A stretch of DNA of 46,952 nucleotides, from positions 1 through 46,952 of the IMG/VR virus record IMGVR_UViG_3300037189_018157, one strand, 5' to 3'. A program made the position numbers and the translations under genes. The DNA is from a virus. A model generated the notes under the pieces. It had not been told where the DNA came from. It saw only the letters and a program-made list of their open reading frames with translations, and searched no databases. Shown here piece after piece: positions 1 to 46,952 of the stretch (its first letter is position 1; every line of letters starts with the position of its first letter).

Positions 1-689
1 CCCTGGGGAGGACGGAACCCGGGATCGTCTGTACTGTAAACCATCACAAATTGCTGTTTAGCATCAGGCTTATCAGTAATATAGTGATGTTTCTTTTTGG
101 TTGCTTTGATGTAATCTGTGATACTCATTCTAAAATCTATGTTTAGAACTTTTCCCTGTACATTACATCTATTAATATTGCGCTTTGTCAAGCAAGGTGC
201 AACATGAACCAATATATCATAATTGGGAGCTGCCTTGGAAGCTTCCAACGGAACTTTATACTTCGGAGTTTCACCGGGATCATAATAAATTAATCCTCGG
301 CTAGTGTTTATCCGCAGTTTATTCATATACAAATCATAGCAATTCTCATTGTTATTATTTTGTACAATTATTCTACCATCTGCGAAATTCTTTACCACGG
401 CGTTTAATAATCTGAAGTTCACTTTAGCAGCTTCAAATATCAGCGCCCGATAAAACGGTAATTGGCTGAACACGGTGTGGGCAATGACTGGACTACCAGC
501 AAATATTTGTCCGTCAATGTCCCAATATCCTGGACCTCCGTTCAAATCCCAATAGCAATAAGCCTGCCGCTTATCTAATGTAGCTAGAATTGCGCTAAGC
601 AACGCTACAAACTTTTCTTGTTTCAAGACTGTATGCCTTGAAAAGCATTTGGATTTGGAGTTCGGTTTTAGACTATCTATTTTTCCCAT
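1..689 (-). CDS. Unknown protein, C-terminus cut by the left window edge
   Basis: An open frame of 229 codons runs from an ATG at 689 to the window edge without a stop. The start lies 13 bases inside the 3' end of the DNA polymerase gene, the usual coupling in this operon. The protein begins MGKIDSLKPNSKSK and has a mixed, soluble composition with no membrane segment. Aromatic stretches such as YCYWDLNGGPGYWDIDG sit near residues 50-70, and a lysine-rich stretch (IKATKKKHH) lies near residue 190. I do not recognise a family. Its place directly after the polymerase suggests a role in replication or nucleotide metabolism, but that is only context. The true end lies outside the window. Confidence 0.7.
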   Translation of the reverse strand, partial: MGKIDSLKPNSKSKCFSRHTVLKQEKFVALLSAILATLDKRQAYCYWDLNGGPGYWDIDGQIFAGSPVIAHTVFSQLPFYRALIFEAAKVNFRLLNAVVKNFADGRIIVQNNNNENCYDLYMNKLRINTSRGLIYYDPGETPKYKVPLEASKAAPNYDILVHVAPCLTKRNINRCNVQGKVLNIDFRMSITDYIKATKKKHHYITDKPDAKQQFVMVYSTDDPGFRPPQ

Positions 690-3466
690 TCCCAAGTTTT
701 ATTTTCAAAGTTCCATTTAGTTTCTTTGGCGAAGACTTTTTCTTTACCCTTCCAGCGGTCAGCAACAACCATTTCCATTCCTAGATTGTCGCCGGTAGCA
801 ATCTTAACGTCTTTAGTAAAGATCTGCTTACATACTTCAGGAAAGAAGTTATCCTTCATTAAGTCCTTGTGGACCAACCAGTAATTGGCGTCATGCACCA
901 CATTACAAGGATAACAATATTTCATCCATACACCCTCCTTCTTGAGGTACTCTTTAATCTTCACCGAGATATCCCACATAAACAACGCTAGCTCACTTGC
1001 AATTGGATAAGCCAGTGCTTGGTTTAGCCAACCCGCCTGAATAGCGAAGTCGTCAGTATATTCGAAGTGATACTTGATACCGCGGGCATTGATAATCATC
1101 TGGTCATTCTTTACCTGATTCTGACAATCCTCACGATAATCCATATACGTGCGATACCGTTCCCAAGTTCTCAATGCATACTTGATAACTTCGATATCCA
1201 CGAAGTCGCCATTCTCAGCATAGATCTCAGCTTGGATCGGCAGTGCAGCACTCATTAGACCTGCCGTATAGGCAACTCGGAAAGTGATCGACTTCGAAGT
1301 GACGTATTTAGATGCTTCCTCTTTTGAGAGTTTTGGATCTTTAAAATACTCACGCATCTTAGTTGTGTGGAATCCTCCCTTGAGGATATCTCTGATATAA
1401 TCTGGATCCTTTGATAAGAACGCAGCGATAGCCAAATCGGCACCTGCTACGTCAACTTCGGCAAAGTGATAGTCTGGATCTCCAGTATAGAAGATATTGC
1501 GAATATTCTTTGGCGCTTCCAACTCGAACTGAGAGAAGATACCAGGAATATGCGACAATACCTTTGACGCTGGATTCTGTACATTTACTCTAGAACTACT
1601 TCTAAAGTTATCTAGACATTCAAAGAAATCTGCATGGATCTTACCGTCGTTGCAGATAGCACCCCAATACGAAGCCTTCAACGGTTCGTCTCCGTCGTCG
1701 TCTCCAACAGTCAATCCTTCTCCCTCTTCAAGATTCTGCGCGCTGACGTCATCTTCTACGCCAACTTTACTCAGAAACTTGTGAGAGAATACGCTGACTC
1801 GCGCCAGATCAAGATAGTCTTTAACAATCTGAAAACGGGATTGTAGTTCTTCGTCATCAGGTTCGTTCTTCAACATCTCGACCAGCTCAAATCGAATCGT
1901 AGCCATCGATTTACCATTAGCAGACGGCTGATAATGCTTCTGCATTTGAGGCGTTTGCTTCTCATACCACGCTCTGGGTTTAGCCTTACCTTTCTTAACA
2001 TAGTAAGCAGGTTTCAACTTCAACCGTTCAAAGAAGAAATATTTCTTCTGAGCTGCGGATCTGGGATTGAAGTCAGGACGTAGTCCTAATTCCAATGTAG
2101 CTTCTTCGCCAATCTCGGCAACGGATGCGTCATAAGCTTGGGTATCAAATCCATATTGCTTGGTTGCACTCATTAACCTAGTATACAGCAAATCATAACA
2201 TTCATTGTATTGCTTAGTAATCGTATCAATACAATATTTATCAATTGGCAGACCCGTCAGCTCCATATCGGTAAGATAGTGCGACAGAGGTAGATACACG
2301 TCGAAATAATATTTTGAAACTGGCTTTGGCAATTTCAACTTCATTTCTTTGCGCATATTGATACACGCCTCACGATGTGAGACGGCGTCACCAGCACAGT
2401 ATGTCCACCATGTAGCCGGTTCCAGCTTCATCATGTCACACATTGCACCGGCATCGCGCTTATGCTCCCGTAGCTTTTTGTATAGCTCGTTGTAGTATGG
2501 ACGATAGTTTGTAAACCGCTTAATGCCAGTTTCCAATCCTTTACGCCAACGACTATCAAAGAATGCCACAGCCTTCATGCCGTCGAAACCAATGTTCTCG
2601 TCTGGGATGTTCAAACCCAACAGTCTGAGTCGTTTATCGTCAGCGCGAATATTCCAGCCTAGCCTGTCTGCTTTAGGATGGGATAAGAATACTTCCATGG
2701 TCTTGAGTAACTCAAGATTCATAGTGCCATCATCTTGCATGATCTGCAGGATAATCGCTTTGTCAGGTTCACACGAGTATTGAAAGGCGTACATCTGTTC
2801 GTCTTTCATGAACTTACCTTTCCACTCGGCGTCATACCCGATGCTCCACATGTCGTTATCCATGTAGTGCTGCAAAATCATCTTGTTGACCTCTGGATCT
2901 TTTACCAACAGATATTCGAAATCTTTGTATTTCAAATTCCCATTAACAAAGCGTTTTGCCAGATCAAAGTTCTCCATGAACTCGGGACGCAGCTTAGGAT
3001 CAACGCGATAAACATTAGCTGGAGAATAGTTTGCCAATACCTTGCCGTACGGACAATCGATGATCTCACCTACATAGCTGCTTTGACTAATGTTCTGTTT
3101 CATGACTCGCTTAAAAGCTTCCGCCCCAAGAGTCATAATCAAACGCGGCTTAATACTTTCAATCTCTTCATCTAGTTCTGCTGCACCTTCTTCGATCTGT
3201 TTGGAATTGGGTTTATCCTTACTTCCAATACCGCACTTGACTATGGAGGTAAACCAGCAGTCGTCTTCTTTGAGTCCACTTGCATTAAGTGCGCTTTTGA
3301 TTTCGTCAATTGGTCCGTAACCGTCATCGTCATGGGATAGAATATAACCGGCCCTCAAATCCTCAATACTGGGATGAGAGGTTATAATCATCACCTTAGC
3401 CTCTGTGTTACCCCAACCAGAAACCCATATCTTACCGTCTTCCGCTTCTTTTGGTTCAGTTCTCAT
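677..3466 (-). CDS. Family A DNA polymerase with N-terminal UDG-like domain
   Basis: Replicative DNA polymerase of 929 aa. Residues 20-155 match the uracil-DNA glycosylase fold (family 4 style), including an IVKC segment and LIMTLGAEAF. Next comes a 3'-5' exonuclease with DAE at 212-214, a second motif at 270-276 and D360. The polymerase domain follows: motif A VDVAGADLA with D672, motif B K725/F729/Y733 with the K-4-F-4-Y spacing, and motif C VVHDANYW with D859. The usual HDE of motif C is HDA here. The UDG active-site motifs appear lost: GEAPG is replaced by TSHPS, and the distal HPA is SPA. Phage SPO1 polymerase is a known relative with a similar fused domain. The gene lies downstream of the DnaB-like helicase, separated by 48 bases. 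Confidence 0.95.
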   Translation of the reverse strand: MRTEPKEAEDGKIWVSGWGNTEAKVMIITSHPSIEDLRAGYILSHDDDGYGPIDEIKSALNASGLKEDDCWFTSIVKCGIGSKDKPNSKQIEEGAAELDEEIESIKPRLIMTLGAEAFKRVMKQNISQSSYVGEIIDCPYGKVLANYSPANVYRVDPKLRPEFMENFDLAKRFVNGNLKYKDFEYLLVKDPEVNKMILQHYMDNDMWSIGYDAEWKGKFMKDEQMYAFQYSCEPDKAIILQIMQDDGTMNLELLKTMEVFLSHPKADRLGWNIRADDKRLRLLGLNIPDENIGFDGMKAVAFFDSRWRKGLETGIKRFTNYRPYYNELYKKLREHKRDAGAMCDMMKLEPATWWTYCAGDAVSHREACINMRKEMKLKLPKPVSKYYFDVYLPLSHYLTDMELTGLPIDKYCIDTITKQYNECYDLLYTRLMSATKQYGFDTQAYDASVAEIGEEATLELGLRPDFNPRSAAQKKYFFFERLKLKPAYYVKKGKAKPRAWYEKQTPQMQKHYQPSANGKSMATIRFELVEMLKNEPDDEELQSRFQIVKDYLDLARVSVFSHKFLSKVGVEDDVSAQNLEEGEGLTVGDDDGDEPLKASYWGAICNDGKIHADFFECLDNFRSSSRVNVQNPASKVLSHIPGIFSQFELEAPKNIRNIFYTGDPDYHFAEVDVAGADLAIAAFLSKDPDYIRDILKGGFHTTKMREYFKDPKLSKEEASKYVTSKSITFRVAYTAGLMSAALPIQAEIYAENGDFVDIEVIKYALRTWERYRTYMDYREDCQNQVKNDQMIINARGIKYHFEYTDDFAIQAGWLNQALAYPIASELALFMWDISVKIKEYLKKEGVWMKYCYPCNVVHDANYWLVHKDLMKDNFFPEVCKQIFTKDVKIATGDNLGMEMVVADRWKGKEKVFAKETKWNFENKTWEWEK

Positions 3467-3514
3467 ATGCTTGCGTTGCTCGTTATAAATAGGTGAGCCG
3501 CCTGTTTGGTTTTA

Positions 3515-4960
3515 TTAAGCTACGATTTCGAACGGAGGTTGTTCAGGGGGTATGTCTTCGATTGGATTCTTTCTCGGACGCCCTCTGCCTCGTTTCTTAT
3601 CGTTAGCTCGTTCTTCTCTATCTCTTGTAGCTTTGGGTTTATAGCTGTTGTCGCTATAGAACTTCATATATTCAAACTCTGCTCTGTATGGTGCGGAGAA
3701 CTGCTCAGAGTGTCGCACCTTGAGAGAGAATAGATTAATATGCTTCGATTCGCGATCTTCACGCCCGATACCAATTGCCAAGTCGAATGGACGCACAATA
3801 CCCTTGAAGCCTGCAATATCATTGTAAGTAAACGACCATTGCATGTCTCCAGTGGCCTGATGCAACACCCACAAAGCAAACGGATGTTCTCCTGCGACCT
3901 TATACTGGGAAAGATGATCCAGGTCGAAAGCGACCTTCTCATACATTTCCCATTTAGCTGCATTCTTCTGCGGAGTGATTCTCGCTTTCAGATAATCCAT
4001 CTGATCGATCATCACTACGTCTGGAATGAAACCTTCTTCAACCTGTTGCTCCAATACTTTCTTGATATCATTTACATCAAGTGGCGCCAGATCTCGGACA
4101 TCCTTGATACGCAAGCGCATCAATTTTTGTCGATCATCTGATTCCATATCGGAGAAGCCAGTCCGCGCTTCAGCGATAGCCACACAATCACCTTTATGCA
4201 ATTTGGAATAATTGATATTAAACTGCTGAGCATACCATCGATTAATAATATTTTCTGCCGGTTCCTCGGCGGACAAGTACAATGCGTTGAATCCAGCAAT
4301 CGCAGACTCTCGCATTAGATATGAAGCCAAGGCAGTTTTACCAGAACCGGAATGTCCCAGGATCAAACCACACTCGCCTTTGTTTAGACCACCCACCTTT
4401 TCATCCAATACGGCTACGCCGGTCAATACACCCGGCTCTCTAGTGGTTTCTACAAACCTATCAAAGGGAGTAAAGTCTCGAGTAGACGCTGCTACCCTAG
4501 CTCCCTTCATTTCGTCTGATAACTTGGCTAGCTCAGTTTGACAACGAAGTTGATCTGCATCGACTTTTTCTTGTGCAAAGATCTTCTTACGCCGACGATG
4601 CTCGATCATCGGGTAGAGATGCTCCGCTACATATTCAATCTTAGTAGGTGTGTTATTGAAGATATATTCAAACAACTCATCTACTGTTTCCGGTTCAAAG
4701 TCGTTATATATGCCTTCTTCCTTTTGGATGCTGATATGCATCTTGAACAACTCCTTATCACAGGGAGCGCCAAGCGAGAATGCCAATACAGCAAACTCTT
4801 TATATATTCTGAATCCGTTCAGACCAGCAATCAGGTCTTCAGGTTTCATCTTATACTGTTTGGCTAACTCCATCGTGGAGGAGTCGCGAATCAGGCTCTT
4901 CAAGACGATTTCTGATAAATCGTCAGTATCGTATAACTTCGTGGTTACGTTATTTGTCAT
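3515..4960 (-). CDS. DnaB-like replicative helicase (SF4)
   Basis: A 481-aa RecA-fold ATPase that should unwind DNA ahead of the phage polymerase. The C-terminal domain has Walker A GHSGSGKT at 202-209, a conserved AEEP segment near 231-234 and Walker B VVMIDQMDYL with D319. The N-terminal ~150 residues are helical and could be the collar or primase-contact domain, although this is not clear from sequence. The C-terminus carries a basic tail with KKRGRGRPRKNP, an AT-hook-like element that may contact DNA. The start overlaps the stop of the upstream 179-aa gene by 4 bases (ATGA), so the two are probably translationally coupled. Primase, this helicase and the polymerase form a consecutive block. 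Confidence 0.9.
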   Translation of the reverse strand: MTNNVTTKLYDTDDLSEIVLKSLIRDSSTMELAKQYKMKPEDLIAGLNGFRIYKEFAVLAFSLGAPCDKELFKMHISIQKEEGIYNDFEPETVDELFEYIFNNTPTKIEYVAEHLYPMIEHRRRKKIFAQEKVDADQLRCQTELAKLSDEMKGARVAASTRDFTPFDRFVETTREPGVLTGVAVLDEKVGGLNKGECGLILGHSGSGKTALASYLMRESAIAGFNALYLSAEEPAENIINRWYAQQFNINYSKLHKGDCVAIAEARTGFSDMESDDRQKLMRLRIKDVRDLAPLDVNDIKKVLEQQVEEGFIPDVVMIDQMDYLKARITPQKNAAKWEMYEKVAFDLDHLSQYKVAGEHPFALWVLHQATGDMQWSFTYNDIAGFKGIVRPFDLAIGIGREDRESKHINLFSLKVRHSEQFSAPYRAEFEYMKFYSDNSYKPKATRDREERANDKKRGRGRPRKNPIEDIPPEQPPFEIVA

Positions 4961-5496
4961 TTTAATCTGCTATAATCCAAATTTCTTTCTTCCAAGAATT
5001 TGACTAACACTGGGCTTTTGATTTGTTCTTTCGCCTCTGCCCCATACTTCTCCATTACTTCAGGAACAACTTCCCGCGTAATGCAGCATCGGAACCAGGG
5101 TTGAAAGTGTAGATCATCATCCATAAGCGCACGTTCGACCGTTCGCTTAGCATTAATGATCTGACTCTTAAGATACATCATCTGAACATTATATAGTCTG
5201 TCTACGGGTAGCTGCCTGGAACCGAGGAAAGCCTCGTAATTCTTTTTAGCTCTATCCGTAGACAGGTCATCAATACGCAGATGATCTACGTCTATATACG
5301 CAGCTTGTGCGTTAATAAAGTCTTCTGGGAGTGCGTTCAACTGAATACACAGTTTAGCTGCTTCTTTGAACTTTTCTGTAATACGCTCTGTTCTAGGCAA
5401 CTGATAGTTGCTTTTCTTGAGCCCCTTACTCTTCTTCAAATCAACAAAGAGTTGGTAAAGCTCCTCTCTTATGAAATTAAGTTGTTCTGTGTCCAT
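4957..5496 (-). CDS. Unknown protein between primase and DnaB-like helicase
   Basis: A 179-aa, mostly helical, charged protein with no membrane segment and no motif I recognise. It contains two cysteines in a CCITREVVPE segment near residue 136. It overlaps the primase gene by 20 bases upstream and the helicase by 4 bases downstream. A small helical protein wedged between primase and helicase could be a helicase loader or a primase-helicase adaptor. That is inferred from position alone; no loader ATPase motif is present. Confidence 0.85.
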   Translation of the reverse strand: MDTEQLNFIREELYQLFVDLKKSKGLKKSNYQLPRTERITEKFKEAAKLCIQLNALPEDFINAQAAYIDVDHLRIDDLSTDRAKKNYEAFLGSRQLPVDRLYNVQMMYLKSQIINAKRTVERALMDDDLHFQPWFRCCITREVVPEVMEKYGAEAKEQIKSPVLVKFLEERNLDYSRLK

Positions 5497-6412
5497 TATT
5501 TAACTCATTATATATAATTTTAATTGCATCATCTTCTGGCATTTCATCAGGGCTTGAAAAGCCATACTTCCTAGGATCAATATTAATACACTCTCTATCG
5601 GTCATGTTAAGTTGATCAACTAATATCTGCGTTTTTTCCTGAGTCTCTGTTTCACCGTCATACATGAATATTATCTTTTTCCAATTTAATAACTTCTGTA
5701 TTTGATTGTCAGAAATACTCTTACCAAATGTGGCAACTGCACACGGCAACTTGAGGGCCTTCTTTGCTCCCTCCACTACCACTACTATATCGTGCTTGAT
5801 GGCATTATCGTAGTTATATAAATAATCGCCTTTGTGAAAAAGGTGCATATACCTAATCTTCGACATCCTGTTACCGTTAGGTGTTCCAGGAATAAATCGA
5901 AGTTGCCAACCCACTAGTTCGTTTCTGAACTTAACTGGGAAGCATATGGAGTCTGCGGTATTGATCTTTGTCGTACGATCAAATTTCTTAAAAATTAGAT
6001 CATGCGAATTTTCGCTGGTGATGTAACCTACTTGGTTTTCCAACCAATAACGGTCAAGATCAAATAAATGATCTTTCTTTAGAAATTGGATTGCAGGGTG
6101 AGCGTGATCCAATTCATTTATAGGTACCAGGTTTGAACACGGAAGCTCTTTAGCTTGCGGATGATCTTCCCTAACTAGTGCGCTTGTATCAATTCTAGCT
6201 AGTTTTTTAGTACCCAATATGTCTTGAATATTTAGTTTAATTTCACAAATCCAACATTTGGTGTGTAGGGTTTGTAAATTAACTCCGCGCTTCATCTTCG
6301 ATGCATCACGTGGTGTGCAAGTCGGGCATCGAATCTGTATCCAATTTCCGTTGGTCCGTTTTACAGCACCAAACTTAGACTTTAATAAATCTACAAGTTC
6401 GGAATCTGTCAT
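5477..6412 (-). CDS. DNA primase (zinc finger plus Toprim)
   Basis: A 311-aa DnaG-type primase that should make RNA primers for lagging-strand synthesis. The N-terminus has a zinc-binding ribbon with CPTC at 29-32 and CWIC at 53-56. The central region leads into a Toprim fold with the catalytic glutamate in VVVVEGAKKA (E214) and an acidic pair in FMYDGETE (D252 and E254). There is no helicase domain, and the separate DnaB-like gene supplies that activity. It is short for a cellular DnaG (around 600 aa) but normal for a phage primase. The order primase, 179-aa unknown, helicase, polymerase makes a compact replisome block. Confidence 0.9.
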   Translation of the reverse strand: MTDSELVDLLKSKFGAVKRTNGNWIQIRCPTCTPRDASKMKRGVNLQTLHTKCWICEIKLNIQDILGTKKLARIDTSALVREDHPQAKELPCSNLVPINELDHAHPAIQFLKKDHLFDLDRYWLENQVGYITSENSHDLIFKKFDRTTKINTADSICFPVKFRNELVGWQLRFIPGTPNGNRMSKIRYMHLFHKGDYLYNYDNAIKHDIVVVVEGAKKALKLPCAVATFGKSISDNQIQKLLNWKKIIFMYDGETETQEKTQILVDQLNMTDRECINIDPRKYGFSSPDEMPEDDAIKIIYNELNNGHRTT

Positions 6413-6417
6413 GTTTT

Positions 6418-6987
6418 CTAAGGATATTCTGACGACGCAACTGGTTCGACAACCACTTCACCGAATCCCGACAACTTGCCGGTGGTGACTTCGCTATGAC
6501 CGTATAATCGAGTGTCACCACAAACGCAAGCGTTTCCTTGGACTCTCGCATATCCGTGTACTCGGGCTGACTCATAAACCTGGCCTGAGTCGAATACTTG
6601 TGCATATCCGCCAACTCGACAATGCCCAAATAACCAGCTATGCCCGAACAATTGCGCGTAGCCATTTACAACTGCATACCCGGCTATTAATGTGGAGCCA
6701 CGCACGCGAGCATAACCTTCTACTTTAGCATAACCATATACAGCTGCGAAGTCGTATACTTGAGCATTCTCACCTATTACAGCTGAACCATACACGTTGG
6801 CCTTATTGTATACACACGCATTTTCTTTTACCCAGCAATCACCTTCGTGCGCTAGATTCGACTCTTGCTCAATCCAACCTCCAAGTTCGCCTTCGCTGAT
6901 TGACCCAAAGGGTTTTAGAGCCTGAATTTGATGTAGGGTTATACCATCAATTACTCTAACCTTATCTGTCAGCTTATACTTTTTCAT
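6418..6987 (-). CDS. YdcK-like left-handed beta-helix protein
   Basis: A 189-aa protein made largely of imperfect hexapeptide-type repeats from about residue 45 to 180. Units such as YGSAVI, YGYAKV, EGYARV and HGYARV recur, the signature of a left-handed beta-helix. The N-terminal segment GGWIEQESNLAHEGDCWV closely resembles the equivalent segment of the E. coli YdcK family as I recall it. YdcK has a solved beta-helix structure and no settled function, although some relatives are annotated as acyltransferases. No transferase active site is evident here. The gene sits in the replication operon between a 117-aa unknown and the primase, with only 5 bases before the primase start. Confidence 0.75.
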   Translation of the reverse strand: MKKYKLTDKVRVIDGITLHQIQALKPFGSISEGELGGWIEQESNLAHEGDCWVKENACVYNKANVYGSAVIGENAQVYDFAAVYGYAKVEGYARVRGSTLIAGYAVVNGYAQLFGHSWLFGHCRVGGYAQVFDSGQVYESARVHGYARVQGNACVCGDTRLYGHSEVTTGKLSGFGEVVVEPVASSEYP

Positions 6988-7341
6988 TTAAAAAACTAAG
7001 TCGTCGTCTTGCAATAACCCAATTTGCTTACCTTCGTTGTCGGTGACAAGCACGCTCACGGGATTTTTGTCTTCAACAGCCTTAGCTAGTTTATTAACAC
7101 ATTCTTTATCGAAGAACATTGGAGTATCACCATGACGACAAAGCTTTTTGACGCATTCAAAAGCTTTTGCCAAATCTCCACGCATAGCGATAACATCTTC
7201 TGCCATGTAACCAGTTAATTTGCGAATTTCTGCGTCTGTGATACTGGTGTCGATCTGTAGATTTAGAATGGCATCAAAGACGTTACTCTCGTAATTCTTA
7301 ACGAGTTCATCTCTGGTACGGATAATTGGGAAGTCAGTCAT
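6988..7341 (-). CDS. Unknown small protein
   Basis: A 117-aa acidic, helical protein with two cysteines (CVKKLCRHG near 63-71) and no recognised domain. The stop abuts the start of the beta-helix gene. The start overlaps the 51-aa gene upstream by 4 bases (ATGA). The tight coupling on both sides supports it as a real gene. Confidence 0.8.
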   Translation of the reverse strand: MTDFPIIRTRDELVKNYESNVFDAILNLQIDTSITDAEIRKLTGYMAEDVIAMRGDLAKAFECVKKLCRHGDTPMFFDKECVNKLAKAVEDKNPVSVLVTDNEGKQIGLLQDDDLVF

Positions 7342-7493
7342 AATGGTGCTAATTCATCTATCATGCTCTGCAGTGTGGCTTTTAATTTTTCAGAATCGGC
7401 TTTGACATAATCCTGGATATCTTCCACCACTTCCTCGTCCAAATTAGACAGGAGATAGGTCAAAGCGTATTTTACTAATTCAATTTTTCGCAT
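7338..7493 (-). CDS. Unknown 51-aa acidic protein
   Basis: A short gene filling what would otherwise be a 150-base gap. It starts at ATG 7493 (MRKIELVKYALTYLL) and ends in TGA overlapping the next ATG by 4 bases. The product is acidic and helical (NLDEEVVEDIQDYVKADSEK), with heptad-like spacing that would suit a small coiled coil. I see no family match. The overlap geometry, identical to its neighbours, is the main evidence that it is translated. Confidence 0.7.
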   Translation of the reverse strand: MRKIELVKYALTYLLSNLDEEVVEDIQDYVKADSEKLKATLQSMIDELAPL

Positions 7494-7497
7494 ATCT

Positions 7498-7680
7498 TTA
7501 CGTTGTTATAATTAAATAAAAATGTCCTTCATCGAGAACATCTATTGTGTCGGGATTCGCGATTTCAGAATCTACAACCGGTAAAAACTCATCGCGTGTT
7601 TCGTCGTATACTGTGACAGTATCTTCAAGTCTCTCCGGAGGTAGCGTATTTAGTTTTTCAATTAATTGTTTATAATTCAT
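7498..7680 (-). CDS. Unknown 60-aa protein
   Basis: A small acidic protein starting MNYKQLIEKLNTLPPERL and ending in a beta-like FYLIITT. The pattern 'LIEKLNTLPPERLEDTVTVYD' is common in short phage and bacterial proteins with a two-strand, one-helix layout, but I cannot assign a function. It overlaps the 112-aa gene upstream by 4 bases and lies 4 bases before the 51-aa gene. Confidence 0.75.
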   Translation of the reverse strand: MNYKQLIEKLNTLPPERLEDTVTVYDETRDEFLPVVDSEIANPDTIDVLDEGHFYLIITT

Positions 7681-8015
7681 TTTTTATAGATGGCTGTTGA
7701 CCAACAGGTCATTGATTCTGGATAAAAACCTGCTTTATCCAATTCTTGTTTTATTTCGCGGTAAGAAGCGCAATCGTGCATAAGATTGAAGAGATACGCC
7801 AGATCTCCCCCGTCGTGCACCACGATCAATACGGAGCCATCTCCGTAACTTTCTCCGCGTTCTTTCCAAGTAGTCGGTGAGTAGAAAGCTTTGCAGCCTC
7901 CCGTATCTGTCATCTCGTGTTTCTCTACGTAATTTACAATTACCTTGTATGCCTCGCGTCCATCGACGGTCAGATCCATAGGCTTATGCAGATCTGGATT
8001 TTCCGGTCTTTTCAT
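7677..8015 (-). CDS. Unknown 112-aa protein
   Basis: A soluble protein of 112 aa with aromatic and cysteine positions (GGCKAFYSP, HDCASY, MTCWSTAIY) and a central SVLIVVHDGGDLAYLFN segment that looks like a beta strand followed by a helix. I have no domain assignment. It overlaps the SF2 helicase stop upstream and the 60-aa gene downstream by 4 bases each. Confidence 0.8.
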   Translation of the reverse strand: MKRPENPDLHKPMDLTVDGREAYKVIVNYVEKHEMTDTGGCKAFYSPTTWKERGESYGDGSVLIVVHDGGDLAYLFNLMHDCASYREIKQELDKAGFYPESMTCWSTAIYKK

Positions 8016-9472
8016 ATTTTTTCTTCGTAAGTAAGCCAGTCAATTTCTGAGGGGTTATTAACATACTTAATAATCCAACCCTGTTTCCTATAATGTTCTA
8101 CGCGCTTAGTTGCTAGGTCTGCCAGTCTGTCATCGTGGTTATCCACGAAGTCAATCAGAACGAAGTGCGTCTTTTCATCTACACCAAGCTCTGCTCTCCT
8201 TTCTTCAGGAAGAGTACGGCTACCTCTTAATGCTTCTTGGATACATTCGATTTCGCTAGAACCAGAAGAAGCCTGTATCACTACGCGCAACTGTGGGATG
8301 TCTACACCTGCTCGGAATGCATCAGTACCAATCAAGAACTGAAACTCATTGTTTGTAAATTGCCTGATGATTTCATCTTGCTGTTTAGTGCTTAAGGCAT
8401 AAGTTCCTATTTTCTTCTTACTACTTTCTCTATGAATATATTTTGTATCAGCAGGCATCAGCTTATATAGCTCTACCAGATGATCTTGAATATGATCTAC
8501 AAATATTAATGTAGGCCATTTATTCGGCACCAAGGAGCAAATCTTTGCAATCAACTGATTTCTTGGTTTGCACTTTTTAACGCCTTGAGAAAGTTTACCT
8601 TCAAAGGTAGTGGAGGAGACTAGATACTGGGGGGTTCTAACCATATATACTACACCTGGTACGACCGCTCCTGCACTTTGCGCTTCCAGGTATGGTACCT
8701 TGATTAGTCTTTCTCCGAACAGCCCAGTGAGCAATTTATCTGCCCCGTTGAACAAACCTTCATCTGTAGCTGTATAACCGAAAATCCTTTTCGGCTTAAT
8801 GCTTGTCAGCACGTCCTGAATCACCTCACCGGTGGTTCCCTGCATTTCATCAATCAGCATCAATTCACATTTCTCAATTGCACACTTGGGTAGCGATTTG
8901 AAAGTAGTGATAGTGATGTCGGTGCTTATGTCATTATACCCACCACCCACTCGACCTATGTGTTTTTCGGGGAATAGTTTTACAAACTTTTCATAAGTCT
9001 GAGTAAACACCTGCTTTAGCGGAATTGCTAGAATTGTGTTTAGTGTATTCCATGCTGCATATGTGAATGCCTGACAGTACGTCTTGCCGTAACCGCCAGC
9101 CGCCAACCATACACCCGAATTAACTGTACCTTTAGATAACCCGGATACGAGAGCATCAATCTGATAATCTCTAGGACCGATTTGTTTTATTCTATTCCAG
9201 TCAATCTGAGGTAACGCTGTTCGTTGGTCATCCACCACAAACGTATCCATGTTTTTATGTATACGTTTGCATACTGCTTCAAAGAAACCCTGCAGAGTAT
9301 ATGAGCCGCCAGCTCCATCGGGTGTATGAAGTAATCTTTCTTCAAAAACCGGAGTTTGCTTCCAGTTTTTCATTTTCATCGACCTGTGACTATACTTTAA
9401 GTATTTTTCTAAATACGGAGGACAGGGATTAATATGTAGCCCGCCGTCTATGCGAGTAAGTTTAATGTTCAT
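8012..9472 (-). CDS. Superfamily 2 DNA helicase
   Basis: A 486-aa helicase of the UvsW/DEAD-like SF2 class. Visible motifs in order are a Q-like region (GPRDYQIDAL, 99-108), Walker A GGYGKT (126-131), Walker B/II LIDEMQ with D208, motif III GYTATDE (232-238), motif V IGTDAFRAGVDIP (381-393) and motif VI QEALRGSR (412-419). Such phage helicases work in recombination, branch migration or origin melting; which of these applies here is not shown. The start at 9472 lies 6 bases after a perfect GC-rich hairpin, and no Shine-Dalgarno is visible between them. The gene is coupled to the 112-aa gene downstream. Confidence 0.9.
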   Translation of the reverse strand: MNIKLTRIDGGLHINPCPPYLEKYLKYSHRSMKMKNWKQTPVFEERLLHTPDGAGGSYTLQGFFEAVCKRIHKNMDTFVVDDQRTALPQIDWNRIKQIGPRDYQIDALVSGLSKGTVNSGVWLAAGGYGKTYCQAFTYAAWNTLNTILAIPLKQVFTQTYEKFVKLFPEKHIGRVGGGYNDISTDITITTFKSLPKCAIEKCELMLIDEMQGTTGEVIQDVLTSIKPKRIFGYTATDEGLFNGADKLLTGLFGERLIKVPYLEAQSAGAVVPGVVYMVRTPQYLVSSTTFEGKLSQGVKKCKPRNQLIAKICSLVPNKWPTLIFVDHIQDHLVELYKLMPADTKYIHRESSKKKIGTYALSTKQQDEIIRQFTNNEFQFLIGTDAFRAGVDIPQLRVVIQASSGSSEIECIQEALRGSRTLPEERRAELGVDEKTHFVLIDFVDNHDDRLADLATKRVEHYRKQGWIIKYVNNPSEIDWLTYEEKI

Positions 9473-9478
9473 AAGTGT

Positions 9479-9505
9479 GGGGGTGGTGGGATTACCACCA
9501 CCCCC
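9479..9505 (-). promoter_or_regulatory. Perfect 11-bp GC-rich hairpin just upstream of the SF2 helicase start
   Basis: GGGGGTGGTGG pairs exactly with CCACCACCCCC around a 5-base loop. On the minus strand the hairpin ends 6 bases before the helicase ATG. No run of T follows it in either direction, so it is not a classical intrinsic terminator. It could block or position ribosomes at the helicase start, stop RNA polymerase, or mark an mRNA processing site. Confidence 0.6.
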
Positions 9506-9511
9506 GTTATA

Positions 9512-9619
9512 CTAATCTTTCTTTAAGAAAGTATTCCAAACTTTCTTAGCACGCTCAGGATTGTGTATGATCCAACCGAGAACGTAACCGAACATCATCA
9601 ACAATCCAATTGTAGTCAT
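9512..9619 (-). CDS. 35-aa membrane mini-protein
   Basis: A start at 9619 overlaps the stop of the 56-aa gene by 4 bases (ATGA). The product begins with a hydrophobic stretch (TIGLLMMFGYVLGWII) that could span or anchor in the membrane. A basic tail follows, NPERAKKVWNTFLKKD. Its layout of hydrophobic N-terminus plus '(E/P)xARKA/RAKK' tail resembles the adjacent 56-aa protein. Function unknown. Support comes from coupling and composition only. Confidence 0.55.
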   Translation of the reverse strand: MTTIGLLMMFGYVLGWIIHNPERAKKVWNTFLKKD

Positions 9620-9786
9620 TCTGTGATTGGGGTTTTCTTGAATACACGATTCCAGACAACAACACTCAACTCTTTAAGTTTAAGTGTAGTTGTAATTATT
9701 CCATTCTTTATTGCCTTTCTGGCTTCTGGCTTTTCAACTAGATAGTTAATTGTCAGGCCCACCGCAATACTTGTTAGTTCAATCAT
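9616..9786 (-). CDS. 56-aa mini-protein with hydrophobic N-terminus
   Basis: The ATG at 9786 overlaps the SbcC-like stop by 8 bases. The product starts MIELTSIAVGLTINYLVEKP, a short hydrophobic segment followed by a charged region (EARKAIKNG) and a second mildly hydrophobic segment. I recognise no family. Together with the 35-aa gene it fills the 300-base interval between SbcC and the SF2 helicase. Confidence 0.6.
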   Translation of the reverse strand: MIELTSIAVGLTINYLVEKPEARKAIKNGIITTTLKLKELSVVVWNRVFKKTPITE

Positions 9787-11839
9787 TTTTTAGTTCTATC
9801 ACATTATCAACCACTTCCGCTATTTGAGGGTCATGGTCAATAATGAGTATTTGTTTAAGTTTAGATTTAGCCTTTAGACCTTTGATCATATCAAAGTAGG
9901 CTTTCCTGTTGTCCGAATCTAAATGAGTAGTCCCCTCGTCAATAACCATCATTGGAAATGATTGGCTGAACAAGTCATGCAAAGACAGGTGTAAACACAA
10001 GCCTATAGCTATCTCTTGTCCCCCAGATACCGACGGTAGAACCCTCTCCTGCTCATCACTGACTTCGATGTTAAAACTATCCGCAACTTTTGCAGTATAC
10101 GGAAAATCAAACATCTTAAGATTCTCCTGCAAATAATCAGTGACTACATTCGCATAGCTCATAATTAACTTCCTGGGAAATTGTGAGCTATGTAGTACGT
10201 CGTAAACCTTATTCAGAGTTGCGACATATTTATTACGAGCTGTATTTTTTTTATTATTTGTTTCTGCTGTGGCGATCCGATTATTAAGTGAATTTAATTC
10301 GTTGAGCTTTACTTGTAACTTAATATCAAGTTGTTGTTTCGCTCTGCTCAGTGTGTTATTTACGTTTAACTGCTGATTTAGATTATCTAATTCGTCAGAT
10401 GGAGAATCACAGCGATCGTATTTAGTAAGTGAGTTTAGCTCAGTTTTAACTGCCTCATGCTTGCCGTGTGCGCTTTCCAATTTAAGTTCCAACTTATTCT
10501 TGTCATCTGAAAGTTGGTCATACTCCTGAATTACTTCGGAAGTCATATCCAACATCTTCTGATCGAAGTTTATATTCTTAAATTGTTTTAGGCTTTCGGT
10601 AAGCTGCTGCTCTTTAAGAGCAACTGAACTATAAGCCTGCTCTAGCTTTTGTAACCTATCTAAGTCTGCCGTTAGCTTCTGCGCTTTTAATTCTTCACTT
10701 CTCTTTTCCTCTTCAAGAGAAGCAATCAAAAGATTAAGCTCGGCCACATGAACATCTAAATTACTTACGTGTTGTTTGCAGGTTGGGCAAACTGCGTGGT
10801 CTTTTAGATTTAAAGAAGTATTTAATTCTTCTTTTGAGGTTAATAATTTATTTGCTGTAACTGCAAGTTCTCGGTTAATAGCATCTAGACCAACACGGGC
10901 AGTTGTGATCTGTCGTGTTACCTCGGCATACTGGTCTTTAGAGATCGGATATGCTAGCTTACCAAATTGAGCCAGTATGATTTCCTTTTGCTCGTGTAAC
11001 CCCTTCTGCTGCAGCAGCGTATTATTGACAAGCTTGTACTTGTCGATTGCTATGGAACTCAATCTCTCAAGTATATCTTGCAATTGAGTATCTAGTGCTT
11101 CGCGACTTAGGTTGCTGGCTTGAAGCGCGACGGCTAACTCTGTTTCCTTTTTAGAATCGGCTATACACCGTTCTACATAATGAATTCTTTTCTGGATATT
11201 TTTTAAAGCCAGGTCATCCAAGAGGTTATACTCCGCTAGTTCCAGCCGGAATTGCTCGACCTCTATCTTTACACCTTCTTTTGCTTCTTCTAATTCCACT
11301 TTAGACTCTTCGGGAATTATCGGTGGTGCCTGTTTGATATAGTCTTTCCAAACTATATTGCGCAGTTTATCCGTTTGGGGTACTAGGAAGATTCTTTGCC
11401 AGACCTTTTCTCGGACAGCTGTATCACCTGAAAACATATCAGGTATGTGCCCCTGTCTAGCAATGATTACTCTTTTAAGAATCTCTGAATTTAGCTGTAA
11501 CAGCTTGTCCCAGATTTCCTTAACCTCGGTGGATTTTTTATACTCAGTTCCATCGTAGGACAAGTTCACTTTGGAAACATCTAAATGTCTCTCAAGTCTT
11601 CCATGCTTACCGTTTAGGATAAAAGAACCAGCAACGTAACCCGTTGCAGAATCTAGGTTAATTGCCTGATCCTTTGATCCATCGAATAAATCACCAGTTA
11701 GCAAAAACTGAATCGCCTCAATGATAGACGACTTACCAGTGCCGTTTCTTCCAACAATACCGGTAACTCCCTGCTTTAACTTGATATGCAGTTTCTTATG
11801 CTTTCTGAAATTCGATAACCAAAGGTCAGTCAGAATCAT
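9779..11839 (-). CDS. SbcC/Rad50-like ATPase subunit (T4 gp46-like)
   Basis: A 686-aa SMC-like ATPase that pairs with the SbcD-like nuclease encoded just upstream for DNA end resection and recombination-dependent replication. The N-terminal Walker A is GRNGTGKSS (30-38). Long coiled coils flank a zinc hook CPTC at 351-354. The ABC signature SGGQE lies at 605-609, Walker B MMVIDEG at 630-636 and the D-loop HLD follows. It is shorter than bacterial SbcC (about 1050 aa) but near T4 gp46 (560 aa), as expected for phage versions with short coiled-coil arms. Its start overlaps the 64-aa gene by 4 bases. Confidence 0.93.
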   Translation of the reverse strand: MILTDLWLSNFRKHKKLHIKLKQGVTGIVGRNGTGKSSIIEAIQFLLTGDLFDGSKDQAINLDSATGYVAGSFILNGKHGRLERHLDVSKVNLSYDGTEYKKSTEVKEIWDKLLQLNSEILKRVIIARQGHIPDMFSGDTAVREKVWQRIFLVPQTDKLRNIVWKDYIKQAPPIIPEESKVELEEAKEGVKIEVEQFRLELAEYNLLDDLALKNIQKRIHYVERCIADSKKETELAVALQASNLSREALDTQLQDILERLSSIAIDKYKLVNNTLLQQKGLHEQKEIILAQFGKLAYPISKDQYAEVTRQITTARVGLDAINRELAVTANKLLTSKEELNTSLNLKDHAVCPTCKQHVSNLDVHVAELNLLIASLEEEKRSEELKAQKLTADLDRLQKLEQAYSSVALKEQQLTESLKQFKNINFDQKMLDMTSEVIQEYDQLSDDKNKLELKLESAHGKHEAVKTELNSLTKYDRCDSPSDELDNLNQQLNVNNTLSRAKQQLDIKLQVKLNELNSLNNRIATAETNNKKNTARNKYVATLNKVYDVLHSSQFPRKLIMSYANVVTDYLQENLKMFDFPYTAKVADSFNIEVSDEQERVLPSVSGGQEIAIGLCLHLSLHDLFSQSFPMMVIDEGTTHLDSDNRKAYFDMIKGLKAKSKLKQILIIDHDPQIAEVVDNVIELKND

Positions 11840-12030
11840 AGAAGAGAAGCCGGAAGTTCTACAGAGTCAACAAGCTCGTTCAATGCTTGATCTATCTTGG
11901 CTTCCAACGCAGCGAGACCACTATTAGGTTTATATTCAGCTTCGTATGAACGAGTTAGCACTGCTGGGCTGGACTCGGTCAGTTCAAAATACGTCTCGAG
12001 CATATCAAACAGATTTTTTACATTCTTCAT
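11836..12030 (-). CDS. Unknown 64-aa protein between SbcD and SbcC
   Basis: A small acidic helical protein (MKNVKNLFDMLETYFELTE, then a leucine-rich C-terminal helix). It overlaps the SbcD-like stop and the SbcC-like start by 4 bases each, so the three genes form one coupled unit. It might be a small accessory subunit of the nuclease complex. This is inferred from position alone. Confidence 0.75.
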   Translation of the reverse strand: MKNVKNLFDMLETYFELTESSPAVLTRSYEAEYKPNSGLAALEAKIDQALNELVDSVELPASLL

Positions 12031-13127
12031 TTTGTTTCTAGTATTTCCTTTTTGAAGTTATCTAACGTTAGTTTTGGATCTTCAGTTTTTAACATTTCAA
12101 AAACGAGATCGAACACTTCTTGCTCTTGAGCACATTCTTTCAACGTACTCTCAATTCGGTCATTAGTTTTTAATTCTGATCGAATGTTAATCGTTTCCTT
12201 CTCTGTGGTCTTTTCACAGGCTCTGGTCGTAGACACCCTTACAATGCCCACTTCATAAAGCCTAGCTATGTTTGGTAGTAGGTCTTTTTCTTCTTTGGTG
12301 TATTCGACCAAGAACACAGGTTTCTTGCCCGGATTTTCAGTATAGAATTTAGCATACTTCTCAACCCAGTTGATAGGTTCAAAAGATTCTCCTAAATTTA
12401 ACCTGATGAACTGCCTATCGAGTTTAAATGGAACACGCTGCAGTTCAGTTCCATCAAAATACAGTACGCCTTCTTTGTGTTCTATCTCGTCCGTCTTTAC
12501 GACACCCAGGCTGCCACAGTATCCAACCCACTGCCTAGGTCTGAGCATGGCTGGATCTTCAATATACTCAAAACTGGGGTTATGAATATCACCCAGGATA
12601 AATCCCTTCAAATTAGGAAATTCATTAATTGAATCTATTGATTTAATATCCAGCTTCTTTTTGTCTTCACAGAACGGAAACAACTCAGGAACCTGACCAT
12701 GCAGAAACACCCATTTCACTTTTTGCTTGTTGGGTAGGTCTTTGAGCTTCTGGATGTTGTCTGCTGAATTGTCCGTATAGTCAAATCCTACAAACTCGTC
12801 TTTTTGCAGTTTGTTTATAGGTATGACTCCTGCAAGGTGAATCCATGCGGCGTCGTTGACTGGCTTGTCGTGATCTCCGGCAATCCCGGCTGTATAGATA
12901 TTTTTATCATACAGCCGGGATACCTGAGATCGTACAAACGCGATTAGATCTGGAGATGGTTTATTCGTATCAAACAAGTCTCCGACAATGAACAGGTAAT
13001 TTACCTGTAGTTCAATTGCCAGATCACAAGCTCTTACAAAATTATCTTTTAAATCTTCTGCAAGCTCTGGAAGATTGAATAATTTCCAGCCTAAGTGTAT
13101 GTCCGATATTGCGATAAATTTATTCAT
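12027..13127 (-). CDS. SbcD/Mre11-like nuclease subunit (T4 gp47-like)
   Basis: A 366-aa calcineurin-like phosphoesterase, the nuclease partner of the SbcC-like ATPase. Metal-binding motifs are visible in order: SDIH (D9, H11), GDLFD (49-53), GDHD (84-87), H143 in FLHGQ, and GDIH (179-182). The third motif is usually GNHD and the last is usually GHxH, so two positions differ from the family norm. The remaining 180 residues would form the capping and ATPase-contact regions. The start overlaps the 150-aa gene upstream by 8 bases. Confidence 0.9.
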   Translation of the reverse strand: MNKFIAISDIHLGWKLFNLPELAEDLKDNFVRACDLAIELQVNYLFIVGDLFDTNKPSPDLIAFVRSQVSRLYDKNIYTAGIAGDHDKPVNDAAWIHLAGVIPINKLQKDEFVGFDYTDNSADNIQKLKDLPNKQKVKWVFLHGQVPELFPFCEDKKKLDIKSIDSINEFPNLKGFILGDIHNPSFEYIEDPAMLRPRQWVGYCGSLGVVKTDEIEHKEGVLYFDGTELQRVPFKLDRQFIRLNLGESFEPINWVEKYAKFYTENPGKKPVFLVEYTKEEKDLLPNIARLYEVGIVRVSTTRACEKTTEKETINIRSELKTNDRIESTLKECAQEQEVFDLVFEMLKTEDPKLTLDNFKKEILETK

Positions 13128-13572
13128 CAGCTACATATTCGCGCAAAATGTGATCATATCTACGTAGTTCTATGATACCTGAATCCAGTAACTCGTTTGC
13201 GAGTTGCCTAGCTTCTTTACGTACATTCTTGAATATCTGCACTCTAACTGAATAACCGTCCGCGGCGGCGTCGCCTAATGCTTCTATTTCTGCTCTTCCG
13301 ACGTAATCGTAATGTACACCACTTAGTTGCGCCAAGAATTCTTTAATTTGTACACCTCGACTCAAGAAGTAAACAAAGTCGGTAATGGCACCACCCTTAG
13401 TGGCGTAAACTTTTATTGCGCCGGTGAACCCAAACGGTTCATTATTCATAAAATAACACCAACCCCAACGAGGGGTAGTTGGTCTTCTAGTAAGAATAAT
13501 TTCTTTTATATTTTCTATGAGGGTTTGATTATAAAAAGTATATTCAACTTTCTTTGGTTTTCTTTTCGCCAT
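13120..13572 (-). CDS. Unknown 150-aa basic protein
   Basis: It begins MAKRKPKKVEYTF with a basic N-terminus, then an aromatic-rich strand region (RWGWCYFMNNEPFGFTG) and a mostly helical C-terminal half. It has no recognised domain. The composition would suit nucleic acid binding, but I see no motif for it. It overlaps the 109-aa gene upstream by 29 bases and SbcD downstream by 8. Confidence 0.8.
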   Translation of the reverse strand: MAKRKPKKVEYTFYNQTLIENIKEIILTRRPTTPRWGWCYFMNNEPFGFTGAIKVYATKGGAITDFVYFLSRGVQIKEFLAQLSGVHYDYVGRAEIEALGDAAADGYSVRVQIFKNVRKEARQLANELLDSGIIELRRYDHILREYVADE

Positions 13573-13873
13573 GATGTAATCCAGCTGCTAATCTGTTTAG
13601 AAACAAAGTTTCAACGTATTCCTTTTCAATAGCTAAAGCAGCTTCCCTAGTAGCCGCCGTAGCCACTAAGGGCCAATCTTTCTCAGGTATCTTCGAGTTG
13701 AGAATATCGTCTGGGGGGATTTTCACCCCCCAGACTTGATACTCATTATCGAATTCAACATGAGATGCGCGTTGAATGTTACGAGTTCCATAGTCCAGTA
13801 TATTACCAAACTTTTCATCGTACAGCCCCAACACGTTTCCCAGCTTATCGACAAAGATGCGCCTCTTAGCCAT
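13544..13873 (-). CDS. Unknown 109-aa protein
   Basis: I place the start at ATG 13873 (MAKRRIFVDKLGNVLG). It overlaps the DUF2997 stop by 8 bases and is preceded by GGAGCAGGAATCAG, one of the few purine-rich leaders in this operon. A longer frame reaching 13939 would overlap DUF2997 by over 70 bases and is less likely. The protein has a beta-rich first half (VDKLGNVLGLYDEKFGNIL) and a helical C-terminus rich in alanine. Family unknown. It follows the Ycf46/Ycf35/DUF2997 block and may belong to it. Confidence 0.75.
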   Translation of the reverse strand: MAKRRIFVDKLGNVLGLYDEKFGNILDYGTRNIQRASHVEFDNEYQVWGVKIPPDDILNSKIPEKDWPLVATAATREAALAIEKEYVETLFLNRLAAGLHHGEKKTKES

Positions 13874-14066
13874 CTGATTCCTGCTCCAGCGTTTGTTCGG
13901 GAAGTTGCTCATAATAACTCGGAGTGAGTTGTCTGGCATCTTCCTTTACACTACCAAGCATTTTCTCAAATTGTTTGGTGGCTTCTAGGCAGTTTGTGCC
14001 TGCTCCGAGCACATCCATGATTTTTGGGTTCCCGGATTTATCAACCATAATACGGACGATTGCCAT
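13866..14066 (-). CDS. DUF2997 family protein
   Basis: A 66-aa protein. The start at ATG 14066 comes one base after the stop of the 84-aa gene; a longer frame to 14168 would overlap that gene by 100 bases and lacks the family start. The sequence MAIVRIMVDKSGNP, then a strand, then TNCLEATKQFEKMLG, matches the DUF2997 pattern (beta-rich start, then a conserved CLEAT...LG helix). In bacteria DUF2997 genes are commonly found next to DUF1257/Ycf35 genes and a Ycf46-type AAA+ ATPase. All of these occur here, which strengthens the call. Function is unknown; a small ubiquitin-like or ferredoxin-like fold is possible but not shown. Confidence 0.8.
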   Translation of the reverse strand: MAIVRIMVDKSGNPKIMDVLGAGTNCLEATKQFEKMLGSVKEDARQLTPSYYEQLPEQTLEQESDG

Positions 14067-14067
14067 A

Positions 14068-14322
14068 CTATGCGTAGGACCAACTTTCAGGCATAAACCT
14101 CTTCTTGTCATCCAAGGAGAATTTGATCCTGATGCTGTGTTGCTTGCGTCCGCACCAATCCACGACAAACCTCACACTGGCATACATGAGGTTTTCGTCC
14201 TTGTCATATTTGATGCTATCAATGGGAACGAAGATGTCATCCGCTTCATGCGGGGCATCAATTTTCCTGAAGTGATGATAGATGTTTGCCGACAGTAGTT
14301 TTAGTTCTGGAACAGTTAGCAT
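14068..14322 (-). CDS. Unknown 84-aa protein inside the Ycf46/Ycf35/DUF2997 block
   Basis: It begins MLTVPELKLLSANIYHHF, followed by acidic and beta-rich segments (DIFVPIDSIKYD, MYASVRFVVDWCGRK). It has one cysteine and no clear motif. It lies 12 bases after the DUF1257 gene and its stop touches the DUF2997 start, so it should be a partner in the same module. No family assigned. Confidence 0.75.
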   Translation of the reverse strand: MLTVPELKLLSANIYHHFRKIDAPHEADDIFVPIDSIKYDKDENLMYASVRFVVDWCGRKQHSIRIKFSLDDKKRFMPESWSYA

Positions 14323-14334
14323 ATTTTGTTTGGT

Positions 14335-14721
14335 TTATTGACCGTCATCTGCGACGAGGATGTATGACCCATCCTCGAATGTTTGTTCAATCATGACATT
14401 ACAAAAGTTTTCTTCTGTAACGGCGTTAACGTACTTTTTCTTCAACTCTGAAAACTCAGTACCCAATGACTCTATAATTCTTCCTGGGCGAAAGAAATCA
14501 CACTCCAGGATAATTCCGTCGTCACCGACTACAATACCTACGTCGTATCCGTTAGCAAACGTATTCCGAGCAAGAAGCTTGAATACTTTTTCCCTTGCTG
14601 GATCCGAGTAGTAGGTATTTAATTTTGAGTTTTCTGCAATAGACCAACCCAGGTTCTCGAACGCCTTTTTCAAGGCGCCGAGATTCCTGAATTCGGTTCG
14701 GATTGGAACCGAGTGTGACAT
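14335..14721 (-). CDS. DUF1257 (Ycf35-like) protein
   Basis: A 128-aa protein beginning MSHSVPIRTEFRNLGALKKA, matching the DUF1257/Ycf35 start pattern (MSHF..IKT...D...L..AL..LG). The middle GYDVGIVVGDDGIILECDFF fits the conserved 'dIGf...dG.yelvaD' core, and the C-terminal helix ends the domain as in the family. Ycf35 is a conserved protein of cyanobacteria and red-algal plastids with no settled function. Its start overlaps the stop of the DUF3150 gene by one base (TAATG), so the two are translationally coupled. Confidence 0.85.
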   Translation of the reverse strand: MSHSVPIRTEFRNLGALKKAFENLGWSIAENSKLNTYYSDPAREKVFKLLARNTFANGYDVGIVVGDDGIILECDFFRPGRIIESLGTEFSELKKKYVNAVTEENFCNVMIEQTFEDGSYILVADDGQ

Positions 14722-15788
14722 TAGACGTTGAACTTACGGAAATATTTTCCGCGGATCGAGGATACGTCGCTGAACTTGTCGGTCTTGTCCATAACACACT
14801 TTAGTGCTTGGTCCAAGGTTGCTACTGCGTTCTTGTCGGTCTTGAAGTTGTGAGCTCCGTCAAGAAGCTTCTCCAAACGTTCAATCTCACTTGATACTGC
14901 CGTGTCGTCGAGGAAGTTCAACGCATGGAAGTTAGCGATCTCAGCTTTGATGCTGCTGATGTTCGACTTGGATACAATCTCACCAGATTTGATTTTCTGG
15001 GTGATCATTTCGCAAGCTGAGAACAGCTGACCACGCAACGACTGCACAGCGTCTTCGGCGAACCGGTCGATCTGCTGCAGGGAGCGACGGTGCTGATCCG
15101 CCAGCTGGGCTTCCAGCTTTTTCTTAACTTCAACTTCAGCTTGATCACGGGAGATCAGGTCCTGAATATTTGTTTCTTCCAATGCACGAGGCATCGTAAG
15201 CTCAAACACCGAAGTGGAGAACGCGAACTTGTGCTCGAGTTCTGCCGCTGTTGGATAGAGAGAACGCAAGACTTCCTTGATGTCTTTGTATTCCTCATGG
15301 GCTAGTACGGCCTCTTTATAGGTTTCGTAATTTGCCAAGAAGTCTCGCTTCTGAGCAAAGAATTCACCGCGTATTTCATCGAGATGGTCGAACACCGCAC
15401 TCAGGCGCTTCTTCGGGACGAAGTGTGCGTCTGCAATCGGGAAATCGTAGCTGTTCTTGTACAGATACCGACGACCTTTGCTTTCAATATTTTTGAACAC
15501 ATTAAGCTGCTCAGGATCAATAAGCATTTTTTTACCTAGCTTGATGAACTTGGAGACCTTCTGAATCTTCAAGTCATCTTCACTCAAGTTGGCACTCATG
15601 CCCCATACCGAGACATGAATGTTTACCAGATACCCGTCCTGGAACAACTTGTTATACCGTTCCCTGAGGGCGTCAGAGATGTTCACGGAGTCCACGTTGT
15701 TACGGGCTCCGACCTGTGCAGTGTGAACCACCACGTTGTTGTTCTTCAGCGGGTTTTCAATGACAACTGTATCGTTTGTATCAGACAT
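14721..15788 (-). CDS. DUF3150 family protein with central coiled coil
   Basis: A 355-aa protein. After a variable N-terminus, the segment DGYLVNIHVSVWGMSANLSEDDL, then GKKMLIDPEQLNVFKNIESKGRR and YDFPIADAHFVPKKRL, fits the DUF3150 pattern. That family occurs in phages and bacteria, often beside an AAA+ ATPase. Residues roughly 215-260 form a charged coiled coil (QAEVEVKKKLEAQLADQHRR). The likely role is a partner or substrate adaptor of the AAA+ protein encoded directly upstream, one base apart. Its length is typical of the family. Biochemical function unknown. Confidence 0.75.
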   Translation of the reverse strand: MSDTNDTVVIENPLKNNNVVVHTAQVGARNNVDSVNISDALRERYNKLFQDGYLVNIHVSVWGMSANLSEDDLKIQKVSKFIKLGKKMLIDPEQLNVFKNIESKGRRYLYKNSYDFPIADAHFVPKKRLSAVFDHLDEIRGEFFAQKRDFLANYETYKEAVLAHEEYKDIKEVLRSLYPTAAELEHKFAFSTSVFELTMPRALEETNIQDLISRDQAEVEVKKKLEAQLADQHRRSLQQIDRFAEDAVQSLRGQLFSACEMITQKIKSGEIVSKSNISSIKAEIANFHALNFLDDTAVSSEIERLEKLLDGAHNFKTDKNAVATLDQALKCVMDKTDKFSDVSSIRGKYFRKFNV

Positions 15789-15789
15789 A

Positions 15790-17367
15790 TTAGGAGTTTA
15801 GTTTACGGGTTTTAACTGCGTAGTTTGTTTCGATTTCGTTAACGTTAGTTGCAAGACGAAGTCTACCTTCGACCTTATCTCGCATAGCTGCAATCTGCGT
15901 TTCATTGATTACGGCTTGCGGCGTAACACGTTTAATTTCATCAATTACATGATGCTGTTGTACTTCTTCATTCTCTGCAAATGCGTTAAACATTGCATCT
16001 TTGAAGACGTTATCGATTTCTGCGCCAGAAAACTTGTCTGCAGCTTTTGACAAAGCCACTGTATCAAAGTTTTCAATTCTTCTTCCAAACTTCTTAATCA
16101 CCACATTGAAGATATCTTCCTTATCTTCCTGACTTGGGAGGTCAACCCAGAACCACTCATCGAACCGACCCTTGCGGATCAATTCCATGGGCAAGATCAA
16201 ATGATTGTTTGAAGTTGCGATAATGAACGCCGGGCTCTTACGATCAGACATCCATGTTAGAATAGAACCGAACGACCTAGAGCTTGTGCCACTATCGCCC
16301 TGACCCGATACTGCACCAGTATTAAGATATTTCTCAACCTCGTCAATCTGCAATACGCAGCGACCGATCGATTCAACTGTCTTAATCATGTCTGCGAAGT
16401 TTTGCTCAGTTTCGCCGACATATTTACTGAACAGCTTGCCCAAATCTAGCTGGAACAGCGGGAAACCCAATTCGTTAGCAATTGCTTTACTAATGAGTGT
16501 TTTACCGCAACCGGCTATACCAGCAAGCCCGATACCCTTGGGGAACGGGAGCTTGTATTCTCTAGCTCGTGCCGAGAAGGCATGCTTCCGTGTTATGGCC
16601 CAGTCCTTTACACCTTCAAGCCCACCTACGTTATCGAAGGTGATATCGGTTTCAATGTAAGTAAGCAGTCCGCTCTTCTTGACCTGCTGGATCTTCTCCT
16701 TGAATACACTCTTAACGAAAGGAGGATTAAATCCTTTGTTAGTTACAAACGCTAGCGAGAAGGCATTCTCAATCTCGACATCGGTCATGCCCTTAGCCGC
16801 TTCTACGGCTGCTTCTCTAATCGTATTCGGGAGTTCCAACTTGTCTGTTTCTTCTTTACCTGCGTTTGCAGACTCATGAATAAACGACAGCTGCTCATTA
16901 ATAGCTTCGGTTGTTGGTAAGCTGAAATCCAGCAACTGAAATGCCTTGTTAAGCTCTATTGGAATCTTAACCAACGGAGCAATAACTAGAACACAACTAT
17001 TTACCGCCTTCAGCAAATCAGAGGCATTTTTGAATGCTCGGATAATTTGAAGCTTCTTAAGCGGATTATCAAACTGCAGATGAAAGTCCTTCAATACAAA
17101 GATTAACGGACGTTCTGAGTTTCTACAGCTATTGGCAATGATTGTGAATAAGCTTACGGGATCTTGCGAATCACCGATAGGTTTACTCATATTAAACTCA
17201 TCCACCTTCTCCCTCAAACCCAGCAGGCTATCCCACTCCATGATAGTATGGGTGGGGTTGAGGCTCTTGAATATATCATTACATACTCGCGATTCTTCGT
17301 GAGTAGAGATGTACAATGCACTGTAAGATGCATCAACATAGTTTTTTAACTCCTGTGTGAAGTTCAT
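15790..17367 (-). CDS. AAA+ ATPase of the Ycf46 type
   Basis: A 525-aa AAA+ protein. The N-terminal domain (YSALYISTHEESRVCNDIF, 15-33) matches the Ycf46 opening, in which a short strand is followed by T.EE.RV. The AAA+ core starts at FDNVGGLEGVKDW (244-256). Walker A is GIAGCGKT (283-290), Walker B VLQIDEVEKY (338-347), sensor 1 IIATSNN (382-388), and the arginine-finger segment RKGRFDEWFW starts at 398. A helical lid completes the core. Ycf46 is found in cyanobacteria, plastids and many other bacteria, and its function is not settled. The neighbours here are DUF3150, DUF1257/Ycf35 and DUF2997 genes, so this is the motor of a conserved module. An unfoldase or remodelling role is an inference from the AAA+ class. 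No protease domain is present. Confidence 0.88.
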   Translation of the reverse strand: MNFTQELKNYVDASYSALYISTHEESRVCNDIFKSLNPTHTIMEWDSLLGLREKVDEFNMSKPIGDSQDPVSLFTIIANSCRNSERPLIFVLKDFHLQFDNPLKKLQIIRAFKNASDLLKAVNSCVLVIAPLVKIPIELNKAFQLLDFSLPTTEAINEQLSFIHESANAGKEETDKLELPNTIREAAVEAAKGMTDVEIENAFSLAFVTNKGFNPPFVKSVFKEKIQQVKKSGLLTYIETDITFDNVGGLEGVKDWAITRKHAFSARAREYKLPFPKGIGLAGIAGCGKTLISKAIANELGFPLFQLDLGKLFSKYVGETEQNFADMIKTVESIGRCVLQIDEVEKYLNTGAVSGQGDSGTSSRSFGSILTWMSDRKSPAFIIATSNNHLILPMELIRKGRFDEWFWVDLPSQEDKEDIFNVVIKKFGRRIENFDTVALSKAADKFSGAEIDNVFKDAMFNAFAENEEVQQHHVIDEIKRVTPQAVINETQIAAMRDKVEGRLRLATNVNEIETNYAVKTRKLNS

Positions 17368-17846
17368 GATCTTTTAACCTTAATATACAACTGCGACGGC
17401 ATGTTATTGTTTTTGAAGTTAATCACCTCGTTCATTAGCGAAGCAATATTCTCCGGTTTGAAGTTAAACGCACGTAATAATCTTTTAATTACATAATGCG
17501 TGAGAAGCTCATCGGCATCAGCCGCCTCTCTGGAATATCTACTATTATTTACGGGATCCATTTGAGAAATTAAATAAGTTGCGTATCTAAGGAGCAGATG
17601 CTCGTTAAATACGAAATTATTCATATTCAATGGGATAAACGCAGGCCCAGTTGGAATTACCTCTGATGGTAAGTCCAACTTTGGTTTGGGCTTGCGGCCT
17701 CGCTTTTTAGGAACAGGTGGAGGCTCGTCTACAACTTTTGGTTGTTTCTTTACTGAGGCTTTTGCGGCTCTTACCTTTTTAACTTTAACTTCAACAACTG
17801 GAACTAACGGTTTTGGCTTATTCTTAGAACCTTTCGGTCGTCCCAT
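17364..17846 (-). CDS. AT-hook-like basic protein
   Basis: I start this 160-aa protein at ATG 17846, giving MGRPKGSKNKPKP, an AT-hook-like element. A longer frame to 17909 would overlap the 74-aa gene by 86 bases, against 23 with this start. A second basic element KKRGRKPKPKLD lies near residues 46-57, after a Lys/Ala/Val linker of the kind seen in histone-like tails. The C-terminal ~90 residues are helical and could form a domain (MNNFVFNEHLLLRYATYLIS). It may bind AT-rich DNA. The stop overlaps the start of the Ycf46-type ATPase by 4 bases. Confidence 0.75.
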   Translation of the reverse strand: MGRPKGSKNKPKPLVPVVEVKVKKVRAAKASVKKQPKVVDEPPPVPKKRGRKPKPKLDLPSEVIPTGPAFIPLNMNNFVFNEHLLLRYATYLISQMDPVNNSRYSREAADADELLTHYVIKRLLRAFNFKPENIASLMNEVINFKNNNMPSQLYIKVKRS

Positions 17847-18048
17847 ACATGTCGTTAATGTTAGCAAACTCCACGGCTGCTTCCTCGATGACGTGTGTCT
17901 CTTTGTCATCGAGCTCTAGTTCAATTGATACAGGAGCTGTCTGCCTATATCCGCGAACCGTACCTTTTTTGCCTAGCAATGAATTATCAAATAAATCCAT
18001 TTGCGCCACTACAACACGATCTCCAATTTTAAATCTCTTTTTGTTCAC
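17824..18048 (-). CDS. 74-aa protein with SH3/KOW-like beta layout, GTG start
   Basis: The start is GTG at 18048. The sequence FKIGDRVVVAQMD...GKKGTVRGYRQ looks like a small SH3- or KOW-type beta barrel (GDxVxV, then GxxGTVxG). Such folds bind nucleic acid or protein. The N-terminus overlaps the 49-aa gene by 20 bases and the C-terminus overlaps the AT-hook-like gene. The fold is inferred from pattern alone. Confidence 0.65.
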   Translation of the reverse strand: MNKKRFKIGDRVVVAQMDLFDNSLLGKKGTVRGYRQTAPVSIELELDDKETHVIEEAAVEFANINDMYGTTERF

Positions 18049-18178
18049 CAGCTTCTTTATTCTTTCTATTTACCAATGCTCCTTTGACAGTCCCGGTTTG
18101 AATTTTGGGACTTAGAACTCTACGCATGGGCTCCACGCGTTTATCTCTTGATATGTAGTTACGTAAGGTTTTTCGCAT
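18029..18178 (-). CDS. 49-aa strongly basic protein
   Basis: It starts at ATG 18178 (MRKTLRNYISRDKRVEPMRR) and ends at TAA 18029, overlapping the next gene by 20 bases. It is rich in Arg and Lys, without cysteines or hydrophobic segments, and probably binds nucleic acid. I recognise no family. The short overlap with a neighbour in a different frame is typical of this operon. Confidence 0.6.
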   Translation of the reverse strand: MRKTLRNYISRDKRVEPMRRVLSPKIQTGTVKGALVNRKNKEAGEQKEI

Positions 18179-18210
18179 ATAACTTGACTTAATTAAGAAG
18201 TTTTCTTATT

Positions 18211-18357
18211 TTAAGACAATAAATTTTTAATTGCACGAACAATTATTTGTTCGGTTATTATTAAAAATCTTTCTATACAGCGAAAACACAGTTCAATCAG
18301 GATTTCTACATTATCCAAATCTTTTTTAGGTACTTTACGGTATTTCGACTTCCTCAT
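18211..18357 (-). CDS. 48-aa protein at the head of the left operon
   Basis: It starts at ATG 18357 and ends at TAA 18211. A basic N-terminus (MRKSKYRKVPKKDL) is followed by a hydrophobic helix with two cysteines (LIELCFRCIERFLII). Its start lies 2 bases from the terminase start on the other strand. If it is translated, its promoter must lie inside the terminase gene, or it is read from transcripts coming from 20075 and beyond. Support is limited to an intact frame and sensible composition. Confidence 0.45.
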   Translation of the reverse strand: MRKSKYRKVPKKDLDNVEILIELCFRCIERFLIITEQIIVRAIKNLLS

Positions 18358-18359
18358 CT

Positions 18360-20078
18360 ATGGAATCTAAAATAGTTAGTTTGTTTAATAGCAAAATCCC
18401 TAAATCGGTTTTCCTTGCGAGGCAGCTCATATTTTCCCAAATACCAACTTCGGCATTTATTGAAAAATATTTGAACGACAACGAAGGGAGACGTCAGGAT
18501 TTATCCCGCTTTCCTATGATGAGGTACATATATGACAATATGCCTCAAAAGTTGCTTTTAAAGTGCAGTAGAAAAACTTTAAAATCAACGCTACTGAGTA
18601 ACATCATTTGTTTGAATTTACTCAGGTGGAATCACTATCACATGCTTTACGTGGCTCCTCAAGAAGCATCTACAAAATACTTTTCATCAAACTATGTAGG
18701 ACCGAGGTTTGATAGTCCAGACGTCAAAAAACTATTCGTCTCTGGATGGGAAAAGAACGACGTATACGAAAAAATATTTGCTGACTCAAACAGCTCAATT
18801 TTATTCAAATACGCCAAGGAAGATGCAACTCGGTGTCGTGGACCTGCTACTGATCATAATATCCACGACGAAGTTCAAGATATGAATTTTGATATATTGC
18901 CGATTATCAAAGAAACAATGGCATTATCTGAATTTAAACGAGAGTTCTTTGCCGGAACACCGTTAACTACAGATAACACCATTAATAGGCTTTGGGAGAC
19001 ATCAGCTATGTTGGAGTGGGCAACCAAATGCGAAGGTTGCAATCATTGGAATATGCTTACTATTGAAAACAACCCGATTAAGATGATTCGGGAAGATGGG
19101 TTTTCTTGTTCCGCGTGTAGCAAAGTGCTGAACACCGTCAATGGTGAATGGGTTTCTAGCTATCTACCTGGTACTGGTAAAAAACCAAATGTCGTCGGCT
19201 ATCATCTAGCTCAGCCGATTCTTCCGTTTTATAATCAAACTGAGAAAGAATGGAGTGAAATCTATAGAAAAGTCACCGACGGCAAATATGGTGTACACCA
19301 AATTTATAACGAGGTTTTTGGCTTAGCCTACGATGTAGGTATGAAACCCATCACGGAACTAGAACTAAAGAAGTTGTGTGTATTAGGACCTAGTCGTGGA
19401 CCTAATGGAGAATTTAAGATTTTAGATGAGCATAAGTCTAGATATAAGAAGTTTACTTCAGGTGTTGACTGGGGTGTGAATATGGTTACGTCTCGAACAG
19501 CTGTTGTACACGGAGCTATTCGAGATGATGGAATTTACGAAGTATTTGACGCCAAGATCTTTGAATCTTTAAATTACAAAGAACATATTCAAGAAGTGGC
19601 TCAAATGTCAAATAAGGTTAGATCGGTTGTAACTGCCGACGGTGGACCTGATCCAATCAGAGCGCACGAACTTGGTGAGCTAGTTACCCCGCAGCGCATC
19701 CTAATAGCCCGCTACGGGCACGGGAAGGTTGTACAGTTCTATGACATGCCAAGAGGTGCACAGAGCTGGAAAGAAAACCGCTACGTCTTACACAGAAGCG
19801 ATTGTCTTTCATTCACCTTCCGTATGTTGAAGGGTGGCAAAATTCTTTTCCCTGATTATGGAGAAATGAAAACTGCTTTAGGCGATATTCTTAATGAATT
19901 CATTGAAGTCAAAGAAAACGCCTTAGTGCAAGAACTGATGTATCGTCACGATCCAACTAAACCAGACGATTTCTTACACGCGCTGACTTATGCAGTGGTG
20001 GCTGCTTATACCGCTGTGGGTGATCCGCTTTTGGCTGGACCATCAAGCTCGGCGCTGGAATTAACAAATACCGACTAA
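18360..20078 (+). CDS. Terminase large subunit
   Basis: A 572-aa DNA-packaging motor, with an ATPase that pumps DNA into the prohead and a nuclease that cuts the concatemer. The ATPase part has a terminase-type Walker A, CSRKTLKST (69-77), and a Walker B ending HDE (169-171). A coupling-type motif FFAGTPLT lies at 196-203. A zinc-finger-like insert with C224/C227 and C250/C253 lies between the domains. The C-terminal RNase H-like nuclease shows D370 in SGVDWG, D427 in TADGGPDP and the pair D536/D537 in KPDDFLHAL. It resembles GpA-type terminases in having the zinc insert. It is the only plus-strand gene between 1 and 25257, and its end overlaps the convergent 71-aa gene by 4 bases. No small terminase gene is recognised nearby. 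Confidence 0.92.
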   Translation: MESKIVSLFNSKIPKSVFLARQLIFSQIPTSAFIEKYLNDNEGRRQDLSRFPMMRYIYDNMPQKLLLKCSRKTLKSTLLSNIICLNLLRWNHYHMLYVAPQEASTKYFSSNYVGPRFDSPDVKKLFVSGWEKNDVYEKIFADSNSSILFKYAKEDATRCRGPATDHNIHDEVQDMNFDILPIIKETMALSEFKREFFAGTPLTTDNTINRLWETSAMLEWATKCEGCNHWNMLTIENNPIKMIREDGFSCSACSKVLNTVNGEWVSSYLPGTGKKPNVVGYHLAQPILPFYNQTEKEWSEIYRKVTDGKYGVHQIYNEVFGLAYDVGMKPITELELKKLCVLGPSRGPNGEFKILDEHKSRYKKFTSGVDWGVNMVTSRTAVVHGAIRDDGIYEVFDAKIFESLNYKEHIQEVAQMSNKVRSVVTADGGPDPIRAHELGELVTPQRILIARYGHGKVVQFYDMPRGAQSWKENRYVLHRSDCLSFTFRMLKGGKILFPDYGEMKTALGDILNEFIEVKENALVQELMYRHDPTKPDDFLHALTYAVVAAYTAVGDPLLAGPSSSALELTNTD

Positions 20079-20290
20079 CCGTTCAACCCGTGGTCATCCA
20101 TTATCTTGTGAATATTGCGTAATTCGAATCTGACTTTTGAATAAAGGTTTTTCAACTTATTCTCAAGTTCTTGAAACTTCTCAGTATCACCTTCCGGCAA
20201 TGCGAGAAGTTCTTTATGATAATCGTCTACTTGCGCGTTCAACCAACGTAAATTGATTGTTGCGTCATCAAGTTTGTCATTAAGACTCAT
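20075..20290 (-). CDS. Unknown 71-aa helical protein
   Basis: A charged protein with heptad spacing (LDDATINLRWLNAQVDDYHK, then FQELENKLKNLYSKVRF), probably a small two-helix coiled coil. It overlaps the upstream 188-aa gene by one base (TAATG) and ends tail to tail with terminase. Function unknown. Confidence 0.7.
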   Translation of the reverse strand: MSLNDKLDDATINLRWLNAQVDDYHKELLALPEGDTEKFQELENKLKNLYSKVRFELRNIHKIMDDHGLNG

Positions 20291-20856
20291 TAATTATTCT
20301 TTTCTAAGTAGTCTAGGATAAACTCCACCCTGGCATTGAATAGCTCTTTCAATGCTTCATTTTTATCATCGTCGTTAGCCGGAGAAGATTCCGGCATTAT
20401 TGCGTTTAGAAATATCTTTGGTGCTTTGTGCATGCCGTATTCGTAAAATACTTTACCGGCGTAGGCCTTGACTTCATCGCTATAATCAATTTTCTCATCA
20501 TCATCGGAGGTACCTTGCTTGATCAAGGCGACCTCAGCCAAAGCTACGGCAATTTCCTCAGCTTCTAGAGGATCAATCTCCATATGATCTGTTGCAGAGT
20601 TATTAAACAAATTACTTACAACTTCAAACACACGCCAATCTGTTTCAAATTGATTTGTGGTCATAACGGTAATTGCAGCCTGGAGCTTGTCAGCTTGTAG
20701 GTCTGTTACCGTGATATCATAATCGGATTCGATCTGGTGCTTTAGCAGTTCAGGTTCCCACGTGAGGGCTGCATTGCCGTATTTATTTAATGTAGCAACT
20801 AATAATGCGAAAGAAGGAGCTTTTTCTTCTTTAAAGATATTTCTAGAAAAAATCAT
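20290..20856 (-). CDS. Unknown 188-aa acidic protein
   Basis: An acidic, helical, soluble protein. The segment LQAAITVMTTNQFETDWRVF followed by EVVSNLFNN suggests a helical repeat-like fold. The C-terminus is acidic (SSPANDDDKNEALKELF). I know similar-looking genes beside phage packaging genes but cannot name a family. It lies 3 bases after the pyrimidine-dimer-glycosylase-like gene and is coupled to the 71-aa gene. Confidence 0.75.
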   Translation of the reverse strand: MIFSRNIFKEEKAPSFALLVATLNKYGNAALTWEPELLKHQIESDYDITVTDLQADKLQAAITVMTTNQFETDWRVFEVVSNLFNNSATDHMEIDPLEAEEIAVALAEVALIKQGTSDDDEKIDYSDEVKAYAGKVFYEYGMHKAPKIFLNAIMPESSPANDDDKNEALKELFNARVEFILDYLEKNN

Positions 20857-20859
20857 ATT

Positions 20860-21300
20860 TTATTCTTTGTTAATTTGGACGGGCCAAATGTAGTCTTGGA
20901 TTGGGGCTTCTTTCCAATCGTATTTTTTATAAAAAGAAAAATCCTTATGCAACAAGGCGGCTCTATGAGAGGCATGTAGCTTTTCATCTCCCAACCAAGT
21001 TGGATCGGATTGATCAGAATATAAATCTAGATACGCGCTAATTTTATCATAACACGTATCCTTGTAACCCAGGTTAATCCACTGCGTACACATAACTAAA
21101 CCATATTTGGCTAGTTGATATTCGTGCCCCACCCACATTAGCCTAGCTGGGTGATTCATCCATGGAACCTTGGGTGTGCTTCTCAGTTTTATGCCTACTG
21201 CTAGCAATTGTAGACACTCTACTCTTTGTTTACCTAATCGTCTGTAATCTAATACTTCGGCGCTTTTCTCAAAACTGCGATACGGCAGAAAGGTTTGCAA
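20860..21300 (-). CDS. Pyrimidine dimer DNA glycosylase-like protein
   Basis: A 146-aa protein with a TTG start at 21300; the family signature MQTFLPY at the N-terminus supports that start. The following RSFEKSAEVLDYRRLGKQRVE, then WMNHPARLMWVGHEYQLAKYG, fits the Pyr_excise (MSMEG_6728-type) family. T4 DenV, the founding member, cuts at UV-induced pyrimidine dimers; these shorter relatives are uncharacterised. It could repair phage DNA, but catalytic equivalence to DenV is not shown. It lies 1 base after the small basic 42-aa gene. Confidence 0.75.
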   Translation of the reverse strand: MQTFLPYRSFEKSAEVLDYRRLGKQRVECLQLLAVGIKLRSTPKVPWMNHPARLMWVGHEYQLAKYGLVMCTQWINLGYKDTCYDKISAYLDLYSDQSDPTWLGDEKLHASHRAALLHKDFSFYKKYDWKEAPIQDYIWPVQINKE

Positions 21301-21301
21301 T

Positions 21302-21430
21302 TTAGTAATTTTCTTTTCGACGTTTTTGTTTGTTAGGTTTGTTTATTCGCTTACCTTCCTTTGACTTATTCCTGGGTTTGAATTTTTCGAAGTTTCCAGC
21401 GACTTCAAATTTTTTCTTACCTAAACCCAT
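21302..21430 (-). CDS. 42-aa very basic protein
   Basis: Starts at ATG 21430 (MGLGKKKFEVAGNFEKFKP) and ends at TAA 21302, one base before the glycosylase-like start. Over a third of residues are Lys or Arg (GKRINKPNKQKRRKE), so it probably binds nucleic acid. Between it and the terminator at 21546 lie about 115 AT-rich bases without a gene. That stretch likely holds the promoter for this gene and the following ones, although I cannot point to specific boxes. Confidence 0.6.
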   Translation of the reverse strand: MGLGKKKFEVAGNFEKFKPRNKSKEGKRINKPNKQKRRKENY

Positions 21431-21545
21431 AACCAAAAGAAATAAACGAATATACGTTCATAGTTTGTATCATTTGCTTTGTATTTGAATAATTGTATTA
21501 ACTGAGTATGAACCTAACTTATAAACAGTTTTTATTCAAATCGCA

Positions 21546-21581
21546 ATAAAAAAATGGGGCAACTCCTTTCGGAATCACCCC
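21546..21581 (-). terminator. Intrinsic terminator after tRNA-Ser/60-aa gene
   Basis: On the minus strand GGGGTGATTCC pairs with GGAGTTGCCCC (11 pairs including G-U) around a GAAA tetraloop, followed by ATTTTTTT. This is a textbook rho-independent terminator. It ends the transcript carrying the tRNA genes and small genes to its right. A second palindrome, CCGCAATTGCGG, lies just upstream at 21583-21594. Confidence 0.85.
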
Positions 21582-21604
21582 TCCGCAATTGCGGGAAGTT
21601 GAAG

Positions 21605-21787
21605 TCAATTAAGTAGTTCTAGAGAAACTGTTTTCTTAATTAAAACCCACTCATGTTCTGGTTTTTTTTGTTTTTTAAATGCTAGCTTTTCCTGTGCATC
21701 TTCCAAACTGAGAGTTTCATATTCAGTCCAAAAGTTTGCGCCAATGCCTTCAAATCCTACAAGGTATTCAACGCGGGTTGTATTCAT
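21605..21787 (-). CDS. Unknown 60-aa protein after tRNA-Ser
   Basis: The start is set at ATG 21787 (MNTTRVEYLVGFEGIGANFW), 6 bases past the tRNA-Ser 3' end. The longer frame to 21874 is a translation of the tRNA itself and is rejected. The protein has an N-terminal beta-like region and a basic middle (KLAFKKQKKPEHEW). Function unknown. A terminator follows 24 bases downstream. Confidence 0.65.
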   Translation of the reverse strand: MNTTRVEYLVGFEGIGANFWTEYETLSLEDAQEKLAFKKQKKPEHEWVLIKKTVSLELLN

Positions 21788-21792
21788 ACTAA

Positions 21793-21880
21793 TGGCGGAC
21801 AGGGTGGGATTCGAACCCACGGTACCTTTCAGTACTACAGTTTTCAAGACTGTCGCAATAGACCACTCTACCACCTGTCC
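21793..21880 (-). tRNA. tRNA-Ser (anticodon UGA)
   Basis: Acceptor GGACAGG pairs with CCTGTCC and is followed by G and an encoded CCA. The anticodon arm is ACAGT CTTGAAA ACTGT, giving UGA. A long variable arm (TACTGAAAGGTA) is as expected for serine. The T-arm GTGGG TTCGAAT CCCAC is standard. It decodes UCA, and with U34 possibly more of the UCN box. Confidence 0.95.
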
Positions 21881-21882
21881 AA

Positions 21883-22101
21883 TTATCTTTCACCTTGAAT
21901 AATCTTTGAGGCGCTGTAATCGGCCTGTGATTGATCCGGTATATCGCTTAAATCAATCATATCATTCGGATCACCACCACGTCTAATATAATCTCTACCT
22001 CCGTCTACAAATACTGATTTGCATTTGCAGAATTTAAAATCATGCCTGTGTGTGGATTCGATTATATCATTACACTTTCTGCATTGTATTTTGTTAATCA
22101 T
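21883..22101 (-). CDS. Small zinc-ribbon protein
   Basis: A 72-aa protein with CRKC at 7-10 and CKC at 28-30, a likely zinc ribbon, followed by VDGGRDYIRRGGDP. This arrangement (IQCxxCxDxIES...HDFxxCxC...VDGGxDYxRR) is a recurrent phage and Gram-positive small protein family, DUF7695 if I recall correctly. Function unknown. It ends 2 bases before the tRNA-Ser 5' end and overlaps the 100-aa gene by 4 bases. Confidence 0.75.
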   Translation of the reverse strand: MINKIQCRKCNDIIESTHRHDFKFCKCKSVFVDGGRDYIRRGGDPNDMIDLSDIPDQSQADYSASKIIQGER

Positions 22102-22400
22102 TTGAGTACTGAAGAACTATGAGTTGTTATGTTTATCATTGCTCGTGCAATCTCATCCCAATTAATTCTATGACAAGTGGATGACAAAAGATCCTTTACG
22201 AATCCATCAGGTATTTTTTCTATATCCATAGATGTCTCAACATGCTCTTCAAAAGAAGCAGCCAAACTATCTATCATTTCATCCATATCCGCATCTGGCT
22301 TTTCTTTTACCAAGTTCTCGGTCAATGATAAAAACTGGGATTGATGATGCAGATTACAATTCCAAGTTTCCCAATTTGACCAACCATTATAAATGCTCAT
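22098..22400 (-). CDS. Small protein with YNGWSNWETWN motif
   Basis: A 100-aa protein beginning MSIYNGWSNWETWNCNLHHQ. The YNGWTNYETWN opening is seen in many short phage and bacterial proteins of unknown function. The rest is acidic and helical (EKPDADMDEMIDSLAASFEE) with a C-terminal CHRINWDEIARAMIN segment. It is coupled to the zinc-ribbon gene by a 4-base overlap. Confidence 0.75.
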   Translation of the reverse strand: MSIYNGWSNWETWNCNLHHQSQFLSLTENLVKEKPDADMDEMIDSLAASFEEHVETSMDIEKIPDGFVKDLLSSTCHRINWDEIARAMINITTHSSSVLK

Positions 22401-22405
22401 AATTT

Positions 22406-22591
22406 CTATTCTTCATTTTTTGGCAATTGCCATAAATCTGTTTCACCCCATTCGTCAATGACCGAGGAATAAATCATAAACCAGTTGTATACCGGATATA
22501 AATCCACACAGTCAAAATACAATGTTAGACTGATCATATGACCAATCCAGTACATGATTCGAGTGGGTAACCAAGCGATTAAGTATTTCAT
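22406..22591 (-). CDS. 61-aa probable membrane protein
   Basis: Start set at ATG 22591 (MKYLIAWLPTRIMYWIGHMI), 15 bases past the tRNA-Leu. The longer frame to 22672 translates the tRNA. The first 40 residues are hydrophobic and aromatic, enough for one membrane segment or a hairpin. The C-terminus is acidic (DEWGETDLWQLPKNEE). Function unknown. Confidence 0.65.
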   Translation of the reverse strand: MKYLIAWLPTRIMYWIGHMISLTLYFDCVDLYPVYNWFMIYSSVIDEWGETDLWQLPKNEE

Positions 22592-22605
22592 AATATATAA
22601 AGTAA

Positions 22606-22686
22606 TGCGGGGAGGGGGACTTGAACCCCCACGGTTTTCACCACTGGCTTCTAAGACCAGCGCGTCTGCCATTTCGCCATCTCCGC
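22606..22686 (-). tRNA. tRNA-Leu (anticodon UAG)
   Basis: Anticodon arm CTGGT CTTAGAA GCCAG gives UAG, which decodes CUA. A long variable arm is present, as expected for leucine. T-arm GGGGG TTCAAGT CCCCC is strong. The acceptor GCGGAGA/TCCCCGC has one A-C mismatch at the fifth pair. The discriminator is A and no CCA is encoded. Confidence 0.92.
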
Positions 22687-22715
22687 TTGTTACTTATCTA
22701 TAAACTTAATTATTT

Positions 22716-23123
22716 TTATTTCAAGGTTTTTTGATGCTTGCGTAGAGTTTCAGCTTGAATCTCCATTAGTAATTCGAACTCCGCTCTACGAGGGGTATTT
22801 CTCATTTGATCTGCTGAGATTTTCACCAACCGGAAACTCTCGGTTGTTTGTACGTATTTTTTCTTAGCAACCATATAGTTATAGTACTCCTCCACTTTGT
22901 GAAGGCGCATTAATTCGGATCTGCGTTCCCAACCGATGTCAGGGTCCCAACTTAATGAAGTATACGCTATTTTAAACGTAGCATACGATTGTCCCTGGCT
23001 ATGCCCATCACGTAACTCATGTTCAGTAATTTTTACAATTACTCCTGGGCGCTGGATGGTATTACACGTTGTGACAACCAAATCACCTACATATAATTCG
23101 TTATTAAAATGATCTATCGCCAT
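22716..23123 (-). CDS. Unknown 135-aa protein, paralogue of the next gene upstream
   Basis: A beta-rich N-terminal half (LYVGDLVVTTCNTIQRPGVIVKI, then FKIAYTSLSWD) and a helical C-terminal half. The arrangement GDLVV...V.KI....KIAY, followed by RRSELMRLHKV, parallels the 97-aa protein at 23104-23397 (GDLIIHS...VREI...KIAYPVEI...RIRKSSLRSAQVV). I read them as diverged duplicates of an SH3-like domain. The two genes overlap by 20 bases. Function unknown. Confidence 0.75.
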   Translation of the reverse strand: MAIDHFNNELYVGDLVVTTCNTIQRPGVIVKITEHELRDGHSQGQSYATFKIAYTSLSWDPDIGWERRSELMRLHKVEEYYNYMVAKKKYVQTTESFRLVKISADQMRNTPRRAEFELLMEIQAETLRKHQKTLK

Positions 23124-23397
23124 TACTAATTCTTTCTTGAAGGTTTCTGTATTCGTTTGCTAATTCTGTAAATTGCCAATTTTGCATCGCGTCTATTGGC
23201 ATCTTTACTACTTGTGCTGATCGAAGTGATGATTTTCTAATGCGATATAATCCATCTACTATTTCTACTGGATACGCGATTTTTAATTTATCATCGCAGA
23301 TTTCACGAACCACAGAATAAGCCAGCAATCCTCGACCGGCGGAATGAATAATTAGATCACCCGGCGCTAGCGGATTATCAAATATATCTTTGTACAT
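23104..23397 (-). CDS. Unknown 97-aa protein, paralogue of the following gene
   Basis: Start set at ATG 23397 (MYKDIFDNPLAPGDLIIHS), 5 bases past tRNA-Val. The longer frame to 23436 translates the tRNA. It shares the GDL(I/V) start, the KIAY segment and a basic RKSSLR element with the 135-aa neighbour downstream. A small beta-barrel domain is likely by pattern. Function unknown. Confidence 0.72.
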   Translation of the reverse strand: MYKDIFDNPLAPGDLIIHSAGRGLLAYSVVREICDDKLKIAYPVEIVDGLYRIRKSSLRSAQVVKMPIDAMQNWQFTELANEYRNLQERISNGDRSF

Positions 23398-23402
23398 AAA
23401 GA

Positions 23403-23477
23403 TGGTGGGCGGTGAGGGATTCGAACCCCCGACCAACTGCGTGTAAAGCAGCCGCTCTACCCCTGAGCTAACCGCCC
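23403..23477 (-). tRNA. tRNA-Val (anticodon UAC)
   Basis: Acceptor GGGCGGT pairs with ACCGCCC, followed by discriminator A and an encoded CCA. The anticodon arm GCTGC TTTACAC GCAGT gives UAC, decoding GUA. The D-arm (TAGCTCAGGGGTAGAGC) and T-arm (GGGGG TTCGAAT CCCTC) are standard. Confidence 0.95.
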
Positions 23478-23486
23478 ATTAAAGTT

Positions 23487-23876
23487 TTAGATTAAATCGT
23501 CTTCGTCCTTAGAGTCAATCAAATCTGACAATTCGGACATGATTTGTTTGCTAAGTTCTATACCCAACTTGGTTAGGGCTTCATAAATTTTAGGCATCGC
23601 TGCTAAAATTTCTTGTCCCGTTTCTGATGTATAGAATTCAATACTTGCATCTAGTGCTTCTTCGGATAATAGCTTGTCATATACAGAAACTTGTTTTTCT
23701 GTGAACTGCTCATATTTCTTGTTAATCTTATCTAGCACTCTATCCTTTAATCTAAGGATGTCTTCTTCTTCCCCATAAATAGGAAGTTCGTCAACTTTTG
23801 TTCTAAATGCACTTTGTAGGTCTGTGCTTATAGACGTGAACTCAATTAATAATTTGATCTTATCTGCTTTGTCCAT
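23487..23876 (-). CDS. DUF2059-like protein
   Basis: A 129-aa soluble helical protein. The segment VSVYDKLLSEEALDASIEFYTSETGQEILAAMPKI fits the DUF2059 core (Y...ls.eel...i.FY.s..Gq.l....P). Cellular members are often secreted; no signal peptide is seen here. The acidic tail ends DSKDEDDLI. Function unknown. It lies between tRNA-Val and tRNA-Pro. Confidence 0.65.
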   Translation of the reverse strand: MDKADKIKLLIEFTSISTDLQSAFRTKVDELPIYGEEEDILRLKDRVLDKINKKYEQFTEKQVSVYDKLLSEEALDASIEFYTSETGQEILAAMPKIYEALTKLGIELSKQIMSELSDLIDSKDEDDLI

Positions 23877-23892
23877 GTGTTAGACTGTTTGA

Positions 23893-23968
23893 TGGTCGGG
23901 TCGAGAGGACTCGAACCTCCGATAACTTGCTCCCAAAACAAGTGCCATAGCCGCTAGGCGACGACCCG
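23893..23968 (-). tRNA. tRNA-Pro (anticodon UGG)
   Basis: Acceptor CGGGTCG pairs with CGACCCG; discriminator A and an encoded CCA follow. The anticodon arm CTTGT TTTGGGA GCAAG gives UGG, decoding CCA. T-arm GGAGG TTCGAGT CCTCT is acceptable. Confidence 0.95.
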
Positions 23969-23972
23969 ATGA

Positions 23973-24059
23973 TTATTTGATTCCTAGGAATACAATTCCC
24001 AGTAATATGTAACATAACATTAAGCCTAATGCTATGATTAATTTTTGCTGTTTACTCAT
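23973..24059 (-). CDS. 28-aa membrane mini-protein (doubtful)
   Basis: An ATG at 24059 opens a frame for MSKQQKLIIALGLMLCYILL plus a short tail, a single hydrophobic helix with a basic N-terminus. It fills the space between the terminator at 24060 and tRNA-Pro. The ATG follows the terminator T-run directly, so it could be read only from transcripts that escape the terminator or are started inside it. Treat it as possible. Confidence 0.35.
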   Translation of the reverse strand: MSKQQKLIIALGLMLCYILLGIVFLGIK

Positions 24060-24103
24060 AAAAAAACTTGAGCCGACTACCAAAGATTTTCAGTAGTCGG
24101 CTC
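24060..24103 (-). terminator. Strong intrinsic terminator after the 349-aa gene
   Basis: On the minus strand GAGCCGACTAC and GTAGTCGGCTC form a perfect 11-bp stem around a 12-base loop, followed by AAG and seven T. It lies 24 bases past the 349-aa gene stop and should end its transcript. Confidence 0.9.
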
Positions 24104-24127
24104 GTAAATTTACTTAATATATTATTA

Positions 24128-25177
24128 TTAAATAGATGAAATACCGCTAAGTTGCTTAAATAGCGCAACGTCTGCCTTTGGCATGGTTGGTAGGATATCT
24201 TTTGCTTCTGCACTCTTTGGATCAAGTTCAAATCCAAAGGCTTGATGATAAACGTCGGATGGTACTCCGGCTAAATCAGCAGCTGCAAACTTCTCTCCAC
24301 CCATCTCAATCACATCTGTATCGGATGCTACTTTAGAAAAGTGCAATGTGAAGATTTGATCTACAGGGTCACCTATGATTTTATTATAGAATGCCTTGTC
24401 GTACAAACCTGCACTTTTTTCAGTATAGTAGCAGCATTCTGCTAACTTGAAAAACTCTTCCTTTGATGAGGTGTTACCGACATCGTCAATCAACTGTTGG
24501 TAGCGTACTTTGCCTTCCTCGGACAACTTAGTCATCCTGCGAGCAAGTTCCTGCTTTACGTGATTCAGATCTGGATAGAACTGCCCAGCATACTTAAGGA
24601 TTAGGTCTGGTAGCTCGTCGAGACCAAATACCTCCGCAGCCTTCACAAACTGCTCTGCAATGCCTCTGCGCCACTCAAATGGATATTTGTTGATGTTGTC
24701 CACAAACCCCTTCGCCTGCCTGGTTACGTCGCCTGCGGTCTTAACCGCAAATAGGTCAATCTCGCTAAGCTCCTTGGCGGTCTTAATTCTAAATACAATC
24801 GAGCGATCCTTTGGAGCTGCGTTAAGCCGCTCTGACGCAATTTTGTTATATTCTGCAACTTCCTCTTCAATACCGAAAATACGTGAAGCAAGCTTCAACA
24901 TTTCAGCTGTCTTCTCTACGTGAACTTTACCTTGTAGCTTTTCGAGTTCAGCACGCTTATTTATAAAGAAAGCGTTAGATACATAAACTCTTGCCTTGGA
25001 ATTGATTGGGAATAGTCGGTTTTCCTGATCAGCAAATGCTGACTTCGTTAGAACACCGGCGTACTTTAAATCTGAAACCGCAGCCTCCTTTACAAAGCTA
25101 GGGATGTTAACCCCAGATAAATATTGATAAAGTTCCTTATTCGAGTAATCTTTAGACTGATCGATGCAATTAATCAT
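24128..25177 (-). CDS. Unknown 349-aa protein, probable virion or capsid-associated
   Basis: A soluble, helical protein. Near residue 45 it has FADQENRLFPINSKARVYVS, which resembles the 'FADpxnrkyPldt..hVraA' element found in several phage head-associated proteins. The remainder is helical with repeated KAAEVFG/KTAGDV-type segments and no enzyme motif. It is flanked by an 80-base divergent spacer upstream and a strong terminator downstream, so it is probably transcribed alone. A separate, well-terminated gene fits a protein needed in quantity, but that is inference. No assignment to major capsid can be made. Confidence 0.8.
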   Translation of the reverse strand: MINCIDQSKDYSNKELYQYLSGVNIPSFVKEAAVSDLKYAGVLTKSAFADQENRLFPINSKARVYVSNAFFINKRAELEKLQGKVHVEKTAEMLKLASRIFGIEEEVAEYNKIASERLNAAPKDRSIVFRIKTAKELSEIDLFAVKTAGDVTRQAKGFVDNINKYPFEWRRGIAEQFVKAAEVFGLDELPDLILKYAGQFYPDLNHVKQELARRMTKLSEEGKVRYQQLIDDVGNTSSKEEFFKLAECCYYTEKSAGLYDKAFYNKIIGDPVDQIFTLHFSKVASDTDVIEMGGEKFAAADLAGVPSDVYHQAFGFELDPKSAEAKDILPTMPKADVALFKQLSGISSI

Positions 25178-25257
25178 ATTAACAATATTAACATTTTAAT
25201 GTCTTTGCTCAAGTAGTTTCTTCACTAGCAAAAAAATAATAATACAATTAACTTACA
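25178..25257. promoter_or_regulatory. Divergent AT-rich spacer, probable promoters both ways
   Basis: Eighty bases separate the starts of the minus-strand 349-aa gene and the plus-strand 422-aa gene. The spacer is over three quarters A/T with a run of seven A and repeated AATATTAAC-like blocks. Both genes must start transcription near here unless read-through serves them. I cannot fix -35/-10 boxes with confidence. Confidence 0.4.
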
Positions 25258-26526
25258 TTGAAAATTAACGATTTCAACTCAAAAGTAAACCTACCTAAAT
25301 TCTGTACCAGACTTGGTTACACGGATTATCAGTTCGTACGTCTACCTACGTTCGGTTGGTATGCTTACAACACAGATCAATCGTTTATAGGTAATGTATT
25401 TGAGATTGTGAGTCGGGATGATCAGGCGCAACTATACGCTCTAATTTCAAAGGAGAAACCCGAATATCTGGATTTCGATTTGGCGTATTCAGATTTGTCT
25501 GAAAGTAAGTTGAAATACAACCTATTAGAAACCCAACTCTGGACGGCGGCATATGCCATGGCGAAACGGGAGATGGACACCTACCGAATAAGCACCGGCG
25601 GTAAGAAGATTCCGATTAAGGAGGCGTTGGCTGAAAATGGCATGCTTGCACTGATTGAGAACGGTGTAGGTATTATTACGGGAAATCTGATAGAAAAGTT
25701 CAGTATGCTGCCTTGGCCAAAGAAAGATCTCAGGGGTAAATTCTTAATACCAACTTTTTGTACCCCGCTTCATATTGCATCATTAGAATACTGCTCGTTT
25801 AATAACATAGGTGATTTACATTCACTGTGGATAAATGATGAGAAGGGTTGGTATGGAAATATAAAAAGTAACAATGTAATTTCTGATATAAAAGAATTCA
25901 CTACCACACCGGGCTTTATATGGGATTACAAGGCTGACTACTGGACCAACAAGCAAATCGTCAACCTAAGCCCAAATCTCGACGTAATGGACTGTATACG
26001 GATATGGACTGAATCTCAGCATTCTGCTTTCTCTACTTCTCCGTTACAGCATATCGTGGATACGGGTAGAGCCGAAGATTTAAAAAACTACGTAGGTAAA
26101 CTGAATTATACCCAACTACAAGAAGCGGAACAAATTACAGGACAAAAGCTTAAAGCTTACTGGACCAGGGTCAGGGAAGAACAAGTCATCATAGGTAACA
26201 AGACTTTCCTTAAGCGGGATAACATGTACTACATCTATAGCAAAGGAGGATTGCGGCAGGTGACCAACTTCACTGTAGATATTGAGAAGATCGTCAAACG
26301 CGGAAATAAGTTTTTTAGAATGGGGCTACTTCACTTTGGTAATCAGGCTGCTCCATTTGAATTAGACGAATCCTTTTTTACAACCAATTATAAGTTCCAC
26401 AGAGGAATCAAAGAAAAGTTTTTGAAAGCTGGGTTAGGAGTACCAATCATTGATCCTCAATTTTTTAGTCAAGCGCTGCTGATTATAGACAGCTTTAATT
26501 CTGGAGTAATTGTAGAATTAGAATAA
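25258..26526 (+). CDS. Unknown 422-aa protein on the plus strand, TTG start
   Basis: A long open frame whose only reasonable start is TTG at 25258; an in-frame stop lies three codons upstream, and the next ATG is about 100 codons in. No Shine-Dalgarno is visible. The protein is soluble and mixed alpha/beta. The middle (LRGKFLIPTFCTPLHIASLEY, then HSLWINDEKGWYGNI) and the C-terminal part (VIIGNKTFLKRDNMYYIYSKGGLRQVTNF) look like beta-rich domains. The latter recalls regions ahead of helicase domains in some phage and plasmid primase-helicases. No ATPase, zinc or Toprim motif is present. It is isolated between divergent and convergent minus-strand units. Confidence 0.75.
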   Translation: MKINDFNSKVNLPKFCTRLGYTDYQFVRLPTFGWYAYNTDQSFIGNVFEIVSRDDQAQLYALISKEKPEYLDFDLAYSDLSESKLKYNLLETQLWTAAYAMAKREMDTYRISTGGKKIPIKEALAENGMLALIENGVGIITGNLIEKFSMLPWPKKDLRGKFLIPTFCTPLHIASLEYCSFNNIGDLHSLWINDEKGWYGNIKSNNVISDIKEFTTTPGFIWDYKADYWTNKQIVNLSPNLDVMDCIRIWTESQHSAFSTSPLQHIVDTGRAEDLKNYVGKLNYTQLQEAEQITGQKLKAYWTRVREEQVIIGNKTFLKRDNMYYIYSKGGLRQVTNFTVDIEKIVKRGNKFFRMGLLHFGNQAAPFELDESFFTTNYKFHRGIKEKFLKAGLGVPIIDPQFFSQALLIIDSFNSGVIVELE

Positions 26527-26588
26527 ATTTCTTGCTTAACAGTTCTACCTCGTAGTTAAAAAATAAGCGTTCCAAATTCAGGAAGGGA

Positions 26589-26631
26589 CAAAGGTCACTA
26601 GAAGCATATTACTATGCCGCTGTGACCTTTG
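26589..26631. terminator. Inverted repeat between convergent units
   Basis: CAAAGGTCAC and GTGACCTTTG form a perfect 10-bp stem; a second small stem (GCAT/ATGC) can form inside the loop. It sits 62 bases after the plus-strand gene and 10 bases past tRNA-Ala on the minus strand, exactly where two converging transcripts should stop. There is no adjacent T-run, so it may act as a weak bidirectional terminator or an RNA 3'-end stabiliser. The flanks 26527-26588 hold nothing else that I can see. Confidence 0.6.
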
Positions 26632-26640
26632 TGAGAAGAA

Positions 26641-26713
26641 TGGAGCCATGGGGATTCGAACCCCAGACCTATAGCTTGCAAAGCTACCGCTCTACCAACT
26701 GAGCTATGACCCC
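26641..26713 (-). tRNA. tRNA-Ala (anticodon UGC)
   Basis: Acceptor GGGGTCA pairs with TGGCTCC with one G-U pair; discriminator A and no encoded CCA. The anticodon arm GTAGC TTTGCAA GCTAT gives UGC, decoding GCA. Standard D- and T-arms (CTGGG TTCGAAT CCCCA). The 91 bases between this and tRNA-Thr are AT-rich and carry no gene. Confidence 0.94.
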
Positions 26714-26804
26714 TTATTATCAGTGGGCTAAAAAATCGTGATGCTTATTAATAAGTTAATGCATCCGTAATATATTATACCACAATATTGCAATATTTAC
26801 AGAG

Positions 26805-26892
26805 AGCCTTGTGTGGGGTTTGAACCCACAAAGAGGTTTCCCTCATTCTCGATTACAAATCGAGGCCCTTAGCCAATTCGGGTCAACAAGGC
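26805..26892 (-). tRNA. tRNA-Thr (anticodon UGU) with a long variable arm
   Basis: Acceptor GCCTTGT pairs perfectly with ACAAGGC. The anticodon arm CTCGA TTTGTAA TCGAG gives UGU (Thr, ACA). The T-arm is GTGGG TTCAAAC CCCAC. The variable region is 18 bases with a GAGG/CCTC stem and GAAA loop, a class II feature normal for Ser, Leu and Tyr but not Thr. G1-C72, C2-G71, G35 and U36 agree with known threonine identity elements. Discriminator is U and no CCA is encoded. The D-arm (CCC/GGG) has a Tyr- or Ser-like layout. The amino acid is therefore Thr by anticodon but not fully settled. Confidence 0.82.
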
Positions 26893-26903
26893 AATGTGTG
26901 TTT

Positions 26904-27419
26904 TTAAGGTGGCGAATTTACGCTAGTATAATTAACTGGTTCAGGAACCGACTTAAGCAACGTAGATCTTTCAAATACAACATTACTTGCCGTATTTGCG
27001 TACTCTAATGAAAATGGATATCTTGCGATGGTTCTGCGCAAATCACGATTACCTGCACCAGCCTGCTCAGTAATGGCAACATCGAGCCAATAGGTCCCCG
27101 CGATCAGATCTTTCGTAAACGAGGCGGGGATACTGATTCTATACATTCCTGGGGCTGGTAGCTTTTCGATGTGATTACTGAAATGCTCGTTGGAATTACC
27201 TAGCGCCCCTTCCCACAGCAAAGTGGTGGCATATGCCGTTGTCTTAAGAAGCGCAGTAACATACCATCTATCAAGCTCCACAGGTTCAGATTCGTAATTT
27301 AAATAAATATCAAAAATAACGTCGTCTCCCTGATATACCGATACCGGTGCTGGCTTACCCAATGGTTCAGGGTAAGTATCCATTTTTTTAGTTGTATAGT
27401 AAACGTCTTGAAGTCTCAT
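26904..27419 (-). CDS. Probable tail/baseplate structural protein
   Basis: A 171-aa beta-rich protein. After an extended N-terminus it reads VSVYQGDDVIFDIYL, then a strand-turn pattern ending APGMYRISIPASFTKDLIAGTYWLDV. This is the shape of an immunoglobulin-like or BppU-like N-terminal domain seen in baseplate proteins. It is the last protein gene of the tail operon, 11 bases before tRNA-Thr. The assignment rests on pattern and context. Confidence 0.6.
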   Translation of the reverse strand: MRLQDVYYTTKKMDTYPEPLGKPAPVSVYQGDDVIFDIYLNYESEPVELDRWYVTALLKTTAYATTLLWEGALGNSNEHFSNHIEKLPAPGMYRISIPASFTKDLIAGTYWLDVAITEQAGAGNRDLRRTIARYPFSLEYANTASNVVFERSTLLKSVPEPVNYTSVNSPP

Positions 27420-27420
27420 A

Positions 27421-27735
27421 TTAGAAGCAATATTTTTTAATCTGTCCTTTAGTATCTTTTATAAAATAACAAATCTTTTTAGCATTTAAAATATTTTTAA
27501 AAGATTCTTTATCTTGGTCTGATAACATCGACATTCCAGCTTCAAACATGGGGCGGTAGGTATTTAGTTCATTTGCCTGTTTGAAACCTGCGGAACAACC
27601 ACATCCCTTTTTAGGTTGTTCCGCAGTCACGATATCTTTTAATGCAGACATCGCTGGCAAATTAACTAACAAAGGATATTTTTTAGCTAAGTCTATAAAA
27701 GCACTAATACTAGAAATTTGTACTAATTCATTCAT
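27421..27735 (-). CDS. Unknown 104-aa protein with CGC motif
   Basis: A helical protein with a central KKGCGCSAGF element and two more cysteines at the end (KKICYFI, KKYCF). Four cysteines could bind metal or form disulphides. It sits inside the tail operon between the paralogue array and the 171-aa protein, one base from the latter. Function unknown. Confidence 0.7.
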   Translation of the reverse strand: MNELVQISSISAFIDLAKKYPLLVNLPAMSALKDIVTAEQPKKGCGCSAGFKQANELNTYRPMFEAGMSMLSDQDKESFKNILNAKKICYFIKDTKGQIKKYCF

Positions 27736-27769
27736 GTGAGATTTGTATCAAAATAATTCTCTTTGTCAA

Positions 27770-28507
27770 TTAAAGAGCAGGATTGAGCGGGATGTCTTGG
27801 CAGATATCTTCTGCGCTTGTAAAAATTGCACCAATGAATATTCGATAATTGGCTGGATCATCTATAATCACGATGTTGCTATCACCTTTTAAAAAAATTT
27901 CTGATTTTGAATTTGGAGCAGCTCCATTAATAAATGAAACAATTGAAGAACAATCATTTTCAATATTACCGAATGAATCACAGCGGATATGTTTACCAAG
28001 GTACTTACCTAATTCAATATAGATAGTATCTGAAATAATATTTAAATCAGTTTGATAGCCTTCTATTAAATTAATAATTCCAGTTAACTTTTCTGAAGTT
28101 TCAAAACTTATATTCTTAACACCTAACCATTCTCCACCAAATTCGCAAGAAACGCTAGGTTCAAATATTACATTAGAAAAATTATGTTCACCGACAGGTA
28201 TGTTTTTTGCACCAGATCCTATAACCAATAAGCTACCTAAATTATGCCTTAAATATTGTGGATATGGCTCGCCTAAATGACTAGTAAAAGTCAACTCACC
28301 GATTACAAAGTCAACAGTGTCGGAATTTACGGTTATTTGCGTTAAAGCGGTAGTCTCTTCAAGAGATTCAAATACGAACTGAGCATCAACAATAACGTTA
28401 TCTGTCAATTTATATTCAGAATCGGCAGTTCTTACTATCGCTTCTTTTAACGGAAAAGCGCGAAGTTCATTTTCATTCAACCAATCAATTACCAACGAGT
28501 CAGACAT
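27770..28507 (-). CDS. Tail-fibre/baseplate paralogue 5 (245 aa)
   Basis: Start set at ATG 28507, just after the stop of the preceding gene. This gives MSDSLVIDWLNENELRAFPL, which aligns with the N-termini of the four upstream genes; the frame to 28567 would overlap and lacks this match. The N-terminal motif is h.(F/W/Y)(L/N)..N.hR.(Y/F)P. The C-terminal half has the (S)IVSFINGAAPNSKSEIFL version of the K.IN...PD..GN element common in phage fibre and collar proteins. It is probably a subunit of an external tail structure. It is the last and shortest but one of five tandem copies. Confidence 0.65.
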   Translation of the reverse strand: MSDSLVIDWLNENELRAFPLKEAIVRTADSEYKLTDNVIVDAQFVFESLEETTALTQITVNSDTVDFVIGELTFTSHLGEPYPQYLRHNLGSLLVIGSGAKNIPVGEHNFSNVIFEPSVSCEFGGEWLGVKNISFETSEKLTGIINLIEGYQTDLNIISDTIYIELGKYLGKHIRCDSFGNIENDCSSIVSFINGAAPNSKSEIFLKGDSNIVIIDDPANYRIFIGAIFTSAEDICQDIPLNPAL

Positions 28508-28508
28508 A

Positions 28509-29204
28509 TTAAGGATTTGAATTAATAGGCAATGTATTGTTTTGCTGGGCAACGACATTACCCACACTTAACCCACGTAAAGACACCGTGAATGTATTTA
28601 TGCTCGGAGTAATTTTTATCGTATCTGAATCTTTAATATAAAGACTATTGTTAGTAGGTGGTACTGCATTAACGGTTTTTAAATATAAATCAGGAGATAT
28701 AGCTCCAAGAGATACCGCGTTAATTTCGACATTGTTTCCTGTAACCGAGTATGAAATATTTTCATCACTGGTAATTTGCAGTTCTCCGAAGTTAGATTGT
28801 AATTTATATACGCCAGCTTTTGACGGAATACTTTTAACTAAAAATGCCAAAAATTTTAAATTTATGTTTAATGTTCTATTGGCCAACTCGTCATAAAGAT
28901 AAACAGCGTTAGCCCCCAATACAAGTTTACCCAAATATCTAGAACCTTCTTTTATTACAATTGTGTATGGTGAGTTAGGAAGCGTTGATTTATCAATTGT
29001 TATTATTTTAGTTGTTTTATCAAATTGAATTACAAGTTCAAATAAATTATTTCCTGTTGTAATGGTTTTTAATACGGGCACAAATCCATCAAACTGAATA
29101 AAATTTGCATCAATGATAAACCCATCGTATCCAAAAGAAGAAACTAAAGGATACGGAGATAAACTTGTTTCATTATTCCAACTTAATATACCAACTTTAG
29201 CCAT
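28509..29204 (-). CDS. Tail-fibre/baseplate paralogue 4 (231 aa)
   Basis: Starts MAKVGILSWNNETSLSPYPL, the array N-terminal motif. It is beta-rich throughout. The C-terminal element is LYLKTVNAVPPTNNSLYI, the equivalent of the K.IN..PPD..GN element. The C-terminal ~40 residues (SLRGLSVGNVVAQQNNTLPI) look like an exposed strand region. It is shorter than paralogues 1 and 2 and lacks their cysteine/coiled-coil extension. Probably part of a receptor-contacting or decorating structure on the baseplate. Confidence 0.65.
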   Translation of the reverse strand: MAKVGILSWNNETSLSPYPLVSSFGYDGFIIDANFIQFDGFVPVLKTITTGNNLFELVIQFDKTTKIITIDKSTLPNSPYTIVIKEGSRYLGKLVLGANAVYLYDELANRTLNINLKFLAFLVKSIPSKAGVYKLQSNFGELQITSDENISYSVTGNNVEINAVSLGAISPDLYLKTVNAVPPTNNSLYIKDSDTIKITPSINTFTVSLRGLSVGNVVAQQNNTLPINSNP

Positions 29205-29213
29205 AAATAATAA

Positions 29214-30056
29214 TTAAGAATTATCCCAAGTTTGCCATTCAGGTATTAAAGTTTCAAAAATATCTGTGTAATATACGGTGGTTGTATCGTCTGCAGGTGG
29301 TAAAATTTTATCCTTTTCTGGACAAAGTTTTTTAAAGGTTAATTCGGGTACCGTATTTAATTGTAAATTAACTCCGTCTGTTACACTGATTTGAATGGGT
29401 ACGACTCCATATATATCAATATTGCCGTTTGAATCAGGAAGTACTGTATTAATTTTTTTAATTAATGGAGTTGGGCAATTTGCTAGTGAAGCTGCAAGAT
29501 CATTATTGGATAAAATCGTTTTTGGATTTTTAGCGGATAAATTAATTTGTGGAGAAGAACTGGATACAACTACTGAAGCACTTGATATATTTACATAGCC
29601 TGTAGCTTTTGCATCTTGATACGCAAATGCAGTTACGCCTGGGGGTGTGAAACAGAAAACAGTCGAAGGTTCTAATTTTCCATTTTTATAATCTAAATAA
29701 TGTGTACCAGTCAAACTAGTCAAAACTGTAAAATCTCCGATAGTTATTGAACCGGAAGCCAAAGATATCAAAGGCTCCATAATTAATGTTTGTTGGTTTT
29801 GCTGAATTTGTCCGTAGAAATTACCAATAGACAATCCAGTATTATTTTCCTTCAAAAGGATACTCAAGTAACTATCTGAAACTGTTATTCTGTAAATATA
29901 AACATCACTTAAAGATTTAAGTGTAGTAACCTGTATAGAGGTTATTAATTTTTGAGGTAATTCAACTCCGTCAGTAAATATATGAGATGAACTTGCACAT
30001 ATAGGATACTTCCTATACATATTTTTATTTAAAAAATCTAAAGTAATAAACGCCAT
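29214..30056 (-). CDS. Tail-fibre/baseplate paralogue 3 (280 aa)
   Basis: Starts MAFITLDFLNKNMYRKYPI, the clearest form of the array motif together with paralogue 1. The middle is rich in Ser/Thr and beta strands. Near residues 195-215 it carries PLIKKINTVLPDSNGNIDIYG, the fibre-type KxIN...PDxxGN element. The C-terminus is acidic and aromatic (TVYYTDIFETLIPEWQTW). It is one of five tandem copies, and sequence similarity outside the motifs is low, so the copies are old or fast-evolving. Confidence 0.65.
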   Translation of the reverse strand: MAFITLDFLNKNMYRKYPICASSSHIFTDGVELPQKLITSIQVTTLKSLSDVYIYRITVSDSYLSILLKENNTGLSIGNFYGQIQQNQQTLIMEPLISLASGSITIGDFTVLTSLTGTHYLDYKNGKLEPSTVFCFTPPGVTAFAYQDAKATGYVNISSASVVVSSSSPQINLSAKNPKTILSNNDLAASLANCPTPLIKKINTVLPDSNGNIDIYGVVPIQISVTDGVNLQLNTVPELTFKKLCPEKDKILPPADDTTTVYYTDIFETLIPEWQTWDNS

Positions 30057-30057
30057 A

Positions 30058-31368
30058 TCAAACTAGTTGGTCAGTGAAAGCTATGGTGGTGGGTCCAAAC
30101 GAACCGTTAAATGTAAAAGATATTGGAATATACGTACTGATAACAATATCCAAATACAATGTTTTTTCACACGGAACTTCTATTTCAAGTTCGGTTGCAT
30201 TAGTTAATATTGTGGTGTCATTATCGAGCCTATATTTAAATCTAGCTATGTTGCCGGCTGTTACAATTGAAAGAATTAAAGATTCTGAATTAATCGTAGG
30301 ATTTGCAAAAGACGCAGCAATTGAAAAATAATACTTACCAGTGATTGACTGATTTTTAATCCACCTCACGTTATACTTAGGAGTCCGTTTAACGGCATCG
30401 ACTGTAGTTCTATACAGATCAATTTCGTCTTTCATATTGTTGTAAACATTGGCTGCATATGCAGATACCGAAACAGTTCCGTCGCGAATTCGATTTAAAT
30501 AATTTGCAAAAGCTTTTAAATTGTCAGATGAACACTTCGGGGTACATGTATTTAAAAAAGATAATGAGGCAGATTCAGGAATTAATTCTCCTACATCATT
30601 TATCTGCCCTGGCAAAACTCGATAACATTCGTCAGCTAACATTAAAAAGTTTCTATTAAAGATATCAGGCTCTATTCCATTAATAGTTTTAATTCCTGTA
30701 TTTGCATCACAGTCATTATAAAGTCCTATACCAGCCCCAGGAAGTACATCCCATATAATTTGATTTTCTTTACTTTGAGAAAAAGCAGTGTTTGCGCCTT
30801 CTTTCAACGTAACATTGACTGGTGGTGGGTCTTCGTCACCAGCAAAATAAGCTTCAGGCATTTCTTGCGCGGTCTGCGTTACATTATCCCAATTGTAGAA
30901 GGCAATTGATTTGACTCGTGGCACCATAGGTACAAAAGCTGAGCCGACTAAAGTAGTTGCATTTTTTGAAAAAATTAAAGGATCCGTTATTATTTTAAAT
31001 TTATATTCAATAAACCCAGTTCCGAATACAACTTTAACAGCTACGGAATCGTCAGCCATTCCATAGAATTCTTTTTCAATTACTTCATCAAACGGGATAT
31101 CAAATTCAAAAATATGTACAGTACTTCCAGAAGAATCAAAAAGAGTCACCCCTAATGTAAAGATTAACTCTTCAGTTAATTCTCCAGTATAATTATTTGA
31201 TATTTTATGAATAAAGGCACCATTGCCAGAATCTATTTTAGAAACTACTAATAAATCTAAAAAAAGATTATTTGGTAATGTTGCCAAACCGGTCACATTA
31301 CGCAAAGTAGCACTATCATCAAATGGATATTTATTTAATCCATTGCTGGTTAAATACTCTAGAATCAT
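30058..31368 (-). CDS. Tail-fibre/baseplate paralogue 2 (436 aa)
   Basis: Start set at ATG 31368 (MILEYLTSNGLNKYPFDD), which overlaps the previous stop by one base (TGATG). A TTG four codons upstream is possible but less likely. The array N-terminal motif is present. The middle has GIGLYNDCDANTGIKTINGIEPD, which aligns with GIGLNADCAALYPCIKTINSIPPD of paralogue 1. A CTPKC element and a helical DNLKAFANYLNRI region follow, then a C-terminal beta domain of about 110 residues found only in this copy. Confidence 0.68.
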   Translation of the reverse strand: MILEYLTSNGLNKYPFDDSATLRNVTGLATLPNNLFLDLLVVSKIDSGNGAFIHKISNNYTGELTEELIFTLGVTLFDSSGSTVHIFEFDIPFDEVIEKEFYGMADDSVAVKVVFGTGFIEYKFKIITDPLIFSKNATTLVGSAFVPMVPRVKSIAFYNWDNVTQTAQEMPEAYFAGDEDPPPVNVTLKEGANTAFSQSKENQIIWDVLPGAGIGLYNDCDANTGIKTINGIEPDIFNRNFLMLADECYRVLPGQINDVGELIPESASLSFLNTCTPKCSSDNLKAFANYLNRIRDGTVSVSAYAANVYNNMKDEIDLYRTTVDAVKRTPKYNVRWIKNQSITGKYYFSIAASFANPTINSESLILSIVTAGNIARFKYRLDNDTTILTNATELEIEVPCEKTLYLDIVISTYIPISFTFNGSFGPTTIAFTDQLV

Positions 31369-32264
31369 CAGGTTTGACAATCACAGGTGAAATCAACAGT
31401 TGTTTTATACTGAATGAATAAATTATTTAAATTATCGTAATAAGTTCTTAAGGTCAACAATTGTGATTCCAAAGAACTGAGCCTATTGGTTAATTCAGCG
31501 ATGTCATTGCAACCTTGACACGGTTTGCAGCATACGTCTTCGAGGAGTAATCCTGTTCCCGCTGGAATGGTTGTTAGGCTAGCGCAAGATGAAAAATCTA
31601 ATGTAAAGTTTCCGTCACTATCGGGAGGTATCGAATTAATAGTTTTTATACAGGGATATAGTGCCGCACAATCTGCGTTTAAGCCTATACCTTCAGCCGC
31701 ATCCACAACAATCATGCCTGTAATTGGCTCCTGACTGAATCTAACGTTAGTTCTAGCCAAGATCTCGACATCACCGGTAACACCAAACGTTTTTCCTGCG
31801 GCTGTTTTAAAAATAAGTCGATTAATGCCCTTTAACGCAGGTATAGATGTCCGAGCTTCAAATTCTGTTGCCTGAGGTGTAAAAGTAAAATTACCTGTAG
31901 GAGTTTCTTGAATATTCTGCAACGAGCATATGGTCATAATTCCTGTTGCTCCTACAAACGCCTCTGTCGCCTCTAAATAATATTCTTTATACGTAGTGTG
32001 TGTAGCCGTGGTAATTACGAATACACCAACAATTGCACCGCTATAATCTGAAATTTGAACGGTAATTTCAGATTCAAAATTTGATAACTTTGAAATATAG
32101 AATCTTCGAGACGGATCATATGTAGCGGCTAATTGCAATTCCACTAAAAAATTATTTGGAATTGTAAACCCTCCGTCTGTACTAACCCGAGATAAACCCT
32201 CACGTATTGGATAATTTCTTAATGAATTTAAATTAAGAAAATCTAAATTATCAATATTGGCCAT
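31368..32264 (-). CDS. Tail-fibre/baseplate paralogue 1 (298 aa)
   Basis: First of the array: MANIDNLDFLNLNSLRNYPI, then TIPNNFLVELQLAATYD and FYISKLSNFESEITVQI. These correspond to LPNNLFLDLLVVSKID and FIHKISNNYTGELTEEL in paralogue 2. A KTINSIPPDSDGNFTLDF element lies near residue 210. A cysteine cluster CCKPCQGC precedes a C-terminal coiled coil (ELTNRLSSLESQLLTLRTYY) and the tail ends CDC. A coiled coil suggests oligomerisation, as in fibre stalks. Confidence 0.68.
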   Translation of the reverse strand: MANIDNLDFLNLNSLRNYPIREGLSRVSTDGGFTIPNNFLVELQLAATYDPSRRFYISKLSNFESEITVQISDYSGAIVGVFVITTATHTTYKEYYLEATEAFVGATGIMTICSLQNIQETPTGNFTFTPQATEFEARTSIPALKGINRLIFKTAAGKTFGVTGDVEILARTNVRFSQEPITGMIVVDAAEGIGLNADCAALYPCIKTINSIPPDSDGNFTLDFSSCASLTTIPAGTGLLLEDVCCKPCQGCNDIAELTNRLSSLESQLLTLRTYYDNLNNLFIQYKTTVDFTCDCQT

Positions 32265-32268
32265 ACTG

Positions 32269-34455
32269 TTAACCTATTTTCCAATAAATATCTATAATAC
32301 TTATCACGCTGTCTAATGGGGAGGTCTCAGAACGCTTTCTAAACAATTCAAAGTTAACTGCGCAGTCACCTCCTGAAATTTGAGCTGCCGGAATTTTAAA
32401 AGCAGGAAGTGGGATAGCTCCCGCAGTATTGCCTACTTTCAATACAGTTTTAGCTGTATATTTAGCTGGTAGTGCAAATGATAATGTTGTCGGAAATATC
32501 GTCGAACCCAGAACTGTACCTGGTTTTGAAATTGAATATCTAAAATCAAAATCAACATTTTTTGCTACTAAAGTGGTTTCGTTTGCCATCAACAGCATTA
32601 CAAAAGTCAAATCGTTATTGGGAATTGAATAAGGTAACAAAATTTTACCTAAAATCTTGGATGGCAGAACCGATGGAACAGTCATATTGATATATGAATG
32701 TAATCCACTATAAATCAACTCTGCGCCGTCGGGTTCGATGTTGCTAACTACTCCTGAAGTACTGTTGCTTGATGAAGAAACGATATAGCGTCCTTCACCG
32801 CTGGAAGTAAGCGTGATACCTGCACCTGCTTCCAACACACTTACTACCGGTGTGTTTGTTACGGTTACCTTTCCAGTAGATTCAACATACTCTAATGTTT
32901 TAATCGCGGTGGCAGAATTACTAACCGGTGTGCCTGCGAGGAATTCTAAAAAAACTTTAGCATATAAATCTCCCACACTAGATTCTATGGCTGGAGTCGT
33001 ACTAAAATTATTTTTATAAAATTTAAGAATATTAGAATTTGGATAAAACTTCTTAAGCGAGGTCACAACACCTTCTTTTAAAGCAGGATTAAATTTCAAA
33101 AATTGCAAATATGTTTTTGGTCGTTGTTCTTCTGAACCAGAACTAAACTTCCAAATATATGGTTGCGGGATGGATAAAGTACCGGAACCCGTAGAAGTGA
33201 AATCAATTGGCCCTCCACCTGCGACCCTGCCTAGTTTAATTGTGTTGTTTTCGGGAATTTCTACTACGTAGTAATCCGTGTCGGGATTCAAATCGTCGCC
33301 GCCATCTACATCTGGAAATAAACCCGTGGTTAGCAACTTCACTCGATCGGCTAATTCAAATTTATGATCATTATTAAATGTTAATTTATCTGAAGTAGCA
33401 TCTATAGTGAATGGTAATGAAGCAATTAAATCTTCCGCCCAAGGCTGTTGACCGTCTAAGTCGCTAAACCACCAAATGCCCAAATCATCAACTTTATATG
33501 TACCGGAAATAGAGTCACTTTGTATGTCTGCTTGTACAATGCCGTTAACTGTTAAAAATGTTAGATTTGGGGGATTTGGTGGTAACGCCTTAGCGAGCTC
33601 TATTTGTTCAAGCCGCCTAGGTTTTGACGTGCCAACATCTATACCTGTGTCACTTTCGATATCAGCTGGAAGATTATAGAAAAACTTAGCACCGACTGGT
33701 GCGATATCTATTTGAGCCTGAGTCAGGTCATCAACTCCAATCCAACCCACTCTTGTCGTATCCGGGTTTTCAATAGTCCAATGACCTGCGACGTATTTGG
33801 GTTTCCCAATCGGCCGATCCAGGATATTAAACTTATAAGTTGTAAAAAACTGATTAAATTCACTTACGTTAGGTGCAAATAAAAATGACGTGCGATTCAA
33901 CGCGTAACCCACATAGATGGCTACACCTCCTGGATTTCTTGTAATTTTTCCAGCTTCGGTTCTAGATAAAAAGAAAGGTCCCGGTTCGAATTCACTATCT
34001 GGAGCACATTCATCTGATTGAATTAATCCGTAAGCCACATTATCAATATTTACTGTCAGTTCCACCAATCCCACCAAATAAACGTCAGCCTTTGTGTTGT
34101 ATATGGACTTCACTAAACCAAAACAGTAGGCGGAAGTTTTGGTTGTAAACGCGGAACTATTTACAGTCACCTCAAATGCCGTTTGGGCAAGAGTTAATCC
34201 CTCTTGAGGAACTTCGTTTACTATTTTTCTATGATAATATACTACGTGATTTTCTTTAATCTGGGCTTGGGTATCTGGTAACAAAGGCTGTTCATATGCA
34301 ATTAAAACAGATTTGTTTGCAACTGTGGCAAATTTTTCATAAAGATGCTGCTCACGTTGCGTGTGTTGTGCCAAGATAGGATTGACTACCTCGGCACTAA
34401 CATCGTCACCATTTGCAATTTTATTTACAGTAGGAATCCAAGGAGTAATAGACAT
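32269..34455 (-). CDS. Large tail structural protein, probable fibre or baseplate
   Basis: A 728-aa beta-rich protein. The N-terminal ~80 residues are helical (VNPILAQHTQREQHLYEKFATVANK) and may attach to the baseplate. The remainder has Ser/Thr/Gly-rich strands, including GGDDLNPDTDYYVVEIPENNTI and ITLTSSGEGRYIVSSSSNST, the second of which recalls fibre repeats. No enzymatic domain is visible. It lies directly before the five paralogues and after the 196-aa protein, in the region where fibre and receptor-binding genes are usual. Confidence 0.7.
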   Translation of the reverse strand: MSITPWIPTVNKIANGDDVSAEVVNPILAQHTQREQHLYEKFATVANKSVLIAYEQPLLPDTQAQIKENHVVYYHRKIVNEVPQEGLTLAQTAFEVTVNSSAFTTKTSAYCFGLVKSIYNTKADVYLVGLVELTVNIDNVAYGLIQSDECAPDSEFEPGPFFLSRTEAGKITRNPGGVAIYVGYALNRTSFLFAPNVSEFNQFFTTYKFNILDRPIGKPKYVAGHWTIENPDTTRVGWIGVDDLTQAQIDIAPVGAKFFYNLPADIESDTGIDVGTSKPRRLEQIELAKALPPNPPNLTFLTVNGIVQADIQSDSISGTYKVDDLGIWWFSDLDGQQPWAEDLIASLPFTIDATSDKLTFNNDHKFELADRVKLLTTGLFPDVDGGDDLNPDTDYYVVEIPENNTIKLGRVAGGGPIDFTSTGSGTLSIPQPYIWKFSSGSEEQRPKTYLQFLKFNPALKEGVVTSLKKFYPNSNILKFYKNNFSTTPAIESSVGDLYAKVFLEFLAGTPVSNSATAIKTLEYVESTGKVTVTNTPVVSVLEAGAGITLTSSGEGRYIVSSSSNSTSGVVSNIEPDGAELIYSGLHSYINMTVPSVLPSKILGKILLPYSIPNNDLTFVMLLMANETTLVAKNVDFDFRYSISKPGTVLGSTIFPTTLSFALPAKYTAKTVLKVGNTAGAIPLPAFKIPAAQISGGDCAVNFELFRKRSETSPLDSVISIIDIYWKIG

Positions 34456-34456
34456 A

Positions 34457-35047
34457 TTATGCAGTAAACTGTATTCCCCAGGTGATAGTTAAGTTGTAAC
34501 TAGGATTATATAACAATGGACTAAAATGTGCCCTAGAAAACACTACGTCGCCTCCTTGACCTGCCGGTTCGGTGGCGGCAACTAAAGCTACTTCAAATAT
34601 TTGACTTGGTTCTATATTGGCCGGGTTATCAGCAAGGAAACCAGCACCGTTACTTTCGATACCTGGAGTCACTATGCCTGTGAACACTGCAATATTGTTT
34701 TCGTAATTAGGTTGATTTAAGAATGAAGGAGAATAAGCCAGTGGAACGCGCAAATATCCAAGTTTGTTTCCTTCACTATAACTGGAAAATTTAAAACTGT
34801 AGGCTCTGTCATTTGTGGGCTTATCAAAGTTATCGTCTGCATGGTTTTTATATCCAACATAAAGGTGAGAAATATTTGAATACTTCACACCAGCCATTGC
34901 TCTGGCTAATAAGTCAGCTCCACCGAATAAAATAAGATTTTTATTATCTCTGAGCAATTGCCTTTCGCCCGTAAGTGGATTGACTTGCCAGATTTTATAG
35001 AAACCCTGCATTTTGATATTTGTGCCTTCTGTGATTTGGTGTTCCAT
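34457..35047 (-). CDS. Tail/baseplate structural protein (196 aa)
   Basis: The segment DNKNLILFGGADLLARAMAG, followed by NISHLYVGYKN, is a pattern I know from baseplate-region proteins of large phages (NLIL.GGADhLA...AG). The rest is beta-rich with a C-terminal NLTITWGIQFTA strand. It is 1 base upstream of the 728-aa protein gene and 26 bases after the 584-aa baseplate gene. Function in the structure unknown. Confidence 0.68.
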   Translation of the reverse strand: MEHQITEGTNIKMQGFYKIWQVNPLTGERQLLRDNKNLILFGGADLLARAMAGVKYSNISHLYVGYKNHADDNFDKPTNDRAYSFKFSSYSEGNKLGYLRVPLAYSPSFLNQPNYENNIAVFTGIVTPGIESNGAGFLADNPANIEPSQIFEVALVAATEPAGQGGDVVFSRAHFSPLLYNPSYNLTITWGIQFTA

Positions 35048-35073
35048 GATGATGTAATTTCTATCTTAATAAA

Positions 35074-36828
35074 TTAAGTGAAATCAAGCAATTGTAATTT
35101 GTTAAAGGTGTTGGTTGAAACTCCCGAAGTCGGTTCCCGCAGTGGGGTGCCGTCTTTCATTTTTATAGTACCGTCCGGTGCACCTTTATCCACACCTACG
35201 CACTCGTTCGGTTGAGCTGGAATAGCCAGAGTTAATTGAAATAACCTGGTTTTAACGTCGTTATAAAAATAAGGACTTGATTTTTCAATAATTCCGTCTT
35301 CATTTGATCCGTCTGCGTTTAATAGCTGCGCACCATTTTCGAACGTAATTGTTATAGCGTTATTTAGATTTGAATAATCGTCGTTAGCTAATTTAAAATT
35401 TAATCCAAAAATAAAGTAAACATACGGAGGTAGCTGCGAACGTAACAAAGGTATTAGTTTTAAAAATTTAGCCTGTAGTGCGTTTGTGATAAAGTTAAAT
35501 TTAAAAAAAGAAGTATTATTTTTTAAAAAATTTTCCATTAAAAAATCAACAGGTATGATTGCGGCTGAATCACCTGGCTTTATTAAATTAAATGCGTTTT
35601 TTAATTTTGAGACATTGGCAGTGTCTGCATTAAGTGTTAGGTTAAATAATTTTACATCGGATTCAGCACCCTCTACAGGAAAAATAATTTTTCCATTTCC
35701 ATCTAAAGAAATTAAATCTAATTCATTTTTAAAAACAAGCTGATTACTGTAATTTCCTAAAAAGATATATTGAGATAATGCTAATTTTTTATTTAAAACT
35801 GCGGAGCTTTTCCACCATCTTGGAATTTCTACATTATCATAATATTCAACTGCATCTACAAAAACAAATCCTCTATTAAAGATTGCGCCGGTTACCACTT
35901 CAGGTTTAATTTGATATAGTTTGTCAAACTTATAAACTTCTTTGTCCGTTACTACAAATTTATAATAATTATCTTCAAAAATTTCTACCACCTGTTCAGT
36001 CTCGTTAATAACTGCTTTTATATCTAAAAAAGCTAAACAAATATTTCTAATAGCAGAAACAGAAGGTCCGTCTATATGTAGATTAATCACATTTACCAAT
36101 ATATTTTTAAAAAATTCATTATTGTTTAAATTTAAATTAAAAATATAACCAAAATTATAATATAACCTATTTTCGTCAATATGCGAGTCATACGCCCAAA
36201 GAATGGCAACTTGTTCTTGTTGTGTAACTCCATCCGCGTCTGTAAAAATCGTAGGTTCTCCATTTTCAGCAATAACATCTAACTTTGGAAAATTAGGATT
36301 ATCAAATATATTATTATTAAAATATAAAATTCCATCATTTAGAATAACATCAGTACCATTGATATATATTGATTTAGGATCAAAAACTCGGTCTGCAATA
36401 ATTCCAAAATCTTTAAAGTTTTCTCCGACAGAATATAAATAAACATCTGCAGACGGTTTTTTTGAAAAACCAAATTTAAAAATTACACTTTGATAGTATC
36501 TGTCATTTGTAGACTGTTGACCGAAAATAGCGTCATCAGGTTTGAATAAAAACGGAGCCGAATTAAACTTGGATTTGTATACTATAATTGGTTGCCATTT
36601 TTCTTTATGAAAGACATCTATCTCTTTTACTGAATATGCATTTACGGCTTCTAATAATTCGTAATATCTTTGAATTAATTCTTCTGCCAATCCGAGTGTG
36701 TATCCTTTTAATACCGCTTTATCTTCAAAGATCTGAGTCCAAAACGAACCCAAAGAACTGTACAGTACTTCTGGATCTGTCCTATCTTTGGTGGGATAAT
36801 CGTGGATTGGAGCTTCCAAATATTTCAT
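35074..36828 (-). CDS. Baseplate protein, gpI-like by position
   Basis: A 584-aa protein. The N-terminal ~70 residues contain a helical segment (SFWTQIFEDKAVLKGYTLGL, then AEELIQRYYELLEAVNAYSV) typical of proteins that pack against the J/gp6-like wedge. The middle is Asn/Phe/Ile-rich (NNNIFDNPNFPKL, NLNNNEFFKNILVNVINLH) and beta/helical. It overlaps the J-like gene by 4 bases, matching the J then I order of contractile-tail phages. No enzymatic motif. Function is inferred from order. Confidence 0.7.
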   Translation of the reverse strand: MKYLEAPIHDYPTKDRTDPEVLYSSLGSFWTQIFEDKAVLKGYTLGLAEELIQRYYELLEAVNAYSVKEIDVFHKEKWQPIIVYKSKFNSAPFLFKPDDAIFGQQSTNDRYYQSVIFKFGFSKKPSADVYLYSVGENFKDFGIIADRVFDPKSIYINGTDVILNDGILYFNNNIFDNPNFPKLDVIAENGEPTIFTDADGVTQQEQVAILWAYDSHIDENRLYYNFGYIFNLNLNNNEFFKNILVNVINLHIDGPSVSAIRNICLAFLDIKAVINETEQVVEIFEDNYYKFVVTDKEVYKFDKLYQIKPEVVTGAIFNRGFVFVDAVEYYDNVEIPRWWKSSAVLNKKLALSQYIFLGNYSNQLVFKNELDLISLDGNGKIIFPVEGAESDVKLFNLTLNADTANVSKLKNAFNLIKPGDSAAIIPVDFLMENFLKNNTSFFKFNFITNALQAKFLKLIPLLRSQLPPYVYFIFGLNFKLANDDYSNLNNAITITFENGAQLLNADGSNEDGIIEKSSPYFYNDVKTRLFQLTLAIPAQPNECVGVDKGAPDGTIKMKDGTPLREPTSGVSTNTFNKLQLLDFT

Positions 36829-38429
36829 ATTGCTTTAATATCAATACTTTCTGCCATGTTTTCTACGTTAGATGTATTAAAATAATCAGCAAAAAACAAA
36901 GTTGTATTGGGTGTAACTCCAGCTGTATAGTTTACGGGTATAATTAATTCGTTGTTACTTTGTATTTCAATAACTGAGTTGTCTAATCCCAAAATAGAAC
37001 CAGTCATTTTAATTGGTAATTCTACGTGGGTTATATCGTAGTTATGACAGATATCAATTAATTTAGAGGCAATCAACGTTTGTCCAAAATCTAAAGAATT
37101 TATATACTTAAAAATATCTTGTTTAATAAGTTCTATAGGAAGTTCTACCGTTGTATTTCTGCGGTATACTGTTAACGCCACGGATACAAAGCAAGGAATT
37201 GCCGCTTTGATCAAATAATCCGCGCAAGCAACCCGGTAATCTGGTTCTAAAAATACATTTTGTATTTCAGAAATATATGGTTGATTTGAAACTAACAAAT
37301 TAAAATCGCGTTTAGTTTCGTCTTTAATAGCGTCAATAGCGGGAAACTCTACAATTACATCACAAGTTTGGTATGCTGAAAAGCGCCCTTCAGCATTAGT
37401 ATATATATCATTTACTTGTGTGCTTTTTTCGCTGTCAAATTCAAATGACGCTGTATGTAGTAATGTACCACTTCTATCTTCCGCAGATATAGTTGTTGGT
37501 GTTGGTAATATTGAAATAATTCGATAAAAGCCCGGAGCATCAACACTATCAATACTAAAAGTCCAGTTATTGTTTCCGATGTATGTGCCCGTTTTTGTAA
37601 ATTGGGTTGTTTCCATACCTAGGCTAGATCTAACGTAAGCGTCAACCTTACCTGACGTAGATAGTCCAAAAATATTATGTTTAGATCTTGTCATTTCTGC
37701 GTCGTTGGCTCCAACAATCGAAAGGGCTTGAATTGGATAAATCTCTTTTAATTTTGAAAGAATTGAATATTTACTTAGTAAAGTTTTGTTGGCTAAACTT
37801 TGCTGAAATTTTGAAATAAGAATTTTATCTGTATCGACTGGTAAACCTGAAGTAAAATTACCATAAACTTCAGCATCCGTAAAATTAGTTAATGTAACAT
37901 TGGAACCTAAACTGAGTTTTGTCTTATCAGATAACTGATATTCCGCGCCTACGTTTTCTGCTTCAATTGGGATGATAAAATAATATAACTCACCCTGTTG
38001 AATTAATCTTAAATGATTTAATTCGGTTGGATTAGTCGTAACCACATAATTAGTTGTAGTTTTATAATTTAATTTTACTACAGGTTGGTAAAACGTGAAT
38101 CCGGCGTTAATGTACGCGTTGGTGTTTCTAATCATATAAACTTTAAGTTTACCCTGACTCTTTTTGCCGGCAAACCTACTTGTATTATAATTAGAGGCCA
38201 CTGCGTCGATAACTGCACTATACGTATCTGTAGCTGAACCGATAACTTCAGATATGGCCTTAGCTTGATTTAGAGTCTGCAATTCATTAAAAATTGGATT
38301 CTGCAAATACGCTGCCATTTTGATAACCAACTCACTGAATACCGAACCTGGGGCTGTATCAATGTTGGGGTAATTTTCAGAAATAAAAGCCTCTAACCTT
38401 AGTTTTGTATCTTCGATGCTTTCAGCCAT
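36825..38429 (-). CDS. Baseplate J/gp6-like wedge protein
   Basis: A 534-aa protein. The N-terminus (KLRLEAFISENYPNIDTAPGSV, then FSELVIKMAAYLQN) is the typical baseplate-J opening, in which a helix is followed by 'dt.pGSv..eLv...a'. The GFTFYQPVV region and the C-terminal VACADYLIKAAIPCFVSVALTVY, followed by IELIKQDIFKYINSLDFGQTL, fit the J-like C-terminal domain (P..v.v...v........i...i..yi..l..G). It forms the wedge ring around the tail tube in myophages. It follows the gp25-like gene by 2 bases, the standard order. Confidence 0.82.
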   Translation of the reverse strand: MAESIEDTKLRLEAFISENYPNIDTAPGSVFSELVIKMAAYLQNPIFNELQTLNQAKAISEVIGSATDTYSAVIDAVASNYNTSRFAGKKSQGKLKVYMIRNTNAYINAGFTFYQPVVKLNYKTTTNYVVTTNPTELNHLRLIQQGELYYFIIPIEAENVGAEYQLSDKTKLSLGSNVTLTNFTDAEVYGNFTSGLPVDTDKILISKFQQSLANKTLLSKYSILSKLKEIYPIQALSIVGANDAEMTRSKHNIFGLSTSGKVDAYVRSSLGMETTQFTKTGTYIGNNNWTFSIDSVDAPGFYRIISILPTPTTISAEDRSGTLLHTASFEFDSEKSTQVNDIYTNAEGRFSAYQTCDVIVEFPAIDAIKDETKRDFNLLVSNQPYISEIQNVFLEPDYRVACADYLIKAAIPCFVSVALTVYRRNTTVELPIELIKQDIFKYINSLDFGQTLIASKLIDICHNYDITHVELPIKMTGSILGLDNSVIEIQSNNELIIPVNYTAGVTPNTTLFFADYFNTSNVENMAESIDIKAI

Positions 38430-38431
38430 AA

Positions 38432-38908
38432 TTAAGTTTTAGGAAGTGGAATTAAAAATGTAACGGCAGTCTGTTGCACAGGGAAAAGTTGTATAGATAA
38501 ACTAGCTACGCCATTTGTTACAGTTATACTTTGTAGAATAGCCGTATCTAATTGTTCGTCTAATGGTAACCCCTCGGTATTAGATTGATATGTTCTAAAC
38601 GACTTAATGACTGAATAATTTGCAAAATTGAAAATATGTGTAAGTTTGGTCTTATCAATTGTTAAGTTGGTATTAGATAACTTAGTTAATAAATTTGTAC
38701 CAAATGATGGGTAAGCTGGTTGTGATTCAATTGCGGTCAATAATGCTATGGTGTAACGTTGGACTAATTTTTGTATACCAGCGCAATAATTGCTTATTCT
38801 GCCAAAGCTTGGAGCGATTGTGGCAATTTTGTTAACATCTACATTTTGAAAAATATGAATATCTTTCTTACGTGTAGAATAATCTATGCTTGTTCCTGAA
38901 ATAGGCAT
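38432..38908 (-). CDS. gp25/GPW-like baseplate wedge protein
   Basis: A 158-aa protein. The core (IQKLVQRYTIALLTAIESQPAY, then PSFGTNLLTKL) fits the gp25-like pattern (i.qsl..iL.T..GeR...peFG..l). A C-terminal beta region ends FLIPLPKT. In contractile tails this protein joins the sheath base to the wedge, next to the J-like protein that follows. The length is typical. Confidence 0.78.
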   Translation of the reverse strand: MPISGTSIDYSTRKKDIHIFQNVDVNKIATIAPSFGRISNYCAGIQKLVQRYTIALLTAIESQPAYPSFGTNLLTKLSNTNLTIDKTKLTHIFNFANYSVIKSFRTYQSNTEGLPLDEQLDTAILQSITVTNGVASLSIQLFPVQQTAVTFLIPLPKT

Positions 38909-38913
38909 AACCG

Positions 38914-39318
38914 TTATTGCTCTGCTAGATTTCTATAAGATAAAAATTTTCCAATGGAATTGTTTAAAGATGCTCTGGTTCTTACTCCCTTTTGGGATAG
39001 ATCATCTCTATAAGATTGTAAACGAGTTCTGTTTCTTAAAGCAAAACATTTATGAAATGAATAAATAAGATTAATTTCAGTTTGAATCCAGGCGCTCGGT
39101 TTTTTGAGCGAAGTGTTTGTTTCTTTGGCTCTAAGATTGTGTTCTTTATTGAGTTCTTTTCTATCAAAAAAATCCTGAAATTCTTTTAATTCTAATTCTT
39201 TATCGTAGTTAATACCTTTATATGTCCAGGTATAACCTTTTTGGTTATTTTCAACTCGATTCTTTACCAGTTCCTTTATATGATCTTGGTACAGAGATAT
39301 TAAGTCTTCGATTTTCAT
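38914..39318 (-). CDS. Unknown 134-aa basic protein after the sigma-like gene
   Basis: A helical, charged protein (ENNQKGYTWTYKGINYDKEL, then KEFQDFFDRKELNKEHNLRA) with a basic C-terminus (RNRTRLQSYRDDL). It overlaps the sigma-like gene by 4 bases, so the two are coupled. It could be a partner of the sigma-like factor or a baseplate part. I have no family for it. Confidence 0.7.
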   Translation of the reverse strand: MKIEDLISLYQDHIKELVKNRVENNQKGYTWTYKGINYDKELELKEFQDFFDRKELNKEHNLRAKETNTSLKKPSAWIQTEINLIYSFHKCFALRNRTRLQSYRDDLSQKGVRTRASLNNSIGKFLSYRNLAEQ

Positions 39319-39956
39319 TCGTTATCTACTCCTTCAGCAATTTTATTAGAAATTATTTTTGCTCTTTGAGAAACTGCCGATGGTGACATTTTCAGTTTCT
39401 TAGCCAATGTGGCATTGTCTAAAATAGGTTTATTACCAAAACCAGTTCTATGTTCAAAAATAAGTTTATCTTTAGGAGTTAAGTCATGATAAACAAAATG
39501 AATCCATTCATCGCTGTTACCAGATATAAATGTAGGTGTGTAAGTTAAATTGTTTAAATTGACGTCTTTTTTCCTATTACTCAATAAATTGTTAACCGTG
39601 GCTAATGAGTGGCCCGAGGCATCGGCTAATTCTTCGACTGAAGGTTCACGACCTAATGTTTCATGTAAACCTTGTTCTATTTGATTGAGTTTGTGAATCT
39701 TGAATTGTTTGTTTTCAGGAACTCGTACAGTACCTCCGTATTGGGTACTTAGCCTGGATAGCTTTTGCAATTGATTGGTTAGATGAGTTGAAAATTTAAA
39801 ACCAGAATCCGGTTTATATGACTCCGCAGCTTCATGCGCTAATCGATAAGCTTCCGATTGTACAAATGTTAAAGGAATAAACTTTGCGTGTTTTTGCGCC
39901 TCCATTTCAATTAATCGTTTATGGCTAGTAACTAAATTATTAATATCGGTACTCAT
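39315..39956 (-). CDS. Sigma-70-like RNA polymerase specificity factor
   Basis: A 213-aa protein. SGFKFSTHLTNQLQKLSRLS (51-70), then GTVRVPENKQFKIHKL (75-90), fit sigma regions 2.3-3.0 ('GfkFSTya..wi.qai.r......iRvP.h'). LGREPSVEELADASGHSLATV (101-121) fits region 3, and LTPKDKLIFEHRTGFGNKP (159-177), with TLAKKLKMSPSAVSQRAKII as the helix-turn-helix (183-202), fits region 4. Region 1 and part of region 2 are reduced. It would direct host RNA polymerase to phage promoters, probably late ones. Its place inside the baseplate cluster is unusual. Confidence 0.8.
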   Translation of the reverse strand: MSTDINNLVTSHKRLIEMEAQKHAKFIPLTFVQSEAYRLAHEAAESYKPDSGFKFSTHLTNQLQKLSRLSTQYGGTVRVPENKQFKIHKLNQIEQGLHETLGREPSVEELADASGHSLATVNNLLSNRKKDVNLNNLTYTPTFISGNSDEWIHFVYHDLTPKDKLIFEHRTGFGNKPILDNATLAKKLKMSPSAVSQRAKIISNKIAEGVDNE

Positions 39957-39957
39957 A

Positions 39958-41547
39958 TCACAAAGTTATATCATTTAGCCAATTGTCCCAATAGTTTTCC
40001 ATGTCGTAATATGTGTAATAATAAAACCCATCATCTTCAACACCTTGCATATTTCCGGTTGTTCCAGCCTGCCTAATACAGCTAATATTTACTGTCGTAA
40101 CTACTTTGAGTTCATCAGGAATATTAACTACGACTTCGTGAGTTACGTGCGTTACAAATCCCTGAAAAAATAAACCTGGAACTCTGGTGTAGATTGACCC
40201 AGTTGAACCAGGTACCCATTCGGGATTAAAAGTCATAGTGAATGAGCCTGCTCTATCACGAAATTTTTCACTTAAAAAAGCTAGTTTTGCAAACTGGTCA
40301 AGTTTATCTTTTTGGGTGTCATATGTCGATGCCATTTTATTAACAACTGCTTCATGTTGATCTGCTGCTGCTTGCGGAGAGTCTGGCGGATCTCCACTGT
40401 CAGCAGCGTTTCCGTTAGCTGAATCAGGTTTCGGTCCGTAATTCAATGAGTTTAATGCAAAAACTGAAAGTTTGTTAGTTATCAACCCAGCTGCACTATC
40501 CGATACTTCGGTATCGTCGGCTACATATACTCCCAATTTGTCGGTTATAAAACCCGTTATACCCCCAATTGGTGCGTATGTAGAGGGATCTATTACATTA
40601 AGACAGTATCTAGCATTTATATACCCAGTATCCGAAATTGTTAGATAATTAAAATCAACAGGATTTGCTTTATTTGGTGACTTACTTTTTCCTCTAAACG
40701 GGGGAACCGCGTGAGATTTTATTTTTAAAAATTCAGCTTTGGGTATAACAAATATTTTATCGTTCCCACAAACTAATATGCAGTTTATCTCGTCATACAT
40801 GGCCACCATCATATCCCACAAAGTTGGAAAGTCACCCAACATTAAAGATATTAACCATTCTCCTGTAGTTACGCCGGTTATTTGACATTTTCGCGTAGCT
40901 GATGTATCTAAATTTTTATTAACAAATTCAAATGCTTTATCTAAATTTTCGGTATATTTTTCATGCTTAACAATTTTAAGATAATCACCGTCCTGCGCGT
41001 TAACTGTTAACTCAGGTTGTTGTTGTGAAGTTACAACGTACTTAATTAACTTTGAAACATATTCTGCAACTGGAAGTTCGGGGGATACCTCTGCACCTAT
41101 GTTTACACCTAACGTGCTTACCGCCTTATCTTGACCGTTTCCAGATTTAACAAATTCTGTTGTTTTATAAGGTTTAAAAGATCCAGGCATTAATCCAAAT
41201 ACCCTAGGATATACATCTATTAAAGTTTGAAATTTTGATTTTAAAATTGCAGTATAAGAAATACCGCCAGGTGATTGTGAAAAACTTATACCATCTAGAA
41301 ATCCTTCAAACTGAATACAACCAGTTTTTGTTTTAATTTTAATTGTTACAATTTTTGACTTACTTTTATAAGAATCAGGATTACATAACAATTGAGGTTC
41401 CTGTCTTTGAACTTCGGCTACGTTTAATCCTAGATTTGCGTATGGAATCATATTGACTCCGTAATGTACTACAATACCACTTATCGCGGATTGTGTAATG
41501 CCTCCCAGCCCACTTATTTCAAATTGAATATCACCAACCGCACTCAT
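39958..41547 (-). CDS. Probable baseplate hub/late control protein
   Basis: A 529-aa beta-rich protein. The N-terminal part contains QFEGFLDGISFSQSPGGISY, the 'f.G.V..v..s....g' layout of hub proteins (gpD/gp44 type). The middle has TLWDMMVAMYDEINCILVCG. A low-complexity Asp/Pro/Ala linker (SANGNAADSGDPPDSPQAAA) lies near residues 372-391. The C-terminus is aromatic and acidic (FYYYTYYDMENYWDNWL). The place between tape measure and gp25 supports a hub role; no lysozyme domain is present. Confidence 0.65.
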   Translation of the reverse strand: MSAVGDIQFEISGLGGITQSAISGIVVHYGVNMIPYANLGLNVAEVQRQEPQLLCNPDSYKSKSKIVTIKIKTKTGCIQFEGFLDGISFSQSPGGISYTAILKSKFQTLIDVYPRVFGLMPGSFKPYKTTEFVKSGNGQDKAVSTLGVNIGAEVSPELPVAEYVSKLIKYVVTSQQQPELTVNAQDGDYLKIVKHEKYTENLDKAFEFVNKNLDTSATRKCQITGVTTGEWLISLMLGDFPTLWDMMVAMYDEINCILVCGNDKIFVIPKAEFLKIKSHAVPPFRGKSKSPNKANPVDFNYLTISDTGYINARYCLNVIDPSTYAPIGGITGFITDKLGVYVADDTEVSDSAAGLITNKLSVFALNSLNYGPKPDSANGNAADSGDPPDSPQAAADQHEAVVNKMASTYDTQKDKLDQFAKLAFLSEKFRDRAGSFTMTFNPEWVPGSTGSIYTRVPGLFFQGFVTHVTHEVVVNIPDELKVVTTVNISCIRQAGTTGNMQGVEDDGFYYYTYYDMENYWDNWLNDITL

Positions 41548-42350
41548 AATAATGTATTAATTTTTTTAGCCAAAGCGAGCAGTAATCCAGAAATCCTATA
41601 TACAGGATTATAGTGAAATTTCCAATAATTTTCGTATTTAGTTACATCAATATCGGTTCTGTAATTAAATAACGAATCTGTGATTTCTGTATTCAGTAAA
41701 CTTTCAAAAATTTTATTAAATTCAAAAATATAAGGAGATTCCACTATGAATTCCCATGTTTTATTTGAGGTATCAAAAAATTCTGGTTTATTACCAATTG
41801 CAAATGAAATTCCAGTTGAACCAATTGGAATAGGCTTAGAAACATTTATGTCAGTAAAGTCTAAAAGAATTTCAGTTTCGTCAGTAGGTTCCGTATAAGT
41901 TTTGCCGTTGTTGATGTAAACTTTTTTAACTTTTGAGTATATGTTAATTTTCTGTGTATCATCAATCTGAGAAATTAAGAAGTTATCGTAATAATTTTGA
42001 TTGATAGAATTGGCTACATATTTTCCGTATATAAAGATTGGATGGCGCTCATTACTTACAATTGGATTAGTAATCCTGTTTATTTTAAAAAAGTTAGGAT
42101 CATTGCTATATGAAATTCTGGAATCAAATTTTAAAATTTCAGCTTCTAAGTCGGCAGCTTTAATTATGTTTAAATAATTTTGAATTAGAAATATCTTATA
42201 TAATCTTGAAATTCCTTTGGGAAACAATACATCATATACTTTAATTAATTCTTTAGGTAAGTCTAAAGAAAGATAATTAATTGGAATATGCTCGGTGTTG
42301 TCACCAACATGATTCAAATTTAATAGTAAAGTTCTAAAATGATTTAACAC
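41544..42350 (-). CDS. Unknown 268-aa tail protein, GTG start
   Basis: Start GTG at 42350, overlapping the previous stop by 7 bases; no ATG is better placed. It is soluble, mixed alpha/beta, rich in Asn, Ile and Lys, with a hydrophobic C-terminal helix (YRISGLLLALAKKINTLL). It overlaps the hub-like gene by 4 bases. Its position after the tape measure suggests a tail tip or baseplate component. No family. Confidence 0.7.
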   Translation of the reverse strand: MLNHFRTLLLNLNHVGDNTEHIPINYLSLDLPKELIKVYDVLFPKGISRLYKIFLIQNYLNIIKAADLEAEILKFDSRISYSNDPNFFKINRITNPIVSNERHPIFIYGKYVANSINQNYYDNFLISQIDDTQKINIYSKVKKVYINNGKTYTEPTDETEILLDFTDINVSKPIPIGSTGISFAIGNKPEFFDTSNKTWEFIVESPYIFEFNKIFESLLNTEITDSLFNYRTDIDVTKYENYWKFHYNPVYRISGLLLALAKKINTLL

Positions 42351-42823
42351 AATTTATTAAGATTTGTTGTTGTGGGAAGAGAATGATCGATCACAGCAAA
42401 GTTTATTTGAAATACTGCATTAGTCATGGGGTCTCCAGAATATGTAATTGTCGAATCTACAAACACTACAGTAAATGTGGTATTGGCGATTGAAAGCTCG
42501 TGGTCCGTACCACGCATAAGACCTATATTTTGAAATAATCTATCGACTCCGGGTAATTCGCCATCACAGTTAGGTAAAATAAGTCCTTGTACAGCAATAC
42601 TACCCAAACCTTTTCCAAAATGGTAATGATGGATTTTATCATCAAAACTCATAAAAAATTGATTAGTATCTCTTAAATTAATTTGAATATCAGTAATGAT
42701 GCTCACCAAGTTTTCGGCTTCTAAAGCATCTAATAAATTCATTTCTATAGGAAGTGTGGTTGCCTGATTGTAGGGCAATACATTCATACCTCCTTTGTTT
42801 TTATAAAAAATTGCACCACCCAT
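42344..42823 (-). CDS. Unknown 159-aa tail protein
   Basis: A beta-rich protein that starts MGGAIFYKNKGGMNVLPYNQ 5 bases after the tape measure stop. The leader has AGGATAATTATT, one of the better Shine-Dalgarno-like spacings in the window. The segment PNCDGELPGVDRLFQNIGLM and a strand-rich C-terminus suggest a small tail structural protein. No family recognised. Confidence 0.7.
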   Translation of the reverse strand: MGGAIFYKNKGGMNVLPYNQATTLPIEMNLLDALEAENLVSIITDIQINLRDTNQFFMSFDDKIHHYHFGKGLGSIAVQGLILPNCDGELPGVDRLFQNIGLMRGTDHELSIANTTFTVVFVDSTITYSGDPMTNAVFQINFAVIDHSLPTTTNLNKLC

Positions 42824-42828
42824 AATAA

Positions 42829-45800
42829 TTATCCTGTTAAACTTGTAATTGAACTCACTATTTGCGCGAAGGATCCGACTTGCGTCTTTAAGTCATCCAT
42901 TCCCTCAGTTAACGAACTGACTGCCTTATCGATGGCTTCTTTTAAACCAATTAACGGCCCATTTCCTTGTTGTGTTCCTGAATCTTTTGCAGCTTGATCT
43001 GTTGACGCCTGTACTGCACCTTGAATGGTACCTAAGTCTTTAATTTTGCCGAGCGCATCGGAATCGAGTTCACTTAGATCTTGTCTGCCGTAATAGTTAC
43101 TTACTTGTCTAGCATACTTTTCCCTATTTGCGGCTGACATCGTATAACCTTTGTCTCTGTCCCATTCGACAATTCCTGAAGTAATTCCTTCTTGCTGTAG
43201 AATGCTGACATCCTCACCAGATCCTTCGTTAAGTTTTTTTAAATACTCATCTGCACTCAGAGATTTGTCTTTACCAGCTAAACCAAGATTTTTGAGACTA
43301 GTGATTGACTTATCGCTAATTGGGTTGCCTACATCTTGATCGGCAAACGCCTGCCCTAATTGGCGTACATCAATTTTTCCTTCACTATTACCGTAACGCT
43401 TTCTTAAAGACTGCTTGATTGGGTCTGCTAATTGACCTAATGCGTCATCAAACGATTGTTGTGTTTCAGCCAGTGTTTCTTTATCTACTGCGTTATTTTG
43501 AGCTAGTTCAATTGTTCTATACGCAGCTTGATCTTGATAAAGGTTTCTAAGTGTCCCTTCATTTAATTTAATATTTTTATTTTTTTCTAAAGCCTTTGCA
43601 TCCAATAAACCTGTTTTTTCGGTAAATCTTTTAGCAGACATAATTTCTCGATAAGAATATCCCGTTTTATCTGCTAATTCTTTATTATATTCGTCCTCAC
43701 TTAATTTTGAATATGCGTCTAATTCACCCACCGTAATTTTTCCTTCACCAGTTATTTTTTCAAGCGCCGCTTTTCCCACGGTATCTTCACCATATGCTTT
43801 TCGTTGAGCCTGTATGCGCTCAATCTGTGCATCTGAGTATCCCAGGTCTTTTAAATGGGCCTTGTTCTCTGTTTCGTTACCAGTACCGCCTGATGAGGTA
43901 TAAAACAAAGCATCACGAGATTGCTTTGTTTTAAGTGAATTCATTTTATTAACTGCATCTTTGGTTGCATCAACTGCAGTTAATGCTTCTGGAGTTTTTA
44001 AAATTTGCATTAACGGATCGACACCCTGAGCAAACCGCCCGTTAACAAGCAATTGAGTGATTGACTGATTTAACGGCTGCTGAAGATGCGATAACAATTT
44101 TGCTTTACGCTCTTCATCTATAGCTTGCTGTCGATGTTCTTTTTCTATTTCATTACGTTTTTCTGGAGGAAGACTAGCTAGCATTATAGATCGTTCTGCG
44201 GCTAAACGTCTGGATTTGGCCATTGGATCGTTACCACCAAATAACCTAGCAGTCTGTGTATTTCCTTCAATTCCCACACCTGTACCAAAAACTTTGCTGG
44301 CGTATAGTTCTGAATTATCTCCTAAATTTAATTTTTTTGCTTTCTCTGGATTAAACAGAGAAGTGTAATAACTTACGGCTTCGTCCGCGCTAGTGATTTT
44401 TCTGTCATAAACGTCACCATTCTCATCAACATCTTTAACACTGATAGCTCCTCCTTTACTCAGTATTTTACTTTGTAAATCAGAACGCATTGATGTCTTA
44501 AACAAGTTTGCCATTGCGGCATCTTCGTCTAATCCTTTACCCTTTGCTTTTAAAGCTTCATTTGTTTTAAAACCCTGAGCTATATATGTTTCGCTATTTT
44601 GTGCCTGCTGCGCCTGTATCGCATTAAATGCCCCGTTTGATTGTTGAGCCAGACTATTGGTCAGATTTTGTAGTCCTGCTTGGTCCATTGGCTTAGCGTT
44701 GGCTTCTGATACGAGCTGCTTTTTGAGTTTATCACGTTCAGTATCGGTTAGTCCGGCTATATTATCAATGAACCCCATCATACCCATTAATTTTTTATTA
44801 ATTGGTTCAGTTTTTACGGACATTTTAGATGCAAGCTGCTCTTGTGTAAAATGTGTCATTCCTCCTAATTCCCTAATTCGAGATGAACCCATAGCTGAAG
44901 CCATAACGTGTGCATCTTGCGTAGCCTTGAGTGTAGTCTCCATCTGAGCAGCACCACCCGTTAATCCCAATTCTGGGCTAGCCGCGGCCAGTGCCTTGGT
45001 AGTATTGTGTAGTCCCATTATCTCTTCAGTGCTTATACCCGTCACGCGGGCAGTGCTTTTTACACGACGCATTAAATCGGTTGCGTAGCTGGCATCTTCT
45101 GGTTTGTTAAAATCAAGTTTACTGTTTCCAAGCAAATCATTCACAGCAGTCATTGTGTCTGCTGCGTTTTCTGTACCGAACAAATCTGCACCTGCGCGCA
45201 TAACTTGACCCAAATTTTGCATGGAAGCCTTGGTGGCCTCTTTGTGAGCTCCGCCGCTTTTTTTCAACGCACCCTTATAATCGATTAACCCTAAATCAAT
45301 ACCCATCATCATTGATTTAGTGAGATCCTGCGTTTCAAAGCCTCTAGTAGCTGAGGTATTGATTCCGCCTAAAACGGTATCACGTCCGATTTTCTGTGCT
45401 ACCTCCGTTTTTGCCCGCTGCAAAGGCTCTACTATATCTTTAGTCTTGCTGGCGAGTTCTTGTGAAACTTTTTTTAGTGCCTCTACGGTTTGACTGGTGG
45501 CACCTTCTAATTTACTGACGTCTACATCTCCTCGATTATCTTTATTTTGAAGACCAATTACTTTTTCCAAATCAAATTTTCCATCTTTAAAAACACCCAA
45601 TTTTTGAAGCGAAAGATCCTCCTTTGAAAGTCCTTTTACTGCTTGTGATAAACCGGAATTATTATCTTCCAACAATTCGTTACCTTTTCTAAGAGTTTTT
45701 GCATCAATCCTGGAATCAAGATCTTTTCTAGCCGCGGCTGCATCGGCTTGATTGAAGGGTCGGTTACGAAACAGACTTTGATTCATACCCGTCATCATTT

Positions 45801-46254
45801 GATCGGTATCTTCAACTTTTAAATTATTAAAATTACCAGTCATGTTTGCGGCAGTGAGTCCAGTTCCACGGGATAACATGGACATTTGCGCTGCCACGGG
45901 ATTTCCACCGTTCATTGCACGCATAAGCGGGCTATCTGCTAGCCCTCCTGGTCGGTTTATCATAGGACCTATGAACTGCGTCATTCCTGAATCTAAATCC
46001 CAACCACCTAATTTTTGAATCGCCGGCATGTGATTCATGCTTTGATTCATTACTTTTAAAAAATCATTAGATCTATCCCTTTGCTGAAAGGATTCGTAAA
46101 TACTCTGTCCTGCGGCTGGTCTAGGTGCTATATCCGATTTACCCAACATCATTGAAAACAACAGGTCAATGTTGGGATTGCCCGAAGTGATGTTAGGCAA
46201 TAAACCTAGCGTATTTGTTAACGGATTTTTTTCAAATGTACCGGGTATGGTCAT
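42829..46254 (-). CDS. Probable tail tape measure protein
   Basis: The largest gene of the window, 1141 aa. It is hydrophilic, largely helical and Ala/Gln/Lys-rich, with a Met/Asn/Gly-rich first 150 residues and a heptad-like C-terminus (SLTEGMDDLKTQVGSFAQIV). Its position directly after the overlapping chaperone pair is the classic tape measure position. By the usual rule of about 0.15 nm per residue the tail would be near 170 nm long. No peptidase or lysozyme domain is seen. Several short segments (SEGKIDVRQLGQAF, GEGKITVGELDAY, GKDKSLSADEYLKK) recall half EF-hands. AAAGGTTAGATAA precedes the start. Confidence 0.7.
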   Translation of the reverse strand: MTIPGTFEKNPLTNTLGLLPNITSGNPNIDLLFSMMLGKSDIAPRPAAGQSIYESFQQRDRSNDFLKVMNQSMNHMPAIQKLGGWDLDSGMTQFIGPMINRPGGLADSPLMRAMNGGNPVAAQMSMLSRGTGLTAANMTGNFNNLKVEDTDQMMTGMNQSLFRNRPFNQADAAAARKDLDSRIDAKTLRKGNELLEDNNSGLSQAVKGLSKEDLSLQKLGVFKDGKFDLEKVIGLQNKDNRGDVDVSKLEGATSQTVEALKKVSQELASKTKDIVEPLQRAKTEVAQKIGRDTVLGGINTSATRGFETQDLTKSMMMGIDLGLIDYKGALKKSGGAHKEATKASMQNLGQVMRAGADLFGTENAADTMTAVNDLLGNSKLDFNKPEDASYATDLMRRVKSTARVTGISTEEIMGLHNTTKALAAASPELGLTGGAAQMETTLKATQDAHVMASAMGSSRIRELGGMTHFTQEQLASKMSVKTEPINKKLMGMMGFIDNIAGLTDTERDKLKKQLVSEANAKPMDQAGLQNLTNSLAQQSNGAFNAIQAQQAQNSETYIAQGFKTNEALKAKGKGLDEDAAMANLFKTSMRSDLQSKILSKGGAISVKDVDENGDVYDRKITSADEAVSYYTSLFNPEKAKKLNLGDNSELYASKVFGTGVGIEGNTQTARLFGGNDPMAKSRRLAAERSIMLASLPPEKRNEIEKEHRQQAIDEERKAKLLSHLQQPLNQSITQLLVNGRFAQGVDPLMQILKTPEALTAVDATKDAVNKMNSLKTKQSRDALFYTSSGGTGNETENKAHLKDLGYSDAQIERIQAQRKAYGEDTVGKAALEKITGEGKITVGELDAYSKLSEDEYNKELADKTGYSYREIMSAKRFTEKTGLLDAKALEKNKNIKLNEGTLRNLYQDQAAYRTIELAQNNAVDKETLAETQQSFDDALGQLADPIKQSLRKRYGNSEGKIDVRQLGQAFADQDVGNPISDKSITSLKNLGLAGKDKSLSADEYLKKLNEGSGEDVSILQQEGITSGIVEWDRDKGYTMSAANREKYARQVSNYYGRQDLSELDSDALGKIKDLGTIQGAVQASTDQAAKDSGTQQGNGPLIGLKEAIDKAVSSLTEGMDDLKTQVGSFAQIVSSITSLTG

Positions 46255-46258
46255 TTAT

Positions 46259-46657
46259 CTAACCTTTATCTTTTTGATTTTTTTCTTTTTTAGATTCTGC
46301 ATTTCGCTTAGCTAACAAAGCTTTCCATGAGGCAATTTCCTCTGGAGTAGTGGGCAACTTTGGTAGTTTGGCTTTACTTATATTATCCCTTTTAGGCAGG
46401 TAAGGCAATGTCAATTCAGAATAGGAAGATATTTCATCATCGATATTCTTGGCTATTTTGGGATTATTAACCAATACCCCACTTATTAATGAAGCGTGCG
46501 CAGTTATACGCAGCTGCATTATTTCGGCCACTTTTTTATTTTCTATCTGAGAGAGAATTATATTTTCTCGTAGCTCAGAAGAAGGATTTGGATATTTGAA
46601 ATTAAGCCAACCGAGGAGATATCCCTCTGTAAGTAATGTTACTCGGCGGCTTTCCAA
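46259..46657 (-). CDS. Tail assembly chaperone, C-terminal frame (gpT-like)
   Basis: A 132-codon frame opening with LESRRVTLLTEGYLLGWLNF and ending in a Lys-rich tail (AKRNAESKKEKNQKDKG). The first possible codon is TTG at 46657 inside the preceding gene, and no ribosome site is visible. The slippery heptamer at 46657-46663 instead suggests that it is made by a -1 shift from the upstream frame as a fusion. This matches the gpG/gpGT arrangement directly before tape measures. The chaperone would hold the tape measure during tail assembly. Family membership is by position, not by sequence. Confidence 0.65.
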   Translation of the reverse strand: MESRRVTLLTEGYLLGWLNFKYPNPSSELRENIILSQIENKKVAEIMQLRITAHASLISGVLVNNPKIAKNIDDEISSYSELTLPYLPKRDNISKAKLPKLPTTPEEIASWKALLAKRNAESKKEKNQKDKG

Positions 46658-46663
46658 AAACCC
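46605..46663 (-). other. Probable -1 ribosomal frameshift site (slippery heptamer plus stem)
   Basis: In the frame of the 5' gene the minus strand reads G GGT TTT (46663-46657), a canonical X XXY YYZ heptamer. A -1 slip leads into the next frame at TTG 46657. Five bases later a stem can form: AGCC-G-CCGAG with CTCGG-TT-GGCT, loop 26 bases, which includes the TAA stop of the 5' gene. The element lies just before the tape measure gene. Confidence 0.65.
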
Positions 46664-46952
46664 GGCGTATTAATTTCCTTAGTTAAGAAAATTAATAGAT
46701 TTTCAAATTGTTTATGAGCTTCAGCTATAATACTTAACTTAAACATAGACCACTGTTCAATAACCTTAATTCGCGCCTTCAAATAAGAATCTTCGGAATT
46801 CTCGGGTGTGTATTTTTCCTTAGTGATGTCTGGTAAAAACGGTAAGTTATTTATTTTAGATATACCTAAAGCTAATCTGTAGTTTGTCAGTTTCATGACA
46901 TACATAGCATCCGTCGTAAGTACATTTGCCAACTCGTCTCGTTTTAACTGCG
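46639..46952 (-). CDS. Tail assembly chaperone, N-terminal frame (gpG-like), 5' end cut by window edge
   Basis: The frame is open to the right edge (QLKRDELANVLTTDAMYVMK at the edge), so the start is outside the window; a TTG at 46932 is not a convincing start. The visible 103 residues are helical and basic. They end TPGFWKAAE and a TAA at 46639. The last codons contain the heptamer G GGT TTT. It precedes the tape measure together with the 132-codon frame, the order of gpG and gpT. Confidence 0.65.
   Translation of the reverse strand, partial: QLKRDELANVLTTDAMYVMKLTNYRLALGISKINNLPFLPDITKEKYTPENSEDSYLKARIKVIEQWSMFKLSIIAEAHKQFENLLIFLTKEINTPGFWKAAE

Follow-up and report, generated by a model that had tools for sequence, protein, structure and literature searches.

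A block of six adjacent genes in the viral contig analysed here (IMG/VR record IMGVR_UViG_3300037189_018157, positions 1 to 46,952; all 46,952 nucleotides are referred to below as the window) is best explained as a virus-carried, transferable AAA+ protein-remodelling machine expressed with the replication genes, a reading to which we give a little more than even weight. The association of these genes is far beyond chance, and because the same gene set recurs, often reshuffled, across phages, prophages and bacteria, we regard it as a genuine molecular machine that has yet to be characterised. A literature search returned no paper describing the module; those that mention DUF1257 or DUF2997 are not about a phage module, and none was found that mentions DUF3150.

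All genes of the run lie on the minus strand. The first encodes an AT-hook-like protein (17364..17909; GRPKGSKNKPK, KKRGRKPKPK), and its end overlaps by 4 nt the start of the gene for the putative motor, a 525-aa Ycf46-type AAA+ ATPase (15790..17367). Then come a DUF3150 protein of 355 aa (14721..15788), a Ycf35-like, diverged DUF1257 protein of 128 aa (14335..14721), an 84-aa protein of a family without a name (P84, 14068..14322), a DUF2997 protein of 66 aa whose natural start codon, an ATG, lies at 14066 rather than 14168 (13866..14066), and a 109-aa protein, P6 (13544..13873). The same operon continues with an SbcD/Mre11-like nuclease (12027..13127; Pfam Metallophos 4.5e-8, phrog_100 3.7e-6) and an SbcC/Rad50-like ATPase (9779..11839; phrog_77 1e-45). 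The initial annotation had described a tight block of five genes. These five are real and were placed correctly, and the coordinates bear out the tight spacing: gaps of 1 nt separate AAA from DUF3150 and P84 from DUF2997, and DUF3150 and Ycf35 overlap by 1 nt. It missed the sixth component, P6, which overlaps the DUF2997 gene by 8 nt.

The AAA protein matches Pfam AAA (1.3e-25) and, over residues 3–521, PHROG 8638 (9e-129). Residues 1–507 align with cyanobacterial, planctomycete and other relatives at ~31%–34% identity, with E-values down to 2e-88, and the protein is a full-length Ycf46-type ATPase whose homology extends beyond the AAA domain into the N-terminal half. The sequence gives no support for reading that half as a degenerate AAA domain of the Cdc48 kind. 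The Walker A, Walker B and arginine-finger motifs proposed earlier are intact (GIAGCGKT at 283–290, VLQIDE at 338–343, R398/R401), sensor-1 is N387, and the key motif residues are invariant in 10 phage relatives. Two other identities were rejected: FtsH (88.4 bits against a cut-off of 600, and no protease domain) and CDC48 (87.8 against 802.65). In related phages, the AAA gene is interrupted at its Walker A and Walker B codons by mobile inserts that carry endonuclease-like ORFs; Rfam recognised no known intron family in these genes. Such inserts typically occupy conserved genes.

Two of the small proteins score above the curated cut-offs of the families first proposed for them. The DUF3150 protein matches PF11348 at 7.9e-20 (71.7 bits versus 24.9), as do 41 of its 45 relatives, and the DUF2997 protein matches PF11211 at 1e-5 (25.7 bits versus 24.1), as do 41 of 42. 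The Ycf35 (DUF1257) assignment fared differently. The window protein has no direct match to PF06868 in Pfam, and tblastn with it found nothing, so the connection is made only through the family profile: 31 of 52 aligned relatives match PF06868, a profile leaving out the window lineage recovers the protein at 1e-23, and hhalign gives 95.5% probability against confirmed phage DUF1257s. We call it a diverged, Ycf35-like protein and do not place it in DUF1257 at the Pfam level. AlphaFold2 predicts a compact alpha/beta structure for it (pLDDT 93) and, for DUF3150, an alpha/beta domain followed by long helices (pLDDT 81); neither model had a significant match in a PDB fold search. Seven rows from annotated phage records were left out of an alignment used for the structure modelling. 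In SM1, in Rhizobium and Vibrio phages and in Corndog-type phages, the 200–320-aa proteins next to the AAA might have been unrecognised DUF3150s; profile comparison led us to reject this (best E 0.015, Corndog-type gp95). P84 has no Pfam or PHROG match. Conserved in close relatives, it was found in 34 loci at E<1e-3, in the same slot between Ycf35 and DUF2997, and is limited to the window's phage lineage. P6 has no Pfam match; its own HMM detects 54 loci, among them Pseudomonas phage SM1, Rhizobium phages and Aeromonas phage HJ05.

Dozens of phages besides this one carry the module, as do prophages and many bacteria. On viral contigs, some of them the same or near-identical, we counted 76 DUF3150, 83 Ycf35, 74 DUF2997 and 54 P6 ORFs, nearly always beside this AAA, and at least eight different gene orders occur, spread over distinct branches of the AAA phylogeny. 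One archaeal virus, Acidianus tailed spindle virus, has part of the module: three components, the two small ones at leave-out E-values of 1.2e-6 and 1.2e-7. An independent survey used DUF2997 alone as the query against 594 bacterial genomes. Among the 40 loci inspected, a Ycf46-like AAA and Ycf35 were each present within ~4 kb in 35, DUF3150 in 13 and P6 in 14; reversed-protein controls gave 0 matches in 14,402. The proposed co-occurrence with Ycf46 in other genomes is therefore seen at independently chosen loci, and AAA, Ycf35 and DUF2997 are clustered in planctomycetes and some other phyla. The clustering claimed for cyanobacteria stands in part: in the four cyanobacteria inspected Ycf35 and DUF2997 are adjacent, but Ycf46 is elsewhere. 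In two bacterial genomes a natural Ycf35–DUF2997 fusion adjoins the AAA gene, one of these proteins (184 aa) carrying both PF06868 (7.6e-5) and PF11211 (1.3e-9). That unrelated small genes simply travel together would fit the window lineage, which inherits its gene order along with the terminase and other genes. The shuffled orders on distant branches, the independent recovery from cells and the fusion leave this explanation a negligible probability, the survey already contradicting it. Together with the presence in viruses, prophages and cells, the shuffled orders and the fusion strongly support the earlier idea of a transferable machine.

In the remodelling machine that we favour, the Ycf46-type ATPase would be the motor, probably in ring form given its ATPase class. 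Ycf35 and DUF2997, a pair present in nearly every version, viral and cellular, may act together as a conserved core adaptor in physical complex with it. Most viruses would have added DUF3150 and P6 as virus-specific subunits, and the window lineage P84; these most likely choose or hold a protein substrate or dock the motor on its target. As the module is made with replication genes, the likeliest targets would be phage replication or repair proteins, or host proteins dealt with in the same phase. Some observations pull against protein remodelling. The pore loop of the window AAA, KYVG, has the aromatic residue of threading unfoldases, but this residue is not conserved: of 78 module AAAs, 38 have SLVG and 10 have SHVG. 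In a clade that includes the cluster of mycobacteriophage Corndog, the AAA stands by itself and DUF3150, Ycf35 and DUF2997 are for the most part missing from the entire genome, and therefore the motor can work without them. DUF3150 and Ycf35, moreover, have no known fold.

The replication context described initially is present in the window, with SbcCD, helicase, primase, DnaB and polymerase genes nearby, and the module adjoins replication genes in SM1 and L338C as well. The AT-hook-like protein, part of the same claim, has relatives in 36 loci but no profile match, only GRP-type motifs. The shared operon with SbcCD, recurring in related contigs, would also suit a role in DNA repair, packaging or the virion, with the AAA acting alongside SbcCD or in packaging rather than in general protein remodelling, as might the detection of the related Corndog AAA-ATPase by mass spectrometry (PMC4351075). 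SbcCD and terminase, however, recur mainly in the window lineage and were not seen beside the module in distant carriers, and we consider this role very unlikely. An AAA complex that inactivates or takes apart a host defence or host protein complex, with SbcCD and the accessory proteins as products of an arms race, is unlikely too. The AAA does match the profile of the antiphage ATPase IetA at 9e-23, and one planctomycete genome has seven DUF2997 copies, several within a viral-type module. The IetA score, however, is 64 bits, far under the cut-off of 510, so that the protein was rejected as IetA of IetAS; the protease partner was not seen in the scanned neighbour genes; and steady linkage to replication genes and presence on cyanobacterial chromosomes speak rather for a core function.

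The module also has an iron–sulphur context, which the initial annotation missed. In four cyanobacteria DUF2997, Ycf35 and a [4Fe-4S] ferredoxin stand in a row; in Synechocystis, where the DUF2997 gene is ssl0060, this is the DUF2997-ycf35-fed7 operon, and iron starvation induces fed7 (PMC4284462). A small radical-SAM protein (Fer4_12) adjoins the triad in planctomycetes, Bacteroidales, a rumen bacterium, Clostridium and three viral contigs; no NrdD was recognised beside it. DUF2997 has one invariant cysteine (76/76 nonredundant members), which the window protein carries, and DUF3150 is found also in the company of an AAA of CbbQ type and a CobT-like VWA protein, a kind of system tied to the activation of metal enzymes. 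Loss of Ycf46 in Synechocystis, where it has a role in CO2 use, lowers the activity of the carbonic anhydrase EcaB (PMC7496141). These findings would suit an activase in which AAA, Ycf35 and DUF2997 remodel, reload or activate an iron–sulphur, radical or metal enzyme, the cysteine handling redox or a cofactor and the viral target being a replication enzyme such as ribonucleotide reductase. We find this rather doubtful: the radical-SAM gene is absent from the window and most module phages and present in only 3 of the 40 survey loci, and the iron–sulphur context may belong to the cellular role alone. The ferredoxin profile had no match in viral loci. A broader account, which we offer tentatively and hold less likely than not, is an undescribed, widely shared machine with a Ycf46 motor and a Ycf35–DUF2997 core, its invariant cysteine tied to iron–sulphur or radical chemistry, that would predate the cellular/viral split; phages and an archaeal virus would have acquired it, most phages adding DUF3150 and P6 and coupling it to genome replication.

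Ycf46, Ycf35 and DUF2997 are conserved in cyanobacteria and some plastids, Ycf46 among them in those of red-lineage algae, and to our knowledge have no agreed function. Seen as a single unit, carried by phages and both rearranged and enlarged in them, three unknowns become one testable machine, for which the cultured phages SM1, L338C, RHph_I4 and HJ05, and Synechocystis, are test systems; DUF3150 and the unnamed P6 family gain a context.

Synechocystis Ycf46 (slr0374) resembles the window AAA in full-length homology, including the N-terminal half, in its intact AAA motifs and in 31%–34% identity. Cyanobacterial Ycf46 is, however, encoded apart from Ycf35 and DUF2997 and without DUF3150 or P6, whereas the window AAA sits with all four, and the Synechocystis gene lies in a stress operon, unlike the viral module. 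The cyanobacterial DUF2997-ycf35-fed7 operon shares the side-by-side Ycf35 and DUF2997, but its third gene is a [4Fe-4S] ferredoxin, and none was found near the viral module. A Salmonella genomic island carrying phage-type recombination genes (bet, ssb) likewise has DUF3150 near an AAA+ motor; there the AAA is of a different, CbbQ/CobS-type class, the partner is a CobT-like VWA protein, and Ycf35 and DUF2997 are lacking, unlike in the window. The Corndog-cluster (cluster O) AAA-ATPase is of the same family as the window AAA (~31% identity over 94%), and the canonical aromatic pore loop is commoner in its clade, but Ycf35, DUF2997 and DUF3150, all present in the window, are undetectable in the cluster. 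Rhizobium phages RHph_I4 and L338C, Aeromonas phage HJ05 and Pseudomonas phage SM1 differ from the window in having neither DUF3150 nor P84 and in encoding, between AAA and Ycf35, proteins of ~200–320 aa that are unrelated by profile comparison; like the window, they carry AAA, DUF1257, DUF2997 and P6 in that order, and the RHph_I4 record is annotated with both DUF1257 and DUF2997.

The 46,952 bases of this uncultivated virus record include a compact minus-strand series that starts with an AT-hook-like gene (17364–17909) and runs through the Ycf46-type AAA gene, DUF3150, the Ycf35-like gene, P84 (84 aa; 14068–14322), DUF2997, P6 (109 aa; 13544–13873), a 150-aa gene, SbcD, a small gene and SbcC, with helicase, primase, DnaB helicase and DNA polymerase genes downstream. 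Genes of the block overlap or are 1–12 nt apart, and their position beside SbcCD and the AT-hook-like gene, among replication genes, is as the initial annotation had described it. Elsewhere in the window, six tRNA genes are dispersed between small ORFs (21793–26892, minus strand), a sigma-factor-like protein (39315–39956; phrog_351, 1e-18) lies inside the structural region, and 6418–6987 encodes a protein whose GYA-type repeats recall a left-handed beta-helix; this is probably the window protein that groups, in cluster 20, with repeat proteins adjoining the module in viral contigs L138–L142.

The proposed AAA+ motor, with Walker A at 283–290 and an arginine finger at 398, has its motifs intact in the window protein, including Walker B (338–343), sensor 1 (N387) and arginine fingers R398 and R401. 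Its best bacterial matches (Cyanaurora, Thermoguttaceae, Fischerella, Tychonema) cover residues 1–507 at 31%–34% identity, and by this full-length homology it is a Ycf46-type protein. The expected Pfam assignments held in part: DUF3150 and DUF2997 pass the cut-offs, but the Ycf35 gene has no direct match to PF06868 (DUF1257). Its link to Ycf35 comes through its family, 31 of whose 52 members match PF06868, and through a profile that excludes the window lineage yet recovers it at 1e-23; on these grounds it is best termed Ycf35-like, diverged.

The association of these families was surveyed independently in cells, by a search with DUF2997 only of a sample (not exhaustive) of 294 genomes from the phylum of a module-bearing planctomycete and 300 from that of Clostridium. 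Forty loci of ~4–8 kb were fetched, and other components were sought only afterwards: AAA and Ycf35 were each present in 35 of the 40, P6 in 14, DUF3150 in 13 and a small radical-SAM protein in three, while reversed-sequence controls gave no match in 14,402 proteins. The module takes two forms: a compact AAA-Ycf35-DUF2997 group and a Ycf35-DUF2997-AAA-DUF3150-P6 group whose order is identical to that of viral contigs L138–L142. One locus of the latter form, L278, may belong to a prophage, since its neighbors, judged from sequence alone, resemble genes for a tail tape measure and a tail tube. In the set of 17 bacterial genomes from which loci L144–L160 come, DUF3150 was detected only in a Bacteroidota MAG, where the locus may be viral; this, the likely prophage and the shared five-gene order make the DUF3150 addition look viral. 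One 8.3-Mb planctomycete genome (G499) has seven DUF2997 copies, and one of its module copies is flanked by large ATPase-like genes, resembling a defense island.

The ~140 viral loci, from IMG/VR and GenBank phage searches, contain 83 Ycf35, 76 DUF3150, 74 DUF2997, 54 P6 and 34 P84 ORFs; these count loci rather than independent events, as some are the same or near-identical contigs. Many of the virus records are fragments, and the profile families were built iteratively. P6, discovered through neighbor clustering, is present in 54 loci. The window order (AAA-DUF3150-Ycf35-P84-DUF2997-P6) recurs in 31 loci, ~25 distinct contigs. Terminase and SbcD are likewise largely common to these, so linkage within this lineage could be simple inheritance. 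Stronger evidence than this recurrence, judged from the AAA tree, is rearrangement on its distant branches: AAA-Ycf35-DUF2997-DUF3150, Ycf35-DUF2997-AAA-DUF3150-P6, DUF3150-AAA-Ycf35-DUF2997, P6-AAA-Ycf35-DUF2997-DUF3150, DUF3150-Ycf35-DUF2997-P6-AAA and others. The co-occurrence with Ycf46 anticipated by the initial annotation is conserved across viral loci, several rearranged orders and 35 of the 40 bacterial loci. A clade with a lone AAA also exists among the relatives. Loci L227 and L228 carry a Ycf46-like AAA without Ycf35 or DUF2997, in another conserved context, beside unknown proteins of 320 aa and of 482 aa; the 482-aa one has a glycine-zipper segment. In many of the window's relatives (among L020–L057) a second, shorter AAA gene (370–392 aa) precedes the module AAA by ~2.3 kb (L020:2410–3588; L029:2323–3435), and upstream of the module, at a distance of a few kb, related phages show matches to abiF RNA (RF03085; L049:1583–1619; L051:1676–1713).

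Inserts of ~0.3–1.1 kb interrupt the AAA gene itself in related phages, at codons of Walker A, of Walker B or further downstream (L049; L051; L052, 6001–8429; L054, 4055–6732; L062, 3315–5236; L048, 2076–4735). Several contain ORFs read as endonuclease-like (HNH- or LAGLIDADG-like), and Rfam gave no intron match in them; insertion at Walker codons points to a conserved target gene. The window protein retains the pore-loop aromatic (KYVG), but most module AAAs have another residue there (SLVG in 38 of 78), and threading of the classical kind can therefore not be taken for granted.

Two bacterial genomes encode Ycf35 and DUF2997 as a single 184-aa fusion protein adjoining AAA, and DUF2997 keeps one Gly and one Cys in all 76 nonredundant sequences, from cyanobacteria to phages and an archaeal virus. 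Fe-S proteins adjoin the pair or triad in cells. In four cyanobacteria the neighbor is a ferredoxin, an arrangement matched by a published Synechocystis operon (PMC4284462); in a planctomycete, a Bacteroidales MAG, a rumen bacterium and Clostridium, and in three viral contigs as well, it is a small radical-SAM protein (Fer4_12), a tentative association because Fer4_12 genes are common in bacteria. Since the Fer4_12 gene is absent from the window and most module phages, and was found at few surveyed loci, the Fe-S context is a clue, not a rule.

These facts fit a machine in which AAA would be the motor and Ycf35 and DUF2997 the core pair in cells and viruses alike, with viruses attaching additional proteins of their own and producing it at the replication stage. 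Protein remodeling, the usual activity of this AAA class, is most likely its activity, given adaptor-like small partners that vary around a constant motor; candidate targets are proteins of replication, redox or metal enzymes, and defense proteins of the host. A literature search returned no paper describing DUF3150 or the phage module. Synechocystis Ycf46 is stress-responsive, and its loss lowers EcaB activity (PMC7496141).

Among known systems, Acidianus tailed spindle virus has AAA-Ycf35-DUF2997, its two small proteins giving no match to Pfam itself but E-values of 1.2e-6 and 1.2e-7 with leave-out profiles. The cultured phages SM1, L338C, RHph_I4 and HJ05 have AAA-Ycf35-DUF2997-P6 without DUF3150. 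In a Salmonella genomic island (AB571791; L014), DUF3150 accompanies a CbbQ-type AAA, a CobT-like VWA protein, bet and ssb, by gene content a second case of an AAA and DUF3150 sharing a mobile element.
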